This document shows positions 1 to 64,000 of a stretch of 64,000 nt of DNA, one piece after another (the stretch's first letter is position 1; each line of letters opens with the position of its first letter). The stretch comes from Sipunculus nudus (Eukaryota > Annelida > Sipuncula > Golfingiida > Sipunculidae). The translations under genes and the position numbers were made by a program. The notes under the pieces were generated by a model. That model made no database searches. It worked only from the letters and a program-made list of their open reading frames with translations, and had not been told where the DNA came from. The stretch is from contig CM049312.1 in NCBI GenBank assembly GCA_026874595.1, forward strand, positions 24,421,956 to 24,485,955, written 5' to 3'.

Positions 1-2574
1 GAATTTGATTGAACGATTTTGCCCTTTATTTTGATATTCATGTTCTTAACCGGGACTGTTGTGTTGCCAGGGAACCCCTCTGCGTCCCTACGTGTGATAT
101 GTGTGTGTATTTAAGGAAAATGTTTCATTTCTGTGGTGGTTTCGACATAAGTAAAGAATAAGCAAAGCATAAGCAAAGTGTAAGCAAAGGGTTCCCTCTT
201 CATAAATGCTTTCTTGAACCATTTTCTGAAGAAATAATGTATTATTTGACTTTGCGGGAGTCTAATCATGTCGAAAATACAAAGCAATGTAGTAAAATTG
301 AGGTAAAATTGGAAAATGAGTCCCTAAAATCCATATACAACTTTTAGAAAGTAGCAGAATTATATATTTGTGAATCTGATTGAACGGTTTTGACCTGTAT
401 TTTGATATTCATGTTCAGAAACGGGCACTGTTGTGTAGCCAGGGAATCCTTTCGGGTCCCTACGGGTCATATATGTTTAATTTTAGGAAAATGTTTCATT
501 TCTGTGGTGATTTCGACGTAAGGAAAGAATAAGCAAAGCATAGGCTAAGTGTAAGCAAAGGGATTTTCTCTTCATCAAAACTTTTTTGGACCCTTTTTCT
601 AAAGATATAATGTGTTATTGGCCTTTGCGGGATTGTAATTGTGTCGAAAATATCTAAACATTGTAGTTAAATTGTGGACAAATTGAAAAATGGGTCCCCA
701 AAAGCAATATATAACTTTTACAAAGCAGCAGAATTATATTTGTGATTTTGATTGAACGGGTTTGTCCTTTATTTTGATATTCATGTTCACTAACAGGCTC
801 TGTTGTGTAGCCAGGGAGCCCTTTTGCGTCCCTACGGGTGATATGTGTGTATTTAGGGAAAATGGTTCATTTCTGTGGTAATTTCGACGTAAGCAAAGAA
901 TAAGCAAAGCATAAGCAAAGTGTAACCAAAGGGTTTCCCTCTTCATAAATGCTTCTTGACACCATTTTCTGAAGTAATAATGTATCATTTCACTTTGCTG
1001 GAGTCTAATTAGGGGGAAAATATTAAAAAACTGAAGTTAAATTGTGGTAAAATTGGAAAATGGGTCCCCAAAATCCATATATAACTTTTAGAAAGTAGCA
1101 GAATTATATATTTGTTAATTTGATTAAACGGTTTTGACCTGTATTTTGATATTCATGTTCACAAACCGGCACTGTTGTGTACACAGGGAACAATTCTGCG
1201 TCCCTGCTGGTCATGTCTGTATGTATTTGAGGAAATTGTTTCATTCCTGTGATGATTTCTACGTAAGCAAAGAATAAGCAAAGCATAAGCAAAGTGAAAG
1301 AAACTTGATTCTCTCTTCATCAAAACATTTTGGGACCATTTTCTGAAGAAATAATGCGTCATTGGACTTTCTGTGAGTATAATTCTGTCAGGAATGGTTA
1401 AACAATAAATCTATATTGTGTCAAAATGAGAAAATGGGTCGAAAAAAATCAATAAATTACTTTAAAAAGTAGCAGTATTATACATTTGTAAATATCATTG
1501 AACGAACTTTCCCTTTATTTTTTCTTTATTCCTGTTCATTCTCCGGCACTCTTGTGTAGTCAGGGAAACCTTCTTCCACCCTACGGGTCATATAAGTGTG
1601 TATTCTAGGAAAATGTTTCATTTCTGTGGTGATTTCGACGTAAGCAAATAATAAGCAAAACATAAGCAAAGTGTAAGCAAAGGGTTTCCCTCTTCATAAA
1701 TGCTTTTTGCACAATTTTCTAAAGAAATAATGTATATTTGACTTTGCTGGAGTCCTTTTTATGTGGAAAATATTAAATAACTGTAGTTAAATTGTGGTAA
1801 AACTGGAAAATGGGTCCCCAAATTCCATATATAACTTTTAGCAAGCAGTAGAATTATAGATTTGTGATTTTGATTGAACGATTTAGCCCTTTATTTTGAT
1901 ATTCATGTTCATAACCGGCACTGCTGTGTAGCCAGGGAACCCTACGTAGCATATCTGGGTTACACATGTGTGTATTTTAGAAAAAAAAAATTCGTTTTTG
2001 TGGTGATTTCGACTTAAGCAAAGAATAAGCAAAGCATAAGCAAAGTGTAAGCAAAGGGTTTCCCTCTTCATAAATGCCTATTTGGGACCATTTTCTAAAG
2101 TAACAATGCATCATTGGACTTTCTGTGAGTCGAATTCTGTCAGGAATGGTTAAACAATGAAGCGATATTGTGTTAAAATTTAGAAAATGGGTCGAAAAAT
2201 TCAATAAAATACTTTAAAAAATAGCAGTATTATACATTTGTGGGTATCATTGAACGAGAACTTTCCCCTCTTTTTCTGTTCATTCTCCGGTACTGTTGTG
2301 TAACCAGGGAACACTTCTGCGTCCCTACGGGTCATATAAGTGTGTATTTTAGGAAAATGTTTCATTTCTGTGGTGATTTCGACGTAAGCAAAGAATAAGC
2401 AAAGCATAAGCAAAGTGTAAGCAAAGGGTTTCCCTCTTCATAAATGCTTTATGGTACAATTTTCTGAATAAATAATGTATTATTTGACTTTGCGGGAGTC
2501 TCATTCTGTGGAAAATATTAAATCACTTTAGTTAAATTGTGGTAAAACTGGAAAATGTGTCCCCAATTTCCATA
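1..2574. repeat. ~373-bp satellite array, left part (7 units)
   Basis: Seven head-to-tail units are marked by the motif (g/c)attgaacg at about 7, 378, 750, 1122, 1496, 1872 and 2248, giving a 371-376 bp period. Each unit carries a block close to actgttgtgtagccaggga, then four tandem ~11-bp words of the form taagcaaagNN, then a gttaaa/tcaaaat tail. Two tail types alternate: one with ctttgc(g/t)ggagtc, the other with ctttctgtgagt and a gtcaggaatgg block. Short ORFs on the minus strand here share the unit period and are not genes. The last unit is broken at 2574-2576 by a transposon. Confidence 0.95.
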
Positions 2575-2576
2575 TA

Positions 2577-4449
2577 CAGTGGAGCGCCATTCATCCGAAC
2601 ACCGTTTATCCGTAAAATCGTTTATCCGTAATTAAAACTGGAGAACCAAAATTATGACCGTTTATCCGTAATTTTGAAAATCTGGAAATATAAAAATAAT
2701 ATTTATTCAATAAGAAGAACTGATAATGGCTCGTGTATTTACACTCGGTCGGTCGCGACTAATTATGAATGCATCACCCGTTCGTTTCTGCAGGTGTGAC
2801 AACGCCTAATTACAAGTTCATTCACAATTTAGCAAATCTTCACCACGACAACACAGCACTCAAGTTTCATGTCAGATGGAGTCAGGGTCTCGCAAGCGTA
2901 AACGCCATGTCCTGTCACTTGAAGACAAGCTTAGCATTCTGTAGAGACTTGATCGAGGCACCAAGGCAGCTGAGCTGGCCAGAGAGTTCAATGTTGGCAG
3001 ATCTACTATTAGCGACATCAAGAACAGTGGTCAGAAGCTATAGGATTTCAAGGGCCAGATGCCAGACACGCATGCTTCCAAGAGACGAAAGACGATGCGC
3101 ACGGCGTCTGATGACAAGCTGGATGCGGCCGTATACACATGGTTTCTGCAGGAACGGTCCAAAGGCAGCCCGGTCAAATCCCGATGGAAAAGGCAGCGAT
3201 GTACAACAAGTCGATGCATGGCTCTGACAGTACATTTTTGCGTCAAGTGGGTGGCTCAAGCGGTTCAAGGAACGTCACGGCATCCGGCAGCTTGAGATTC
3301 AGGGCGAGGCCTTGTCAGCGGACACCAGCCACATCGGCGAATTCCGATCCCACGTGCGTGAATTGCAAGAACGGGAAGGTTTGAGAGACTGTCAAGTGTA
3401 CAACGCCGACGAGACAGGTCTCTACTGGAAGGTTTTGCCTGACAAAACCCTAGCTGATGCGCCCGAGAAATGTGCTGCTGGACATAAGGTGTCAAAAAAG
3501 CGGATTACTGCTCTGTTGTTCACCAACGCAACCGGTGAACACAAAGTGCGCCCCCTGGTCATCGGGAAGTCAAGTAAACCAAGGTGTTTCAAGCACGTGA
3601 ACATGGACTCCCTGCCTGTGGCGTATCGGGCTCAGAAAAACGCGTGGATGAGCCGTGAGCTCTTCACGGATTGGTTTCACAAGGAATTCGTCCCGTCCGT
3701 CCGTCAGTATGCCAGGGAGAGTCTAAGGCAGACGCCAGCACGCGCATTACTTCTTGTGGACAACTGCCCCGCCCATCCCATTGAAGATGAACTGCGGACT
3801 AGTGCAGGAACATATGGTGTATCTTCCTGCCGAAGAACTGCACCAGTTAGGTGATGCCTGGAATGACCTGAGACAGTCTACAATCCACAAGTGCTGGAAG
3901 AATTCCCTTTTTCTGGAGCTTAAATCTCCTGCTGGTGCTCAGCCCCCAGCTGATGCGGATGAGGTGGAATCACCGACAGACATTCAGGTCAGCTCAGTTG
4001 CCAAGGCGGTGGACTCGGACTACAGTGAACTGATAGTTGCTGACTGGCTCCACTATGATGGTGATCTACCAACTGCTGCAATGCTGACAGACGAGGAGAT
4101 TGTGCAGTCAGTCACTCAAGAAGCTGCTCCCGAGACATCTGATAATGAGGAAGACACATCAGCCCCCGTGACGCCCCCACCCACAGCTTCAGAGGCATTT
4201 GTTCATGTCGAAGGTGTTCTATCGTGGTAAGAGAGCCTACCGAAGGCCGACCCGCTTCACTCGAGTGTGCTACGCTACATCAGAAATCAGGCAGGCAGTT
4301 ATCGTTCCAGGCAGTCTGATATCCACAGTTTTTTTAACTGATTTTATTATGTGACTTTCTCGATGCATGTGATCCGCCGAACCCCATGTTCATCAGTTTT
4401 CATGTGATATTTGTGTGATATTTCCGCACAATTGTTGTAAATAAACTGT
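2577..4449 (+). mobile_element. pogo/Tigger-type DNA transposon inserted in the satellite
   Basis: The element begins at cagtggagcgcc directly after a TA dinucleotide inside a satellite unit, as expected for the TA-targeting pogo/Tigger branch of Tc1/mariner. Its left end repeats the word gtttatccgtaa, typical of subterminal transposase-binding repeats. The right end runs through an aataaa-containing stretch and re-enters the satellite at about 4450 without the expected inverted copy of the left end. About 20 bp of satellite sequence is also missing there, so the 3' terminus has been lost. It carries the broken transposase described separately. Confidence 0.85.
2876..4230 (+). pseudogene. pogo/Tigger/Jerky-like DDE transposase, broken
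   Basis: Reading starts at the ATG at 2876. It gives a basic N-terminus and a CENP-B/Psq-type helix-turn-helix (KAAELAREFNVGRSTISDIK), both interrupted by TAG codons. After a frameshift near 3200 the DDE domain follows: the first catalytic Asp lies in YNADETGLYW (codon 3408-3410), the second in LLLVDNCPAHP (codon 3759-3761). Family members then carry a third Asp in an LQP(L/M)DQG-type segment. Here sequence jumps from the second Asp almost directly to the C-terminal DAWNDLRQSTIHKCW motif in another frame, so an internal deletion removed the third catalytic residue. An acidic, Pro-rich tail runs to the stop at 4230. At least two nonsense codons, two frame changes and the deletion make it inactive. 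Confidence 0.9.
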
Positions 4450-5697
4450 GCAGAATTATATATTTGTGATTTTGATTGAACGATTTTGCCCTTTATTTTG
4501 ATATTCATGTTCATAACCGGCACTGTTGTGTAGCCAGGGAATCCTACGGGTCATATGTGTGTATTTCGGAAAATGTTTCATTTCTGTGGTGATTTCCCCG
4601 TAGCAAAGAATAAGCAAAGCACAGACAAAGTGTAAGCAAAGGGATATGTCTTCATAAATGCTTCTTGTCGCCATTTTCTGAAGAAATAATGTATTTTTGG
4701 ACTTTGTCTTGAGTATAATTATGTCGGAATATTTTTACGATGTAGATAAATTATGGTAAAATTGGAAAATTGGTCACCATAATCTATAGATAACCCTTTG
4801 AACGTAACAGAATTATATATTTGTGAATTTGATTGAACGGTTTTGACCTGTATTATGATATTCATGTTCGCAAACCGGCACTGTTGTGTAGCCAGGGAAC
4901 ACTTTTGCGTCCCTATGGGTCATATATGTGTGTATTTTAGGAAAATATTTCATTTCTGTGGTGACTTTGACGTAAGCAAAGAATAAGCAAAGCATAAGCA
5001 AAGTGTAAGCAAAGGGTTTCCCTCTTCATAAATGCTTCCTTGAGACAATTTTCAAAAGAAATAATGCATCATTAGATTTTCTGTGAGTCTAATTCTGTCA
5101 GGAATGGTTAAACAATGAAGCTTTATTGTGTCAAAATTAGAAAATGGGTAGAAAAAAATCAATAAATTACATAAAAATAGCAGTATTATACATTTGTGAA
5201 TATCATTGAACGAACATTCCCTTTATTTTTTTTATTCCTGTTCACTCTTCGGCATTGTTGTGTAGCCAGGGAACACTTCTGCGTCCCTATGGGTCATATA
5301 TGTGTCTATTTTAGGAAAATTTTTCATTTCTGTGGTGACTTCGACGTAAGCAAAGAATAAGCAAAGCATAAGCAAAGTGTAAGCAAAGGGTTTCCCTCTT
5401 CATAAATGCTTCCTTGAGACAATTTTCAAAAGAAATAATGCATCATTAGATTTTCTGTGAGTCTAACTCTGTCAGGAATGGTTAAACAATGAAGCTATAT
5501 ATTGTGTCAAAATTAGAAAATGGGTAGAAAAAATCAATAAATTACTTTAAAAGTAGCAGTATTATATATTTGTGATTTTGGTTGAACGGTTTTGACCTGT
5601 ATTTCGATATTCCTGTTCACAAACCGGAACTGTTGTGTAGCCAGGTACCCTTTCGAGTCCCAAGTGTAAGCAAAGGAATTCTCTCTTCATCAAGTCA
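4450..5697. repeat. ~373-bp satellite array, right part (4 units)
   Basis: The array resumes after the transposon with unit markers at about 4474, 4831, 5204 and 5580 (spacings 357, 373, 376). The first unit is short because the insertion removed part of it. The final unit is cut within its aagcaaag block, and at about 5697 the sequence passes into a dispersed repeat also found at 51.0 kb. Confidence 0.93.
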
Positions 5698-5779
5698 CCT
5701 GCTTAAACAAATATGCTATGGACCACCATAAAATACTAGAACTCATTTCGGACTTATTTTTTGCATGGATCGCCTCCAA
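5697..5779. repeat. dispersed repeat, copy 1 (partner at 51000-51090)
   Basis: This segment is roughly 80% identical by eye to 51000-51090. Shared words include aaacaaat(a/g)tgctatg and gcatggatcgc. It abuts the end of the satellite array. No coding sense was recognised. Confidence 0.7.
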
Positions 5780-5814
5780 AATTTTATCAATTGGTCCTAG
5801 CGTCGAGGTGTGGA

Positions 5815-5955
5815 TCCGGGGGCGGATCTCAACTACCAACCATTTTTAAAACCAAATTTAAACCAAGACAGGTAAATTGCTTGGAATAATCATCAATGAT
5901 AGCCGTTGACCCCCCCCCCCCCCCTTGCAAAATATCCTGGATCCGCCGCTAATAT
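5815..5955. mobile_element. short inverted-terminal-repeat element (MITE-like)
   Basis: gggggcggatctc at the left and cctggatccgccgct at the right are roughly inverted copies, bracketing a noncoding interior with a poly-C tract near 5911-5924. A better-preserved relative lies at 16094-16306. Assignment to one family rests on the shared (g)cggatcc ends only. Confidence 0.45.
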
Positions 5956-6550
5956 CATTGCCAAAAGAGTTTGGGGAGGGGGGGGGGGCACGTGCATCCC
6001 CTCCCCCTCACATTTTCCCACCAAGATGCCTTTTTTATTAAAAATGTTCAGTTAACTCTTAAAATGATCTTTCTCTATTTTCATCAACCACATACAAAGA
6101 TTCAGCAGGTAGTCAGTGCCAGGCTTCCATATCTTACCCTTTTTCCTCTCATAAAATCATTACATGGTCTTTTCTCTTCAAATCCTGAATCATGGTAGCC
6201 TATTATATAATTCCTTTTGTGATAGGGGAAATATGAAATTTGTTCATTTATTTTTTTATATGTTGTATAACATAATAATTATTGCAGAATGCCCTTGTCA
6301 CGGTACATTTCCATTCTCTGGTGCCCATTATAAATTTGGGTGTACTGATTTCCTGACATAACTTACAACACATATCTGTTCGCCTTAATTCAGGCCTACA
6401 TTATGTCACTGAATGCCCGAACTGTAAAATGGGACATAAATTTCATATCATAGTATCGGGACGTATATGCAAGTGTAACAGACAATTTCCGATGGGACAA
6501 CTGTGGGGGTGGGGGGGGAGTGTAAGGGGGTGTTTTGGTTAATTGTAGTG

Positions 6551-6551
<1 letters not shown>

Positions 6552-6622
<71 letters not shown>
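6552..6622. repeat. (TA)n microsatellite
   Basis: About 70 bp of uninterrupted TA dinucleotide. It creates spurious Tyr-Ile repeat ORFs on both strands. A second TA tract lies at about 6830-6867. The stretch from 5960 to 6950 otherwise contains only a poly-G tract near 5979 and no recognisable gene. Confidence 0.95.
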
Positions 6623-6636
<14 letters not shown>

Positions 6637-6826
6637 CAAAGAATTATTTAATATGTTATATTTTACTTCTTATTTATGATGTGAACTTAAATCATATTTT
6701 TATATATATGTCTATTTATATGTCTTACTTTAAACGCTTTAATATGGGGACTGCCCATGATTAGGGGGACCATATGTCTTCCTAATAAATTTAACAATTT
6801 TTTTAGTGGTAAAACATTAAAAATTG

Positions 6827-6871
<45 letters not shown>

Positions 6872-6962
6872 TTGTATATAGTCATAACTTGTTGCAAAAA
6901 CTGATGACAGAGTGCTCCATGGGTGACCAGAGCATTTCTTTGTTGTACAGAAAGAACTAAAC

Positions 6963-7040
6963 GAGTTTTTCTGTAGGCATTTCATGACTAATTAGTTTCG
7001 GACCACACGCTCAGAGCGTGTGGCACTCTTCAGACAAGCA
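6963..7040 (-). ncRNA. hammerhead-ribozyme-like motif, intact core, minus strand
   Basis: Read on the minus strand, CTGAAGA (7033-7027) matches the conserved core CUGANGA. It is followed by an 11-nt-arm stem II (GCCACACGC paired with GCGTGTGGT, loop TCTGA), then GAAA (6999-6996), then a short palindromic stem III ACTAATTAGT and the cleavage triplet GTC ending at 6986. Stem I is weak: about four pairs including G-U wobbles. A very short stem III is typical of hammerheads described in Penelope-like elements. Cleavage activity is inference. Confidence 0.7.
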
Positions 7041-7139
7041 ACACCCCCATATCAAGAAGCACTCTAAAAAATCGGATACAAGTACCAATTGTGATTTACA
7101 CCAAAAACAGACAGTAACAGCAGTCAAAAGAAAAAAAAA

Positions 7140-7810
7140 CGAAAGCGAAACATCATATGGTTTTATCCACCATACAGTTAAAATGTCGCCACCAACATCG
7201 GCCGAAATTTCTATAAAATGCTCGATGAAGAGTTTTTCCCAAACCATGTACTACACAAGCTGTTCAACCGCAACTAAATCAAAATCAGCTACAGCTGCAT
7301 GACCAACCTAAAACAGAACATTGATGGGCACAATAGAACTATCATCTCCAAAAACAGCGAAACACCACTAGCCATAAAATGCAACTGTAGAAATCCCACA
7401 GACTGCCCTATACCCGAACAATGCTTTACAGAGTCAGTTATATATCTGGCAACTGTTACCACTGAAGACAACAGTCATAAAGCATATCAGACATACGTCG
7501 GCTCAACACAGAACCCCTTTTGAAACCAGACTTAATAACCACAAAACCTCGTTCAAGAATGCAGCTAGCAAACAAAGCACAGAGCTTAGTAAATACATCT
7601 GGGAACTAAAAGATAACAACGTGCGCCAAAACATAACATGGAAAATTCTCAAACGTGCAAAACCCTACTCTGCGGCAACAAACAGATGTAATTTGTGCCT
7701 TTGGGAGAAATACTTCATTATATGTAAACCTTAACTCGCAACTCTAAACAAAAGAAATGAACTTGTGAAGGCATGTAAACACGCACATAAATTCCTGCTG
7801 CGGAATATAT
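7140..7810 (+). pseudogene. Penelope-like element C-terminus: linker plus GIY-YIG endonuclease
   Basis: Translated pieces in order are: an IGRNFYKML-type linker word, HKLFNRN then an in-frame TAA, KISYSCMTNLKQNI, a Cys pair in IKCNCRNPTDCPIPEQC, the GIY-YIG module with VIYLATV and YVGSTQNPF, then after a frameshift TRLNNHKTSF, LSKYIWELK, WKILKRAKPYS, NRCNLCLWEKYFII and a final CKHAHKFLL. This order matches the C-terminal endonuclease of Penelope-like retroelements. No reverse-transcriptase core is visible upstream, so the copy is 5'-truncated, and it carries stops and frameshifts. Confidence 0.88.
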
Positions 7811-8007
7811 AACAACAACCCCAAACAAGCGACAACGAATAGACCAGCACAATATTAATCTCGGGTTTTCTTATACGCAGCCCCCAGCATTCGGACCAGT
7901 GAAAAATACCAGATGCCGGCCCTCAACAAAGATGGATGTCACCTCACAGCTCATCATGACTCCAGTGACTTTACCCCGCAACTAATATTCACAGCACTGT
8001 TAGGCTA

Positions 8008-8068
8008 AATCATCTGTAGAGTCCCACACGCTCTAAGCGTGTGGTACGAAACTAATTAGTCAGAAAAA
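8008..8068 (+). ncRNA. hammerhead-ribozyme-like motif, degenerate core, plus strand
   Basis: This is the inverted partner of the motif at 6963-7040. The core reads CTGTAGA (8014-8020), one change from CUGANGA. It is followed by a stem II hairpin CCACACGC/GCGTGTGG with loop TCTAA, then GAAA (8048-8051), the palindrome ACTAATTAGT and the triplet GTC ending at 8061. The A-to-T change at an invariant core position predicts loss of activity. Confidence 0.55.
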
Positions 8069-8088
8069 CTAGTTTAGTTTTTTCTGTA

Positions 8089-8089
8089 G

Positions 8090-8150
<61 letters not shown>
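8089..8150. repeat. (TA)n(TG)n microsatellite
   Basis: A TA run passes directly into about 20 TG dinucleotides, right after the inverted end of the Penelope-like remnant. Confidence 0.95.
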
Positions 8151-8152
<2 letters not shown>

Positions 8153-9825
8153 TTTGTGATATTATATGTGATTTTTAACTAGTATTACTGGAGATTGATT
8201 TTATTTCTTGTGACTGTGTTTGTAACACAACATGTAACTTGGCTTATCTAGCCAGGCATACAAGATGCTGCCTAAACGTTTGTGTCCTAAGTGTTATTTA
8301 TTAACACATTTGCACCCTTAACTTATGGTCAGACATTTGTGGTGAAGACAAATTAACTTGCTATTTTGTCTATCCGGCCTTTCATGTAACTTTGTTGGTA
8401 TATGGCACAATTTTAGCTCAGTGCGTCATCTGAGATACATCTGATCTGTGATTACTGTCCGACCAGACGTCCGTGATTATGGCACACAAAACAATTTACG
8501 CTCTAAATACCTTACATGTAATTAGCGGGAAAACTACCCAACCCTGAAAACAGGGCATTGTGTTCCATATTCTTTGCGATATCTAGAAAATAGCCCCTTT
8601 TCATAATGATCCTTTCTTTATGTGGGCACTTGAAATAAGGTCAGCATTTAGTTAGATATGAAATTATTAGCTATAATGTCACAGCAGCAACCATATCTAT
8701 AGTAAAGTTATATTTTATCTTGTGAAGCACGTGTTCGTGAAAGTCTTTGATTTAATTAATATTTTAGATATTGTCCACACACAATACAAGAAACTCCTTC
8801 ATGTGCATGTTTTGAGGATGTAATATACTTTCTTCGTTTTTCTGGTTGGTTAATTCATTATATTTCCTTGATACAACAAGAGTCAGAAGCAATAAATATG
8901 AAAATCAGAAAATATTTTATTCTTCATGAATTTTGTTTCATAGAGATTAATATTTTTTTTCTAATTTCGAAAAGAAATCATTGGGGAAATACATGGGTGA
9001 ATATTCATGCTTTAAAAAAATCAGAAAAGATATATCGTTCACTGTCATTGATCACAATAATAGTAAATTGCTCCGGTCATTTAATCATAAAATATCACAA
9101 AAATATTAATTGCTAATTCAAACATGCTGCTGGTTTCTTTTATTTAGTCAATTTAAAGATTATTGAAATTTAAATTCGTTTAAAATATATATAAAGACTT
9201 TTCCTAAACAGGGCCATAGCCTCGGGGATGGTGGGCAGGTGACAGGGCTGCCCCCCCCCCCCCCGGAATTAAGGTGCAAAAAAAAAATGCAAAGTATATA
9301 TTCTGTATGAAAATGCATCCTCTGCCAGCAACAAAATGCACCAGAATGCAGTAGTATACATACTTACACCCCCTCCTACACCCTCCATCCCCGGGGGCTT
9401 TGCCGTTTTTCGCTTCCGCTTACTGCCCTCTGTTATATTGTTAAGGCTACTGCCCTGCTGAATAAACCGTTTATTTTTATGTGAATCTTAATATATTCCA
9501 TGATTTGTCTTTTAAACTAAACTGTATGCTTATAAACTCATTTTCTTGTACATCTTTAACCGAATTTTTATTTTAAATTCTTCCTTAGTTTACAAATATT
9601 GCATCCCCTGTTTATTTTTGTCTTGGGTAGCCTGATTGTTCCAAGATTGTAACCGAGACCCCCCCCCCCCCAACACACATATTCATCCTCGCCCTAAAAC
9701 TACACCCTCTTACTAAGGAAACAGTGCTAGTTTCGCACCCACCTTACAATATATCTTCCCAACATCTTCATGCCAGATTTGTTTGTATAAATCCACTGTC
9801 ATTCCAGAATATTGACAGACAATTT
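8151..9825. other. AT-rich sequence without recognised genes
   Basis: No credible exon or RNA gene was seen. Poly-C tracts occur near 9253 and 9660. The 9212-9410 stretch has imperfect inverted words (ctcggggatggtggg and ccctccatccccggggg), possibly a small degraded inverted-repeat element. The 82-residue ORF at 8868-9116 is AT-driven and resembles nothing. Confidence 0.6.
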
Positions 9826-9829
9826 TTTT

Positions 9830-11056
9830 GGCAGACCTGAGGTCCATATAAAGGAGTTGTCACATTCAGCGGTCACGGTTCAAGTTTCATCAAAATCACC
9901 ATGCTATGTGTCCAGACCCACAGATCCCAGCCAGTTAGCTATATATAGTGCATCTCAACACAGTTCCCGTAAAGGAGGTCTCTCTGCCTTCGAAGGGCAC
10001 ACAATAGCCTTCACCTACCCCTGGCAGCTTTCAAGAGAGCGATGTATTTTGTCAAGCTGCCTATTGTGCGCAAAACAAACCTTACCATCCAGCAGCAGAG
10101 GAAGTGAAGAAGACGTCAGTTGTCCAAAACTACTGGCACTGGAAAAGTTGTATAGACGAGACGGTGTCTGATGTCATTAATTCAAACACATCGATGGGCA
10201 TCCTACTGTACAGCAAAGGGAAGCCTGCCCTGTTTTTACTGCAGATTTGGTGAAGCCCATTGACTTATCATCTTCAGTCACTGTGGGGAAAGTGCCTTCT
10301 CTGCTGGTCTCTTCACGGATTGGAAAAACAGTTTAGAAAAGTTAAGGAAAAAACGAGAATTCAAAGTTTCATAAAGAGGCGGTTACGAGAGTCACATGTT
10401 ACCTAGATAAGAATATCAATGTTGCGACAACATTGAGCCAGCACCTCAGCAACCTTCAAGATACCTTCTGAAGCAGCTGACCAGCATCATGTATATGGGA
10501 CGTCAAGCTATAGGCCTCGGGAAAGCTGATGAACTGGACAGTAACCTTATGCTGTTACTAAAGCTGACATCAGAGGATGTGCCAGCCCTTTACCAGTGGA
10601 TAGAGAATGATAACTACCTCAGCCATGATATCATCAATGAGATGTTAGAATAAACGGCTACTTCTGTTAAATAACAACTCTTGGTGACATTCACACATCA
10701 CAATTATTCTGATTGATGGCGGATGAATCAAGAGACATTAGCAACATAGAACAAATGTGTGATACGATGGGTTTCAAACAACCTGGAAATTAATGAAGAT
10801 TGCATTGGAATGTATGCATTCAACATAATGGATGCTGAACGTATTACCAGTGCACTTAAGGACATCTTATTGAGGTGTAACATCAGACTTTCTGATTGTC
10901 GATGGCAGGCGTATGATGGGACAGCAACAATGTCTGGGCCACTGACTGGATTAGCTGCACGTCTACAGACAGAATGCCCTGCAGCACTTTATCTCAACTG
11001 CGCGCATTATAATCTTGACTTAGCCCATCAGAGTTGCTCCAGGGAAAGCTTTTAAT
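9830..11056 (+). pseudogene. hAT-family transposase remnant (DUF4371/ZMYM-type)
   Basis: Fragments appear in order through several frames: an FxxCHxC-poor N-terminal stretch, a LEKLRKKREF-like piece near 10335, GKADELDSNLMLLLKL near 10520, WIENDNYLSHDIINEML at about 10600-10650, MADESRDISNIEQM at about 10715-10755, and an uninterrupted stretch 10759-11055 with VIRWVSNNLEINEDCIGMY and RWQAYDGTATMSGPLTGLA. The Asp residues in DESRD and YDGTATMSG fit the catalytic positions of hAT transposases of the DUF4371 type. The C-terminal dimerisation region is absent and several stops interrupt it. Confidence 0.8.
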
Positions 11057-11059
11057 ATC

Positions 11060-14000
11060 TGTAAGCGGGACACATTAGTAGCAATTTGGCAATTGGGAGG
11101 ATGCAAGTCTAACGACAACTCAACTGGTGAACAACTGGCAAATTAAAAAAAAAATACGTAGCAATACCACGTCAAAAGTAAAAAGGAACACAGACCATTA
11201 TTCATTACTCTGTCCTAAGGCCTTCCAAGGTTTTAAGACACACTTTCATGAATTCCCCTAAAAATAAAGTACGAATTATAAAGCAACATTATAACTGTAT
11301 GAAGAGTTAAACAATAAATGCTTTCAAAGTTGGTAATGTGGTAATGTTGTATATCATTTGTCATTTTCATTCTTTTTAACATCTCTGATCTTATCGTCCC
11401 TGATTGTTCTGCACTATCGTATCTACCCAATCAAATTACAATTTGCCAGTTAAGTAAAAATGCCACGAATCGGATGTCGTTACCAAAAGAAAACCTTTGT
11501 CATCCTTCAAACGGGACTACAAATAATCAACAATTAAAATAATGTATGTTTAGGACCCAGATTACTTTAACTTCTGTTTACACGGACTGTAATACGGTTT
11601 AAAAGGGACATAATCAGGATGTTTGTAAACACAGTTCAAGTGTTTATGTTTGTCGTAACAAGGCCGCGTGTCCCATTGTGACCCGCAACACGAGATATTT
11701 TAGCAAGAGGGAACATGAGTTGCATTTTTTTTTATAGATTCTTTGACAGATCAGTCAGAGAATCTCTTGATTTACACGTTGTGGACTGGAAGATGCACGC
11801 GCTGTGTTTATGTTGAGACTTGTGGTGAAGCCCGGTTCATTTCTTTTAACATTCGTTTACAGAATTGAGCAACTGGATTCAGGGCAATATTTTGGCAGGT
11901 ACAAATTTATTTTAAAGGGAAGAAGATATGTTTCGTGTCAATTCAATATGCTATATAGGTGATTGGGTCCCTTTAAAAATTACCGACTCAAGGATGATAG
12001 GTTTTAGCCGACTTGTCACACTTGGCTGCAAGTCGCTTGGTTAGCTTGACGTGCAGTCAGAATATCAATCCAACAGAAACTAACATAACAGTATTACAAA
12101 CACAATTGTATGTTTTAACGGACAGTTAATTATTGATAAATGTGTCAAAATTACAGGCCAAATAAAATCTGTAGAGCATAACTTCCTCAATTTGTTCAGA
12201 ACGCATCAAGTGAAAAAAAAATACTTTTTTATTACTTACTTCATGTTCCATATAGTCTGTGATCTCTTAATATGTAGATAATTATATCTTGTTAAATTGA
12301 ATTTCTTTATGCCAAAAGTTTGTGGGTAAAAGAAACTTTAAATCGTCCTTTAAATAAATGTATTAAAGGAACGGCTGCGGTATCGGTTTGGAGAAGAGTT
12401 TTTCGTTGTTTCCATTTATTTTGAAGCAGTATGTCCTTCTTGCGAATTCATCTCAGCAATGGTAAGGGCAATAGGTTTTCACAGAACCATATCCTGTTAA
12501 TGCCTGTTAGCCGATAAAAAGGGAAAGAACTGCTTAATGCGAAATCACAGATAAGTTCAACAGATGTGCTTAGTTATACACCGACAGGACAGGGCGGAAG
12601 CTGGCAGGTACCAAGCAACAAGACGAATCAACAGAAATGTGCACTAATATAAAACAATCAGGATATATCAAATGTGATGCAATCGGTACAACTTTCTGCT
12701 AAATTAAAGATATACATCTGCTGAAGATACACAGGTCCTAAGGTTTATAAAATCTCAGCCGCACGTTTAACTAAAAATACATTGGTATTGCCAAAACCTT
12801 TACAATCACGATTTTGGGTTAAAAATAAAAAAAAATGTAATTATCATTTTACGAAATTTTAATCGAACTTAGATAAAGATGTCCGTGTACTCCTGCCAAA
12901 TGAACTTTCAGTTAAGATACGGCATCATTTTTGAAAGGGGGTCATTTAATTTGGGCAGCGTTCTTTGTGGACTAATGGCTGTGGGCTGTCCATTACAGGT
13001 AGAAGATTTACAGCTAGGTAAAAAAAACACATGATATGTGTTCAGCTAGGAATAAGTTGATGACATAAAATCTGGTTATAGATATCCTTTGTGGTATCCA
13101 GGTTTGAATAAGAATTGCATTCTGTGTGGGGTTTACAACTAGGTATCATTTCGCTATTTCGCACTTGGACTGATCAATACGGCAATACAAGATTGTTCTT
13201 AACGGAACTGGACTCTTCGGTATTATTTTGAGCCCACCCTGGAATTAGTATACCCAATTGATATCAGGATTTGGGCGTGGTACGAAAAAGAGTTATCCCA
13301 CTCCCACTGCTCTTTACAATTCACATCCCCTTTCCAACAAACCCCCGCCGTATTTGTCATGTGTCTACCACTTTGCATACACCATAAAACCTGGACGCCA
13401 TAGGTCTCAATTGTATAAAGCTAGTAGGATTAACCGTTTTACAAATCGTGAAAGGATTAGGTACTTTGGAACAAGGCATATGTGTAAATTAACCCTCTTA
13501 CCCTTTGTTAATGCAGTTTTGTATTGACCTAAACATAGAACGAAAGCACAAGAGAGCTATTCGCTGGGGAATATATATTTCTGTTAGTTTCCTGTTTCAT
13601 TTAGTATTTAATTTGTTTTGATAGTGTAGTTATTGGAACTGCATATCATCTTCATTGGGTTTGTGCACATTTCGTTGCAAATGCAGGTATTACAGAAAAC
13701 CATCTGTAAAGTGGCACCTTTGTCCTGTTGCAATTATAGAAACACAGAGTAATAAATTATGGTTTTGCAATAGCTTGTCCAAAACAAGGACACAGGAAAA
13801 TATCAAAGAAGGTTCCTCATTCTTTCCGGACAACAATTCAATCATATCTGTTATCGGTCCTACAGTGAATCCATTTCCATTTTCCCAAAAAAATTATGCA
13901 ATTAATGTATGATTTACAAGGCTGCACTTTATTGATGTCGGGAGGCTATGACCCAACCTAACCCAGTCAGATATAACAATACAGTATACTCAATCTAGGT

Positions 14001-14550
14001 TTGTTACAGATAAACGATTTCTTCTACATATAAATGGTGAAGTGTTTTAACTAAACTGACACAACGAAGTTGTCAAACGACAATATGACAATGATCCAGT
14101 CACCATATATCAGTCAGATCAAATAGGATTTAATCGTGATTACATCAAATTGTTAGACCTATAGTTTGAAATAATCGTTCATACATAACCTTGCTGGGTA
14201 AAACCAGGAATTTAGGATAGAGAAACAAAGTATCTTTATTAATCAGATATAAATGTTTTAGTATATTTCAAGACGATATTTACTTTATGATCATTAATAT
14301 TATAACGGGATTTCCGAAACTATATCGACTATATAGATTACGACTATATTTAATTAATATGGCACCGTTGAAACACGTTTACATAGCTATATACGTGAAA
14401 TGAGAAATTTGGGAAAACAATATCCATGCATCATTTGTGCCATTGACTCTGTGGAGAACGTTTGAATTATACATGACATACGACGGACATTGGTGCCACT
14501 GATAGTTAATATTGACTTAATTAAATCGATAGATTTTAATTGGTAAATAC
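11060..14550. other. noncoding stretch downstream of gene A
   Basis: Nothing recognisable as a coding exon, structural RNA or repeat was found. It lies 3' of gene A's terminal exon and may hold its 3' UTR, but no distinct polyadenylation site was chosen. ORFs at 13258-13527 and 13655-13912 (plus) lack similarity and splice context. Confidence 0.5.
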
Positions 14551-14556
14551 TCTGTG

Positions 14557-14653
14557 TTAACGGTGACGAATTGATCGGGGAACACTGTATCTTTGGCGAC
14601 TGTTGGCCAATGAGGTCAACCTTAACTCATTTCCGCGGTCGTATAGCCTGGAG
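14557..14653 (-). pseudogene. gene A exon 14: cytoplasmic tail and stop
   Basis: Acceptor cttttcag precedes the exon; a second in-frame AG lies 6 nt later at ctccag, a possible tandem acceptor. Joined in phase 2 to exon 13 it encodes a basic tail containing RLYDRGNELRLTSLAN and ends with TAA at 14559-14557. Gene C's tail shares RLY(N/D)xGxxLR. The tail has two Tyr but no consensus ITIM. Confidence 0.8.
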
Positions 14654-14893
14654 CTGAAAAGAAAATTTAGAAATCCTGATATAATCTGGCACACTTAATT
14701 TATTTTTGGTAGCCGATTTCATATGCGTGTTATATTTAACTTTTCTTTAAATGTAAACCATCAACGAATAATGTTCTCTATATACATATGTATATAGCTT
14801 AATCATTCTGATATTTGGAAAACAGGTGAAAATTTAAATCGGGTCACTTTTATATAATATTTTCCAATAAGTACAAACACTTTAATGACTTAC

Positions 14894-15068
14894 CGCTTTC
14901 GCCAGTACGCCCATTGTATAATAAGGACGACGCATTCAATTACACATAGGAAGAAGCCAGAAAAGAGCACTCCGAGGTCCCAGGCAGACAAAGGGCATTC
15001 GTATACAAGATCACCCGCCAAACTTCCCCGAGAGGCTGAACAGTTCTTTTCTTTACATGACATCAGGA
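14894..15068 (-). pseudogene. gene A exon 13: juxtamembrane and transmembrane segment
   Basis: Acceptor ttattacttcag enters in phase 1 and donor GTAAGT leaves in phase 2. The open 58-codon exon starts with a Cys-containing stalk (CKEKNCSASRG), then DLGVLFSGFFLCVIECVV and LIIQWAYWRKR: one hydrophobic helix followed by a basic stop-transfer anchor. A Glu lies inside the helix. The alignment with gene C exon 13 is clear over its whole length. Confidence 0.85.
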
Positions 15069-15069
15069 C

Positions 15070-16966
15070 TGAAGTAATAAAAAAAATAAAAGAAAGAGGG
15101 CAACGAGTATGGTCAACCTGAATGTCTATTCAGTGTGTCACTTAAGGGCCCTGATCATTATAATATGTATGCCAAAGATGAATGTGTATAAGGTAAGACA
15201 CGTTCGGGCCATGATCCTTTAAAATAGGTAACAGACATGTACGTTTATTTAAATTTGAATACGCAAGTTCAACCGTCATTGACGAACGTTTTCTAACGCA
15301 CATCAGAAACGAACCATAGCGTGTGGTAAAATATTATGACTTGACCTAGATGCTTTTGGCAAGAGAATTCGATAATGCCCAATTGTCAGATGTCGTGTGT
15401 GTAGTATTTAATTTTTGCCTTAATTGCCTTAACATTATACCTGGTGTTAAAGGTGTCTGAATCAAAATGTGACTCTTGATCACATTATATAACAATTATA
15501 AAGCTTCATTAATTCTGTTTAAATCGCAGCAGGGAAAATTTTGAAAATATAAGGTACAACAGGTATAAGATAATATTACAAACTGTTTAAATGTTGCAAA
15601 TTCCCTATCATTGGTCCTTTTAATAGAAATTATCAGAAAACTTATCAGAATTATTAGATCGAGAAATTAGGCTGCTTGTGCTAACTATCCTTTTCTTGTT
15701 TTAGCACATTCCTCATTTTTCTCGATTTTTTTTTTTTTTTTTTGTAAGGTTTAATCTTGGAATCAGATATTAAGTTCTGAACCAAGAATCTTAAATCTTA
15801 GATTAGAAAAATGTACTTTTTAACGGAGGCACAGGTCTTGGATCTTCAGGGATATGGTCATATTTACACATTTAATATCCTCGATTACCCTGCAAGGGCT
15901 TTCGTATTTTTGTTTGGAAACAAATATGCGTAAAAACCTTGTTCCATATACTGATAGGCGTAATTCAATGCCACCTCTTATCACTAGATAAAAAAGTCCC
16001 TCAGATTTTATATTCAGCAGGATGACTTTCCACGAGGTGGCAGTTACTGTTCTAAGAGATGCGACACAGCGAGAGCCATTTTGATGGCTCTGTCAGCAGA
16101 TGCGGATCCAGAGGTAGGGTCAAGAGTACGGACCCCCCCCCCCCCTCACATTTTTTTAGCGGCCGTAACCTTTTATTAATGGTTTCAGACCATTTTTTTT
16201 ACCTGGACGCCCCTCCCCCTTTTTCCGGAGCTGAGGACCCTTTTCATCATTACCCTTACTGGGTTGGACCGCTACTTTAACTTAATCCTGGATGATCCGC
16301 CCCTGAGTTTTAACCTCTGGATTGACTAGACCAGCCTAGACATTCGGTTGTTTACAAGTAAACACATTTGTGTTTGTGATAAGTGCACGAATTAGATAAT
16401 ATACAGTGGCATATAATTTTGCTTCTTTGATTGGTCAATATATAATATAATTAAAGTTTCATCATTGTTTGGTCGGCTAATTTGAGTAAAATCAAATATT
16501 CAAAAGAAGAAGATTTCATAATTTTTGTCCGCTAAATGGTCACATAAAGCTCTCTGGCATAAGTGAGAGTCCTGCTACACAGATCATGGCTACACAGAAC
16601 CTTAGGCGAGTGACCTGTTAACTACCTCGTCTACTGACCACCTTGGTTTAGTGATCGCCTGAAAAAAAGACCACTTTATCGAAGTGTCAAGGAGGACGTA
16701 GTTTCAAGGTTTTCGTTTGTAGCCTATCCTGTGGAATTTATCAACCGACACTGGTTCATTGCTTACTGATGGGAGAATATGATGCATTTTCATCTATCAT
16801 GTAACTTGAAAATTTGGTTAACGGTAGATTATTTTGTTACACGCATTCTAGGTTATAAAACCTTCACTCATTCATTCATATGGTCGCTATTCTGTGTTTA
16901 TGGAGCACAAAGATGTTCGGTGAATATAGCTGCTTATATTTTGATGTTTAATAGGTGTTAATATGT

Positions 16967-17026
<60 letters not shown>

Positions 17027-17165
17027 AATGAATACATATAAATGTCCGTTCACTGCCAATAGGAACCAAACCAATGAATTTCCGATTGCCGATTGTCTGC
17101 TCTAATCGACTTTTCTGTGTATTCATGTTCCATTTCTTTATACAATGTACCAGCATGGCTTTTCA

Positions 17166-17247
<82 letters not shown>

Positions 17248-17480
17248 ATAATAAAAATAATAATAATAAACTCAATTAATATGCCTCCATATTTTTTTTT
17301 TTATTTTTGGAAGAGTAGGAAGGATTATATCGTTTTCAAAACCATATTTAACATAAGGTAACGATAGAAGCAATTCATCTGATGACATGTTTATTTAATA
17401 AAGCTTTCATAGTTTTTCATACTATGACATGATTAAAAACAGTGGGAGTCACGTTTAGCACTATAATCATTTCATAGCAC
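15070..17480. other. intron of gene A with microsatellites; exon 12 equivalent not found
   Basis: Besides the MITE at 16094-16306, this stretch holds (TA)n at 16967-17021, (TC)n at 17169-17199 running into (TA)n to about 17243, and an oligo-T near 15728. The third EGF exon expected from gene C was searched for by its FWG.DC and GYTGPMC words and not seen. Confidence 0.6.
16094..16306. mobile_element. MITE-like element with CGGATC terminal inverted repeats
   Basis: The left end cagcagatgcggatccag and right end cctggatgatccgcccctg are imperfect inverted copies about 210 bp apart. The interior is noncoding with a poly-C tract at 16134-16144. The ends resemble those at 5815-5955, suggesting a dispersed family. 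Confidence 0.6.
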
Positions 17481-17485
17481 CTCAC

Positions 17486-17620
17486 TTTTACAGTTAATCC
17501 CTGTGTATCCTGGAAGGCAGACACCTGACGGACAAGATCCGTCCTCCCTCACACATGGATTACCAAGACATGACCCACAGGTATTTAGACAGTTAGGCCC
17601 CTATGTACCTGGTTTACAAT
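17486..17620 (-). pseudogene. gene A exon 11: EGF/laminin-type repeat with TAG
   Basis: The exon is 135 nt, exactly the length of gene C exon 11, entering and leaving in phase 1. It encodes CKPGT then stop, GPNCLNTCGSCLGNPC and GVCLPGYTGINC. The TAG at 17603-17601 replaces the Trp of the conserved PGxWGxNC motif (TGG in gene C). All eight Cys positions are otherwise kept. Confidence 0.85.
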
Positions 17621-18239
17621 CTGTTGGAATTTCAATATAGAATTAAGATAATCATTCACGAAACCAAACTAAACACACAAGGAAACCACACCAATACAAA
17701 ATGTGAGACCGAATGTTAACTGCCCCTTCGGCTTCACGTTCTTGTGTGTTACACATTTTCTGGCAGACCCATTAAATGATCGATTAAGGTCTATGATTTC
17801 ATTGACTTCCGGGTTAAGGATATGAAAATATAGATTTACAGGTTTATAATGACATATAATAAAAGCATGCAAAACTGAATGCTGGTGTTCGTTATAAATG
17901 AGGAAAAGATTCGACAAATTATTTGGCAAACCGAGGGTTCGAGTGTTTGTTGGAAACACATCCTGGAATGTTTAAACCTTTGATGGAAAGTAGCAGAAAT
18001 GGGATATTCAAAGCTTACAATTTGTTATGGCTAGTTGTCGAGTCCTCACTTGGCATTGCAACGCTTTGGTTTTGGCCTGTGAATGACTGCATATACAATA
18101 AAAACCCGGCTGAAACCAAGGCTTGCGTACCTCTCCAGCACGGAGATATGGCAGTTTCTTTTAAACCGCAACATTGAGTGATCCAATACAAGTTTTATAA
18201 GTTATTCACCTGAACAGATGTTCTCTTTTACATTTTTAC

Positions 18240-18378
18240 CTGTATCACACTTTCTCCCCCGTGAAGCCTGCCTTACAAAGTCCTTCTGGGCAGTCTCCTG
18301 TGGTGTGGTTGCAGGGTCCCATCAGGCATGTAGCACAATTTTTCCTGCAATGCCTTCCCCAATATCCCGAAGGACACT
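18240..18378 (-). pseudogene. gene A exon 10: EGF/laminin-type repeat with +1 frameshift
   Basis: Acceptor ttaaacag and donor GTAAAA bound 139 nt. The reading CPSGYWGRHC, NCATCLMGPCNHTTGDC, GLCKAGFTGEK then meets a stop: a run of five G instead of four shifts the expected KCD ending. The exon-11 phase requires 138 nt, minus or plus whole codons short of the observed length by one base. An internal donor-like TTT/GTAAGG would restore phase but cut the domain. Confidence 0.8.
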
Positions 18379-19256
18379 CTGTTTAAGTTATGATAACATA
18401 TAACCATAAACCTTTGTTCATTTAGTGTTGAAATAACGTTCATAAAAAGCCGAATAAAAACGGTAAATTGGAAACTGAATGAAAAGGAATAACTCCTTAT
18501 GGATTGGTGGTTTTATTATGCTGTTAGCATTGTCACTTCTTCATAGGGGTCAATACATGTTTATGATTCTGGTGAGTTACGTTCCTTCAAAGCGTTCGTA
18601 AAGTCTAACCTATATCGCCCCGGTCTCCTGTGTAGCAACATCATGAAAATATGAACCGTTAAAAATACTACTGCTACAAGAACCAAACAAATACATGCTG
18701 GTATTTGTACGATCGTATCCCGCTATACGACAGAGACACTCTAAAACATGGAAGAATAGATGATGGAGAGCGAGAAACACAATGGTGCTCTTTGGTTGGG
18801 AATACCCCCCCCCCCCCCCAGTTTACAATTTTAAATTATACGCCTAATTTTGTCTTTTTCCATATGAAATAGGATCACATTTATTATCTTATATATGTGA
18901 TAGTGTTGGAAACGTTCACAAATATCAATAAACTGGAGTCTTTCAGAATGACTGAAATACTATGGTACTGGTATCGAGACATGATTCGCCGTTCCAAAAC
19001 ATTTTGCACCCAGCTATTACGCGCACAAACTAAGAAGCGGTCTGTTATGTTCCTAGTAACTGGCCCATAAGGCTTACCTAATAATAAATTCCTATGCATT
19101 CGATTCTGATTACGGGAAGCAGACTGAGGCTATTCAATCGTTATTTTATTTTTTTTTTAGCAGAACACAACGATAATAACTGAAAGGAGATAAATGTGTA
19201 TATAGACCCATAGAATATAGATCCACAGGATGTCTTCCTGTAAGATAATATTTCAC

Positions 19257-19389
19257 CTTGGTTACCTACGCTATCTTCTTTATTTGGTTTATCGTCAGGC
19301 CTGTCCCCTTTAAGGCAGGCGTTGCCCTTGCACATCGTAGATCCGTCGCTGCATGTCTTATCTACGTGGCCGATGGAGCAGGATTTTGA
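19257..19389 (-). pseudogene. gene A exon 9: Cys-containing linker
   Basis: 133 nt, phase 0 in and phase 1 out (donor GTGAAA). It encodes KSCSIGHVDKTC, STMCKGNACLKGDRP and an acidic, Asn/Lys-rich end. It is equivalent to gene C exon 9 by position and phase but only weakly similar in sequence. No known domain was recognised. Confidence 0.7.
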
Positions 19390-19569
19390 CTTTATTAAAT
19401 GAAATCAGTTTAAAATGTTTTCCTTCCATGAGATAGTTAATTAGACGAAAAGGTGTATATGGTGTAGATTCGAAAATACTCTTTCGCCCGGGCATTTATT
19501 GAAAAAATAATTTAGTCCATTCGAATCCAATACTATGTTTAGGCCTATTATTTTTTTTCCATACTCACC

Positions 19570-19680
19570 AAGGAACAAATAAGCTTTCGACCTTCGCAGC
19601 GAAATTCATTATCACCTTGACGAGAACAGTGTGCTCCGGGAAATGGACATCCTAACACCGGCAAACTTACATTTATTTTG
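19570..19680 (-). pseudogene. gene A exon 8: C-terminal half of SRCR
   Basis: Reads SLPVLGCPFPGAHCSRQGDN then EFRCEGRKLICSL with a strong GTGAGT donor. The expected acceptor AG, present in gene C as ttcacag, reads cttcaaaata here, and no AG gives the required phase, so splicing of this exon is probably lost. The 5' boundary given is approximate. Confidence 0.75.
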
Positions 19681-20384
19681 AAGGGAACGGACAAGTTTGA
19701 CGAAAGAAAGAGAAATATATCAAATATTACCAATCGCATTTAAGATTTGTGAAATACAAATTGTCTTCGTGAACACAGCATCAATATTTCATAAAGGATG
19801 ATTTCGTACTGTCAGCATATGTCACTCATGACGATTTGCAATCATTAATCACTGACTTTGTAATCATTTGTGTTTGCTTGCATGACATTCTTAGTTTGTT
19901 AAACCTGATTTGTTGTTTTTACATTATGGCCCTTTTTGGAATCATAAATTTTCCCCTAACAGCTTTGCACCGTCGATTGTAAATATTCTAATCTCATGTG
20001 AGACAAAGAAGGCCGTGCTGATTCGGAATGTAACAAAACATTCGAGCCTCGACAAAAATACTAGAATAAAAGCGCCTATTATAAATCACATCAGCTGGTA
20101 AAAAGGGTTGCAGACTATACAGTAGGACCTGGATATTATGACCGCTCCAAAGTAGAGTCGGGACCTGTTTACAGGTAAAAAGGTTGAGCAGTCAGCCTGA
20201 ATGCGAAAAGTCCCAAGCCGTGTTACCAAACGCATGCAACTCCACTTTTAGCTTCTAATTTTAGTTTCTTTATATTTGTGAAGCTTTAAAACGTGTACCT
20301 TTGTACATGCACTTTAAGAACAGCTGTATCAATCAAGATAATAGTCATTGGGGAATGAAATGACAGAAAAAATACATATGTCAC

Positions 20385-20571
20385 CAGTCTTGACATCGCT
20401 AAGGATAAGGAGAGTACGTCTAATTCCACTCAGTTGACGACACGCAACCTCGGTATCCAGTGAACTAAATGTTACATCGCAAACGTCCCACCATTTGTTG
20501 AACAGCAAAACTTGCAGGAGACCTTTATACTGCGTCGTACCATGGAAAATCCCACCATTTATAAGCTTAAG
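20385..20571 (-). pseudogene. gene A exon 7: N-terminal half of SRCR
   Basis: Acceptor aaatttag in phase 0, donor GTGACA in phase 1, 187 nt (gene C: 181). It encodes FHGTTQYKGLLQVL, KWWDVCDVTFSSLDTEVAC and RQLSGIRRTLLI, matching the SRCR pattern of G(r/l)(v/l)qv, a W..VCD core and (v)aCrqL. The frame is open throughout. Confidence 0.85.
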
Positions 20572-20605
20572 CTAAATTTCCGTATACTGGAGACATTGTC
20601 TGATT

Positions 20606-20652
<47 letters not shown>

Positions 20653-20723
20653 ATTGTTTTATTAATTAAAAATGATACCACAAAGCGACACAGATTAATG
20701 AGTATTTGAATTCGTAAACAGAC

Positions 20724-20851
20724 CATTGACGCCTTGTAAGAACAGGTGATCCTGACCGCATGATTTTCAGGACATAAACCTGTTCTTGCTGGACAGTGTG
20801 TCAGCCGAGCCTCGTATCCTTTACACTTTGTGCCATCGTAACCGTATTTGA
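20724..20851 (-). pseudogene. gene A exon 6: orphan C-terminal half of SRCR
   Basis: 128 nt, identical in length and phase to gene C exon 6. It encodes KYGYDGTKCKGYEARLTHC and PARTGLCPENHAVRITCSY, the C.G.E..L..C ... V.ITC end of an SRCR domain. The donor is a weak GTCTGT. No matching N-terminal half precedes it. Confidence 0.85.
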
Positions 20852-23039
20852 CTGGAAAGTTAAAATAAAATAACGGTCGTCGGACATTTTGTTCACATAA
20901 GCATATAATGAACATACGGTAGGCAGAATATGTATGTTCTCAAGCGCTGAGAACATTACCATCAAATATTTCAGGTTGCACATCTTATTTTAACTAGGCA
21001 TTAATGAGTATTTGTATAGGGGATAAAATATTTCCCATTCTATTACTGCTGAGTGTAAACACATTTATCCACTTTTTTTTCTCGCCTATCATCGCTGAAA
21101 GGGGCAAATGATTCAATTGCTGAAACTATGTCAAGTGTCATTTATAACATCTGTTAAATGCCATCTTTTGAACATGTTAACTAAAGCTAATCATTTTCAT
21201 TTTTATGCAAAAATATTGAGACAGAGAGTTCTAGATCTGAAGCTATTTTTCTAACTTTCTAACTTTCTAAGCATGGATGAGTACATTATACATGGATTAA
21301 TGTATAATATGCTACACATGTAACAGTCGATCTTTGATATCTTTATAAATCATACCAGACAGGTTAAAGCTTTGCAATATCTTTTATGCAGTTTTTTTAA
21401 GAGTCTTGAAGAAATTCCATTTTTGTTCAAAAATGAAATATAGCAGTACTAGTGGTCAAAATATATTCCTCGTTTTATAAAAATATTCAGGCGAACTTTC
21501 ATCATAAGCTTTTAGTTTATGGGCGATATCTAAGCTCGGGAAAGCTATCAATAAATTTAACATTTGATCATAAAAAGTCAACATTTGTATATAGCCTAGA
21601 TACTTAAACGTATGTGTTAACGTACACTATTTCATCAACAATTCTGATCTCTGATCTACTAACAATTTTTTGTAAATATTTTCAGAATTTCTTTTCAATG
21701 ATAAGGTGTCAGAAAGTCTCTGTTTCACTTAGTTACAGCATGTAACGCTTGAGCATATTTAGCATGCTTTGCACTACAATGTACTCCGGTTAGAGTTCGA
21801 AATATCGGCCTGAAGAATTGACATGGAATTCTTGCGCCTTTCGTGGGATAGAGTAATTCTTTGTATAAGGACAATTAACTTCACAATCTGCATCAGTATT
21901 TCCCGTGAATGAATGAGGGTTGTGAAATTGAGTACTATTTTTGTTTTTATAACCAGTAGTTAACAGGAACCCAGTGGAAAAGAATAATATTTCATTTTTT
22001 AACAATGAGGGCGCATTGGGACATAAAAATCAGTCAGCAGCATTGTTGTTTCTAATGAAGTGTACACAACTGTATTAATGATAAAATACCAGGCATTTTT
22101 TAGCTGTGAACACACGACTCGGTAGGCATATATATGGGCGTGGGAAGCCTAACTTGAGTCGAGGTACAAGTCATATGAAAGAAAGAATTGCAGTTGTTTT
22201 TCATCATGTTTCGTTCATATCGTTATTAACAGCAAATAATCCCAACATTAGGCTACAAATATTACTTGCTTGTTTTCATGCGGTAAGAAATTCAAGATAC
22301 ATGCAGAGAGATTTACCAATATGCTAAAGTAAAAAACGAGCCTTTCTCACTCTTGGTAGGTTGGCTAGGAGGCATACTAAAACAGCTGGCGACTAGTCTA
22401 GTTTATGTCAATATGTCAAATGACAAGGTACTTGTAGACCACGGTGAGTTGGCAAAAAAAAATATAAAAAAAATGACCAAAATATTTGCATCCTCATAGA
22501 GCCTTACAGTCCTTTCCTCGTCCCTTCATGTTTCACAAGAGATATTGAGCAAACATGTATTTGTACAGACCTGCCCAATGATTAAACTGTCACCGGAGTA
22601 TGCTGCAGTAGTCTCTTTGTCAACAATGTCAACCATGATTAAGCCGTTAATACTGTGACTACCTTACACACATTCGGACATAGGGGTCCAAGATTTACTA
22701 TGTCAGAATATGGCAATGTATATTTCTAGAGAACAGAAAATGGTATATTTTGGTTTACGACAACTTTCAATGGGTATATACAGGGAGGTTAGCGTTAATT
22801 AAAAAAATCTATTAAAATATATTCAGTCATTGTTCATAATGTCTCAAAAATGGGTATCCCTTAAAATGATTGGGTTGATATGCCGCCTCCCCACGAACGT
22901 AGTTATAATGCCTTGGTTGTTTTTTCCCCAAACTCGGTATCAAGTAGGAATTGATACATTATTTGGACCCGGAAGCAACGGTACTTGTCTTATGTCGGAA
23001 GGAATCTGGAGAGCTTTACGTCTGTTTTGATCCAAGCGG

Positions 23040-26000
23040 TCAGTCTAAAATAAGTGTATCAAACTCATATACCGTAGGGCACCAACTGCAGAGGAAGTAA
23101 TACGCAAAATGTATGGTGCCACCATCCTCAGCAAATTGGATTTTAATACGACTACTGGAGTATCCTTCTCGACAAGAAATCCAGGAAACCGACATCAGTC
23201 AGTGTACGTAACAGACTGTACCGATTTAAGAAACTGCTATTTGGCTTGTGTTTCTCACAAGATATCTTCCAAGAGAAGATGGATTAGAGGTGCCGACCTG
23301 TTCGCTTCGACCTGTCCGGTCCGCAATTTTCGGCTACACCGGACCACTAACACAAAATACCAGATCGCTTATCCCTGTCTGCTCTTCCTATAGTTTAATG
23401 GTCAAAGCTAAACTGACTTAAAGGATTCAGTTTCAACCTGCAAATCATCTTTAAGTAAGGGAAATTAACCTCTTAAAAAGATTAAAAGGTTATTAAGCAA
23501 TGACACTTGTTAAATTTTACTTAAATACTTGTATTATTTAAAATATTTTTTTTTTCTCTAAGAAAATGAAAGAGTCATTTGTTTAATTAACTTATGATTG
23601 AAGTGACATGTTCAGCGTTAGACCATAGTCCCGTGCTGCACAATGCTGATACATTTCCTCTATCGCCGTGTATCACAGTATAATAAGACCAATTTATATA
23701 CGTTGAATATATTAAATATACTCTATATACTTACTCAATAATATTAAATTAATTCGTTTTCCATATTAAATCGCACTCAAACTGCTACTCAAGTAATGAA
23801 CTAATTGCAGCCCCATCCATTCCCGCCCAGCGATTTCTTGGAATGAGCTCGCCCCTTCCTGCATGTGGTTTATATCTTAATCAGCATGGCCCACACAAAA
23901 ATAAAAAAAATATTTGCTTAGATTATGATTTTTAATTTCCTTAAACAATCAAACGCAGATCTTGCCATTCAAGTATAGATGAAAAATTACTTTTTTTGCA
24001 CGTTGTGCTGTGTATGTGATATTTGCATTCGTTGAATATTTGAACTTTTGTTGAATATTCGAAAAAAATATATATATATATATTGAAAAAAAATATGAAG
24101 AATAAAGCCAGAATAAAGAAAGCTCACAATTTAGTCAAAAATTTTAAATATATTTAAATAAATAGACCGGGCAACTAGACCGGACACCCTGGTGGTTTGG
24201 TGCAGCCCGCACCTCAAAGATAGATATCATTTTGGCAGGTTGTTAGGGCAATCATTGCAGATGATATTGCTGTGATTGGCTGCAGCGTTAGGGTGCACGA
24301 CAAGAACCTACATACATTGATATTACCCGCCCGAGGATGTGGTCTGGTTTTTACTCCGCCAAATGTGCTAAAAAAGCATCTGAAATTGAATTCATTGGAA
24401 TGAGATATAAAAGTGAAGGTGTTGCCAGGACCCAAGAAAATCCAAAAAAAGTTGCTGACTTTCCAAACCCTACTTGTGTCAATCAATTTCTATATTTTCT
24501 TGGGATGGTACAATATATTGCACCCTTCATACCTAGACTGTCTGAGAAAAAGTCGATCCTTCGTGATCTTTTCAAGAAAACGTGTCTTGGGTATGGACAA
24601 AGACACACTAGAATACATACGAATCAAAAAAGAAAGAGATCGGTAACGCAGTTATACATGAACAACCAAGATTCACAAAAAAAATCCATATTCAAGTGGA
24701 CGCTTGGCAGAAAGGCTTGGGCGCAGCGTAACTGCAAATAGATAAGCATGGTCAGGAAAGAATAATGGCTTTGGCATCAGAAACAATGGCTCGAATTGAA
24801 TAGAGCTAAGCAAATGTTGACGCAAGATGCTCGAGGTAGTTTTCGGCGTAGCCCTGCCTAGGCTTCGCATTTACTTTTTTTACTAAAATGCTCAATGAAA
24901 ACGTGATTCCATGTACCGATAAGGTAACTCAGTACCAGCTCTTAGCACTAAAGCCCTTGAAAAGTACGTATGGTGAATCCCTGATATTTGTATGTCAGGG
25001 CGTCAAAAGGCTCCCGGCGATTCCCTTGTAATACGCGTATCATGGCGTAACGCTTCATGTGGTTAGCATCGTTGCTATGACAACAGCGGTCCCACGGACA
25101 ATAGATAGTTTGACGAGCTTGGTATCACAGGCACTGAAATCCTGGGTTCAGGTAGTCGATGCATTGACCTTCGTGCCCTGCGATATATTGCTGCTGTTCC
25201 AGCATTACTGTCCATGGACCTAATGAAGGTGCAGTGAAGACACTAAGGCAACGATTTTTTTAATGTGTATATGTTCCCCCAGCCGCTACAAAGCTACCAG
25301 CACGCAGATAGCCGTGATCGTTTGAGCCAGTGGGTACATGTATCACAGTTTGCGTTCGTCGCGTTACACCTGTATATCTCACAGTGATTGGCTGACCTAG
25401 AGATACATTGTTAACAGGCACGCATAGAAGAGCGTTTGCCTGATAAACGGTGACACAATGAGGGTGAGGGTTATATTGTTGAATGTATTGGCATATTAAA
25501 ATGCGCGAGGACCTAAAGAAATTAAGACTGATTAACTGGGGATATCAATAGCCATCTGGAAGCCCGCAATGGGCGGTGACTGAATGAAGCATGTTGGTTT
25601 TGAAAAAAAAATATTCTGGGCAGACCACCAATTACTCCTCACGTCACTCGAAGAGCCCTAAGTTCAGGGAGGTGGTGATATTTGGCGCTGACCGTTCCAC
25701 AATGGATGGAGTTAACCAGACGATGAATCAGTTTGCAGCAGAGTTTTTTTTTAATTCAGAATTTACAGCGATGTGACAGGGCCTGTTCTAAGCTATGCGA
25801 CTAAGCGGGTTAATTTGTTGCCTTTGCCAGAGGGAGGAATCAGGTTCTACAATTGCATCGACAGGGCCGGTCTATCGTCGAGGCAGAACGTTTACACACT
25901 TATGTATATGGATCACAGCTCGCTGTTAAGGATATAACTATATGGTATGTTTATTAGATACAGGCCAGGTAGAGAACACCATCTTGCAGATTTACTGTCT

Positions 26001-26350
26001 CGGTTAAAACCGCAGCAAGCTCCAACAATCAGACGAATGAAGACCATTCACACAGTCATATGGTCAGATGACAAGTTCGTGGGAACTTAAACGGCAAACC
26101 AGTTAGGGTCATGAATTCGTGCCGTCATTTGACGTATGGTCAAACGGTTTGCCTAAAAGTGCTCAACATTGGCCAAAGGACCTAAGGCCATGGTGGTCCA
26201 CTAAAGAATTTAGATCCGTAGAGGACCAGTGACATATGCAAGATCATCTTCTTATTATACCTTTAACAATGAGACGGTATGTTTTAAAGAAACTACATTA
26301 TAGTTACGCTCCCGAGGCAGCGGGAATCTTGCGCTTCGAAAGATGCAACT
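23040..26350 (+). mobile_element. Ty3/Gypsy-type LTR retrotransposon remnant
   Basis: Pieces of pol run in order on the plus strand inside gene A's intron. A reverse-transcriptase N-part at 23040-23285 has PTAEEVIRKMYGATILSKLD and FSQDIFQEKMD in a shifted frame. RT continues with an IADDI active-site word at about 24255. A connection region has ASEIEFIGMRY and FLGMVQYIAPFIP at 24360-24530. An RNase H start lies near 24690 and its end, DHSSL and PGREHHLADLLSRL, at about 25905-26010. An integrase-N-like LIIP piece lies near 26240. Between 23290 and 24215 unrelated sequence interrupts the RT. Many stops and frameshifts; no LTRs identified. Confidence 0.85.
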
Positions 26351-27640
26351 GATTTTCATGCTGCCAGCTTTGACCGTTTATGATATATTTAGACACCAGA
26401 TGGCGGTTTGTTGTCCACTGAAATAAACGTGCGTACGATGTGACAAGCAGCCAATCAGATGCCAATAAACAAACACTCGACAGGCATCTGGCTTCGCCCA
26501 TTGCCGCGCTTCAAGCGCCTCTTGATCAGTTTCCGGTCGAATTTAAACTGCTCCCTCTGCATTCTCGCATCATCGACCGATTCGATTATGACATTATAAC
26601 TGTGTTAGCGTAGCCATGTATCTGTTGTCTGCAGAACTGAAACCAGCCAGCGAGGTGTGCACGCAGCCTTTGTTGTTACGTTTCGTTTGAATTACAGCTC
26701 ACCGGCCAAGAATCCTATGTGCCCAGGGCCCTAAGCAAACCACGTTAGGGGCAATTCTCTCTGAGCCTGTGGCCTGTTCAGACGGTTACGCTGGCGGATG
26801 AGCTGTCACTCAAAAAGAAATTAATATGATTGGCTCCGTGTATCCTCGCTTGGCTTTGTCTTCCAGCACAAGGTCTCATCTGATTGGACAAAAATACAGT
26901 GTTCCCCTCTGGTGTTGCAATTCAGGATACGAGGTAATAACAAACAGCGCCTTACGATATAGGAAGTAGCCCTATAGGTAAAGCGCTGTGTAAAGAGCGT
27001 ACATTATAGTCATCAAGGTTTAAAAAAAAGAAACTGGGAGCGGAACATGTGTATACTGGAGAACATTGATAGAAACATCGAAACACAAGTTAAAGGTTGT
27101 AATATGGGTCGTAAATTTTCTCGGAAGTAAAAAAAAAACAGAGTTTGATTTCATATTGAGGCATAATTAAACATTGACACACACCCTTTGAACGACCCAG
27201 TGTAATTTGTTGTGCCGATGCTCCAAGTTACATTTAAAATATTTACACTCCTGCGACTGTGAGTGTTTACCGATTGATATTGTAAAATAGTAATTTTTTT
27301 ATCCAGTGAACGCAAAATTATTTTCTTTACCTGCAGAATCTTAATCCAAATGATGAATATTTATTCCACGATCAGATTTACACATGCTATGATTCATCAT
27401 TTCACGGCAGTTTGTTTTATACAAATGATTTTATAATCTTTTTAAACCCTTAAACACAAAGTATGCCAATATGATTCTATTTTAATGGTTCTATTTCAAT
27501 ATTATGTTAATCATGTTGGTTTGTAGAGAAAAGTTTCAGAAAACAGAAATGTATAAATCGTTTAAAATGTACTACTACAGACAATCGGTACGACACTAAC
27601 ACTCCATTCAAAATATTATCGGTTCAACCGAAAATGACAT
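26351..27640. other. intron of gene A, no recognised content
   Basis: Sequence between the Gypsy remnant and exon 4. No exon-like, repeat or RNA feature was identified; short ORFs here have no similarity. Confidence 0.5.
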
Positions 27641-27648
27641 CAACAAAC

Positions 27649-27739
27649 CCATTCTCCACTGAAATATTCAAAGCTCCCTTCTCGTCTTCGATCCTTCAGC
27701 AGAATCCAAAAGTAACTTCTAGCCAATCTCCTTACAAAG
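27649..27739 (-). pseudogene. gene A exon 4: middle of C-type lectin domain
   Basis: 91 nt, the same length as gene C exon 4, phase 2 in and 0 out. It encodes RRLARSYFWILLKDRRREG then SFEYFSGEW, the W(I)(G/L)L.D...EG.F.(Y/W)..G core of a C-type lectin fold. Acceptor catacag is fine; the donor GTTTGT is weak. Confidence 0.85.
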
Positions 27740-27992
27740 CTGTATGGGGACATATCATGTTAAAATATGAACTTTAATATCTTGGCAAATGGCAGAATAC
27801 ACTTGCTTTAGGCGCTTATGATACGGACAAAAAAAAGGACAAAAGTATTGAATCACGGGTTGTAAATATTACTAGGAAACCCAATCGATAGAAAACTGAA
27901 TCGCGCCTCTATATATGGGAAAGGTTCTTCAGAATAACGCTTAAGAAAAATCACATTGACGTAAAGTGTTATAATTAGATATCAACATTCAC

Positions 27993-28134
27993 GTGTTATG
28001 TGCGTAGTTTGGGATCCTGGCTAGGTCTGCCCCCTTCGATCGACAAACTCTGCGCGCCGATTCCCAGTTCCACGATCCATGTATATAAAGATAACAATAT
28101 CCCCTGAAGAAGCGCCAGCTTGTATTGGGACAAT
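27993..28134 (-). pseudogene. gene A exon 3: N-terminal part of C-type lectin domain
   Basis: Acceptor tttttcag in phase 1, donor GTGAAT in phase 2. It reads CPNTSWRFFRGYCYLYIHGS, WNWESARRVCRSKGADLA and RIPNYAHN: the long-form C-type lectin start C..W..F.G.CY, W..A...C...GA.LA.I. The frame is fully open. Confidence 0.9.
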
Positions 28135-28286
28135 CTGAAAAACAAAACAAATTTCAACTAAATTGCACAGATTCTGCTTTTTTATTTGCTGTTCATTCAA
28201 TGTTAATATTTACTTACAAATACTGAATATTTGATAATTCAATATACATTTATATCAAGTTAAAAAACACTTATTAATGATACTAG

Positions 28287-28308
28287 AATAATAATAATAA
28301 TAATAATT

Positions 28309-28361
<53 letters not shown>
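28287..28361. repeat. (TAA)n/(ATT)n palindromic microsatellite
   Basis: A run of TAA/AAT triplets is followed at once by ATT triplets, making a near-perfect self-complementary tract. It ends 20 bp from the donor of gene A exon 2. Confidence 0.92.
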
Positions 28362-28363
<2 letters not shown>

Positions 28364-28380
28364 TAACAATTATTTCCTAC

Positions 28381-28573
28381 TCATGTGTTTGAATCCACGT
28401 TCCGCCTTCAGTCCAGATCGATCAATTAGTGCAGCCCCTGGGCATTCTGAGATTGTAGGCTGCGTCAACGTTTGCATGTCAGAGTTACACGCATACGTCA
28501 ACGTACTGGAAGACGTACGAATGGTTCCTCGGATAAGCTCCTGTACTTTTACGAGCCGCAGGTCATCATGTCT
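28381..28573 (-). pseudogene. gene A exon 2: unrecognised N-terminal module
   Basis: Acceptor tatttacag in phase 0, donor GTAGGA in phase 1, 193 nt, open. It shares DLRL, S(S/N)STLTY.C.SD, a second Cys, GL..LKA and FKH with gene C exon 2. Only two Cys are shared, so it is not a canonical sushi domain. The signal-peptide exon expected upstream was not found up to 30 kb. Confidence 0.8.
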
Positions 28574-28599
28574 CTGTAAATAGCATCATGCCTTTTGTT

Positions 28600-29685
28600 T
28601 GACTGTGGTTTGCTGTTCAATTGTTATTCTTTATAGATTGCTTCTTGTTACCTGTCATTCATATATTGCCAATCATATACTAGGGTTAACATCATATAGG
28701 CGAGATTATATTTTCGAGATTTCCATATTCTATTGTTTCTCTGCTTTATTTTCGCACTCTCGCACAACAATAAATTAGTGTCTGCATTATTCCGTGAGTT
28801 AATTATTTCAAGTAGATTGCAAATTTTACATATAACCAATTAAACATGGAAACTATTGTTTATCATTAGCACTTATTTTGAAAGATTCGATACCATTTAT
28901 AATACCAAATTTGTACTTACGGGTACATACAAGATCAATCATTAGAATTTAAAAGTGTACAAAAATGCAACCACGTGAACAACGTGATGACGGTAAATCA
29001 TTGGTTCAGATGACATAGTATTATTGAGGCAAATTAAATCATCTACATAGCAGTTTCCGTAAAAGAGGTTCTGGTCATTAAACTAAACAACGAAGTGCCT
29101 GTCTACTTTATAAAAATCCTTCAACCTGTGATATGTGTGCTAAAATGAATATTTTTTTTTATATTAGCCAGTATCCAAGGTTAATTAATGAAGTGAAACG
29201 TGGTGGACAGGGAACGAACAATTGAAAGCACATTAAACTGCATCTTGAATTGGATATGACTAACTCATTGGCCATTAAAAATGTAACTGTCCACTTGATA
29301 AACTTGCTGCATGGACCTGCAGGAGATTATTTCTGTCCGCGTGTCAGCCGCTTTACCTTACAAAATACCTAATGTTGGTTCGACAATAAGATATACACAT
29401 ATATGTAAAGGACACAAGTATTATTAGACCGAAGTGAACGTGTAATTGTATTTTGTTTGTTGGTAGCATGGTACATTGTTTCATTTCCCCTCGATGTCAC
29501 GTTTGTCATTCAGTGATTTGTTCACTGAACAATACCATACTCGGAAGAATGAGTGTTCTGAAGGCATGTTATAATCCACTAGTGGATAAAGATTATTTTA
29601 GTTACAGCAGCCTACAGATATTAAAACTAGAGACCCATGGTTCACGACACTCTAGCTGAATGTGTCCATAAGGGTCAATTTATGA
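28600..29685. other. upstream of gene A, no recognised content
   Basis: No signal-peptide exon with a GT donor, promoter element or repeat could be supported here. The small ORF at 29453-29659 resembles the segmental-duplication sequence near 34330 (tgtattttgtttgttggtagcatggtacattgtttcatttc type words) and is noncoding repeat. Confidence 0.45.
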
Positions 29686-29689
29686 GGTT

Positions 29690-30240
29690 TTTTTTCAAAT
29701 TTGGATCCTGTGATCACGTTTGAAGCCAGTCTGTCCACCCATACTGGAGTTGTCGTCTATAAACTAATTTTTTGAATGGATGGGCCCTGTGACCTTGACC
29801 TTTGACCTTGTGATTCCAAAATCCAAAAGAGTCTTCCCCTATTGGCAGGTCATATTTATGTGGAAGATTTGGAATGATGAGTTTGGCCTAAAATGCATCC
29901 ACAATATTTTCTAAAGAAGTGGATCCTGTGAACTTGACCTTTGACCTCAGAAACCCAAATTGCAAACGGTTCTTACGTTGTCAGTAGGTCATATACTGGT
30001 CCAGTTTGAAACTAATATGTCAATTCAATTTTTAATTATCATTCAGAAACAAATATGTGGAGAGAAGACCCCTGTGACCTTGACGTTTGGCCTTATACCT
30101 TCATGCATAATCACTTAAAAGTTTTAAGGCCAGCGTTTGAGATTTGTGCCTTGCTAACGAACGGACAGACGCCCGGACGGATGACGGACAAAGCGTCATT
30201 CCTATAACTTTCAGTCAACAAGCTGAAAACGGAGTTAACG
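29690..30240. repeat. dispersed repeat with ~140-bp internal periodicity
   Basis: The words ggatcctgtga, ccttgacctttgacct and ggcaggtcatatt / gtaggtcatatac recur at about 29700, 29785, 29925 and 30070. It ends in cggacagacgcccggacggatgacggacaaagc, a tail also seen at 46676-46723. No coding potential. Confidence 0.7.
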
Positions 30241-30309
30241 TCTTGGTCTATTACTATTTTGGTTTATGTTATCGAAAGAATTTGTTTGTTTTTCCCTGCG
30301 CACATTGAG

Positions 30310-30480
30310 GCACAGCTCCAATCTCTCCTATTGAGACCCGGGTTGCCATGAGAGTGAGTTGCTGGGGCCCGTCCAAGGTCGATAGATTTCGCCGCGTCTT
30401 CCGGTTTCCTCCAAATCTACAGACTACCGAACGCAGCCACCCAGTTCATTATTTATTTAATCTCACTTTTTCTGTCCTGT
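30310..30480. repeat. SINE body, relative of 55250-55510
   Basis: Shares gccatgaga(a/g)tgagttg, ggcccgtcca and the ttcgccg..ttc.(t)ccgg segment with the SINE at 55.3 kb. Its tRNA-like head is degraded. Confidence 0.6.
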
Positions 30481-30994
30481 CAGGGATGACAGCAGAAAAG
30501 TTAGTTTAATGTTATTTATTGATTATTATAAAGTAGGTTTAATCGACATTACATATATATAGAAAAGAATAAACAGCAAAAGTCGTATGAGGGGATACGA
30601 CTTTTTTGTGTACTCATGTTCTATATATATCTCTATGAAATGGATCAGCATGGCCTTTCCGACGTCTTTCTATAATATATTTACAGAAAGACATATTCTG
30701 GTAGGCGTAACAATTTAAGGTGAGTTCCCCATGAGCCTATAGGACATAACTTGAAGTGCAATGAACTGTGTCATTTGTAAGAAAATTTGGAATGATTTAT
30801 AAACATACATAGTAAGTTTGAAACTCGGGTCATTCCGTAATGCAGCATCAAGCAGGTGTTCCCCAATTTTACAATCTACCCTTTGTTTACTTTTGATAAT
30901 CTAACGTTACAAAGACGAACTAGATTTTAACCTTTGTGTAGTATATGTTAACATTTGTGTCCCGTTAATAGGTAAAGTGTGCTGGGTTTAAACA

Positions 30995-31250
30995 TCCGAG
31001 CCTAATGGCTCACCAGGCCTGAGCTTATACCGGTTTCGGTAGCGTGAAGCGATTTATAGGATCCTACTGGATGGGACGCTAATCCATCGCAGGTTACCTT
31101 TCAAAGTATTTACTGGTACCCATTTCTACTGCTGAGTGAACAGAGGCACACTTGCTGTTGGGACCTTGCCTATAAGGGTCTTGGCACGGTGAGGGTTTTA
31201 CCGGTCATGAGCTCGGTACCTTAACCATTACCACACCGCCCCCGCCCCAC
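30995..31250 (-). repeat. tRNA-derived SINE, copy 1 (B box lost)
   Basis: Same SINE as 39540-39787. The segment corresponding to the B box is deleted here (gggttttaccggtcatgagc). Confidence 0.75.
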
Positions 31251-31387
31251 CGTGTCCCGTTAATACTTAGCCGAATATATTAGGTGACTAAATGTCACAA
31301 GGTCTGGAAAGTTAACTTAAAATAAGATTTAATGTTATGCCACTGTCTGCCTTTGCCGTGGAATAGACATTAAATGTCTACACCAGC

Positions 31388-31800
31388 ATGTTATTAAATA
31401 CCACACAACAGATCAGCATGTTATTAAATGGAAAACAACACACCAGCATGTTATTAAATGGGAAACAACACACCAGCATGTTATTAAATAGCAAACAACA
31501 CACCAGCATGTTATTAAATCAGAAACAACATACCAGCATGTTATTAAATGGGAAACAATACACCAGCATGTTATTAAATGGGAAACAACACACCAACATG
31601 TTATTAAATGGCAAACAATACACCAGCATGTTATTAAATAGCAAACAACACATCAGCATGTTATTAAATGGCAAACAATACACCAGCATGTTATTAAATA
31701 GCAAAAAACACATCAGCATATTATTAAATGGAAAAAAAACACACCAGTATGTTATTAAATGGGAAACAACACACTAGTATGTTATTAAATGGGAAACATC
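31388..31800. repeat. 30-bp minisatellite, ~14 copies
   Basis: Consensus caccagcatgttattaaatg plus ggaaacaaca, exactly 30 bp, so all frames stay open in register and give a decapeptide-repeat ORF of 129 codons on the plus strand. Units vary mainly at ggg/agc before aaacaa. A second array of the same unit is at 39914-40208. Confidence 0.95.
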
Positions 31801-32302
31801 ACAGAAATAACTTTCCCTCCGCAAGGGTTTATTCCTGACCTGAGTCTATCGTTTTGGCTTGTTTCATTAAACAAAAAATTGCAAATTTTCGCACTGTTAG
31901 AACTGGCCTAACTATGAACTATACGTGAGCTTAATAGTATATTCAATAAATGAATAATTATATGTAGATCAGTTGAGACCAACCAATCAGGTTACCGGTT
32001 GTAATGCAAACAGTGAATCTCCTGACAATCACAAGAGTGACAAATAATTTTGGCGACTTTCCCCAAATCAACAACCTCTACTAATACCCGTGCCTGCATG
32101 TTTATATATTCAGGTATACTTCTTATACAAAGGACACAGTATAAAACGTTCCCTGAAAAAAAGATAAATAATGAGATAAATTGCCCCCCCCCCCCCCGTT
32201 CCGTTAAAGTACTGGGATTTGCAGAAAAACAGTGACAATCTATGCTTTCATTAATAGCTCTTTAAAATTGCAAGCTCGACATTTCCAATTTTTGTTAGCT
32301 TA

Positions 32303-33179
32303 CTGTGGTTGTCTTCTTATTTGCGGTTGATTCAAATTCGCGATATTCGCGGTCGCTCTCTGACCACGAAATTGAAACCACGCAGGTTTGAATGTATATA
32401 TATATACCAGGCCATGATCGTTAATATCAGAAGCTGCTATTATAATTATAGTTGGCGACAGTTGAGATTAATCTTCAGCTACGTGGTGATGTCCAACGAG
32501 CCTCGTGCATATAATTTAAGTGATTCAGGGAGAATTAAAAACAGGGCCCATTTAAAATAATATCGGTTTGCTTAGATGGAAAACCCGTGACCCTTTGCAG
32601 GGATGTGCTGCCCCAGTGGGCGCGCCTGGCAGTGTTTTCTGCCGCCCGGCACAGGGCTGAAGTCTGGAAAGTGTCAATGCCCGCCCGGCAGTAATATTTT
32701 AAAATTACGTGTATGTGCGCCAGGCCAGGTGACATTCACTGCCGCTTAAAATGAATATTGAGAAGAAGGTACTCTTTCATACTGTGCCGTATTTAGTAAT
32801 TGTTAATAAATCAAATTTGCCCTCAAAGGAGTGAACGAAGCCGCTAGGGTAGCGCCACCTTGTAATTGTATAATGGACTAATTCTGTCACTACCGAAATC
32901 ATGACGCGCCAAACGATGTTTAATTGGATCCCGCACGTGTCGGCTCAGCCGTCCGTGACCGTTCGAACATGCGATATCCGGAAAGAGAAATAATAGACCT
33001 GGATAACCATGAAATCAGTGGTTTATGAAATAATTTTGTCATTACAGTTCATAGTTTCATATTTGATAATAAAATATATTACTAGACTAATGCTAGAGCG
33101 CAAAAAAGGAACCCCGTGAAACTTTTAAAAATACAAAAACCGCGAAAATTCAGCCCCGCCAATATAATGGCAACCACTG
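32303..33179. mobile_element. 877-bp non-autonomous TA-target DNA transposon
   Basis: It is flanked by TA at 32301-32302 and 33180-33181, and the ends ctgtggttgtc and ggcaaccactg are inverted copies. The paralogous segmental duplicate at 40731-40749 has the empty site gttagct-TA-tacaaattag, which proves insertion with TA duplication. Subterminal inner sequence (attcgcg at left; cgcgaaaattc at right) is also inverted. No transposase ORF, so it would depend on a Tc1/mariner-superfamily enzyme. Confidence 0.9.
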
Positions 33180-35669
33180 TATACAAATTAGAATGTGCAA
33201 TTTTTAACAAGCACAGGTATATTTCATGAAATATTAATAATATTAACAGAATGGGAACACCTCAAAAGTTGCTATCCTCCCTGCTAGAATATACCTTATT
33301 TTTTATTACACTAGATTGTTCCAAACATCTTCCAAACACTATCTTCTTCTGTCTTCCTATTTAAATAAATCATCCGGCGTTTGGTCCTTTCTTAATGCAG
33401 TCAGAAAACCAGTCAGTTTACAAGACGCCAACCCCCCCCCCCGGTTTCTGTAAGCCCTTATATGACATGCAATGACAGGGATATTTTAATTTTTTCCAGA
33501 CTTAATAAATTCTCTTAATATTTGTAATATTTTAAACAGAGAGTTATCACATCATAAAATTTAGATTGGGTGAACAAAGTATAAATTATTGCACATACTT
33601 TAATCTAATAATCCTTAATATGAATACATGACTTATTATCTCCAGAGACTAAGTTACCACATGGAAAAATCAAGAATAATGTATCAGCGATAGGTTTACT
33701 TCTATCTCTAACTTAATGCGAATGAGAGGATATATTTATGTTAAACTTATGTTTTGAAAATAGCTTCAAATTTTTATTTATATTTCTTGTCTGAAATTCG
33801 AGAAGACTAAATCACCGACTTTATGCAATGCTGAGGAGCGTAGCCCCCTAGTTCGATCGTAGTTTCTGTTATATTCTATCCAGTGTAGATGAATATTTCA
33901 GTTATTTCAGGTGCGTCTTTTATCACAGCATTTTCGAAGTATGTATTTCATTTAACTCGTTGTTGCCAACATTTTTTTTTTAAATAATAAACGTTTTGAG
34001 CATTGGTTGTACAAGAATATTGTCGTAAACGTATGACGCAGATACGAGTAGGTTAAATCATTGTTATTTTGAGTAAATCGTTTATATAATTAAAGTACCA
34101 GGGCTCTCTGCCAGTGCACTGTTACCATAGGAACTACATACTTGCTTGGCCATGACCACCAAACATAATGCAGGTACCATCCATTGGGCCAACATGATCT
34201 ATGGACCACTGAAGAATTCTCTATGCCTCAAAGTACCAACTGGTTGATATAAAATGTCTAGACTGTTGTTCCTGGAATGCGCGCTGCATAGTTGGACCAA
34301 AGACTCAGACCAGACATAATTATAGTTTGTAGACGTATAATTGTGTTCTGTTTGTTTTTTCATGGTACATTATTTCATTTTTATCCGGTGTTGTCATGGA
34401 TATCAATCAATTTATATTTAAACAGGTTGTCATTACTCTGTCGTGTGCATGTCTTTTGGCATAATTTAAATTGTATGTTTCATTACTTTATGTGTTTATT
34501 TCTCGTTATAGAAATTATTAGATATGTGCTCTGTTTATACTTGACATATATTGACGAATCTTTAGTATTTTTTTTTAAGTTCTTCCTATATTCGATTGCA
34601 ATACACATTTCGGTAAATGAAAAAGACTCAACAGCATTTATTGGTTAAATTACACTAGTGTGTAAACATATTTTAAAAGTGGGACGTGAGTTATTTTCTT
34701 CTTACTGTTTGTCTTGTTATTGTTTAATACATAATCTGATTTATTGTTTGTATTTAAGGGAGACCTGTCTATGTTTTATCATTTTTTTTTTCAGGAGAGA
34801 GCATTTCCCATTCACAATATCGCACGCATCACAATCTTCTTATTTTTTTTTGCAATTTGGCATGCATTGGCCCCCGCCGGGATTCCTTTATCCATTTCAC
34901 CTGGTTTCTATACAGATAATTAACCTTCTGCAAAAAGCTCCAGCGATGAGCTTTATTACATGGAAAGGTCCACAGGAATACAGTTTTAAACTTGTTTAAC
35001 ACCACAGCCTTTTTTAACGATTTATCAAAATGTCTGATCTTATACAAAAGTGACAGTTAAATAACGAGGCTTTCTTTGTTTGCTGTGCAAAAAGGGCTTG
35101 AAATTAAACAAGTTCAGGCGTCCTTTTTAGGATACACAGCTGTTTAGAGCAAAACTTCATTATGGCCATTAAGGCCATATAGCGTTTGTTTCCCAATTTC
35201 TATCCACTCTAGAATTCAGGGGGAAAGATATCTTGCTTTGTGTGCAATACAAACCTCTTCGATTTTCAAATGTAGATCTTTATCACGCATATATTTTTTA
35301 AACAGCGATTATATAATACAATATATTTTCTAACAATATAGCCATTATTTAAAGCATCTTTAAAACATTGTGTCCATGGCATTTCGCCCGCTCATAATCA
35401 GCATCAACGGCGGTTTTTATGTGTATTATACTGATACCTCCGAATAAAAAGGTTAAGGATAACTCAAGAACTTACATCAGAAAATCGTATTAAACCAATA
35501 CTTCGTTTTCGACGGAGAAACCTAAGTAATTCGAATGATCGGCAAAGTAACTAAATATTATGTTTTATGAATGGAATCAGAACTTGCTCAGAAAAATGCA
35601 ACTCCGATGATTGTGACTGGCTCCTATTCAGTAAAAATGATTTGTGTGGACTTTGCTCAGACAGCCTGA

Positions 35670-36559
<890 letters not shown>

Positions 36560-37023
36560 CCATTCAAAGAAACTGGATTTGGCAAAATAATACCGTGTAT
36601 CTAGATTGTTCATGCAAAAATGTCATAACACAGGGCGATCGGAACTCGGATAATTTCTTTATAATTTATATTAGCCCGGCTTTCTCAATTTTAAATAAAT
36701 ATTTTTATGACACGTTCGTTAGTGCTTCAACAACGTTTATTACACAGAATATAATCAACTTAATTTTTTTTGTAAAAGTGTTTGTTAGTTTTCAATTTCC
36801 CTATTTCGCGTCTAACCATCATATTGAGAGTTTCTTAGTTGTATATTAGCCCAGTTTAGTAAAACCCCTATAGTAAAATGTTTTTTATTTCACTTTTGCG
36901 TTTGACAAACCTTTATTTCACTCCATATAAGCAACTGAAATTTCTGTGATTATTTGTTTATTAGTTTTCATCCCCACTTGATTATAATCTAAATGATAAA
37001 TATACGATTAATATATTTTTCAC

Positions 37024-37157
37024 CTTCAAATGTTAGACCTGTGTACGGCGGGTAATAAACACCATATGAACATGTACCATTCCTTATGTCACAAGAATTG
37101 CCAAGGCATGACCCGCAGGTATCAGTCAATTAGTTCCCTATGCACCGGGTCTGCATT
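37024..37157 (-). pseudogene. gene B exon 11: EGF repeat with two stops
   Basis: 134 nt against 135 in genes A and C. It reads CRPGA, stop, GTN, stop, then after a one-base loss TCGSCLGNSCDIRNGTC. The first stop is TAG at the conserved Trp, the same substitution as in gene A. Confidence 0.8.
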
Positions 37158-37797
37158 CTGTTCAAAATGATGTATTTAATGATTATAGGCGTATGATGAT
37201 ACCTGTTTTGTATTTGCTTGATGGTTATCTTTGTCATTCGTGCCTGGTATTATTTACAGAAATATGATGCCTTATATAACACGCTTTTTATTTCATTATA
37301 TAAACTGTTGTATCGGTAACGTTTATAAGTGTTTTAACTAACAAGCAGCAACCTATTTACCATTCAGAATCACATAAATTAATTTTGAAAAAGCCATTGA
37401 ATGATTTCATGTCTACCGAGAAGTAAACCATATTAATGATCCCTGATAAACATTGTTATTCATGGTGTGCATGACACAACAATTTGTTAGTGTTTTGTCG
37501 GAAAACTTGTTCGTACAAAAATTTTAAAGAACCATTATTTGCGGATGACATTTTCAAATTTTTGTGCCGAGTTAAAGAATCTTGACTTTCATGTTTTCCT
37601 ATACATGAAACATGTGATGTTTGTTTTGTATCACCAGTTTTTGTTTCTTCGAGTTATCAAGAATTGAAATATTAATACATGTTAACCATAACATGAAGTC
37701 CTAGATAAACCGAGACAGCCCATGTTGTCAAGAACGTTACCAGCATTACTTCTAATTCAATAGTTCATGAAGGCATTCTACAACGTCATTACCTTAC

Positions 37798-37925
37798 CGC
37801 ACCTCTTCCCTATGATGCCCGCCTCACACAGTCTAACTGAACCCCGTTGAGCTGGTTACAAGGCATCGTGGCACAGATGCCGTAAGATATCATACAAGTT
37901 ATCCCCGTTGTGCCGATGAACAAAC
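37798..37925 (-). pseudogene. gene B exon 10: EGF repeat, frame-broken
   Basis: Recognisable by nucleotide similarity to gene C exon 10 and by CEAGIIGKRC near its 3' end with a GTAAGG donor. Several indels and stops. Confidence 0.65.
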
Positions 37926-38516
37926 TTCTTTGGTTATGATAGATTGATAGCCGTAAAATTGTATTGTCAAGTATCAAAAGCCCGATGAAAACCTACCTGT
38001 GCTTTTTATCTCTCATTTAATATTTCATTGAATTTATGCAAAAAGAGAAAACTCTGATGCTTATAATCAAGAATAGTATTCACTGAGTAATATAAATCAG
38101 GTATTTCACGGAATTATATGTATTATCAGTTTTCTTTTAATTCCTCTTTATTTCAACATTTAAGGTAATTGCCAGACAACGAACAAACTATTTCCTATCG
38201 GGCAGATATATCACCCGTAAGTTAAATTGAATTATATTCTTACCATTTCTGTCTTCGTTTTTGAGTAAACTTAAGAAACCCTGTCGGTCTCAGGACAATC
38301 ATTTTAGTTTACATCAAGAACGTATGTCACTCCAGGTCCCACTTAAGTTATCCACTGAACAAGACTGTGTCTTTGTGTCAGGACATCAAACGCTTTATTT
38401 CTTCTTTTATGGCTAAACCAGGTTTAATGCAAAGGAGGTGATTTTATAAAAAAAAGTAATAATATGAAAAGGAAGAAACATGGCAGCATGCTTACCAAAT
38501 TTGTAATTATACCCAC

Positions 38517-38632
38517 CATGGAACAGTAAAATCTACGATCTATGCAGCGGAATTTACTTTCTCATGTCGAGAACTTTTTTGTTCCTGACTGACTCGACGA
38601 CCGACATCCTAACTCCGCCAAACTGAAGTTTT
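38517..38632 (-). pseudogene. gene B exon 8: C-terminal half of SRCR
   Basis: Acceptor ttcgtag; reads FSLAELGCRSSSQSG then a stop, and after a frame change FRCIDRRFYCSM with a GTGGGT donor. Its first 25 nt and acceptor are repeated in inverted orientation just upstream (38608-38685). Confidence 0.75.
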
Positions 38633-38685
38633 CTACGAAGGAACAAATATTATTTCGTAGAAAACTTCAGTTTGGCGGAGTTAGG
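38608..38685. repeat. perfect 32-bp inverted repeat (hairpin) at gene B exon 8
   Basis: Arms 38608-38639 and 38654-38685 are exact reverse complements around a 14-bp spacer. The left arm is the 5' end of exon 8 with its acceptor; the right arm is an inverted duplicate. Confidence 0.95.
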
Positions 38686-38969
38686 AACAAATACTACTTA
38701 AACTATATCCATACTATATGTGCATGTCCATATATAAGAACATGTACGTTGTTGTCAATAAGAAGTAATAAACAGGACTTGCACATAGCCATATCGGTCT
38801 CTCTTTGAAAAGTCCATATACAATTTCACAAAAGAAAAAAATATAAATATTGTTTCTATATTACGTGTGAATTTTATTTGGCAGGTAATTGGTTTGGTTA
38901 TCATATGTTTACCTTACCATTGAACAAGAAATCAAGTAATGCCAAACCTGCTCATAGTATAGTGAATCT

Positions 38970-39160
38970 GTCTCTGGTTGGTTATTTCTTGCATATGCAT
39001 TATGTGGCTGGTTTATGCTTGTCAGCTTACCATATCGTACCCGAGTTAACTCTGAACCAAACTCAATGTAACACACATAGCGCCATTTGTCGTCATCCCA
39101 CATTTGCAAAAGCCCCTTGTACTGCGTCGTACGGTTAAATAAAGCTGACCCTTCATTGTA
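38970..39160 (-). pseudogene. gene B exon 7: N-terminal half of SRCR
   Basis: Open frame with FNRTTQYKGLLQMWDDDKWR, YVCYIEFGSE. The SRCR VCD is VCY and the A-C-x-Q-L motif is lost. No clear in-phase acceptor; boundaries approximate. Confidence 0.75.
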
Positions 39161-39224
39161 TATATGATTCATTTGATAAAATATGTAGATATACACATAT
39201 TTATTATACATATATATATATGTT

Positions 39225-39500
39225 GAACTAACCCGAGACCACTTATAGATAAAACCAATCCTGATGGTGTAGTTTCAGATATATGGGCATTTTTTTCTCT
39301 TCCCATAGCAGCAAGTCACGTTCAAGTGTACTTTTGATTTATATTTTCAAGTTATTTTTAACCAAAATGTTCTATTGAAAGCTGTAACCTTTATTATCCA
39401 ATTGGTAAATTATCATTAGCGTTAGTTCAAGCAATTCATTAAAAGGTTTGCATATCATTAACTCAATGAATGGTGACATTTATAATGCCTTCTCAATAAT
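39225..39500. repeat. left copy of a duplication flanking the inserted 3.1-kb block
   Basis: This segment matches 42345-42745 (shared words tattgaaagctgtaacct, ttggtaaattatcattagcg, catagcaacaagc/catagcagcaagt). It includes a stub of the exon 6 3' end (ccgagaccac; aatcctgatgg). The block between the copies is segmental-duplication copy 2. Confidence 0.8.
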
Positions 39501-39539
39501 GTGTCCCGTTAATAGGTAAAGTCTGCTTGGCTTTTACCC

Positions 39540-39787
39540 CCAGCCTAATGGCTCATCAGGCCGGAGCTTATACCGCATTCGGTAGCGTGAAGCAACTTAG
39601 GAGTTAAACTCCCTTGGATGGGACGCTTATCCATCAGACGTTACCTTTCAAAGTACAGAGGCACACTTGCTGTTGGGACCTTGCCTATAAGGGTCTTGGC
39701 ACGGTGGGGGTTTTAACGGGATTCGAACTCACGACCTCTCGATCATGAGCCCGCCACCTTAACTATTACACCACCGCCCCCGCCCCA
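39540..39787 (-). repeat. tRNA-derived SINE, copy 2 (A and B boxes present)
   Basis: On the minus strand, TGGTGTAATAG (39773-39763) fits the A-box consensus TRGYNNANNNG exactly, and AGTTCGAATCC (39730-39720) fits the B box with one mismatch. They head a body containing the common ggatgggacgct..tccatc and ggtcttggcacggtg words. Confidence 0.85.
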
Positions 39788-39913
39788 CCGTGTCCCGTTA
39801 ATACTTGGCCGAATAAATTAGGTGACTAAATGTCACAAGCTCTGGAATGTTAACTTAAATAAGATTTAATGTTATGCCACTGGCTGCCTTTGCCGTGAAA
39901 TATACATCTTCCA

Positions 39914-40208
39914 GGTGTCATTGAATCGGAAACAACACATCAGCATGTTATTAAATGGGGAACAATACACCAGCATGTTATTAAATAGCTATCAACACAT
40001 CTACATGTTATTAAACGGGAACAAACACACCAGTATGTTATTAAATGGGAAACAACACATCAGCATGTTATCAAATAGCAAACAACACACCAGCATGTTA
40101 TTAAATAGCTAACAACACAGCTGCATGTTATTAAATGGGGAAAAAACACACCAGTATGTTATTAAATGGGAAACAACACACCAGCATGTTTTTAAATGGG
40201 AAACATCA
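39914..40208. repeat. 30-bp minisatellite, ~10 copies
   Basis: Same unit as 31388-31800 at the syntenic place in copy 2, with fewer units and a few single-base length changes. Confidence 0.93.
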
Positions 40209-42352
40209 CAGCAATAACTTTACCTCCGCAAGGGTTTATTCCTGACCTGAATCGTTTTGGCTTGTTTCATAAAAAAATTGCACATTTTGACACTGTGTGA
40301 ACTGACCTTACCATGAACTATACGTGAGCTTAATAGTATATTCAATGAATGAATAATTATATGTAGATCAGTTGAGACCAACCAATCAGGTTACTGGTTG
40401 TAATTAAAACAGTCAAACTCCTGACAATCACAAGAGTGACATATAATTTTGGCGACTTTCCCAAAATCAACAACCTCTACTAACATCTGCAGGCTGTACC
40501 AATACCCGTGCCCGCATGTTTATTTAATCAGGCATACTTCTTATACAAAGGACACAGTATAAAACGTTCCCTGAAAGAGAATAATAATGAGATAAATTGG
40601 CCCTGTGTATAGGACAAAACGGCCAACCCGTTCAGTGAAAGTACTAGGATTTGCAGAAAATTAAACAGTGACAATCTATGCTTTCATTAATAGCTCTTCT
40701 AAAATTGCAAGCTCGACATTTCCAATTTTTGTTAGCTTATACAAATTAGTTTTTATTTATATTTTTTGTCTGAAATTCGAGAAGACTAAATCACCGACTT
40801 TATGCAATGTTGAGGAGCGTAGCCCCCTAGTTCGATCGTAGTTTCTGTTATATTGTATCCAGTGTAGATGAATATTTCAGTTTTTTCAGGTGCGTCGTTT
40901 ATCACAGGATTTTCGAAGTATGTATTTCTTTTAACTCGTTGCCAACATTTTTTTTAAAATAATCAACGTTTTGAGCATTGGTTGTATAAGAATATTTTCG
41001 TAAACGTATGACGCAGATACGAGTATGTTAAATCATTTGTTATTTTGAGTAAATTTGTTTATATTATAAAATTACCAGCTAGGGCTCTCTGCTAGTACAC
41101 TGTTACCATAGAAACTATCTACTTGCTTGGCCGTGACCACCAAACATAATGCAGGTACCATCCATTGGGCAAACATGATCTATCGACCACTGAAGAATTA
41201 TCTGTGCCTCAAAGTGCCAGCTGGTTGATAGACTGTTGTTCCTGGAATGCACGCTGCATAATTGGACCAAGGACTCAGACCAGGCATGATTATAGTTTGT
41301 AGACGTATAATTGTGTTCTGTTTGTTTTTTTTCATGGTACATTATTTCATTTTTATCCGGTGTTATCATGGACGTCAATCTATTCATATTTAAACAGGTT
41401 GTCATTACTCTGCCGTGTGCACGTCTCTTGGCAGAACTAAAATTGTATGTTTAATTACTTTGTGTTTATTTCTCTGTATTAAAATTATTAGATTTGTGCT
41501 CCGTTCATGCTTGACATTTATTGACGAATCTTTTGTATATTTTTACGTTCTTCCTATATTCGAATGGAATACACATTTCGGGAAATGAAAAAGACTCAAC
41601 AGCATGTATTGGTTGAATTACACCAACGTGCGAACCTTTTTAAAAGTTGGACGTGAGATTTATTCTTCTTACTGATTGACGTGTTATTGTGTAAAAGGAA
41701 AGCTGGTATTTTGATTGTATTTTAGTGAGACCTGTCTCTGTTTCTTCAAATGTTTCCAGGAGAGATAATATCCCATTTACAAAATCGCACGCATCACAGT
41801 CTTCTTAAGTTTCTGCAATTTGGCATGCATTGGCCCCCGCCAGGATTCCTTTATCCAACTCACCTGTTTTTATGTAGATCATTAACATTCAGCAAGAAGC
41901 TTCAGTTGTGAGCGTTATTCAATGAAAAGGGCCATAGGAATACAGTTCCAAACATTGTTAAACACAAAGCCTATTTAATGATTGAACAAAATGTCTGATC
42001 TTATACAAATGTGACACTTAAACAACAAGGTTTCCTTGTTTGCTGTGCAAGATAAAGGGCTGGAAATTAAAATAAAATAAGGCGTCCATTTTATGCTTTA
42101 TCTCGCAAGGGTGCGAAGCTATTTAGAACAAAACATAATTTCTTGCCATTAAAGCAATATACTGTTTGCGGGAAAACCTATGTAATTCTGGCCTAAAATA
42201 GCAATATATTCGAATGACCAGGCAATATAACTAAATATTATGTTTATGAATGGAGAAAGAACTTGCATTAAAAAAGAACTCCGATGATTGTGACCGCCTC
42301 CTAATCAGTAACAATGATTTGGGTGGCCTTTGCTAAGAGATCTTGGACAAAC

Positions 42353-42457
42353 CTGAGACCACAACTAATCCTGATGGCGTAGACATCTAGACACAGGCCT
42401 GTTCGGACAGTCGAACCACGTTTTCATTACAGCTAGTCGCATCAGGAGCATACCTGT
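42353..42457 (-). pseudogene. gene B exon 6: orphan SRCR half
   Basis: Acceptor ctttacag; reads RYAPDATSCNENVVRLS, then frame is lost. 105 nt against 128 in genes A and C. Donor CAG/GTTTGT is retained. Confidence 0.75.
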
Positions 42458-42819
42458 CTGTAAAGTATCATATAAGTATTTGTTATTTAGCCTATACCAT
42501 GCAACAAATTCACTATTGTTTTCGAAATCATTGGTACTTTTTTTCTTTTCCCATAGCAACAAGCTACATTCAATTGTATTTTTGGTTTATATTTTCAATT
42601 TATTGTAAAATCTAGTTTTCTATTGAAAGCTGTAACCTTCATTATCCATTTGGTAAATTATCATTAGCGTTAGTTCTCCCCCTTCCTCAAAAGCTTTGTT
42701 AATCATTAATTCAACGAATGGTCACATTAATTATGCCATCTTAAGGAACTGATCATATAGTATAAAGATGAGACATAAAAAAATGCTAGCATCCACTAAT
42801 CAAATCTACATTGCTTATC

Positions 42820-42954
42820 AAACACAAGGTGGATAATTTTGTGCGAGAACATGTTATTGTTCCATACACCCGTTTCATGGTCGACATCAACACATTCTTC
42901 GTCAAGGAAAATTCCATAGCTTTGCTCCAAATATTTTCATTTAGTATAATAAGG
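42820..42954 (-). pseudogene. gene B exon 5: C-terminal part of C-type lectin domain
   Basis: Acceptor ggtag; reads PYYTK, stop (TGA for Trp), KYLEQSYGIFLDEECVDVDH then ETGVWNNNMF. EPN has become EQS and WND has become WNN, so calcium-dependent sugar binding would be lost even without the stop. Confidence 0.8.
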
Positions 42955-42999
42955 CTACCAGCAGACTTACATCAAATGATCAATGCAGGTGCCACGCAA

Positions 43000-44741
43000 G
43001 TGTATATAAACGTCATTGTCCAATTATGTGTATGTTAACTTATGATGGTAAGCACTTGTTAAAATGTGCAGAAATAACCATTAAGGTTTCTTAAACCGTG
43101 CTCACAATACTTTTCTGTAAGTGTTGATTAGTACAATATTCTCCACAAACATGTTTTCTCGATAAATTTCACTATGACTTGAAACTTAACTAAGATATAT
43201 CTGCTTTCTAATTACAAAATCAGTTTCTTGGAAACCATGTCATCATGTCTTACATATTTTACAAATAACGGTCTTTCTCTCTTGAAATCACCATGATTTA
43301 TATGTTTTACATATATTAAACAAAGATAATACACTAAATCGATATATTGACATAGACCAGGAAGTGTCAATGTCACAGTGAAGCTATTTTCATTTTCGTT
43401 TATATCCTCATTCTGGTAGCATGTGATGGGGCCGCTTAAACGCACCCAGAAATAAAATTTGACATATGACCAAAAAAACTGCATTGTGTGGCTTCACTTG
43501 CCCTCAACAGCAACTATAGTCACCGATTAGCGTCTCCGCATCCCCATCACTTCCAGTCATATGAATTTAACTTGCCAATATTAACTCGAGTATCGTGTTT
43601 GCAGTCAAACAAGATGTACCCTGAGTAATTCAGCGTCTCATACATTGTACAATTAAACCAGGTGAACTATTAAACTATTTTAGACAATAATGCTTAAGGC
43701 AAAATAAAATTTGCTCGAACCATTCTTCTCTTGCGTGCTTATCTGGGACTAGATTGACAGTTAAAACATCAGGAATGAACATCATTCTTCAGTCATTTCG
43801 GAAAATCCAGACGTTTCAAACATTTAATCACTTGATTACATTTGTGTGACGAGTTGCGAGCAAATTCATGGCAAAATCATTCTACCAAGCTTATTTAATT
43901 ATAATCATTACGATTGACAGGGTAGTAGTGAGTTAAAGGGAAATCGCCACCAGTCTCAAATGTTAAGAAAAAGAATAATTCGATTTTGCTCCATTTGTTA
44001 AATTTGCACTTCTACGAATCAAAATACGGTCCACCTTAGACAGCGCGGATTATGTTCTATTTATATAAAAATAATACCTAGCTCCTCTGCCATTATAACC
44101 AAAAGTAACTCGGCCAAAACCCATCCGACAAACATGATGTATGAACCTGGTGAAGCATTCGTTTGTTCAGTGTAACTTTTTCCGATAACACAAGAGTGGA
44201 TAAATTTTTCTGGTATGCGAATTACACATTAAGCATAAATCTGACAGGTGACATTGGCTCAGACTGAACTATATTTTAAACTAATGAATTAATTATAATC
44301 ATGGTACATTAATTCTCTGGTCACTTACTCTTATGGCTGTCATGCAGTCAACTGTAAAATGGGATGTCTGTATTATAGGAACCTCATACATTATATTCAT
44401 ATGCAACATAAAAATATAAAATACACTTCATTAACTGAACCATTCCTGCGTGTAAATGACACAATAAAATTAAGACACGGACTGCACACTTCCCGATGCA
44501 TGAAGTGTTGCCATAAAATCGATTTGAACGCAAGGAGGCAAAGTAAATATGTGCTTTGCAATTTCTAGTAGACGCATTTTATCTCATCTATTTCAAATTA
44601 AGTTTCGATGTATCGTTATTTGTTTTCGGAAGAGAAAGTCAAATGTAATAATAAAATCATATTTTGTACTGAATTATAAATCATATAAATAGACAATGGA
44701 AAATCAGCCTTTATAGGCTACGGACTAACAACATATTCACT

Positions 44742-44795
<54 letters not shown>

Positions 44796-46060
44796 GCTTA
44801 TAATATGCTCATCATAAGTAAATAGTCTGTTTCATCTTGTCACCCCACCCCCCCCCCCCCCCATTCCCGATCAAGCGGTCATAGGCAGCTATCATAAGTT
44901 CTTATATTAGTGTCATCCGATGTTTGGTGTGTTAAGTCTGTTTTGGAATAGGGACGCAGATTTCTGTGTAAACTGCGAACGGTCAGGTGTGCGTCATATA
45001 TTATGACATATTTTAAAGGAGTTTTCCTGCTCTATTACAGTGTATTTTGACTGATATCATAAGACGTAATAGCGTCAAGAGCAATTACTCAATATACGAA
45101 GCTCCCTTACACAACCCAACTGTAAAATCCCGGTGTGGCCAATATGATACAAACTGCGAGGACACGCACCGCCCTCCCTATATCGTGGAAGTTTACAACA
45201 TCCTGAGATTTGTGTGAATAGTTTTCTGCCACCAACATATGTGAATATGAAACCTTGTGATCCGTTATTTGGATCACATATAAACTAGTTCCCTGTTTAT
45301 CCTGGACGAAAGGCATCTGATGGGTCTGTTCTAAATCACAAAACATAGAGACATGAAGCAGTTAGAATCAAAGTACCTGATGTATAATACGTTTAATTGA
45401 AAAAGAACCGAATTAATGCTGTTTTGAACAAATAAGGTCACTGTAGGAGGCCGAGTTGAAAACCAGTCGGCACTCACCTTTGGGCCCCCTACATCCTCTA
45501 CTAATCCTTTTAAAAAGGAAAACACATGTCCTACGTTCTAGATAATATGTGACAAATAAATTTCTAACGTTTCAAAACAAACACCAAACTGTTGAACTCC
45601 GAGGTCACTGTGATATAAGTTCAGTTTAATTATTAAACACAACAAACTCAATGCCAGTCTTCATTATTTTCCTCATTAGAAAGAGTGTCAGGATTATTGT
45701 TAAAAATATTGAAAGAGCCATTGTTCCACGGGATAAGAGATTTCTTATTTATACAAAATCGTCTTTACGTTTGAGGCCCATCTATAAAGGTTGTGAAATT
45801 TGTCTTGTTGTTTCTTACAATGAATCGAAAGCAAAGTTTGTTGTGTTCAACTCTCATATTTATCTCGACTTTTATTTTCAAGTACATTTGAATTAATTTG
45901 TACCTGTTTTACCTACTGTTCTGATTTACATGCTCATGCCTCTCCATGAAGCTTGTCTGATAACATGTCACAGGAAGTATCATTACAGAGCCATGTGATC
46001 CACTTAACACAATGTTCCATGCAGTCCCGCCGACAAAAAAATCATAAAAAAATGGAAAAA
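43000..46060. other. no gene recognised; (TA)n at 44745-44791
   Basis: Contains a TA microsatellite and a poly-C tract near 44846-44862. Words near 44140 (aaacatgatgtatgaacc) resemble part of the segmental duplication. Minus-strand ORFs at 43212-43484, 45107-45346 and 45331-45525 have no recognised similarity or convincing splice signals. Confidence 0.5.
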
Positions 46061-46066
46061 AAATAC

Positions 46067-48110
46067 AGGTGGCACCACCAGTCTGCAGGAGGTGATAGAA
46101 CACCCCATGATCAATGTTCATGCACATAATCATGGCGATCAATGCAGTAGTTATTCAGAAAATGTTGATCATTCTCCGGGGGGGGGGGGGGAGTACTTCA
46201 CAGCCCCATAGCTCAAAGAATATTGGTAAAAGAGAACTTATTTCTAGTTTCCAAGTAGATTATTCATGGACCTTCCTAGATTTGAAGTGGAAAGTATCTA
46301 GGTCCAGCGGTTTAGATTTGTGCCCTTTTAAGAGATGACAGTTTCATTGCGGGTCTGAAAATAAGAGAAACAAAATCGTAAAAATTGGGAAAAAAAATAC
46401 AGGCGGCGCCACCAGTCTGCAGGATGAAATGGAACATCCCATGATCAATTTTTATTCAAAGAATCATGGTGATCAATGCAGTAGTTATCCAGATACTTGA
46501 GCTTTTATATCAAATTTTTCATTTTTCTGGGGGGTACTTCGGAGTACCATAGCTCAAAATATATGGGTAACAGAGACATAATTTCAGATTTCTACGGAGA
46601 TTTTTCATGGACCTCTATTGATGTCAAGTACGAAGATTCCAGGTACATTGGTTACGATTTGTATCCTGTTAATGGACAGACGGACGGCCGGAGGGCCAGA
46701 TGGCCGGACGGACGACGGACAAAGAGTAATCACTATAGCTCAGATGACTTACTTTCAGCTAATCTAAAAAATAGAGAAAAAATGCATAACAATTCGAAAA
46801 AAAAAATCCAGGTTGCACCACCAGTCTGCAGGAACTGATGAAATAGTCCTTTCCTTTATGAATATGCATGCAAAAATTCATGGTGATCAATGCAAATGTT
46901 GTACAGATACTGGAGCTTTTGTAAAAAAAAAAATATTTTATTTACTCTCGGGGGGGGGGGGGGGTACTTCGGGGCCCAATATCTCAGAGGTTATGGGAAA
47001 TAGAGACCTAATTTCAGGTTTCCAATGAGGCTTTTCATGGGCCACCCTGCATGTCAAAAGAGAATATTCTATGTCACGCGTTACGATTTGTGTCCTGTTA
47101 ACAAATGAGAGCATCTTAAGAGGTGTCAATAATAGAGAAAAAATCATAGAAAATCGAAAAATACAGGTGGCCCACCCAGGCTGCAAAAAACGCATGAAAT
47201 ATTCCATGATCAATATCTATTCAAAGAATCATGGCGATCAATGCAATAGTTGTTCAGATACCTGAGCTTTGGTATCAAATTTTCCATTATTCTGGGGGAT
47301 ACTTCGGAGCCCTATTCCTCAGAGGTTATGGGAAACAGAGACCTAATTTCAGGTTTCCAAGGAGACTTTTCATAGGCTTCCCTGCATGTCAAGAGAGACG
47401 ATTCTAGGTCCAGTCGTTACGATTTGTGCCCTGTTAAGAGACGAGTGCATCTCAGGAGGTCTCAATAATAGAGGAAAAAATCGTAAAAAAATGAAAAAAT
47501 GAAAAATAAAGGTGGCGCCTCCAGGCTGCAGAAACTGATGAAATATTCCATGATCAATATCTATTCAAAGAATCATGGTGATCAATGCAATAGTTGTTCA
47601 GATACCTGAGATTTTGTATCAAATTTTCCAGTATTCGAGGGGTAATTCGGAGCCCCATACCTCAGAGGTTATGGGTAACAGAGATCTAAATTCAGGTTTC
47701 GGAGAAGACTTTTCATGGGTATCCCTTCATGTTAAGAAAGGAGATTCTAGGTCCAGTCGTTACGATTTGTGCCCTGTTAAGAGACGAGTGCATCTCAGGA
47801 GGTCTCAATAATAGAGGAAAAAATCGTAAAAAAAGAGAAAATATACAAGTGGCGCCACCAGTCTACAGAAACTTATGAAACATCCCATGATCAATATCCA
47901 TGCAAAAAATCATGATGATCAATGCATTAGTTCTTCAGATACTTGAGCTTTTGTATCAAATTTTCCATTATTCTGGGGGGTACTTCGGAGCCCCATAGAT
48001 AAAAAAATGTTGGTAACAGAGACCTTATTTCAGGTTTCCAAGGAGATTATTTATGGACCTCCCAGGATATCAAGTTAGATGATTCTAGGTCTAAACGTTG
48101 ATCATCTAAT
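46067..48110. repeat. ~345-bp tandem array, 6 units
   Basis: Unit starts, marked by (a)caggtggcgccacc variants, lie near 46067, 46402, 46808, 47161, 47509 and 47846. Each unit has ccatgatcaat..tca...aatcatggtgatcaatgca, a ctggggggtacttcggagcc block with a variable G tract (long at 46179-46191 and 46951-46963), and gattctaggtccagtcgtta. The second unit is 406 bp because it carries an extra cggacggacgacggacaaag segment. Confidence 0.88.
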
Positions 48111-50010
48111 CGTTAAACGGTATTTCAGTTGGAGCAGAGCATCTCTTCGAATAAGATCAATTATAGCGAGTAAACCATCGAGTATGTTTTGATGCCACCT
48201 TTCGCCTTTATCCCCATTGGACCTATTACAATGGACAGTGTCAATCTCGAGTTTGTGGACTACTCTGCCGATTCTACATCCCACTTATCACAGGTAAACT
48301 GGCAATATAATCAAGAGGTATCCGGTATACCGACTATATTAAAATCTTTGGTTGGCATTATTGCTAACTTTTTTGTTCGTTAGCTTTTCTGCTGAATGAC
48401 CTATTGTTACTTTCCTTTTGGAAGCCATAAAACGTGAATTGTTATATATTCTGTCAAGGTATTTTAAAGTTAACCCTCTTCGACACTGTGCTGCTAGAGT
48501 GTGGTGGATATGGCATAGCGTAGTGGTATATTTAAAAAAAGTCGTGGTCAATTATCGGAAATCGTACCAATGCTCATGCACGCAAAGCTATTCAGCTATA
48601 CATGTTTGTAAAGTATTGAGACCACATGTTATACTGATATTATATTACAAGGGAAGCTCGTCAGGAGATCACTTGTCAATCAAGAGTCTCTATCTGTGAT
48701 GGCCGTGTTAAAATGAAAGAAAATCGACAATTCTTTAAAGAAAATTACCAACCCTTTCTGCGGTGGCAACCATAAATCATGCCACCATCCATTCGGCAAT
48801 TCTCTCTATTTGTTGTCTTGGGGTTAAGACGTGTACATCCATGATATAACCTAAGGTGGTCGCACTGGGTATTTTGTCAAGAAACACCTCTGTTTCGATG
48901 CCAAGGATACGCATGTTTTTTTGGTCTTGAACCTTCCGGAACGATGTAGAGTGAGCACTAAGGATTTTTCGTTTTCGACGGGGAGGATGGCATATTTCTT
49001 TTTACAAAAGGTTTTAGCAGTTAAGATCTAATGTTTCTTTTGTTGATAACCTACTAATCAGTCGCGGGAAAATATTCATTTTATCATAATGCCCTTCACC
49101 TCAGTGAGCGGTGTTTTAAATTTTGTATATGTATTTTTTATCTATAAGGTTAATGAGATTTAAGAAATATTTGATTTTATTAAATCGAATTGGTGCCAGA
49201 TAATCGAGCCCCTTTTGCCAGCAGATGTGTGCGAATAATAATGTTCACATTAGGCTAAAGCACTATAGGTTTAGGAATTCGTACTTCTGTCATTTTTATT
49301 TTCCTGTTTATTACATCGGTTACATATTAGGTTGTCATGGTTATATACCCGATGTGTGACTAGAAATGTGATCAGGGCGCAGACCTCCGCTAAGGCAGCT
49401 CATTAGGTCTACCCAAAAATGGCATTGTCAGAAATTCGACATTAATAAAAAACATTTGTTGATTCGTTGATTTGGTATTAAATTGCTGTTTGTTTATTTA
49501 CTGACACCTCGCCCTTCCGCCAGAGGTCGTTTCTACTCAAAACGAATCTCTTCTGTTTGGGCACTGTGGGAAGGACCGAACTACTTGACAAGTGTAGCCT
49601 GGTACAAAATTATCTTAAGTTGTTTAACAGGAAATTAACGGACGGACTGACGATTAACCATAACTATACCACATATACCGGGTTACTTATCAGCTTTTAG
49701 TCAGACGTCAGCTGAGATAAAATTGTGGATTCCCTTAACTTGCTGAAGTTCAGCCCTGTATATATTATGCACTTATAGTACGTCCCAGTACCCGTGTCAG
49801 CATGTTTTCTGGGATAATTTTCATACGTGTAAAGCAGTGTAACCCTTTCTTGTCCAAAGGCAGGAGCTATTCCGCCGACTACCTGCGTAAAAAGTAATGC
49901 CTTACCTTGTTTTGATTTTGTATGAGACAATCTAAAATATGACAAAATAAGTTACAGCGTTTACGAATTATTCCTTGTCTGAGAACTGATAATATAATAG
50001 CCAGTCAAAC
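48111..50010. other. no gene recognised
   Basis: No exon with matching splice signals was identified on either strand. The minus ORF 49697-49945 (82 codons) and plus ORF 48418-48699 are unrecognised. Confidence 0.45.
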
Positions 50011-50013
50011 ATA

Positions 50014-50477
50014 TGACGTCAGTCAATTGAAGGTGACGCGCGACCGATCACTGTGACATCTTTGTGACGTCACCGATGTCTAACGAACACAAAACGCAGC
50101 CATAGACACGAAAAGTGTATCATGTAGGAATGTACTGTCCAGCAGTGCCGATAAGACGCCATCCACAGTATTTTAGCACAAATAAGGCAAAAGAGTCGCA
50201 AAGTAAATTCGTTTTACATGAAATATAACTACTTTACACAAAATCCAAGCCATTTTAACGGACTACATTGGCTCCTTTTCACCACTTGTGTATTTCCGCT
50301 GTCAGTGTACATGTTGATGCCGCGCGGTTCATTGTTGGAGTCAGATTTTGACTCCAATAAACCCCTGACAGCAGTGTCTTCCTCTTGAGAGTCCGAGTCT
50401 GCGCAGTGTCCTGACACCTGTCAGGAAATCGGCACGTTCACGTGGAGTGACGTCATTGAATATCCTCTTTGACGTCA
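50014..50477. promoter_or_regulatory. cluster of four perfect TGACGTCA (CRE/ATF) sites
   Basis: The palindrome TGACGTCA occurs at 50014-50021, 50065-50072, 50448-50455 and 50470-50477, with a CACGTG E-box at 50439-50444. It is the classical CREB/ATF binding site. No transcription start was identified, so a regulatory role is inference. Confidence 0.5.
50229..50417 (-). CDS. hypothetical acidic terminal exon
   Basis: A 62-codon open stretch with a possible acceptor tttcctgacag at its 5' end. It begins with the acidic, Ser-rich HCADSDSQEEDTAVRGLLES and ends in a TAG after a Lys/Cys-containing end. It resembles a charged terminal region but no family was recognised. It sits between the two pairs of TGACGTCA sites. 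It could be a chance ORF. Confidence 0.25.
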   Translation of the reverse strand: MSGHCADSDSQEEDTAVRGLLESKSDSNNEPRGINMYTDSGNTQVVKRSQCSPLKWLGFCVK

Positions 50478-50999
50478 CGACCCTCACTTCAAAGATGGCC
50501 ATATATCGTCACCTGCTGGTTAGAGGGACGTATTTCCAAGCCCTATACATTAATATATAAGGTGCACATGTTGGGTGCACTAGAAAAGTTCTTTTCTATT
50601 GAGTGTTTGGCATCATGTTATACATCAAACTCAAGATCAAAACCTGAAATTTTATTTTAATCCAGAAAAACAGGGTGTTCCGTATCTCATTTTCCCGCTA
50701 GAGACGAGCTTCTGAAGTTTACTATAGTGCACCACAGCTGTCGCCACCTGCCGAGCCATGCCCACACCACCAGCACTGACACATTCAATCTCCTCAAACA
50801 GCACAAAAAAATTATGACTACCTCTGAGAAAAAAAATTATTAAAAGTCTTCTGTCTCCCCCCATCTGGAACCAATATATTTTCCCTCATACATTTAATGC
50901 CTAACATTCTCTGCTGCCCCACAATATTTAATGCCTGCTCACTCTTAACGCCACAAAATGGGCCGACCTTGACCGGACCTGGAAATAGGTCCCTCTAAC

Positions 51000-51090
51000 C
51001 TGCTACATACCCGCGTAAACAAATGTGCTATGAAACCCCATAAAGCATTAGAGCTCGTTCCTGGGTTATTTACGCATGGATCGCACCAAC
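51000..51090. repeat. dispersed repeat, copy 2 (partner at 5697-5779)
   Basis: Shares the aaacaaatgtgctatg and gcatggatcgc words and overall ~80% identity with the segment abutting the satellite. A (TA)n tract follows at 51355-51396. From there to 51989 nothing is recognised; this is the 3' side of gene C. Confidence 0.7.
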
Positions 51091-51349
51091 ATCTCCGTTG
51101 AGAAATGTTTCAGTAATCTCGCTAACACACTAAAAGACAAACCAACGTTGCCAAAAACAATACCCCCTCCGCTCGGCTTAGCGCAGGTAAAAACAATGGA
51201 CAACACGCAGGTGATATGACTGTTCTGTTTCACATAATCTGATGACACAAATATACAAACTTTCCACATCAAATCAAGTATTTCCATAATATCTCTCCTC
51301 AGTTACTTGGTACCTCATTGAAATATCCTGAATATATGTCAATAATGCA

Positions 51350-51398
<49 letters not shown>

Positions 51399-51989
51399 TT
51401 TAAAGTTACTATAAACATTCAACCAATAAAGATAAATAACATACTTTGGACAAATAAATTACCCTAGAGGTGTGAACCACCCCACACGTATAAATTATTA
51501 GCTGTGATTATACATATACATGTGAGTGGTGAATTTTTTCTGTAATACTTAAACCACAAGATTTCAGCTCAGACAAAGGGGTACTTCAACATATTTCCAT
51601 ATCTGTTAATAGTTACTTCTATCGGGATTACACAGAACTTGTAAAAAACTGTTAGACAAGAAGGCTTTTCCGGAAACCTTTATCAAGCTTACAAAAATGA
51701 ATAAAACAGATTTATACACGTCTTTTCACGAGTCAGAAATATACAACGCAATTGTTTCAATCTTTCATATTTTATATTTTAGCTGGCGTGCATAGATGTA
51801 TTCCACAACCATGTTTAATCCATGTAAAATGTCTATACACCTATATTTAAGAATTTTACATAAAATAGTAAACCTTGAAAAAAATAATGATGCCTCATGT
51901 TGTATCCCCTGCTTAAAAAAGTGGTACCTGTGCTATTTAATTTTGACTATATTCAACTTTTCTATGTGCGGCTTTCAACATCCTGTTGG

Positions 51990-52080
51990 CTAAAAGTCCC
52001 AATTTTTTCGAGGCATACTGGACATTGGGTGAATTGTGGCAGATGACATCATCCTCAGATCAGCTCCATAATTATAAAGC
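51990..52080 (-). CDS. gene C exon 14: cytoplasmic tail and stop
   Basis: Acceptor aaacttcag, phase 2 in. Encodes RLYNYGADLRMMSSATIHPM and ends ..NWDF with TAG at 51992-51990. Homologous to gene A exon 14 in RLY(N/D)xGxxLR. Two Tyr, no ITIM consensus. Confidence 0.8.
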
Positions 52081-55000
52081 CTGAAGTTTAAAAATATCCG
52101 GATGTGTTATGGTATACTTCAATTGGTTACTTTCTGACGGCTTATATAAGTAAGATCAATTATATTAGTGAAAAGAAATATTTTATGAGGTTAAATGTGA
52201 AACTTCTTTTACATAAGTATATACAATATAGTGATTGCTGACAGAAATATCAGTCTTTATGTTTAAATGCCCCACGTTTTATCGTAGTCATGAGAGATAT
52301 GAATAAACACCTTTAATTCCGACTGTTAAACAAGAAATGTAGGTAAAGTTCTAACCGCTTTCTCCAATACAGCCACTGTGCAACAAAGATGATGCAGCCA
52401 AACTCAAAGATGAAGAGGCAGGAGATGAGCATCGCGAGGTCCGATCCAGTCATAGGACAGTCAAGCATCAGCTGCGGAGCTAGTCCTCTACGAGGGGCGG
52501 TGCAAGAACAAGGCGGACAGTCCCGTTGTTTACACAGCGTAGTTACTGAAGGAATAAAAAAGCGATGACACTCGGTGTAGAAAACATGATTTGTCTGTTA
52601 CCCAAAAAAAAACCCTGATAGCTTACATTTTCATAGAAAAATGTAGCGCGGCACAAAGAAACCGACACATTTATAGTGCAGTTCATTCTGTTGTTACACT
52701 ACAAGCACGATCGCTGTGGGTTTTACCTTTGTCACACATCGGCCCTGTATAGCCATGGTAACACATATTGTCAGGACAACTGCCATCATCACGGTCACAT
52801 GAAATATTCTCACATCGCCCACACCGATTTGAACAGTCATTTCCCCAGAATCCCGAAGCACAGTCTATTGACAAAAAGCACATTTAAAAAAATGTCTATT
52901 AACTTATTGTATCCAGATAATTGATTATTAAATAAGCCTAAATATATGAGGTATGGAGCTCATTTTTCTTTTATAATCGATTTTAAATTTCAAAATGGTG
53001 TATATATATGCTCGAAATCAGTTCATTTTTAGTATATTCAAAGGTTGGATAGAATGGCAATTCATCTATTCGTCTTCAGTCAAGTGGTATGTGTGCAAGA
53101 AAATCAAAGTAAAAAAAAAAAAAAAAAAAAAAACAGAACACAAAATTGTACGATACGCATATGACACGGTATTGATTCTTACTGGAAGCCATCGGTCTGT
53201 TAATGAAGCATTGTTAACTTTTACTGATTTCAAAGAAATTTCTGGTCTCAAGTTAATCTTGAGAAATCAATTATAATACCAATAACAGAGGATACAAAAC
53301 AACATGAAAGGATAAAAAACTCAGGTTTACAATGGTGAACAGAATCAATTAAACTTTTAGGAATTAATATATATCCTAATTGGGGAAAAGTAACAGAAAT
53401 TAATTACAAAGAGATCCTTAGTAAAATGAAAGTGATTGTTAATATATGGACTGGAAGAACATCAACCCTGTCTGGTAGAATAACAATAATAAACCTTTTT
53501 CACATATGCAAAATTAATCAAAGAAAAGAGATTACTTTTAAACTATATAGAATATTTAAGTATAATAGACTCTAATCCTGCAACATGGAAGTGGATTATT
53601 AAAAGGACAAATGAAGAATTATGCGTAGTAGAAAATAAGGAAGAAAAGCTTGTAAAGATGAAAAAGATCTCACTAGAAATTTGTGGCGAATTGATTCGAA
53701 AAGTATTCAAAGAACCTTAAAAATATAATCCAGATATGGAGATAGGACAGAATTTGATTGTCATAATATACATTTATAGCATTTGGACACATAGAAAAAA
53801 ATCAAAATTTCAGAGAAACTGAGAGATTTTGAGTTCAAACTAATATATAGAATTTTGCCTTTAAATCCATTCTTATATAAACTAAATAAAAAGTATTACT
53901 GAAAAATGTCCATTATGTTCCAAAACCAAAGAAACGTATGGTCAATTATATTTTGAATGCAAAATAACTAAAACATTACTGAAGGAATTTAAAGAATGGT
54001 TAGAACTAGAAAAAGTCAATATAGACAATTTTAATCTTACCATGTCAACAGTGCTGTCTAACGTTAACGGAATGCCACTCACAGATATGATAATACTATT
54101 GTTAAAAATATATATGGATGTGTAGTTGTAAAAATATTTTGCCTATATTTCATTCTTTTAAATAATATGTTAAGCAAATATACCTTATTGAAGAAGATAT
54201 TCAGTCACAAGAGGAATAGGATTATTTGTAACTAGACTGAACTGGATAAAATACATATGTGTATATGTGTGTACATGTGTATGTGTGTGTGCACACATAT
54301 GTGTATATGTTTAAACGTTTGGGAATTCTATATACTTCAGTTTGGGTACCATTCACATATATTTCTTGCCTCATGTATGTACATAATGTTTGTGGACAAG
54401 TGTTGTTTTGTTATGTGTGGTATTATGAATTTTCTGTTGAATCGATAAAAAAAAAACTGATATGTGTGCATCTGAGTATAAGTGTCCAGGTTATTTGCAT
54501 TTCTAGACAACGTTATTCCGTGGGTTCTTCACCTTTACAAGTTGTTCCTGCGTATCCCGGACGACAATCCCCTGAAAGACATGTTCCATTCTTTCTGTCA
54601 CACGCACTGCCAAGACATGACTCGCAGGTATTCAAGCAATTAGGTCCCCATTTACCAGGTTGGCACTCTATTCAAATGGAAGAATTGAATTTGAACAGAA
54701 GCATGGTCATTTTCCTTTATAGTTAGAGGATTATGACTATTTTCGTTCCCTTTGAATTACCCAAACATCACCCCCTAACTGTTGAACGGGATTACACCGT
54801 TTGTAATGAATCATCAGGAATAATATAAAACATAGCCTGGAACCTCACTTAATTAAAATTGTACCAGCGTATGCAGTAGGACCTAAAAACCATGCACACC
54901 ATTATTATTCTAAGGTGTATAGGGTATTCTCCAGTATTATTACCTGCATCACACCTTTCTCCCATTAAGCCCGTCTCACAAAGTCCATTCACCGGTGAGA

Positions 55001-58000
55001 TGGTTGCAAGGCACCGTGGCACAGATTGCCTGAGATTCCGTGCAGGCCTTCCCCCATCTCCCCGGTGAACATGCTGGTTTTATTGTAGGAGGAATATGGT
55101 CATCAAATAAAAAATATTAAAATGTTATAATTAAAAAAAAACAATACAGACAAACCCATTTCCTCCATTGAAAATTCTTGCTTAAGTATATTGATACATA
55201 CACAGTATAGGCCTCTTTAGACTTTTGCTTCCCAGTAGATATCGTCTGTATATTAAGGCCTGGGCGGCTGAGCGGTAAAACGCACGGTCTTCTCCGCTGG
55301 CGACCCGGATTCGATCCAAGGTGCTGCCATGAGAATGAGTTGTAGTGGCCCGTCCACGGTAAGTGGTTTTCGCCGGGTTCTCCGGCTTCATCCACCTCTC
55401 TCACTACGATCTTCAACTCTATCAGTGTCTTCTACTTTCGCCTTTAATATCTAACTGTAAAACCGACTCAATCTGTCAAACTTTGTCGTTGCTGAGGGAG
55501 GCAGTGCGGCCGGATTTTCCTGGAGACCTGTAACTAGCTCGAGCGCAGACTTCACTTTCAGTCAGTCAGTCATTGTTTCTATATTGATATATTATTTAAG
55601 AATTGTATTTATGTGGAGCACTTGGTGATCAACAAAATCCCAAATTATTACACTTCAAGGCGAAACTCTCAAATTAAAATATTTTGTCCAAAAAAGAATC
55701 GGGAGATTATTGACATTCGTCAAGTTCACAAAATAAATTTTTAAAAATGAAGACATATCTTTGCTATTTTCTTAAACATTTCTCACCTTGTTCGTGCGAT
55801 GCACCATCGGAAAAGACCTTAGAGACCTGAGAAGGCGTGTCAACTTTAGGACAAATATGGTCCTTGCACGATGTGTATAGGTCTCTGCTTATGTCACCAG
55901 AGTGATCCATCGAGCGTGATTTTGTCTGGGTATGAAGAAAGGAAACGTTGAGGATTCCTTTACGATTCCAATATATGATTTTTAATGTGAAGCCAACCAA
56001 TGCGTTCAAATGCCGAAATACAAAGTAAAATTGTCGGCAGTTTTACGGATACCCACCGTAGAGCAGTATAATTTACGATCTCTGCAGAGTATTTCACTCT
56101 CACCATGACGAAAACATTGTGTCAATGACTCACTCGGACAGCGTAACTCCGCCAGACTGACCCATCCTGTGAAAGAGTAAGTAATGCTACAGACAAATTG
56201 CCATTTCCGTAGCCTTATTTGAATAAAACTAGTATTGAAGGTAAACGCCTTAAAAGCGGGAAAAAAATTAAAATTTTTGGCATTTTAGTTAATCCACACA
56301 AGACATCTTAAAGAGAAAATCAAATGTTATTTCTTCTGATATTGATCTTCAAATGACGCTTCTGCCACCTTAATGTATTTTATATTGAAAAAAGGTTCGC
56401 ATTTTGTTATATTTCAAATGCCAAGTTTAAACATTTTGCTTCATTTTAACGGTCAGGTACCTGCTTGAACCTCTGGCTTGTATTAAATTTATTTGACAAA
56501 ACACGCAATACTGGTTGACAATACCCAAATAGAGCGAGCAGACAACTATCAATCGGAGTGCGCATGCTCGTGGAATAGCTATACACTTATATTATACCGA
56601 CGTCAACTGGTTTGGTTTATCTTATCTTCATCCTTTCATTGTATACGATATCATGTAACTCAAAAACTGTTCAAAGTGAAAATAATTTATCTCACCAGTT
56701 CGCATATCATTATATATGAGAAGTGGTTGGGTGATGCCATTCAGCTGACTACATGCTACTTGTGTTTCTTTCAAGCCGAAATGCATGTCACACACAAAGC
56801 GCCATTTACCCTCATCCCATACTTGCAAGAGCCCTTGATACTGCGTCGTTCCGTGAAATGACTGCCCATCCAGTGTCTACAAAGAATACATACAATTTGT
56901 TGTATAAGACTTGCATAAATCTTGTCTACAGTAACAGTTGATGAAATGATCGACGACCTAAACAATTGAGTACTAAGTATTACTTTCACGAACCTGAGAC
57001 CACGAATAGGCGCAGGTGATCTGTACCACGTGGTCATGTGGACAGAGGCCTGATCTTGAGGAGCAGTCAGAGAGCCGAGCCTCGTTTCCAGTACATCTGG
57101 TCTCATTGTAACCATATCTGTCTGTACAGTTGTACAGTTTCACACAAATGGTCGTTGGTTATTCAACAAATATTATGCAATAGTTAACACAAGTAAAACC
57201 TGATTAGTGAACAAATAGCTGCTTATATAAATAAAATAGTTCAACTTTACGTTCAACTTTATTTTTGGCATAAGTGTTTTTTTCCATTAATGTTATTAGT
57301 TAATAAATGAAAGGGATGTCCAGTGTAAGCTGTAATTTTGTTTATTCAATAGGTGATAAATTTTAGGCTTTAGTTATGTCTGCGCATTGCAGGGTTCTTT
57401 ACAATCTATTCATATTATATAGACATAAAGCTATCAAATTCTACAATACTGTTTACTGACTCACCGCTTCTCATGGAACACATTGAGGTCTGTGTTCTAG
57501 AACACATGTCATCGTTCCATTCACCTGTTTCATAGTCGACTTCAACACAGTCTTCGTTTAGGATGACGCCATTGTTCGGCTCAAATAATTTCCATTTGGT
57601 AAATTTAGGCTACAAGCAATTTTTCAAACCAGTAAGAAAATGTCTTTAATAATATATTCAGATGGTATGCCCGTGTTAAACACCTTTGTTGGCCTAAAAA
57701 TGAACCCCATCGTGTAAATCACCAGAAAAATTCGTATAAATAACCCATTTAACGTTGTTAACGTAACTTTAGTCTTCTCATGGAACATTTTATTTAGATT
57801 TTGGTAGAAGATGTTACGGTTTTAGTATGGACCATTTATAATGGATGCACAGCGAACTATAAGGACTGCATACATTGTTCATAACTTCAATCATTTATGG
57901 TTGTCTCATAAATTATTTATTTTGCATTTGGGTTATGGAGGCTGTTATAATATTAAATATGAACAGTAAAGATATTTGATATTATCAAATACATTACTTA

Positions 58001-60567
58001 GTAGCATTTGACTTATTAGTAAATGGACTGATATAAACATTAGAATACTAATATTGATGTAACTCGACTGCTCGTTTGATAAACTCTATATTTTGAATTA
58101 AGAGTTATGGATGCTTATATGATATGAATATGAAAAAGACATTTAATGTAACGACACAGTAATAAAATATATAGATCTGAATTGATGCAAACTCATTCTA
58201 GTTATTTAAACAATTTTGCGTAGAACATAATTGCCTGAATATTTCTATAATATTCCAATTAAAATATAATAATTGAACCAAACAATAGTAACATCACGTG
58301 ATCTCACTCTTTCGCCAAAGGCATATTCAAATGTTCCTTCTTTTCTTTGGTCGTTTAACAAGATCCAAAAGTCATAGCTTGCCAATCCATAAACGAATCT
58401 GGAATTAATAAATAATACATGTACCCACTCGGAACAGATGTCTCAGACGTTTTAATTAGAATAATCTTTATAAGCATCCCATTTCAGTAAATCATCAAAA
58501 TTAAAAGGAAAATTGCATTTTTTTTATTTTACAGTTTGAGTCTGTAGTACATATAACTTTCGTAAAAATAATGTACATGAAAATAAAAGTTTTATCCAAT
58601 AATAAATACCAAATAAATCTATCATTTTAGGTGCCGTCGGTGAGATCAAAGTTTGAAATCTTTTTATAATGTACTCTCAAATGTTTGAAAACAAAAATAG
58701 TCTGAGGAGGAATACACATCCAGTACCGCACTCATTGACGAATCATCATCACCCAGTATAATAAATATGGAGTATAGAATTAACAAAGTGCAAACGATAT
58801 GGTGCAGGCATTCACGTCTCTTAAATATAATACTAGTTCATATTCAAATAGGCTATATGTATTCATACATGTGTATGTATATTCGTTTTTTTATACCTAT
58901 TATGGGCATTGTCTGGAATGCGTGCCAGATCCCCTCCAAGATATTTACAAAGAGTGCGGGAATCTTTCCAGTTCCTCTTAGAAGCAATATAGTGATAACA
59001 ATACCCCTTGAAGAAGTGCCAACCAAGGGGACAATCTGAAATGATGTAATATTAACTATCATGAGGAGGTATTTAAAAAAGTTCGCTCTGCGCTTTGGCT
59101 TAGATAAAAGAAGAATATAGATTTTACCGTCATGTATATGTTCATGTAGTGTTTTACTGTTAAATATGATATTAGATTTGCAAATCAAACACGACTAATA
59201 AAGTGTGTCGCAACAGGACGCTTACATTTATTTGGGACTCATGTGCAGGCGTACACTACGTTTCTCTACATCAAATTTAAATACTTGTACTTTGGACAGA
59301 AAAAATGCAGATGGGCCGTTCGCCAACACATCTGTTGGAATATTCCTTTCTCGAGAAAACATCAGATAAATCGTTAAAGGTCGCTGATTAGTAATCTCAC
59401 TTTAATCTAGGTCCAAAGCACAGTCCCATTAGAGTATGTCAAACAATGTTTGTCACAAAATCAATTAACTTTAAGACAAAGCAATTTGATGTCATTTTTG
59501 TCACAAAATTTAAACAACTTACAAAATTCAGGAAATTTAATGCAGGTAAGCATGGTGGTGTTCGCTATCCTATTGCGTCGTATTTTCAGAAGCACCATAA
59601 GTAGTTTAATTTTAATTTAAATTAAATCGAAAATATTACTCGAATGTTTAAAGCTTCCTTCGAACTTGGTTGCTTTGAGATCCCTCAGACCAGTCGGTTC
59701 ACATCCTGACGGTACAATTGATTCTACATCCGAGTCACAGATATAGGTCAAGGTCGAGTTTGTAGAAACTCTCGACCCCCAGGTAACCTCATGCGCATTT
59801 GTAAGTCGTAGATCACCAGCCCTCTCCTAAGTAATTCAACAATAGGCAAGACCTTACACGAGTTCCTTCTTGAAGAAAAACTAAACATTTATTCATTTTA
59901 TCGTACCCGGTAATTTGCTTTTTTATGAGACAGTGAAAGTAATTCTAAGGTCGCATTTAACTATGTTAATGCCCTTTCATTCTCAGATTGAAGCGTACGA
60001 TACTGTGCCTATCGTTCAGTACCCAGCGGAGCTCGTGTCTGCATATCGAATGAGGGGAGATTAGCCACATGACCCTGGTAAGCAAGTTACTAGACATAAC
60101 GAATGAATATGGTGTCATCGTAGAGAATTTACCAATTTTTTTAAATGTCTATACTCCTATGTTCATACTTTATAATGGCTATTCAGTGTGAGTCAAGCAA
60201 CGTGAAATCTCTTTATATTCGGTCATGGATATGACCTTAATAGATGGTGATTGGATTTAGCTGAAATCTTAAAGGGTTCTATGTAATAGATTGGGCAACA
60301 GATACTCATAAATGTTTAAAAGCAAGGGAAGAGAAAGGACTTAATAATTTTTATCAAAAGCAGCTTATGTTTTATGATAAAACTCAGACAAATATAAAGT
60401 ATTAAGTACGCTGCATAATTCTCGTCTGGTAATAATATTTGGTTTGAAATTAATTTTAATAATATGACGCTGAACACTTTCTAGTTTTATATTCTTATCG
60501 TACAAAACACTCTTACCGCTTCAGCCCGCACCGTAAGCAACGAAAGTATCGTCCACATGGGAATCAT
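51990..60567 (-). CDS. gene C: C-type lectin/SRCR/EGF transmembrane receptor
   Basis: Fourteen exons join with consistent phases (0,1,2,0,1,0,1,0,1,1,1,1,2 at successive junctions). They predict a type I membrane protein of about 618 residues if one missing base in exon 10 is allowed for. Order by residue: signal peptide 1-17; unrecognised module 18-79; C-type lectin domain ~80-204 with EPN, NED and WND calcium/mannose motifs; orphan SRCR C-half ~205-247; SRCR 248-344; linker 345-390; three EGF/laminin-type repeats ~391-525; stalk and transmembrane helix ~526-588; short tail. By analogy with C-type lectin and SRCR families it is likely a cell-surface recognition or scavenger-type receptor; ligand and pathway are unknown. 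Introns hold a LINE remnant and a SINE. All GT-AG splice sites were found by eye. The frameshift means it may be an allele, an assembly error or a young pseudogene. Confidence 0.85.
52356..52545 (-). CDS. gene C exon 13: stalk and transmembrane helix
   Basis: Acceptor attccttcag, phase 1 in; donor GTTAGA, phase 2 out. A Cys-rich stalk (CKQRDCPPCSC) leads to SDLAMLISCLFIFEFGCIIF then VAQWLYWRKR, a single helix followed by basic residues, giving type I topology. A Glu lies within the helix. Confidence 0.88.
52727..52864 (-). CDS. gene C exon 12: third EGF/laminin-type repeat
   Basis: Acceptor caatag, donor GTAAAA, phase 1 both sides. Reads DCASGFWGNDCSNRCGRC, ENISCDRDDGSCP, MCYHGYTGPMC: all eight Cys of the MEGF/scavenger-receptor type repeat. 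Confidence 0.9.
53109..54125 (+). pseudogene. non-LTR retrotransposon (LINE) reverse-transcriptase C-terminus
   Basis: After an A-rich run (53109-53132), frame-shifting pieces appear in order: YAYDTVLILTGSHRSV (the RT ADD box with D-to-Y style change), KEISGLKLN-like text, ESIKLLGINIYPNWGKV, KVIVNIWTGRTSTLSGRI, then a C-terminal FKLIYRILPLNPFLYKLN, CP.CS.....YGQL.FEC-like zinc knuckle. This layout fits L1/Tx1-type LINEs. Lies in gene C's intron between exons 11 and 12. Confidence 0.8.
54533..54667 (-). CDS. gene C exon 11: second EGF/laminin-type repeat
   Basis: 135 nt, phase 1 both sides, acceptor tgaatag, donor GTGAAG. Reads ECQPGKWGPNCLNTCESC, LGSACDRKNGTC, GDCRPGYAGTTCK. All Cys and the PGxWGxNC Trp are intact, unlike genes A and B. 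Confidence 0.9.
54944..55074 (-). CDS. gene C exon 10: first EGF/laminin-type repeat, one-base deletion
   Basis: Acceptor aaaaccag, donor GTAATA. Reads ACSPGRWGKACTESQAIC and PCNHLTGE in the incoming frame, then NGLCETGLMGERCD in the next one. At 131 nt the exon is one short of the 132 nt needed to meet exon 11 in phase 1, so a base is missing near the LTGE word. Confidence 0.8.
55250..55510 (+). repeat. tRNA-derived SINE
   Basis: The head cctgggcggctgagcgg and gacccggattcgatcc resemble tRNA A- and B-box regions, followed by a body shared with 30310-30480. It lies in gene C's intron 9. Confidence 0.7.
55787..55925 (-). CDS. gene C exon 9: linker
   Basis: Acceptor catacccag, phase 0 in; donor GTGAGA, phase 1 out. 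46 codons: DHSGDISRDLYTSCKDHICP, then a Ser/Val/Lys-rich stretch. Equivalent by position to gene A exon 9. No domain recognised. Confidence 0.75.
56057..56166 (-). CDS. gene C exon 8: C-terminal half of SRCR
   Basis: Acceptor ttcacag, donor GTGGGT. Reads WVSLAELRCPSESLTQCF and ILCRDRKLYC; completes the SRCR begun in exon 7. Confidence 0.85.
56696..56876 (-). CDS. gene C exon 7: N-terminal half of SRCR
   Basis: Acceptor ctttgtag, phase 0; donor GTGAGA, phase 1. Reads FHGTTQYQGLLQVWDEGKWR, FVCDMHFGLKETQVAC, SQLNGITQPL, a clear SRCR start (G.LQV...G.W..VCD..F....A.VAC.QL). Confidence 0.9.
56994..57121 (-). CDS. gene C exon 6: orphan C-terminal half of SRCR
   Basis: Acceptor ctgtacag, phase 1 in; donor GTTCGT, phase 0 out. 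Reads RYGYNETRCTGNEARLSDC, SSRSGLCPHDHVVQITC: the end of an SRCR domain. It follows directly after the lectin exons, with no N-terminal SRCR half between 57121 and 57465. Confidence 0.88.
57465..57609 (-). CDS. gene C exon 5: C-type lectin domain end with EPN/WND
   Basis: Acceptor cttgtag, phase 0; donor GTGAGT, phase 1. Reads FTKWKLFEPNNGVILNEDC, VEVDYETGEWNDDMCSR, TSMCSM. EPN, NED and WND are the calcium-site-2 residues that in studied lectins give mannose-type binding; three Cys complete the domain's disulphides. Confidence 0.92.
58308..58398 (-). CDS. gene C exon 4: middle of C-type lectin domain
   Basis: 91 nt, acceptor attccag, donor GTGAGA, phase 2 in and 0 out. Reads FVYGLASYDFWILLNDQRKE then GTFEYAFGE. 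Confidence 0.9.
58897..59035 (-). CDS. gene C exon 3: start of C-type lectin domain
   Basis: Acceptor catcatttcag, phase 1; donor GTATAA, phase 2. Reads CPLGWHFFKGYCYHY, NWKDSRTLCKYLGGDLARIP: long-form lectin start with the extra N-terminal Cys pair. Confidence 0.92.
59640..59826 (-). CDS. gene C exon 2: unrecognised N-terminal module
   Basis: Acceptor gaattacttag, phase 0; donor GTAATA, phase 1; 187 nt. Reads ERAGDLRLTNAHEVTWGSR, STNSTLTYICDSDVES, a second Cys in SGCEPTG, then LKATKFEGSFKH. Conserved with gene A exon 2. Two Cys only; no known domain. Confidence 0.82.
60517..60567 (-). CDS. gene C exon 1: signal peptide
   Basis: ATG at 60567-60565 encodes MIPMWTILSLLTVRAEA followed directly by donor GTAAGA in phase 0, matching exon 2. 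The hydrophobic core and AEA end fit a cleavable signal peptide. The start is chosen because it gives the signal and the exact phase; no clear TATA box was seen upstream. Confidence 0.75.
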
Positions 60568-61850
60568 GATGTTTAGAAAATATCGTGGGAGTCTTCGTAG
60601 GGGGACCCTTTGTTTGGGACGGAGGCCATCATTTATTTGTATTTCCCATAGAGTTCCTCATGTATATCAATAAGTTATTCGCCCCATTGTTTGTTTTTTT
60701 TTTTCATCTCTTCCAGCCAGGTTAGCTGAGGTAAAGTTTACCAGATCACCGTGGATGAGCTGTATATCAGAGTTATTTTACAACCTCGTAAAACTATCTG
60801 ACACTATCCTTAAATAAAGAAAGACGTTATATTTGATTTCCTTTGATAATTACGGACATACAAGATACTTAATGAATTAAAATGACACAAAACGTTGAGA
60901 AGACCAGAGGTGTGAACTGTGGCTTAGGACTTTTTATATTTAATCTTTTTAACCTCGAAGTTTGAGGAAAGCTTTGTCAGATGTAATTAATAACCAGAAA
61001 TTAAAAAAACTAAACTTGATATTATGTACCTACTTTTAGTTAACAAATTATTTCCTTTTTTAACCATTGTACTATTGTCAGTAAATGTATTCCGAATCAT
61101 TAATTGTTATTAAGAGTTTAATAAATAGAATAACACTTTACTATGGATATGTCAGCAAATAAGACAGCTATCTTACATCCACGGATTGTTAAATTTATTC
61201 ATATTTAGTCTTATCTGAATTACTGAATTTTTACATGTTAAAGCATATATTGATGTCGTTTTACAGATAATTTACTTTATAAATTAATCAGTAGATATAA
61301 TATTTATATGATCTGAATATCTGAAAACAGAATCCAAATGCCCATGCAAGAAACAATTAATTCATCTAAAATGATACGCGCACTGCCATTCCGGAACGTC
61401 GTTTTTTTGTTCAGTATATGATTGAAACCGAAGAATAATAAATGCCTCGTGCGTACTAATCTCTGAATATAAATGCGGTGAATGTAGGACACTAGGAAAC
61501 AACTACACAAACTCAAGCTGGTGCTCTCATGTGATTCCTCGCACGAATGGCTCCAGAACTATTTGACCGAAAAGAATTAATGAACCGAAGTACTTTCCTT
61601 TCTTCTCATATCTAGTCTAACTTTAATGAACCTTGCTTAATAGATCACCCGTGAATCTGATACCGAAAATCAGTTTATATAAAAAACCTAGAGAATGGTC
61701 CTTGTGCTGTGAATACGCTATAGAGCAAAAGATCAAATTTTGAAGGAGCTGAACTTATTAAATTTTATTTGACATTAAGAATGGTTTCTTGAATCACCGA
61801 TCATGCATCCAATTCGGTTTGTGTGAACGCGGATTCATGTCCTTCCCACC
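60568..61850. other. presumed 5' flank of gene C, nothing else recognised
   Basis: AT-rich sequence upstream of the signal-peptide exon. No TATA or initiator could be chosen confidently. The minus ORF at 61304-61516 is unrecognised. Confidence 0.4.
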
Positions 61851-61853
61851 AGG

Positions 61854-61959
61854 TCACTTGTCTTCTCTGCAGAGAGAAGTGTCCGTGCAGCCGCTTTCAC
61901 ATACTTGGCACATAATTAAATAGGCGTTTCCTCGACATAAGTCTGGTATAAAAAGAGCC
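61854..61959 (-). CDS. Cys-rich terminal exon (unknown gene)
   Basis: Acceptor cattttcag, phase 2 in. Reads LFIPDLCRGNAYLIMC, QVCESGCTDTSLCREDK and stop TGA at 61856-61854. Five Cys in 35 residues. No family recognised; preceding exons would lie to the right. Confidence 0.5.
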
Positions 61960-62204
61960 CTGAAAATGAGCATACAGACAAAAAAGAGGGAAATAATAAT
62001 ACTGTTATATAGATAGGCATATTAACGGACATGTAAATTTATACTTTATATAGGATACTTGTTTTATTTAATACTAATAATTGCATTATGTTTCCCCAAA
62101 GGTAACGTTCACGGGTTGGGAATCAATACCTTATATTGGTATTTGGACTAAAATAATCACTAATTCGGTTTGTGTGAACGCGGCTTCATGTCCTTTCCAC
62201 CGGG

Positions 62205-62310
62205 TTACTTATCTTTTCTGCAGAGAGAAGTGTCCGTTCTGCCGCTATCACATGCTTGGCACTTAATTAAATAGACGTTTCCTCGACATAAGTCTGGTAT
62301 AAAAAGAACC
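62205..62310 (-). pseudogene. tandem copy of the Cys-rich terminal exon, acceptor lost
   Basis: 351 bp upstream of the copy at 61.9 kb. Reads LFIPDLCRGNVYLIKC, QACDSGRTDTSLCRKDK, stop TAA. The frame and most residues are kept, but the acceptor reads cattttcat instead of cattttcag. Confidence 0.5.
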
Positions 62311-62802
62311 ATGAAAATGTAAAAATAATAGCATAATATTTGCTAATCAGTCTTATTTTGTCGCAAACAATTGCACAACTCTGAACATATGATCAACTTT
62401 ACTGTCACATGTTAATTATGTTAACAAAAATATAGGTTCATGGGATTTTCATAGTATGTATTAGCATATTTGTTATCTCTGTCTTAATCTGTCTACAATG
62501 ACAGAGAAAATGTATTTTCTATTAATTTTGCTAAAAGTACGATGCATATCAAGGTCCAACACTTACCAAATATTGACTACCCTTTGATGGTGGATAATTC
62601 GTAGTGCCTCGTGTGACTGGGGCCGGATTCCGGTGTAGCATTTTGAAAGTGCACGCTAGAGTTCCGGTGCAGCATACTTAAAAGGATCGGAACACTTTAA
62701 AGGTCCACGCGTTACTTACCATAATAACGTTTTATTGCATTTACCCACCTTGAGTAACTGTGTTTGATACATCTCCATACGCTCTAAGATCGTCACATAA
62801 AA

Positions 62803-63591
62803 TGTGTCATGACACTCCCTAATGTTTGTGAATATAATTCCTTATGCTACTTACTTAGAGTCTCAATGCTTGTTTCATGTATCTGTATGGCATGCGCTAG
62901 GCATTCTGATTCGTGTTAAGCGCAAACCCTGTGCGCTGCTATGGGAACCGCACTTGCTGAACTCTGGCTTGAAGAGACACAGTACTCGTTGTAGTCTTGA
63001 AATTTCGGGTCGGTTCATGCGCTATGGGAATGATCTTTGGAATGATCGTGAATATAGAAGGCTCTGGGCTTCAGGTAAAAAAAGCTATAAATAGGGGATG
63101 TGTTTAGAGCCGGGAAGGAGGAAAATACCAGCGGACACGGAAGAGTGTAACTCTCTCGTCAGTTTTTTTTGTGGCCTTTTATGATAATTGCAGAACTTAC
63201 AGATAGTCTACGGACTTTGTAACAGATTTTATACGGATTGTCTACAGTCTGCAATTGTAATTATTTCCTGGACTTCACTTTTGGATTACAACAGATTGTG
63301 TTCGAGATTAAATCGGACTATTCTCTGAGAAGATTTAATTCTGAGAAGAACTGTTTACGTGGATAACTTGTGTTAAAGGACTCTAGTTGAGCTGTGAAAG
63401 TTGTTATATCCAGAAATCAAAGCCTAGGATCCGGACTTTGGTGATGTACATTTTTTTATTATTTTTATGTCTTAAATACTGTGTAATTGTATTGATTTCG
63501 TGTATTGTAATGTTAGGATTGTGTAAGAATAAATTATAATTATTTGTTAACAAAAAACACTGACTTCTTTATTCATTCCCCTGGACATTTC
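62803..63591 (+). repeat. possible LTR of a retrotransposon
   Basis: Begins with tgtcatgacac and could end at ccctggaca. Internally it has a TATA box (ctataaatagg at about 63087) and, 440 bp later, an aataaa signal at about 63528: the promoter/polyA layout of an LTR. No matching target duplication or primer-binding site was found, so the boundaries are tentative. The 90-codon ORF at 62822-63094 inside is probably chance. Confidence 0.35.
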
Positions 63592-63599
63592 ACTCTGCC

Positions 63600-64000
63600 T
63601 ACTCTTGCGGAATTTGATATGTTTTATCTCCGTAACAAAATTTATGCTGATCTCGATTACGTGATATGTTGTTATTAGCTTGAGTGGCCTTTCTGTTGAA
63701 GCAGACTTCTACGCTGGAAAAAAAGTAATTTAAACAATCCTAACAAAGTACACGTCGGAACTTGCATTTTTGTCCTGCGTTACCATACCAACGATTGAAA
63801 ACATGGGAAAACATGAAAACATATGAATACAAATTTTAATGTTTTTTTAATCTAGCAACAATTTGTACAAATCCACGGGTCTACCCTGAAAAATATGAAA
63901 AACTGGGGCTTGTTTAGAGGGGGCGTAACAGGCGTTTACCGACGTGTATTTCCTTTCTTCTCACTGTACGGTCAAATCAACTTGCATTACAGCTAAATAA
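63600..64000. other. no recognised content
   Basis: No exon, repeat or RNA feature could be supported. Confidence 0.4.

Follow-up and report, generated by a model that had tools for sequence, protein, structure and literature searches.

Does a 64,000-nucleotide stretch of the Sipunculus nudus genome (contig CM049312.1; hereafter the window) encode an unusual cell-surface receptor, and is the copy found there intact? A preliminary description had proposed a complete 14-exon gene for a single-pass receptor that combines a C-type lectin domain with EPN and WND motifs, an SRCR domain, three EGF repeats and a transmembrane helix, and had suggested that this receptor type may be undescribed. The window does contain a real, intron-rich cell-surface receptor gene with lectin, SRCR and EGF domains, and a chain of this type, ending in a transmembrane helix, is present there and recurs at other loci.

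Gene structure and domain content

The receptor gene lies on the minus strand, and its chain of 14 exons, in which all introns are GT-AG, runs from an ATG at 60567 to a TAG ending at 51990 (Table 1). From the matching end coordinates we infer that this is the model of the preliminary description. The agreement of exon phases claimed there holds at 13 of 13 junctions, giving a product of 592 aa with no internal stops, but only when exon 10 is taken to end at 54993.

Table 1. Exons of the receptor gene and related copies, in window coordinates
Feature	Position	Strand	Description
Exon 1	60517..60567	-	Short hydrophobic start peptide from the ATG, MIPMWTILSLLTVRAEA; 5' splice site gtaag; also in upstream repeats D and E
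Exon 2	59640..59826	-	N-terminal two-cysteine module (GDLRL..Y.C); Pfam match absent
Exon 3	58897..59035	-	C-type lectin domain, initial part
Exon 4	58308..58398	-	C-type lectin domain, central part
Exon 5	57465..57609	-	C-type lectin domain, final part; EPN and WND; tandem-duplication breakpoint inside (57579)
Exon 6	56994..57121	-	Canonical SRCR C-terminal half, no preceding N-half
Exon 7	56696..56876	-	SRCR N-terminal half; Pfam SRCR 2.7e-7
Exon 8	56057..56166	-	Second SRCR C-half, diverged, four cysteines; alone no Pfam match
Exon 9	55787..55925	-	Linker; weakly similar to copy A, E 0.012
Exon 10	54944..55073	-	EGF repeat 1 with 8-nt deletion; internal donor at 54993
Exon 11	54533..54667	-	Stabilin-type EGF repeat; Pfam EGF_STAB1-2 4.9e-6, barely past cut-off
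Exon 12	52727..52864	-	EGF repeat; Pfam match alone sub-threshold; resembles exon 11
Exon 13	52313..52545	-	Cysteine-rich stub and transmembrane helix; TAA at 52313 or weak donor after 52356 (gttaga)
Exon 14 (preliminary model)	51990..52053	-	Short tail MMSSATIHPMSSMPRKNWDF, TAG
Copy A, decayed paralogue	14893..28576	-	Remnants of exons 2-4, 6-11 (weak for exon 9) and 13
Copy B, decayed paralogue	36471..42954	-	Pieces of exons 5-8 and 10-12; stops and shifts
Tandem unit part	57579..61332	.	Repeated upstream, beyond the window; covers only 5' exons

Pfam profiles bear out the three domain types assigned earlier: the 558-aa splice without exon 10 matches C-type lectin (1.8e-17), SRCR (2.8e-13) and EGF_STAB1-2 (3.6e-6), and the Lectin_C match in this splice spans positions 2-106 of the 107 in the profile. 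The open frame around exon 5 matches Lectin_C by itself (7.2e-5), and both calcium/mannose motifs, EPN and WND, lie in this exon as had been described. Among PDB sequences, residues 80-203 match C-type mannose receptor 2 and residues 214-339 match CD163. Eight-cysteine EGF repeats of the stabilin type are encoded by exons 11 and 12, but the repeat in exon 10 is incomplete because of its missing 8 nt; hence, the gene has two full EGF repeats and not the three proposed previously. Exon-2-like modules are found in copy A, at locus L040 and at 8 of the 15 loci L024-L038. Pfam did not support the idea that exon 2 encodes a degenerate sushi domain in any of three versions tried. Scans of the window for Rfam families (at the gathering threshold) and tRNAs gave zero matches.

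The start peptide encoded by exon 1, whose top N-terminal 19-residue hydropathy is only 0.59, is a putative signal peptide, and the upstream repeats are the sole other copies in which this exon was found. Near the C-terminus a transmembrane helix is clear (hydropathy 2.57), and exon 13 has counterparts in copy A, L042 and L043. The last exon (52053-51990) is unsupported: its acceptor is pyrimidine-poor, its partnering donor in exon 13 is weak, no match to the tail came up in the rest of the window or beyond the 3' end of copy A, and no credible counterpart was found in L042-L044. Without this exon, exon 13 may read through to its TAA. An exon beyond exon 13 is nevertheless favoured by copy A, in which the end of the homologous exon still has a strong splice donor (gtaagt).

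Related copies and the exon 10 deletion

Copies A and B are colinear with the receptor gene, with identical exon order and strand and E-values as low as about 1e-19. Lesions recognised by eye in copy A are a stop in exon 11, a 1-nt shift in exon 10 and the loss of the exon 8 acceptor, and exons 5 and 12 were not found in this copy. The divergence between copy A and the window gene, with a pN/pS of 0.47 over 444 codons (bootstrap 0.40-0.54, without a neutral control) and 160, 129 and 226 differences at the three codon positions, speaks for past constraint on the protein. The 5' half of the window gene occurs in two further repeats upstream, D and E, which match the tandem unit at 99.97% over 3754 bp and 98.7% over 3763 bp, respectively, and this apparent tandem duplication would be very recent.

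Exon 10 of the window gene lacks 8 nt that are present in four of the five relatives compared (copy A, L039, L040 and L041), and in the fifth, copy B, 4 nt are missing from this position. Because of this deletion, use of the donor at 54944, the site that the relatives use, leads to stops from residue 423 onward, and the frame is not open with that splice site. The internal donor CCG|GTGAAT restores the frame, and since exon 10 is bordered by phase 1 on both sides, its skipping would also leave the frame intact. The window gene yields a full receptor only with exon 10 shortened or skipped, and to call it complete is unsafe for this copy. Given the deletion and two pseudogene-like neighbours, the window gene may make no receptor. 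We put at only slightly below even the chance that it is a young pseudogene, in which the exon 10 deletion and the 5'-half duplication ended function while active paralogues persist only elsewhere. In addition to the deletion, the stops reached from the homologous donor and the broken state of copies A and B, the weakening of the exon 13 donor to gttaga, compared with gtaagt in copy A, points in this direction, whereas the remaining exons are open with GT-AG borders and either route around the exon 10 lesion saves the frame. Among the three copies in the window, the gene at 51990..60567 is the least damaged.

The window gene is one member of a family scattered in the genome. Full domain order, as in the receptor type originally described, was found at three of the five other loci examined and partial order at the remaining two. 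The order runs from the exon-2 module to the transmembrane exon on contig C1 (L040 with L042) and twice on C6 (L030 with L046 and L032 with L047; transmembrane frames recognised by eye), and partial orders are found on C17 (L039) and C4 (L041 with L043). No linker exon was found in L040. The genome search listed 81 places, many of them merely lectin exons, with scores given for the best candidates only. L040 also has EPN and WND, as does the first of the two lectin domains in L039; in the second, inspection by eye shows no EPN, and WNL replaces WND, so that the predicted sugar binding is not constant across the family. A proposed fusion of lectin and half-SRCR in one exon of a paralogue was rejected, as L040 has two separate exons. 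Taken singly, the majority of the exons are short and weak, which would fit unrelated open frames assembled by chance, but this reading has next to no probability and is ruled out by the colinear paralogous exons in the window and the identical order at other loci. With whole-order members on other contigs, and decaying copies and a recent 5'-half duplication at the window locus, the receptor family appears to be in turnover.

Order of the SRCR halves

The SRCR domain of the preliminary description is matched by the profile, but it is not one plain SRCR domain: a single N-half (exon 7) is flanked by two C-halves (exons 6 and 8). Exon 6 alone gives a sub-threshold SRCR match of 20.3 bits. In the window gene, the N-half joined to the downstream C-half scores 40.9 bits (profile 2-91), and joined to the upstream C-half 55.9 bits (profile 2-99 of 100); the latter pairing scores 15 to 28 bits higher in all six members tested. 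Conservation of the SRCR exons is also highest in exon 6: mean identities among five members are 57% for exon 6, 49% for exon 7 and 34% for exon 8. The intron ahead of exon 6 was searched at five of five loci for a second SRCR N-half, and none was credible (best E 0.35, chance-like). In one paralogue both SRCR halves lie within a single open frame, and a structure prediction for the L039 frame with C-half and N-half gave an uninformative mean pLDDT of 43.6. We tentatively raise the idea, which we think rather unlikely, that the SRCR domain of this family is circularly permuted or partner-swapped, the upstream C-half folding with the N-half and the downstream C-half being freed and diverging. 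Two ancestral SRCR domains, of which the first N-half was lost, would leave an identical sequence pattern. Such a rearrangement of the SRCR fold would be conserved in the family.

Proposed function and known relatives

We consider it probable that the window gene belongs to a family of single-pass membrane receptors which recognise microbes or food particles. The predicted layout is a start peptide, the two-cysteine module, one C-type lectin domain, an SRCR C-half, N-half and second C-half, a linker, EGF repeats, a transmembrane helix and a short tail. Located in the plasma membrane, the protein would bind mannose-type sugars via the EPN/WND calcium site of its lectin domain, while the SRCR region may contribute polyanion or protein binding and the stabilin/SR-F-like EGF repeats would serve as a stalk. 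Because the tail is short and has no signalling motif recognisable by eye, the receptor would work by capture and uptake or via a partner. Judged from the sequence, a sugar-binding recognition role is likely; recognition of microbes is predicted from the domains, and a putative immune role is based on domain names.

The combination of lectin, SRCR and EGF domains is generally typical of recognition receptors, which argues against the alternative that the family serves reproduction, adhesion or feeding and not defence. Littorina SRCR-OP is an oviduct protein (PMC8614816) and Bark acts in epithelial adhesion and septate junctions (PMC6716108), both of which favour a non-defence role, whereas in crab SpBark the lectin domain has been shown to bind LPS as well as microbes, and it contributes to the clearance of bacteria (PMC6716108). 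We consider a role outside defence less likely than not. For a family of recognition receptors, variable numbers of lectin and EGF modules would, if the copies are functional, offer a simple path to receptor diversity without adaptive immunity.

The lectin, SRCR and EGF parts have counterparts in known systems. Among proteins of solved structure, the lectin domain is closest in sequence to the mannose receptor family (MRC2, CD206), whose members carry several lectin domains with FnII and ricin-type domains and, to our knowledge, no SRCR. For the SRCR region the nearest protein of solved structure is SR-I (CD163), in which complete SRCR domains stand in tandem, whereas the window gene has one N-half between two C-halves, plus lectin and EGF domains. 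The EGF repeats are of the type found in stabilin, SR-F and MEGF-type receptors (Pfam EGF_STAB1-2), which have many such repeats, in contrast to the three, one of them incomplete, of the window gene.

C-type lectin and SRCR domains in one protein have been published for Bark/SpBark and for Littorina SRCR-OP. Bark/SpBark is a type I transmembrane protein that combines SRCR domains with a single C-type lectin domain, as is predicted for the window receptor, and this single-pass combination would fit orthology. However, SpBark as described has three SRCR domains followed by the lectin domain, about 320 kDa and no EPN/WND (PMC6716108), whereas the window gene has the lectin domain first, EPN and WND, the half-SRCR layout, an EGF stalk and 592 aa; that it is a Bark/Anakonda orthologue is very improbable and is ruled out by domain order and size. 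The nearest published snail protein is SRCR-OP, found in the oviduct (PMC8614816). It has TSP1 and two SRCR domains, to which the L. fabalis and L. arcana proteins add a C-type lectin domain, and it differs from the window gene in being putatively secreted, in its TSP1 and two SRCR domains, in its oviduct location and in that EGF domains are unmentioned in the text of that paper (PMC8614816). "Undescribed" is thus only partly true of the receptor type: in one open-access library no paper was found with the order C-type lectin, SRCR, EGF and transmembrane helix, but the union of the first two is known. The receptor is a new version of known mosaic receptors, and adds to those of invertebrates a recurring, lectin-first layout with several paralogues.

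Exon chain, exon 10 and domain content of the window copy

Both strands of the region were read, and all exons of the lectin/SRCR/EGF gene lie on the minus strand. The resulting chain is very likely the one proposed in the preliminary description, as the first and last coordinates are identical. It encodes 592 aa without internal stops, but only with a shortened exon 10, and its weakest intron is the last one (donor gttaga, few pyrimidines ahead of the acceptor). No tail resembling exon 14 was found in the window and no credible one in the paralogous stretches L042–L044.

With exon-10 donor 54944 the chain runs into a stop at residue 423, and the exon is entered in a frame that differs from that of its homologous donor. 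When aligned with counterpart repeats picked by hand from copy A and the genome stretches L039, L040 and L041, exon 10 of the window copy is 8 nt short; in the same alignment, copy B is missing 4 nt. An internal donor, CCG|GTGAAT, exits in phase 1, and skipping of the exon also preserves the frame. Whichever donor is used, or if the exon is skipped, EGF repeat 1 is left incomplete or lost altogether. Hence, calling this copy complete was wrong, or at least unsafe.

When exon 10 is left out and exon 13 is read through to TAA, the spliced chain of 558 aa matches the Pfam profiles Lectin_C (64.5 bits), SRCR (50.5 bits) and EGF_STAB1-2 (27.7 bits, barely above the cut-off of 27), and the EPN and WND motifs ascribed to the lectin domain are both located in exon 5. 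In a single-exon scan of ten open frames around exons 2–8 and 10–12, the frames of exons 5, 7 and 11 scored above the cut-off, those of exons 3, 4, 6 and 12 gave sub-threshold matches and those of exons 2, 8 and 10 gave none. Of the three EGF repeats proposed, the second is recognized by EGF_STAB1-2, the third below threshold and the first is not intact. Among solved structures, C-type mannose receptor 2 and CD163 are the closest in sequence. Overall, the preliminary description was for the most part correct, and a good reading of the raw sequence.

Coordinates of exons (joined by GT-AG borders and phase), gene copies and other elements; bare numbers are window positions
Feature	Position	Strand	Remarks
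Exon 1	60567-60517	minus	
Exon 2	59826-59640	minus	two-cysteine module
Exon 3	59035-58897	minus	lectin
Exon 4	58398-58308	minus	lectin
Exon 5	57609-57465	minus	lectin
Exon 6	57121-56994	minus	SRCR C-half
Exon 7	56876-56696	minus	SRCR N-half
Exon 8	56166-56057	minus	second C-half
Exon 9	55925-55787	minus	linker
Exon 10	55073-54944 (or -54993)	minus	EGF 1
Exon 11	54667-54533	minus	EGF 2
Exon 12	52864-52727	minus	EGF 3
Exon 13	52545-52356	minus	transmembrane
Exon 14	52053-51990	minus	tail
Copy A	28.6-14.9 kb	minus	exons 2-4, 6-11, 13; exon 9 weak (E 0.012)
Copy A exon 11	17487-17621		
Copy B	43.0-36.5 kb	minus	pieces of exons 5-8 and 10-12, stops and shifts
Copy B exon 11	37022-37158		
Copy D	G000:C7:24485947-24489699		matches window 57579-61332
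Intron-11 frames	52977-54125	plus	
Short repeat	55325-55394; 30344-30413		78.6% identity
Transposase remnant	3228-3854		DDE_1/Tc5-type; Pfam DDE_1 3.7e-24
30-bp tandem repeats	31329-31868; 39856-40275		
Long-unit repeats (~372 bp, ~340 bp)	34-5694; 46020-48090		
L045 element (G000:C7:25354501-25360500)	807-2132, 2562-3710, 4581-5300 of L045	minus	probably multi-copy

Arrangement of the SRCR halves

Exon 6 encodes a canonical SRCR C-half placed ahead of the sole N-half (exon 7). With hand-cut borders, fusing exon 7 to exon 6 scores higher than the genomic order (exon 7 with exon 8) in all six members tested: the window copy (55.9 versus 40.9 bits), copy A (46.6 versus 28.0), L039 (58.2 versus 42.2), L040 (65.5 versus 41.9), L041 (58.2 versus 36.3) and L047/L032 (54.8 versus 27.0). 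Against CD163 the exon 7 plus exon 6 joining likewise scores 132 bits versus 79 over the whole chain, and 37.0 versus 22.2 for the best single domain. Mean pairwise identity among five members is 57% for exon 6, 49% for exon 7 and 34% for exon 8. Despite these scores, exons 7 and 8 may form a plain pair with exon 6 as a spare upstream half, since exon 8 opens with a correctly placed canonical strand motif and lines up with CD163 when the genomic order is kept. Structure prediction gave nothing informative on the pairing.

Further copies and repeats in and beside the window

Searching the window with exon peptides of the window copy (copy C) revealed two additional minus-strand exon series in unchanged order, copies A and B. 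Exons 5 and 12 of copy A were not found by this search; its exon 11 is interrupted by a stop and, by eye, exon 10 carries a 1-nt shift and exon 8 lacks its acceptor. Over 444 codons, A and C differ at 160/129/226 sites in codon positions 1/2/3, with a pN/pS of 0.47 (bootstrap 0.40-0.54); for B and C it is 0.52 (0.42-0.66; 226 codons), both ratios being without a neutral control. Exon 11 of A and of B has a TAG in common where C has TGG, which may reflect descent from one broken copy, gene conversion or recurrence.

The window corresponds to G000:C7:24421956-24485955. Upstream of the gene, past the window's right end, exons 1–4 together with the opening codons of exon 5 are present two more times, with the breakpoint at 57579, within exon 5. 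Copy D is in tandem and 99.97% identical over 3754 bp, and copy E is 98.7% identical to copy C over 3763 bp; these repeats either arose very recently by duplication or are an artefact of assembly.

The window also holds a DNA transposase remnant and long-unit repeats. The two 30-bp repeat arrays have their flanks in common as well, and one lies inside an open frame of 136 aa built from ten-residue units. The frames in intron 11 resemble a decayed reverse transcriptase; the one scanned had no Pfam match. A short repeat found twice looks by eye like a tRNA-derived SINE, and ARAGORN found no tRNA, including there.

A recurring receptor family and its known relatives

A genome search listed 81 places, many of them lone lectin exons, and longer stretches were examined for five loci. 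The C1 locus (L040, L042) comprises the exon-2 module, lectin, C-half, N-half, second C-half, five EGF repeats and the start of the transmembrane exon. A script imposing the window-gene phases found acceptor/donor pairs for 12 of 12 exons tried, with poor fits for exon 8, EGF 1 and EGF 2 and two candidate donors for exon 2; it found no linker exon. Both C6 loci (L030+L046, L032+L047) have the same order, compared without the linker, with four EGF repeats in one and five in the other and, by eye, a hydrophobic frame beyond them that did not match the transmembrane query. The C17 locus (L039, L044) has a pair of lectin domains, a single open frame that spans C-half and N-half, a second C-half and four EGF repeats; neither exon-2 module nor transmembrane exon was found in these stretches. 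The C4 stretches (L041, L043), which leave out the lectin part, run from C-half to transmembrane exon with a degenerate EGF 1, and a lectin exon carrying a stop was listed nearby. In L046 the second C-half gave a match at 6.7e-4; in L039, L040, L041 and L047 it was picked out by eye among the open frames. Thus, the module-to-transmembrane order occurs in three of the five loci and partially in two, and exon 1 was seen in none.

A separate genome search listed several dozen matches on many contigs with near-equal scores and open frames of ~360-440 aa. These are probably copies of the element in L045, the one copy read, which has two open frames with C-type lectin domains plus a further one with a CARD match, and looks mobile or viral.

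Comparison was based on PMC6716108, PMC10855680, PMC7663992, PMC5119243, PMC9334734 and PMC8614816. There, CTLD and SRCR domains have already been reported within one protein (PMC6716108, PMC8614816), and the domain order described here was not seen in the open-access literature searched. The lectin-SRCR-EGF receptor type, whose function is inferred, is a family that recurs in this genome, with a variant domain layout among known mosaic receptors.
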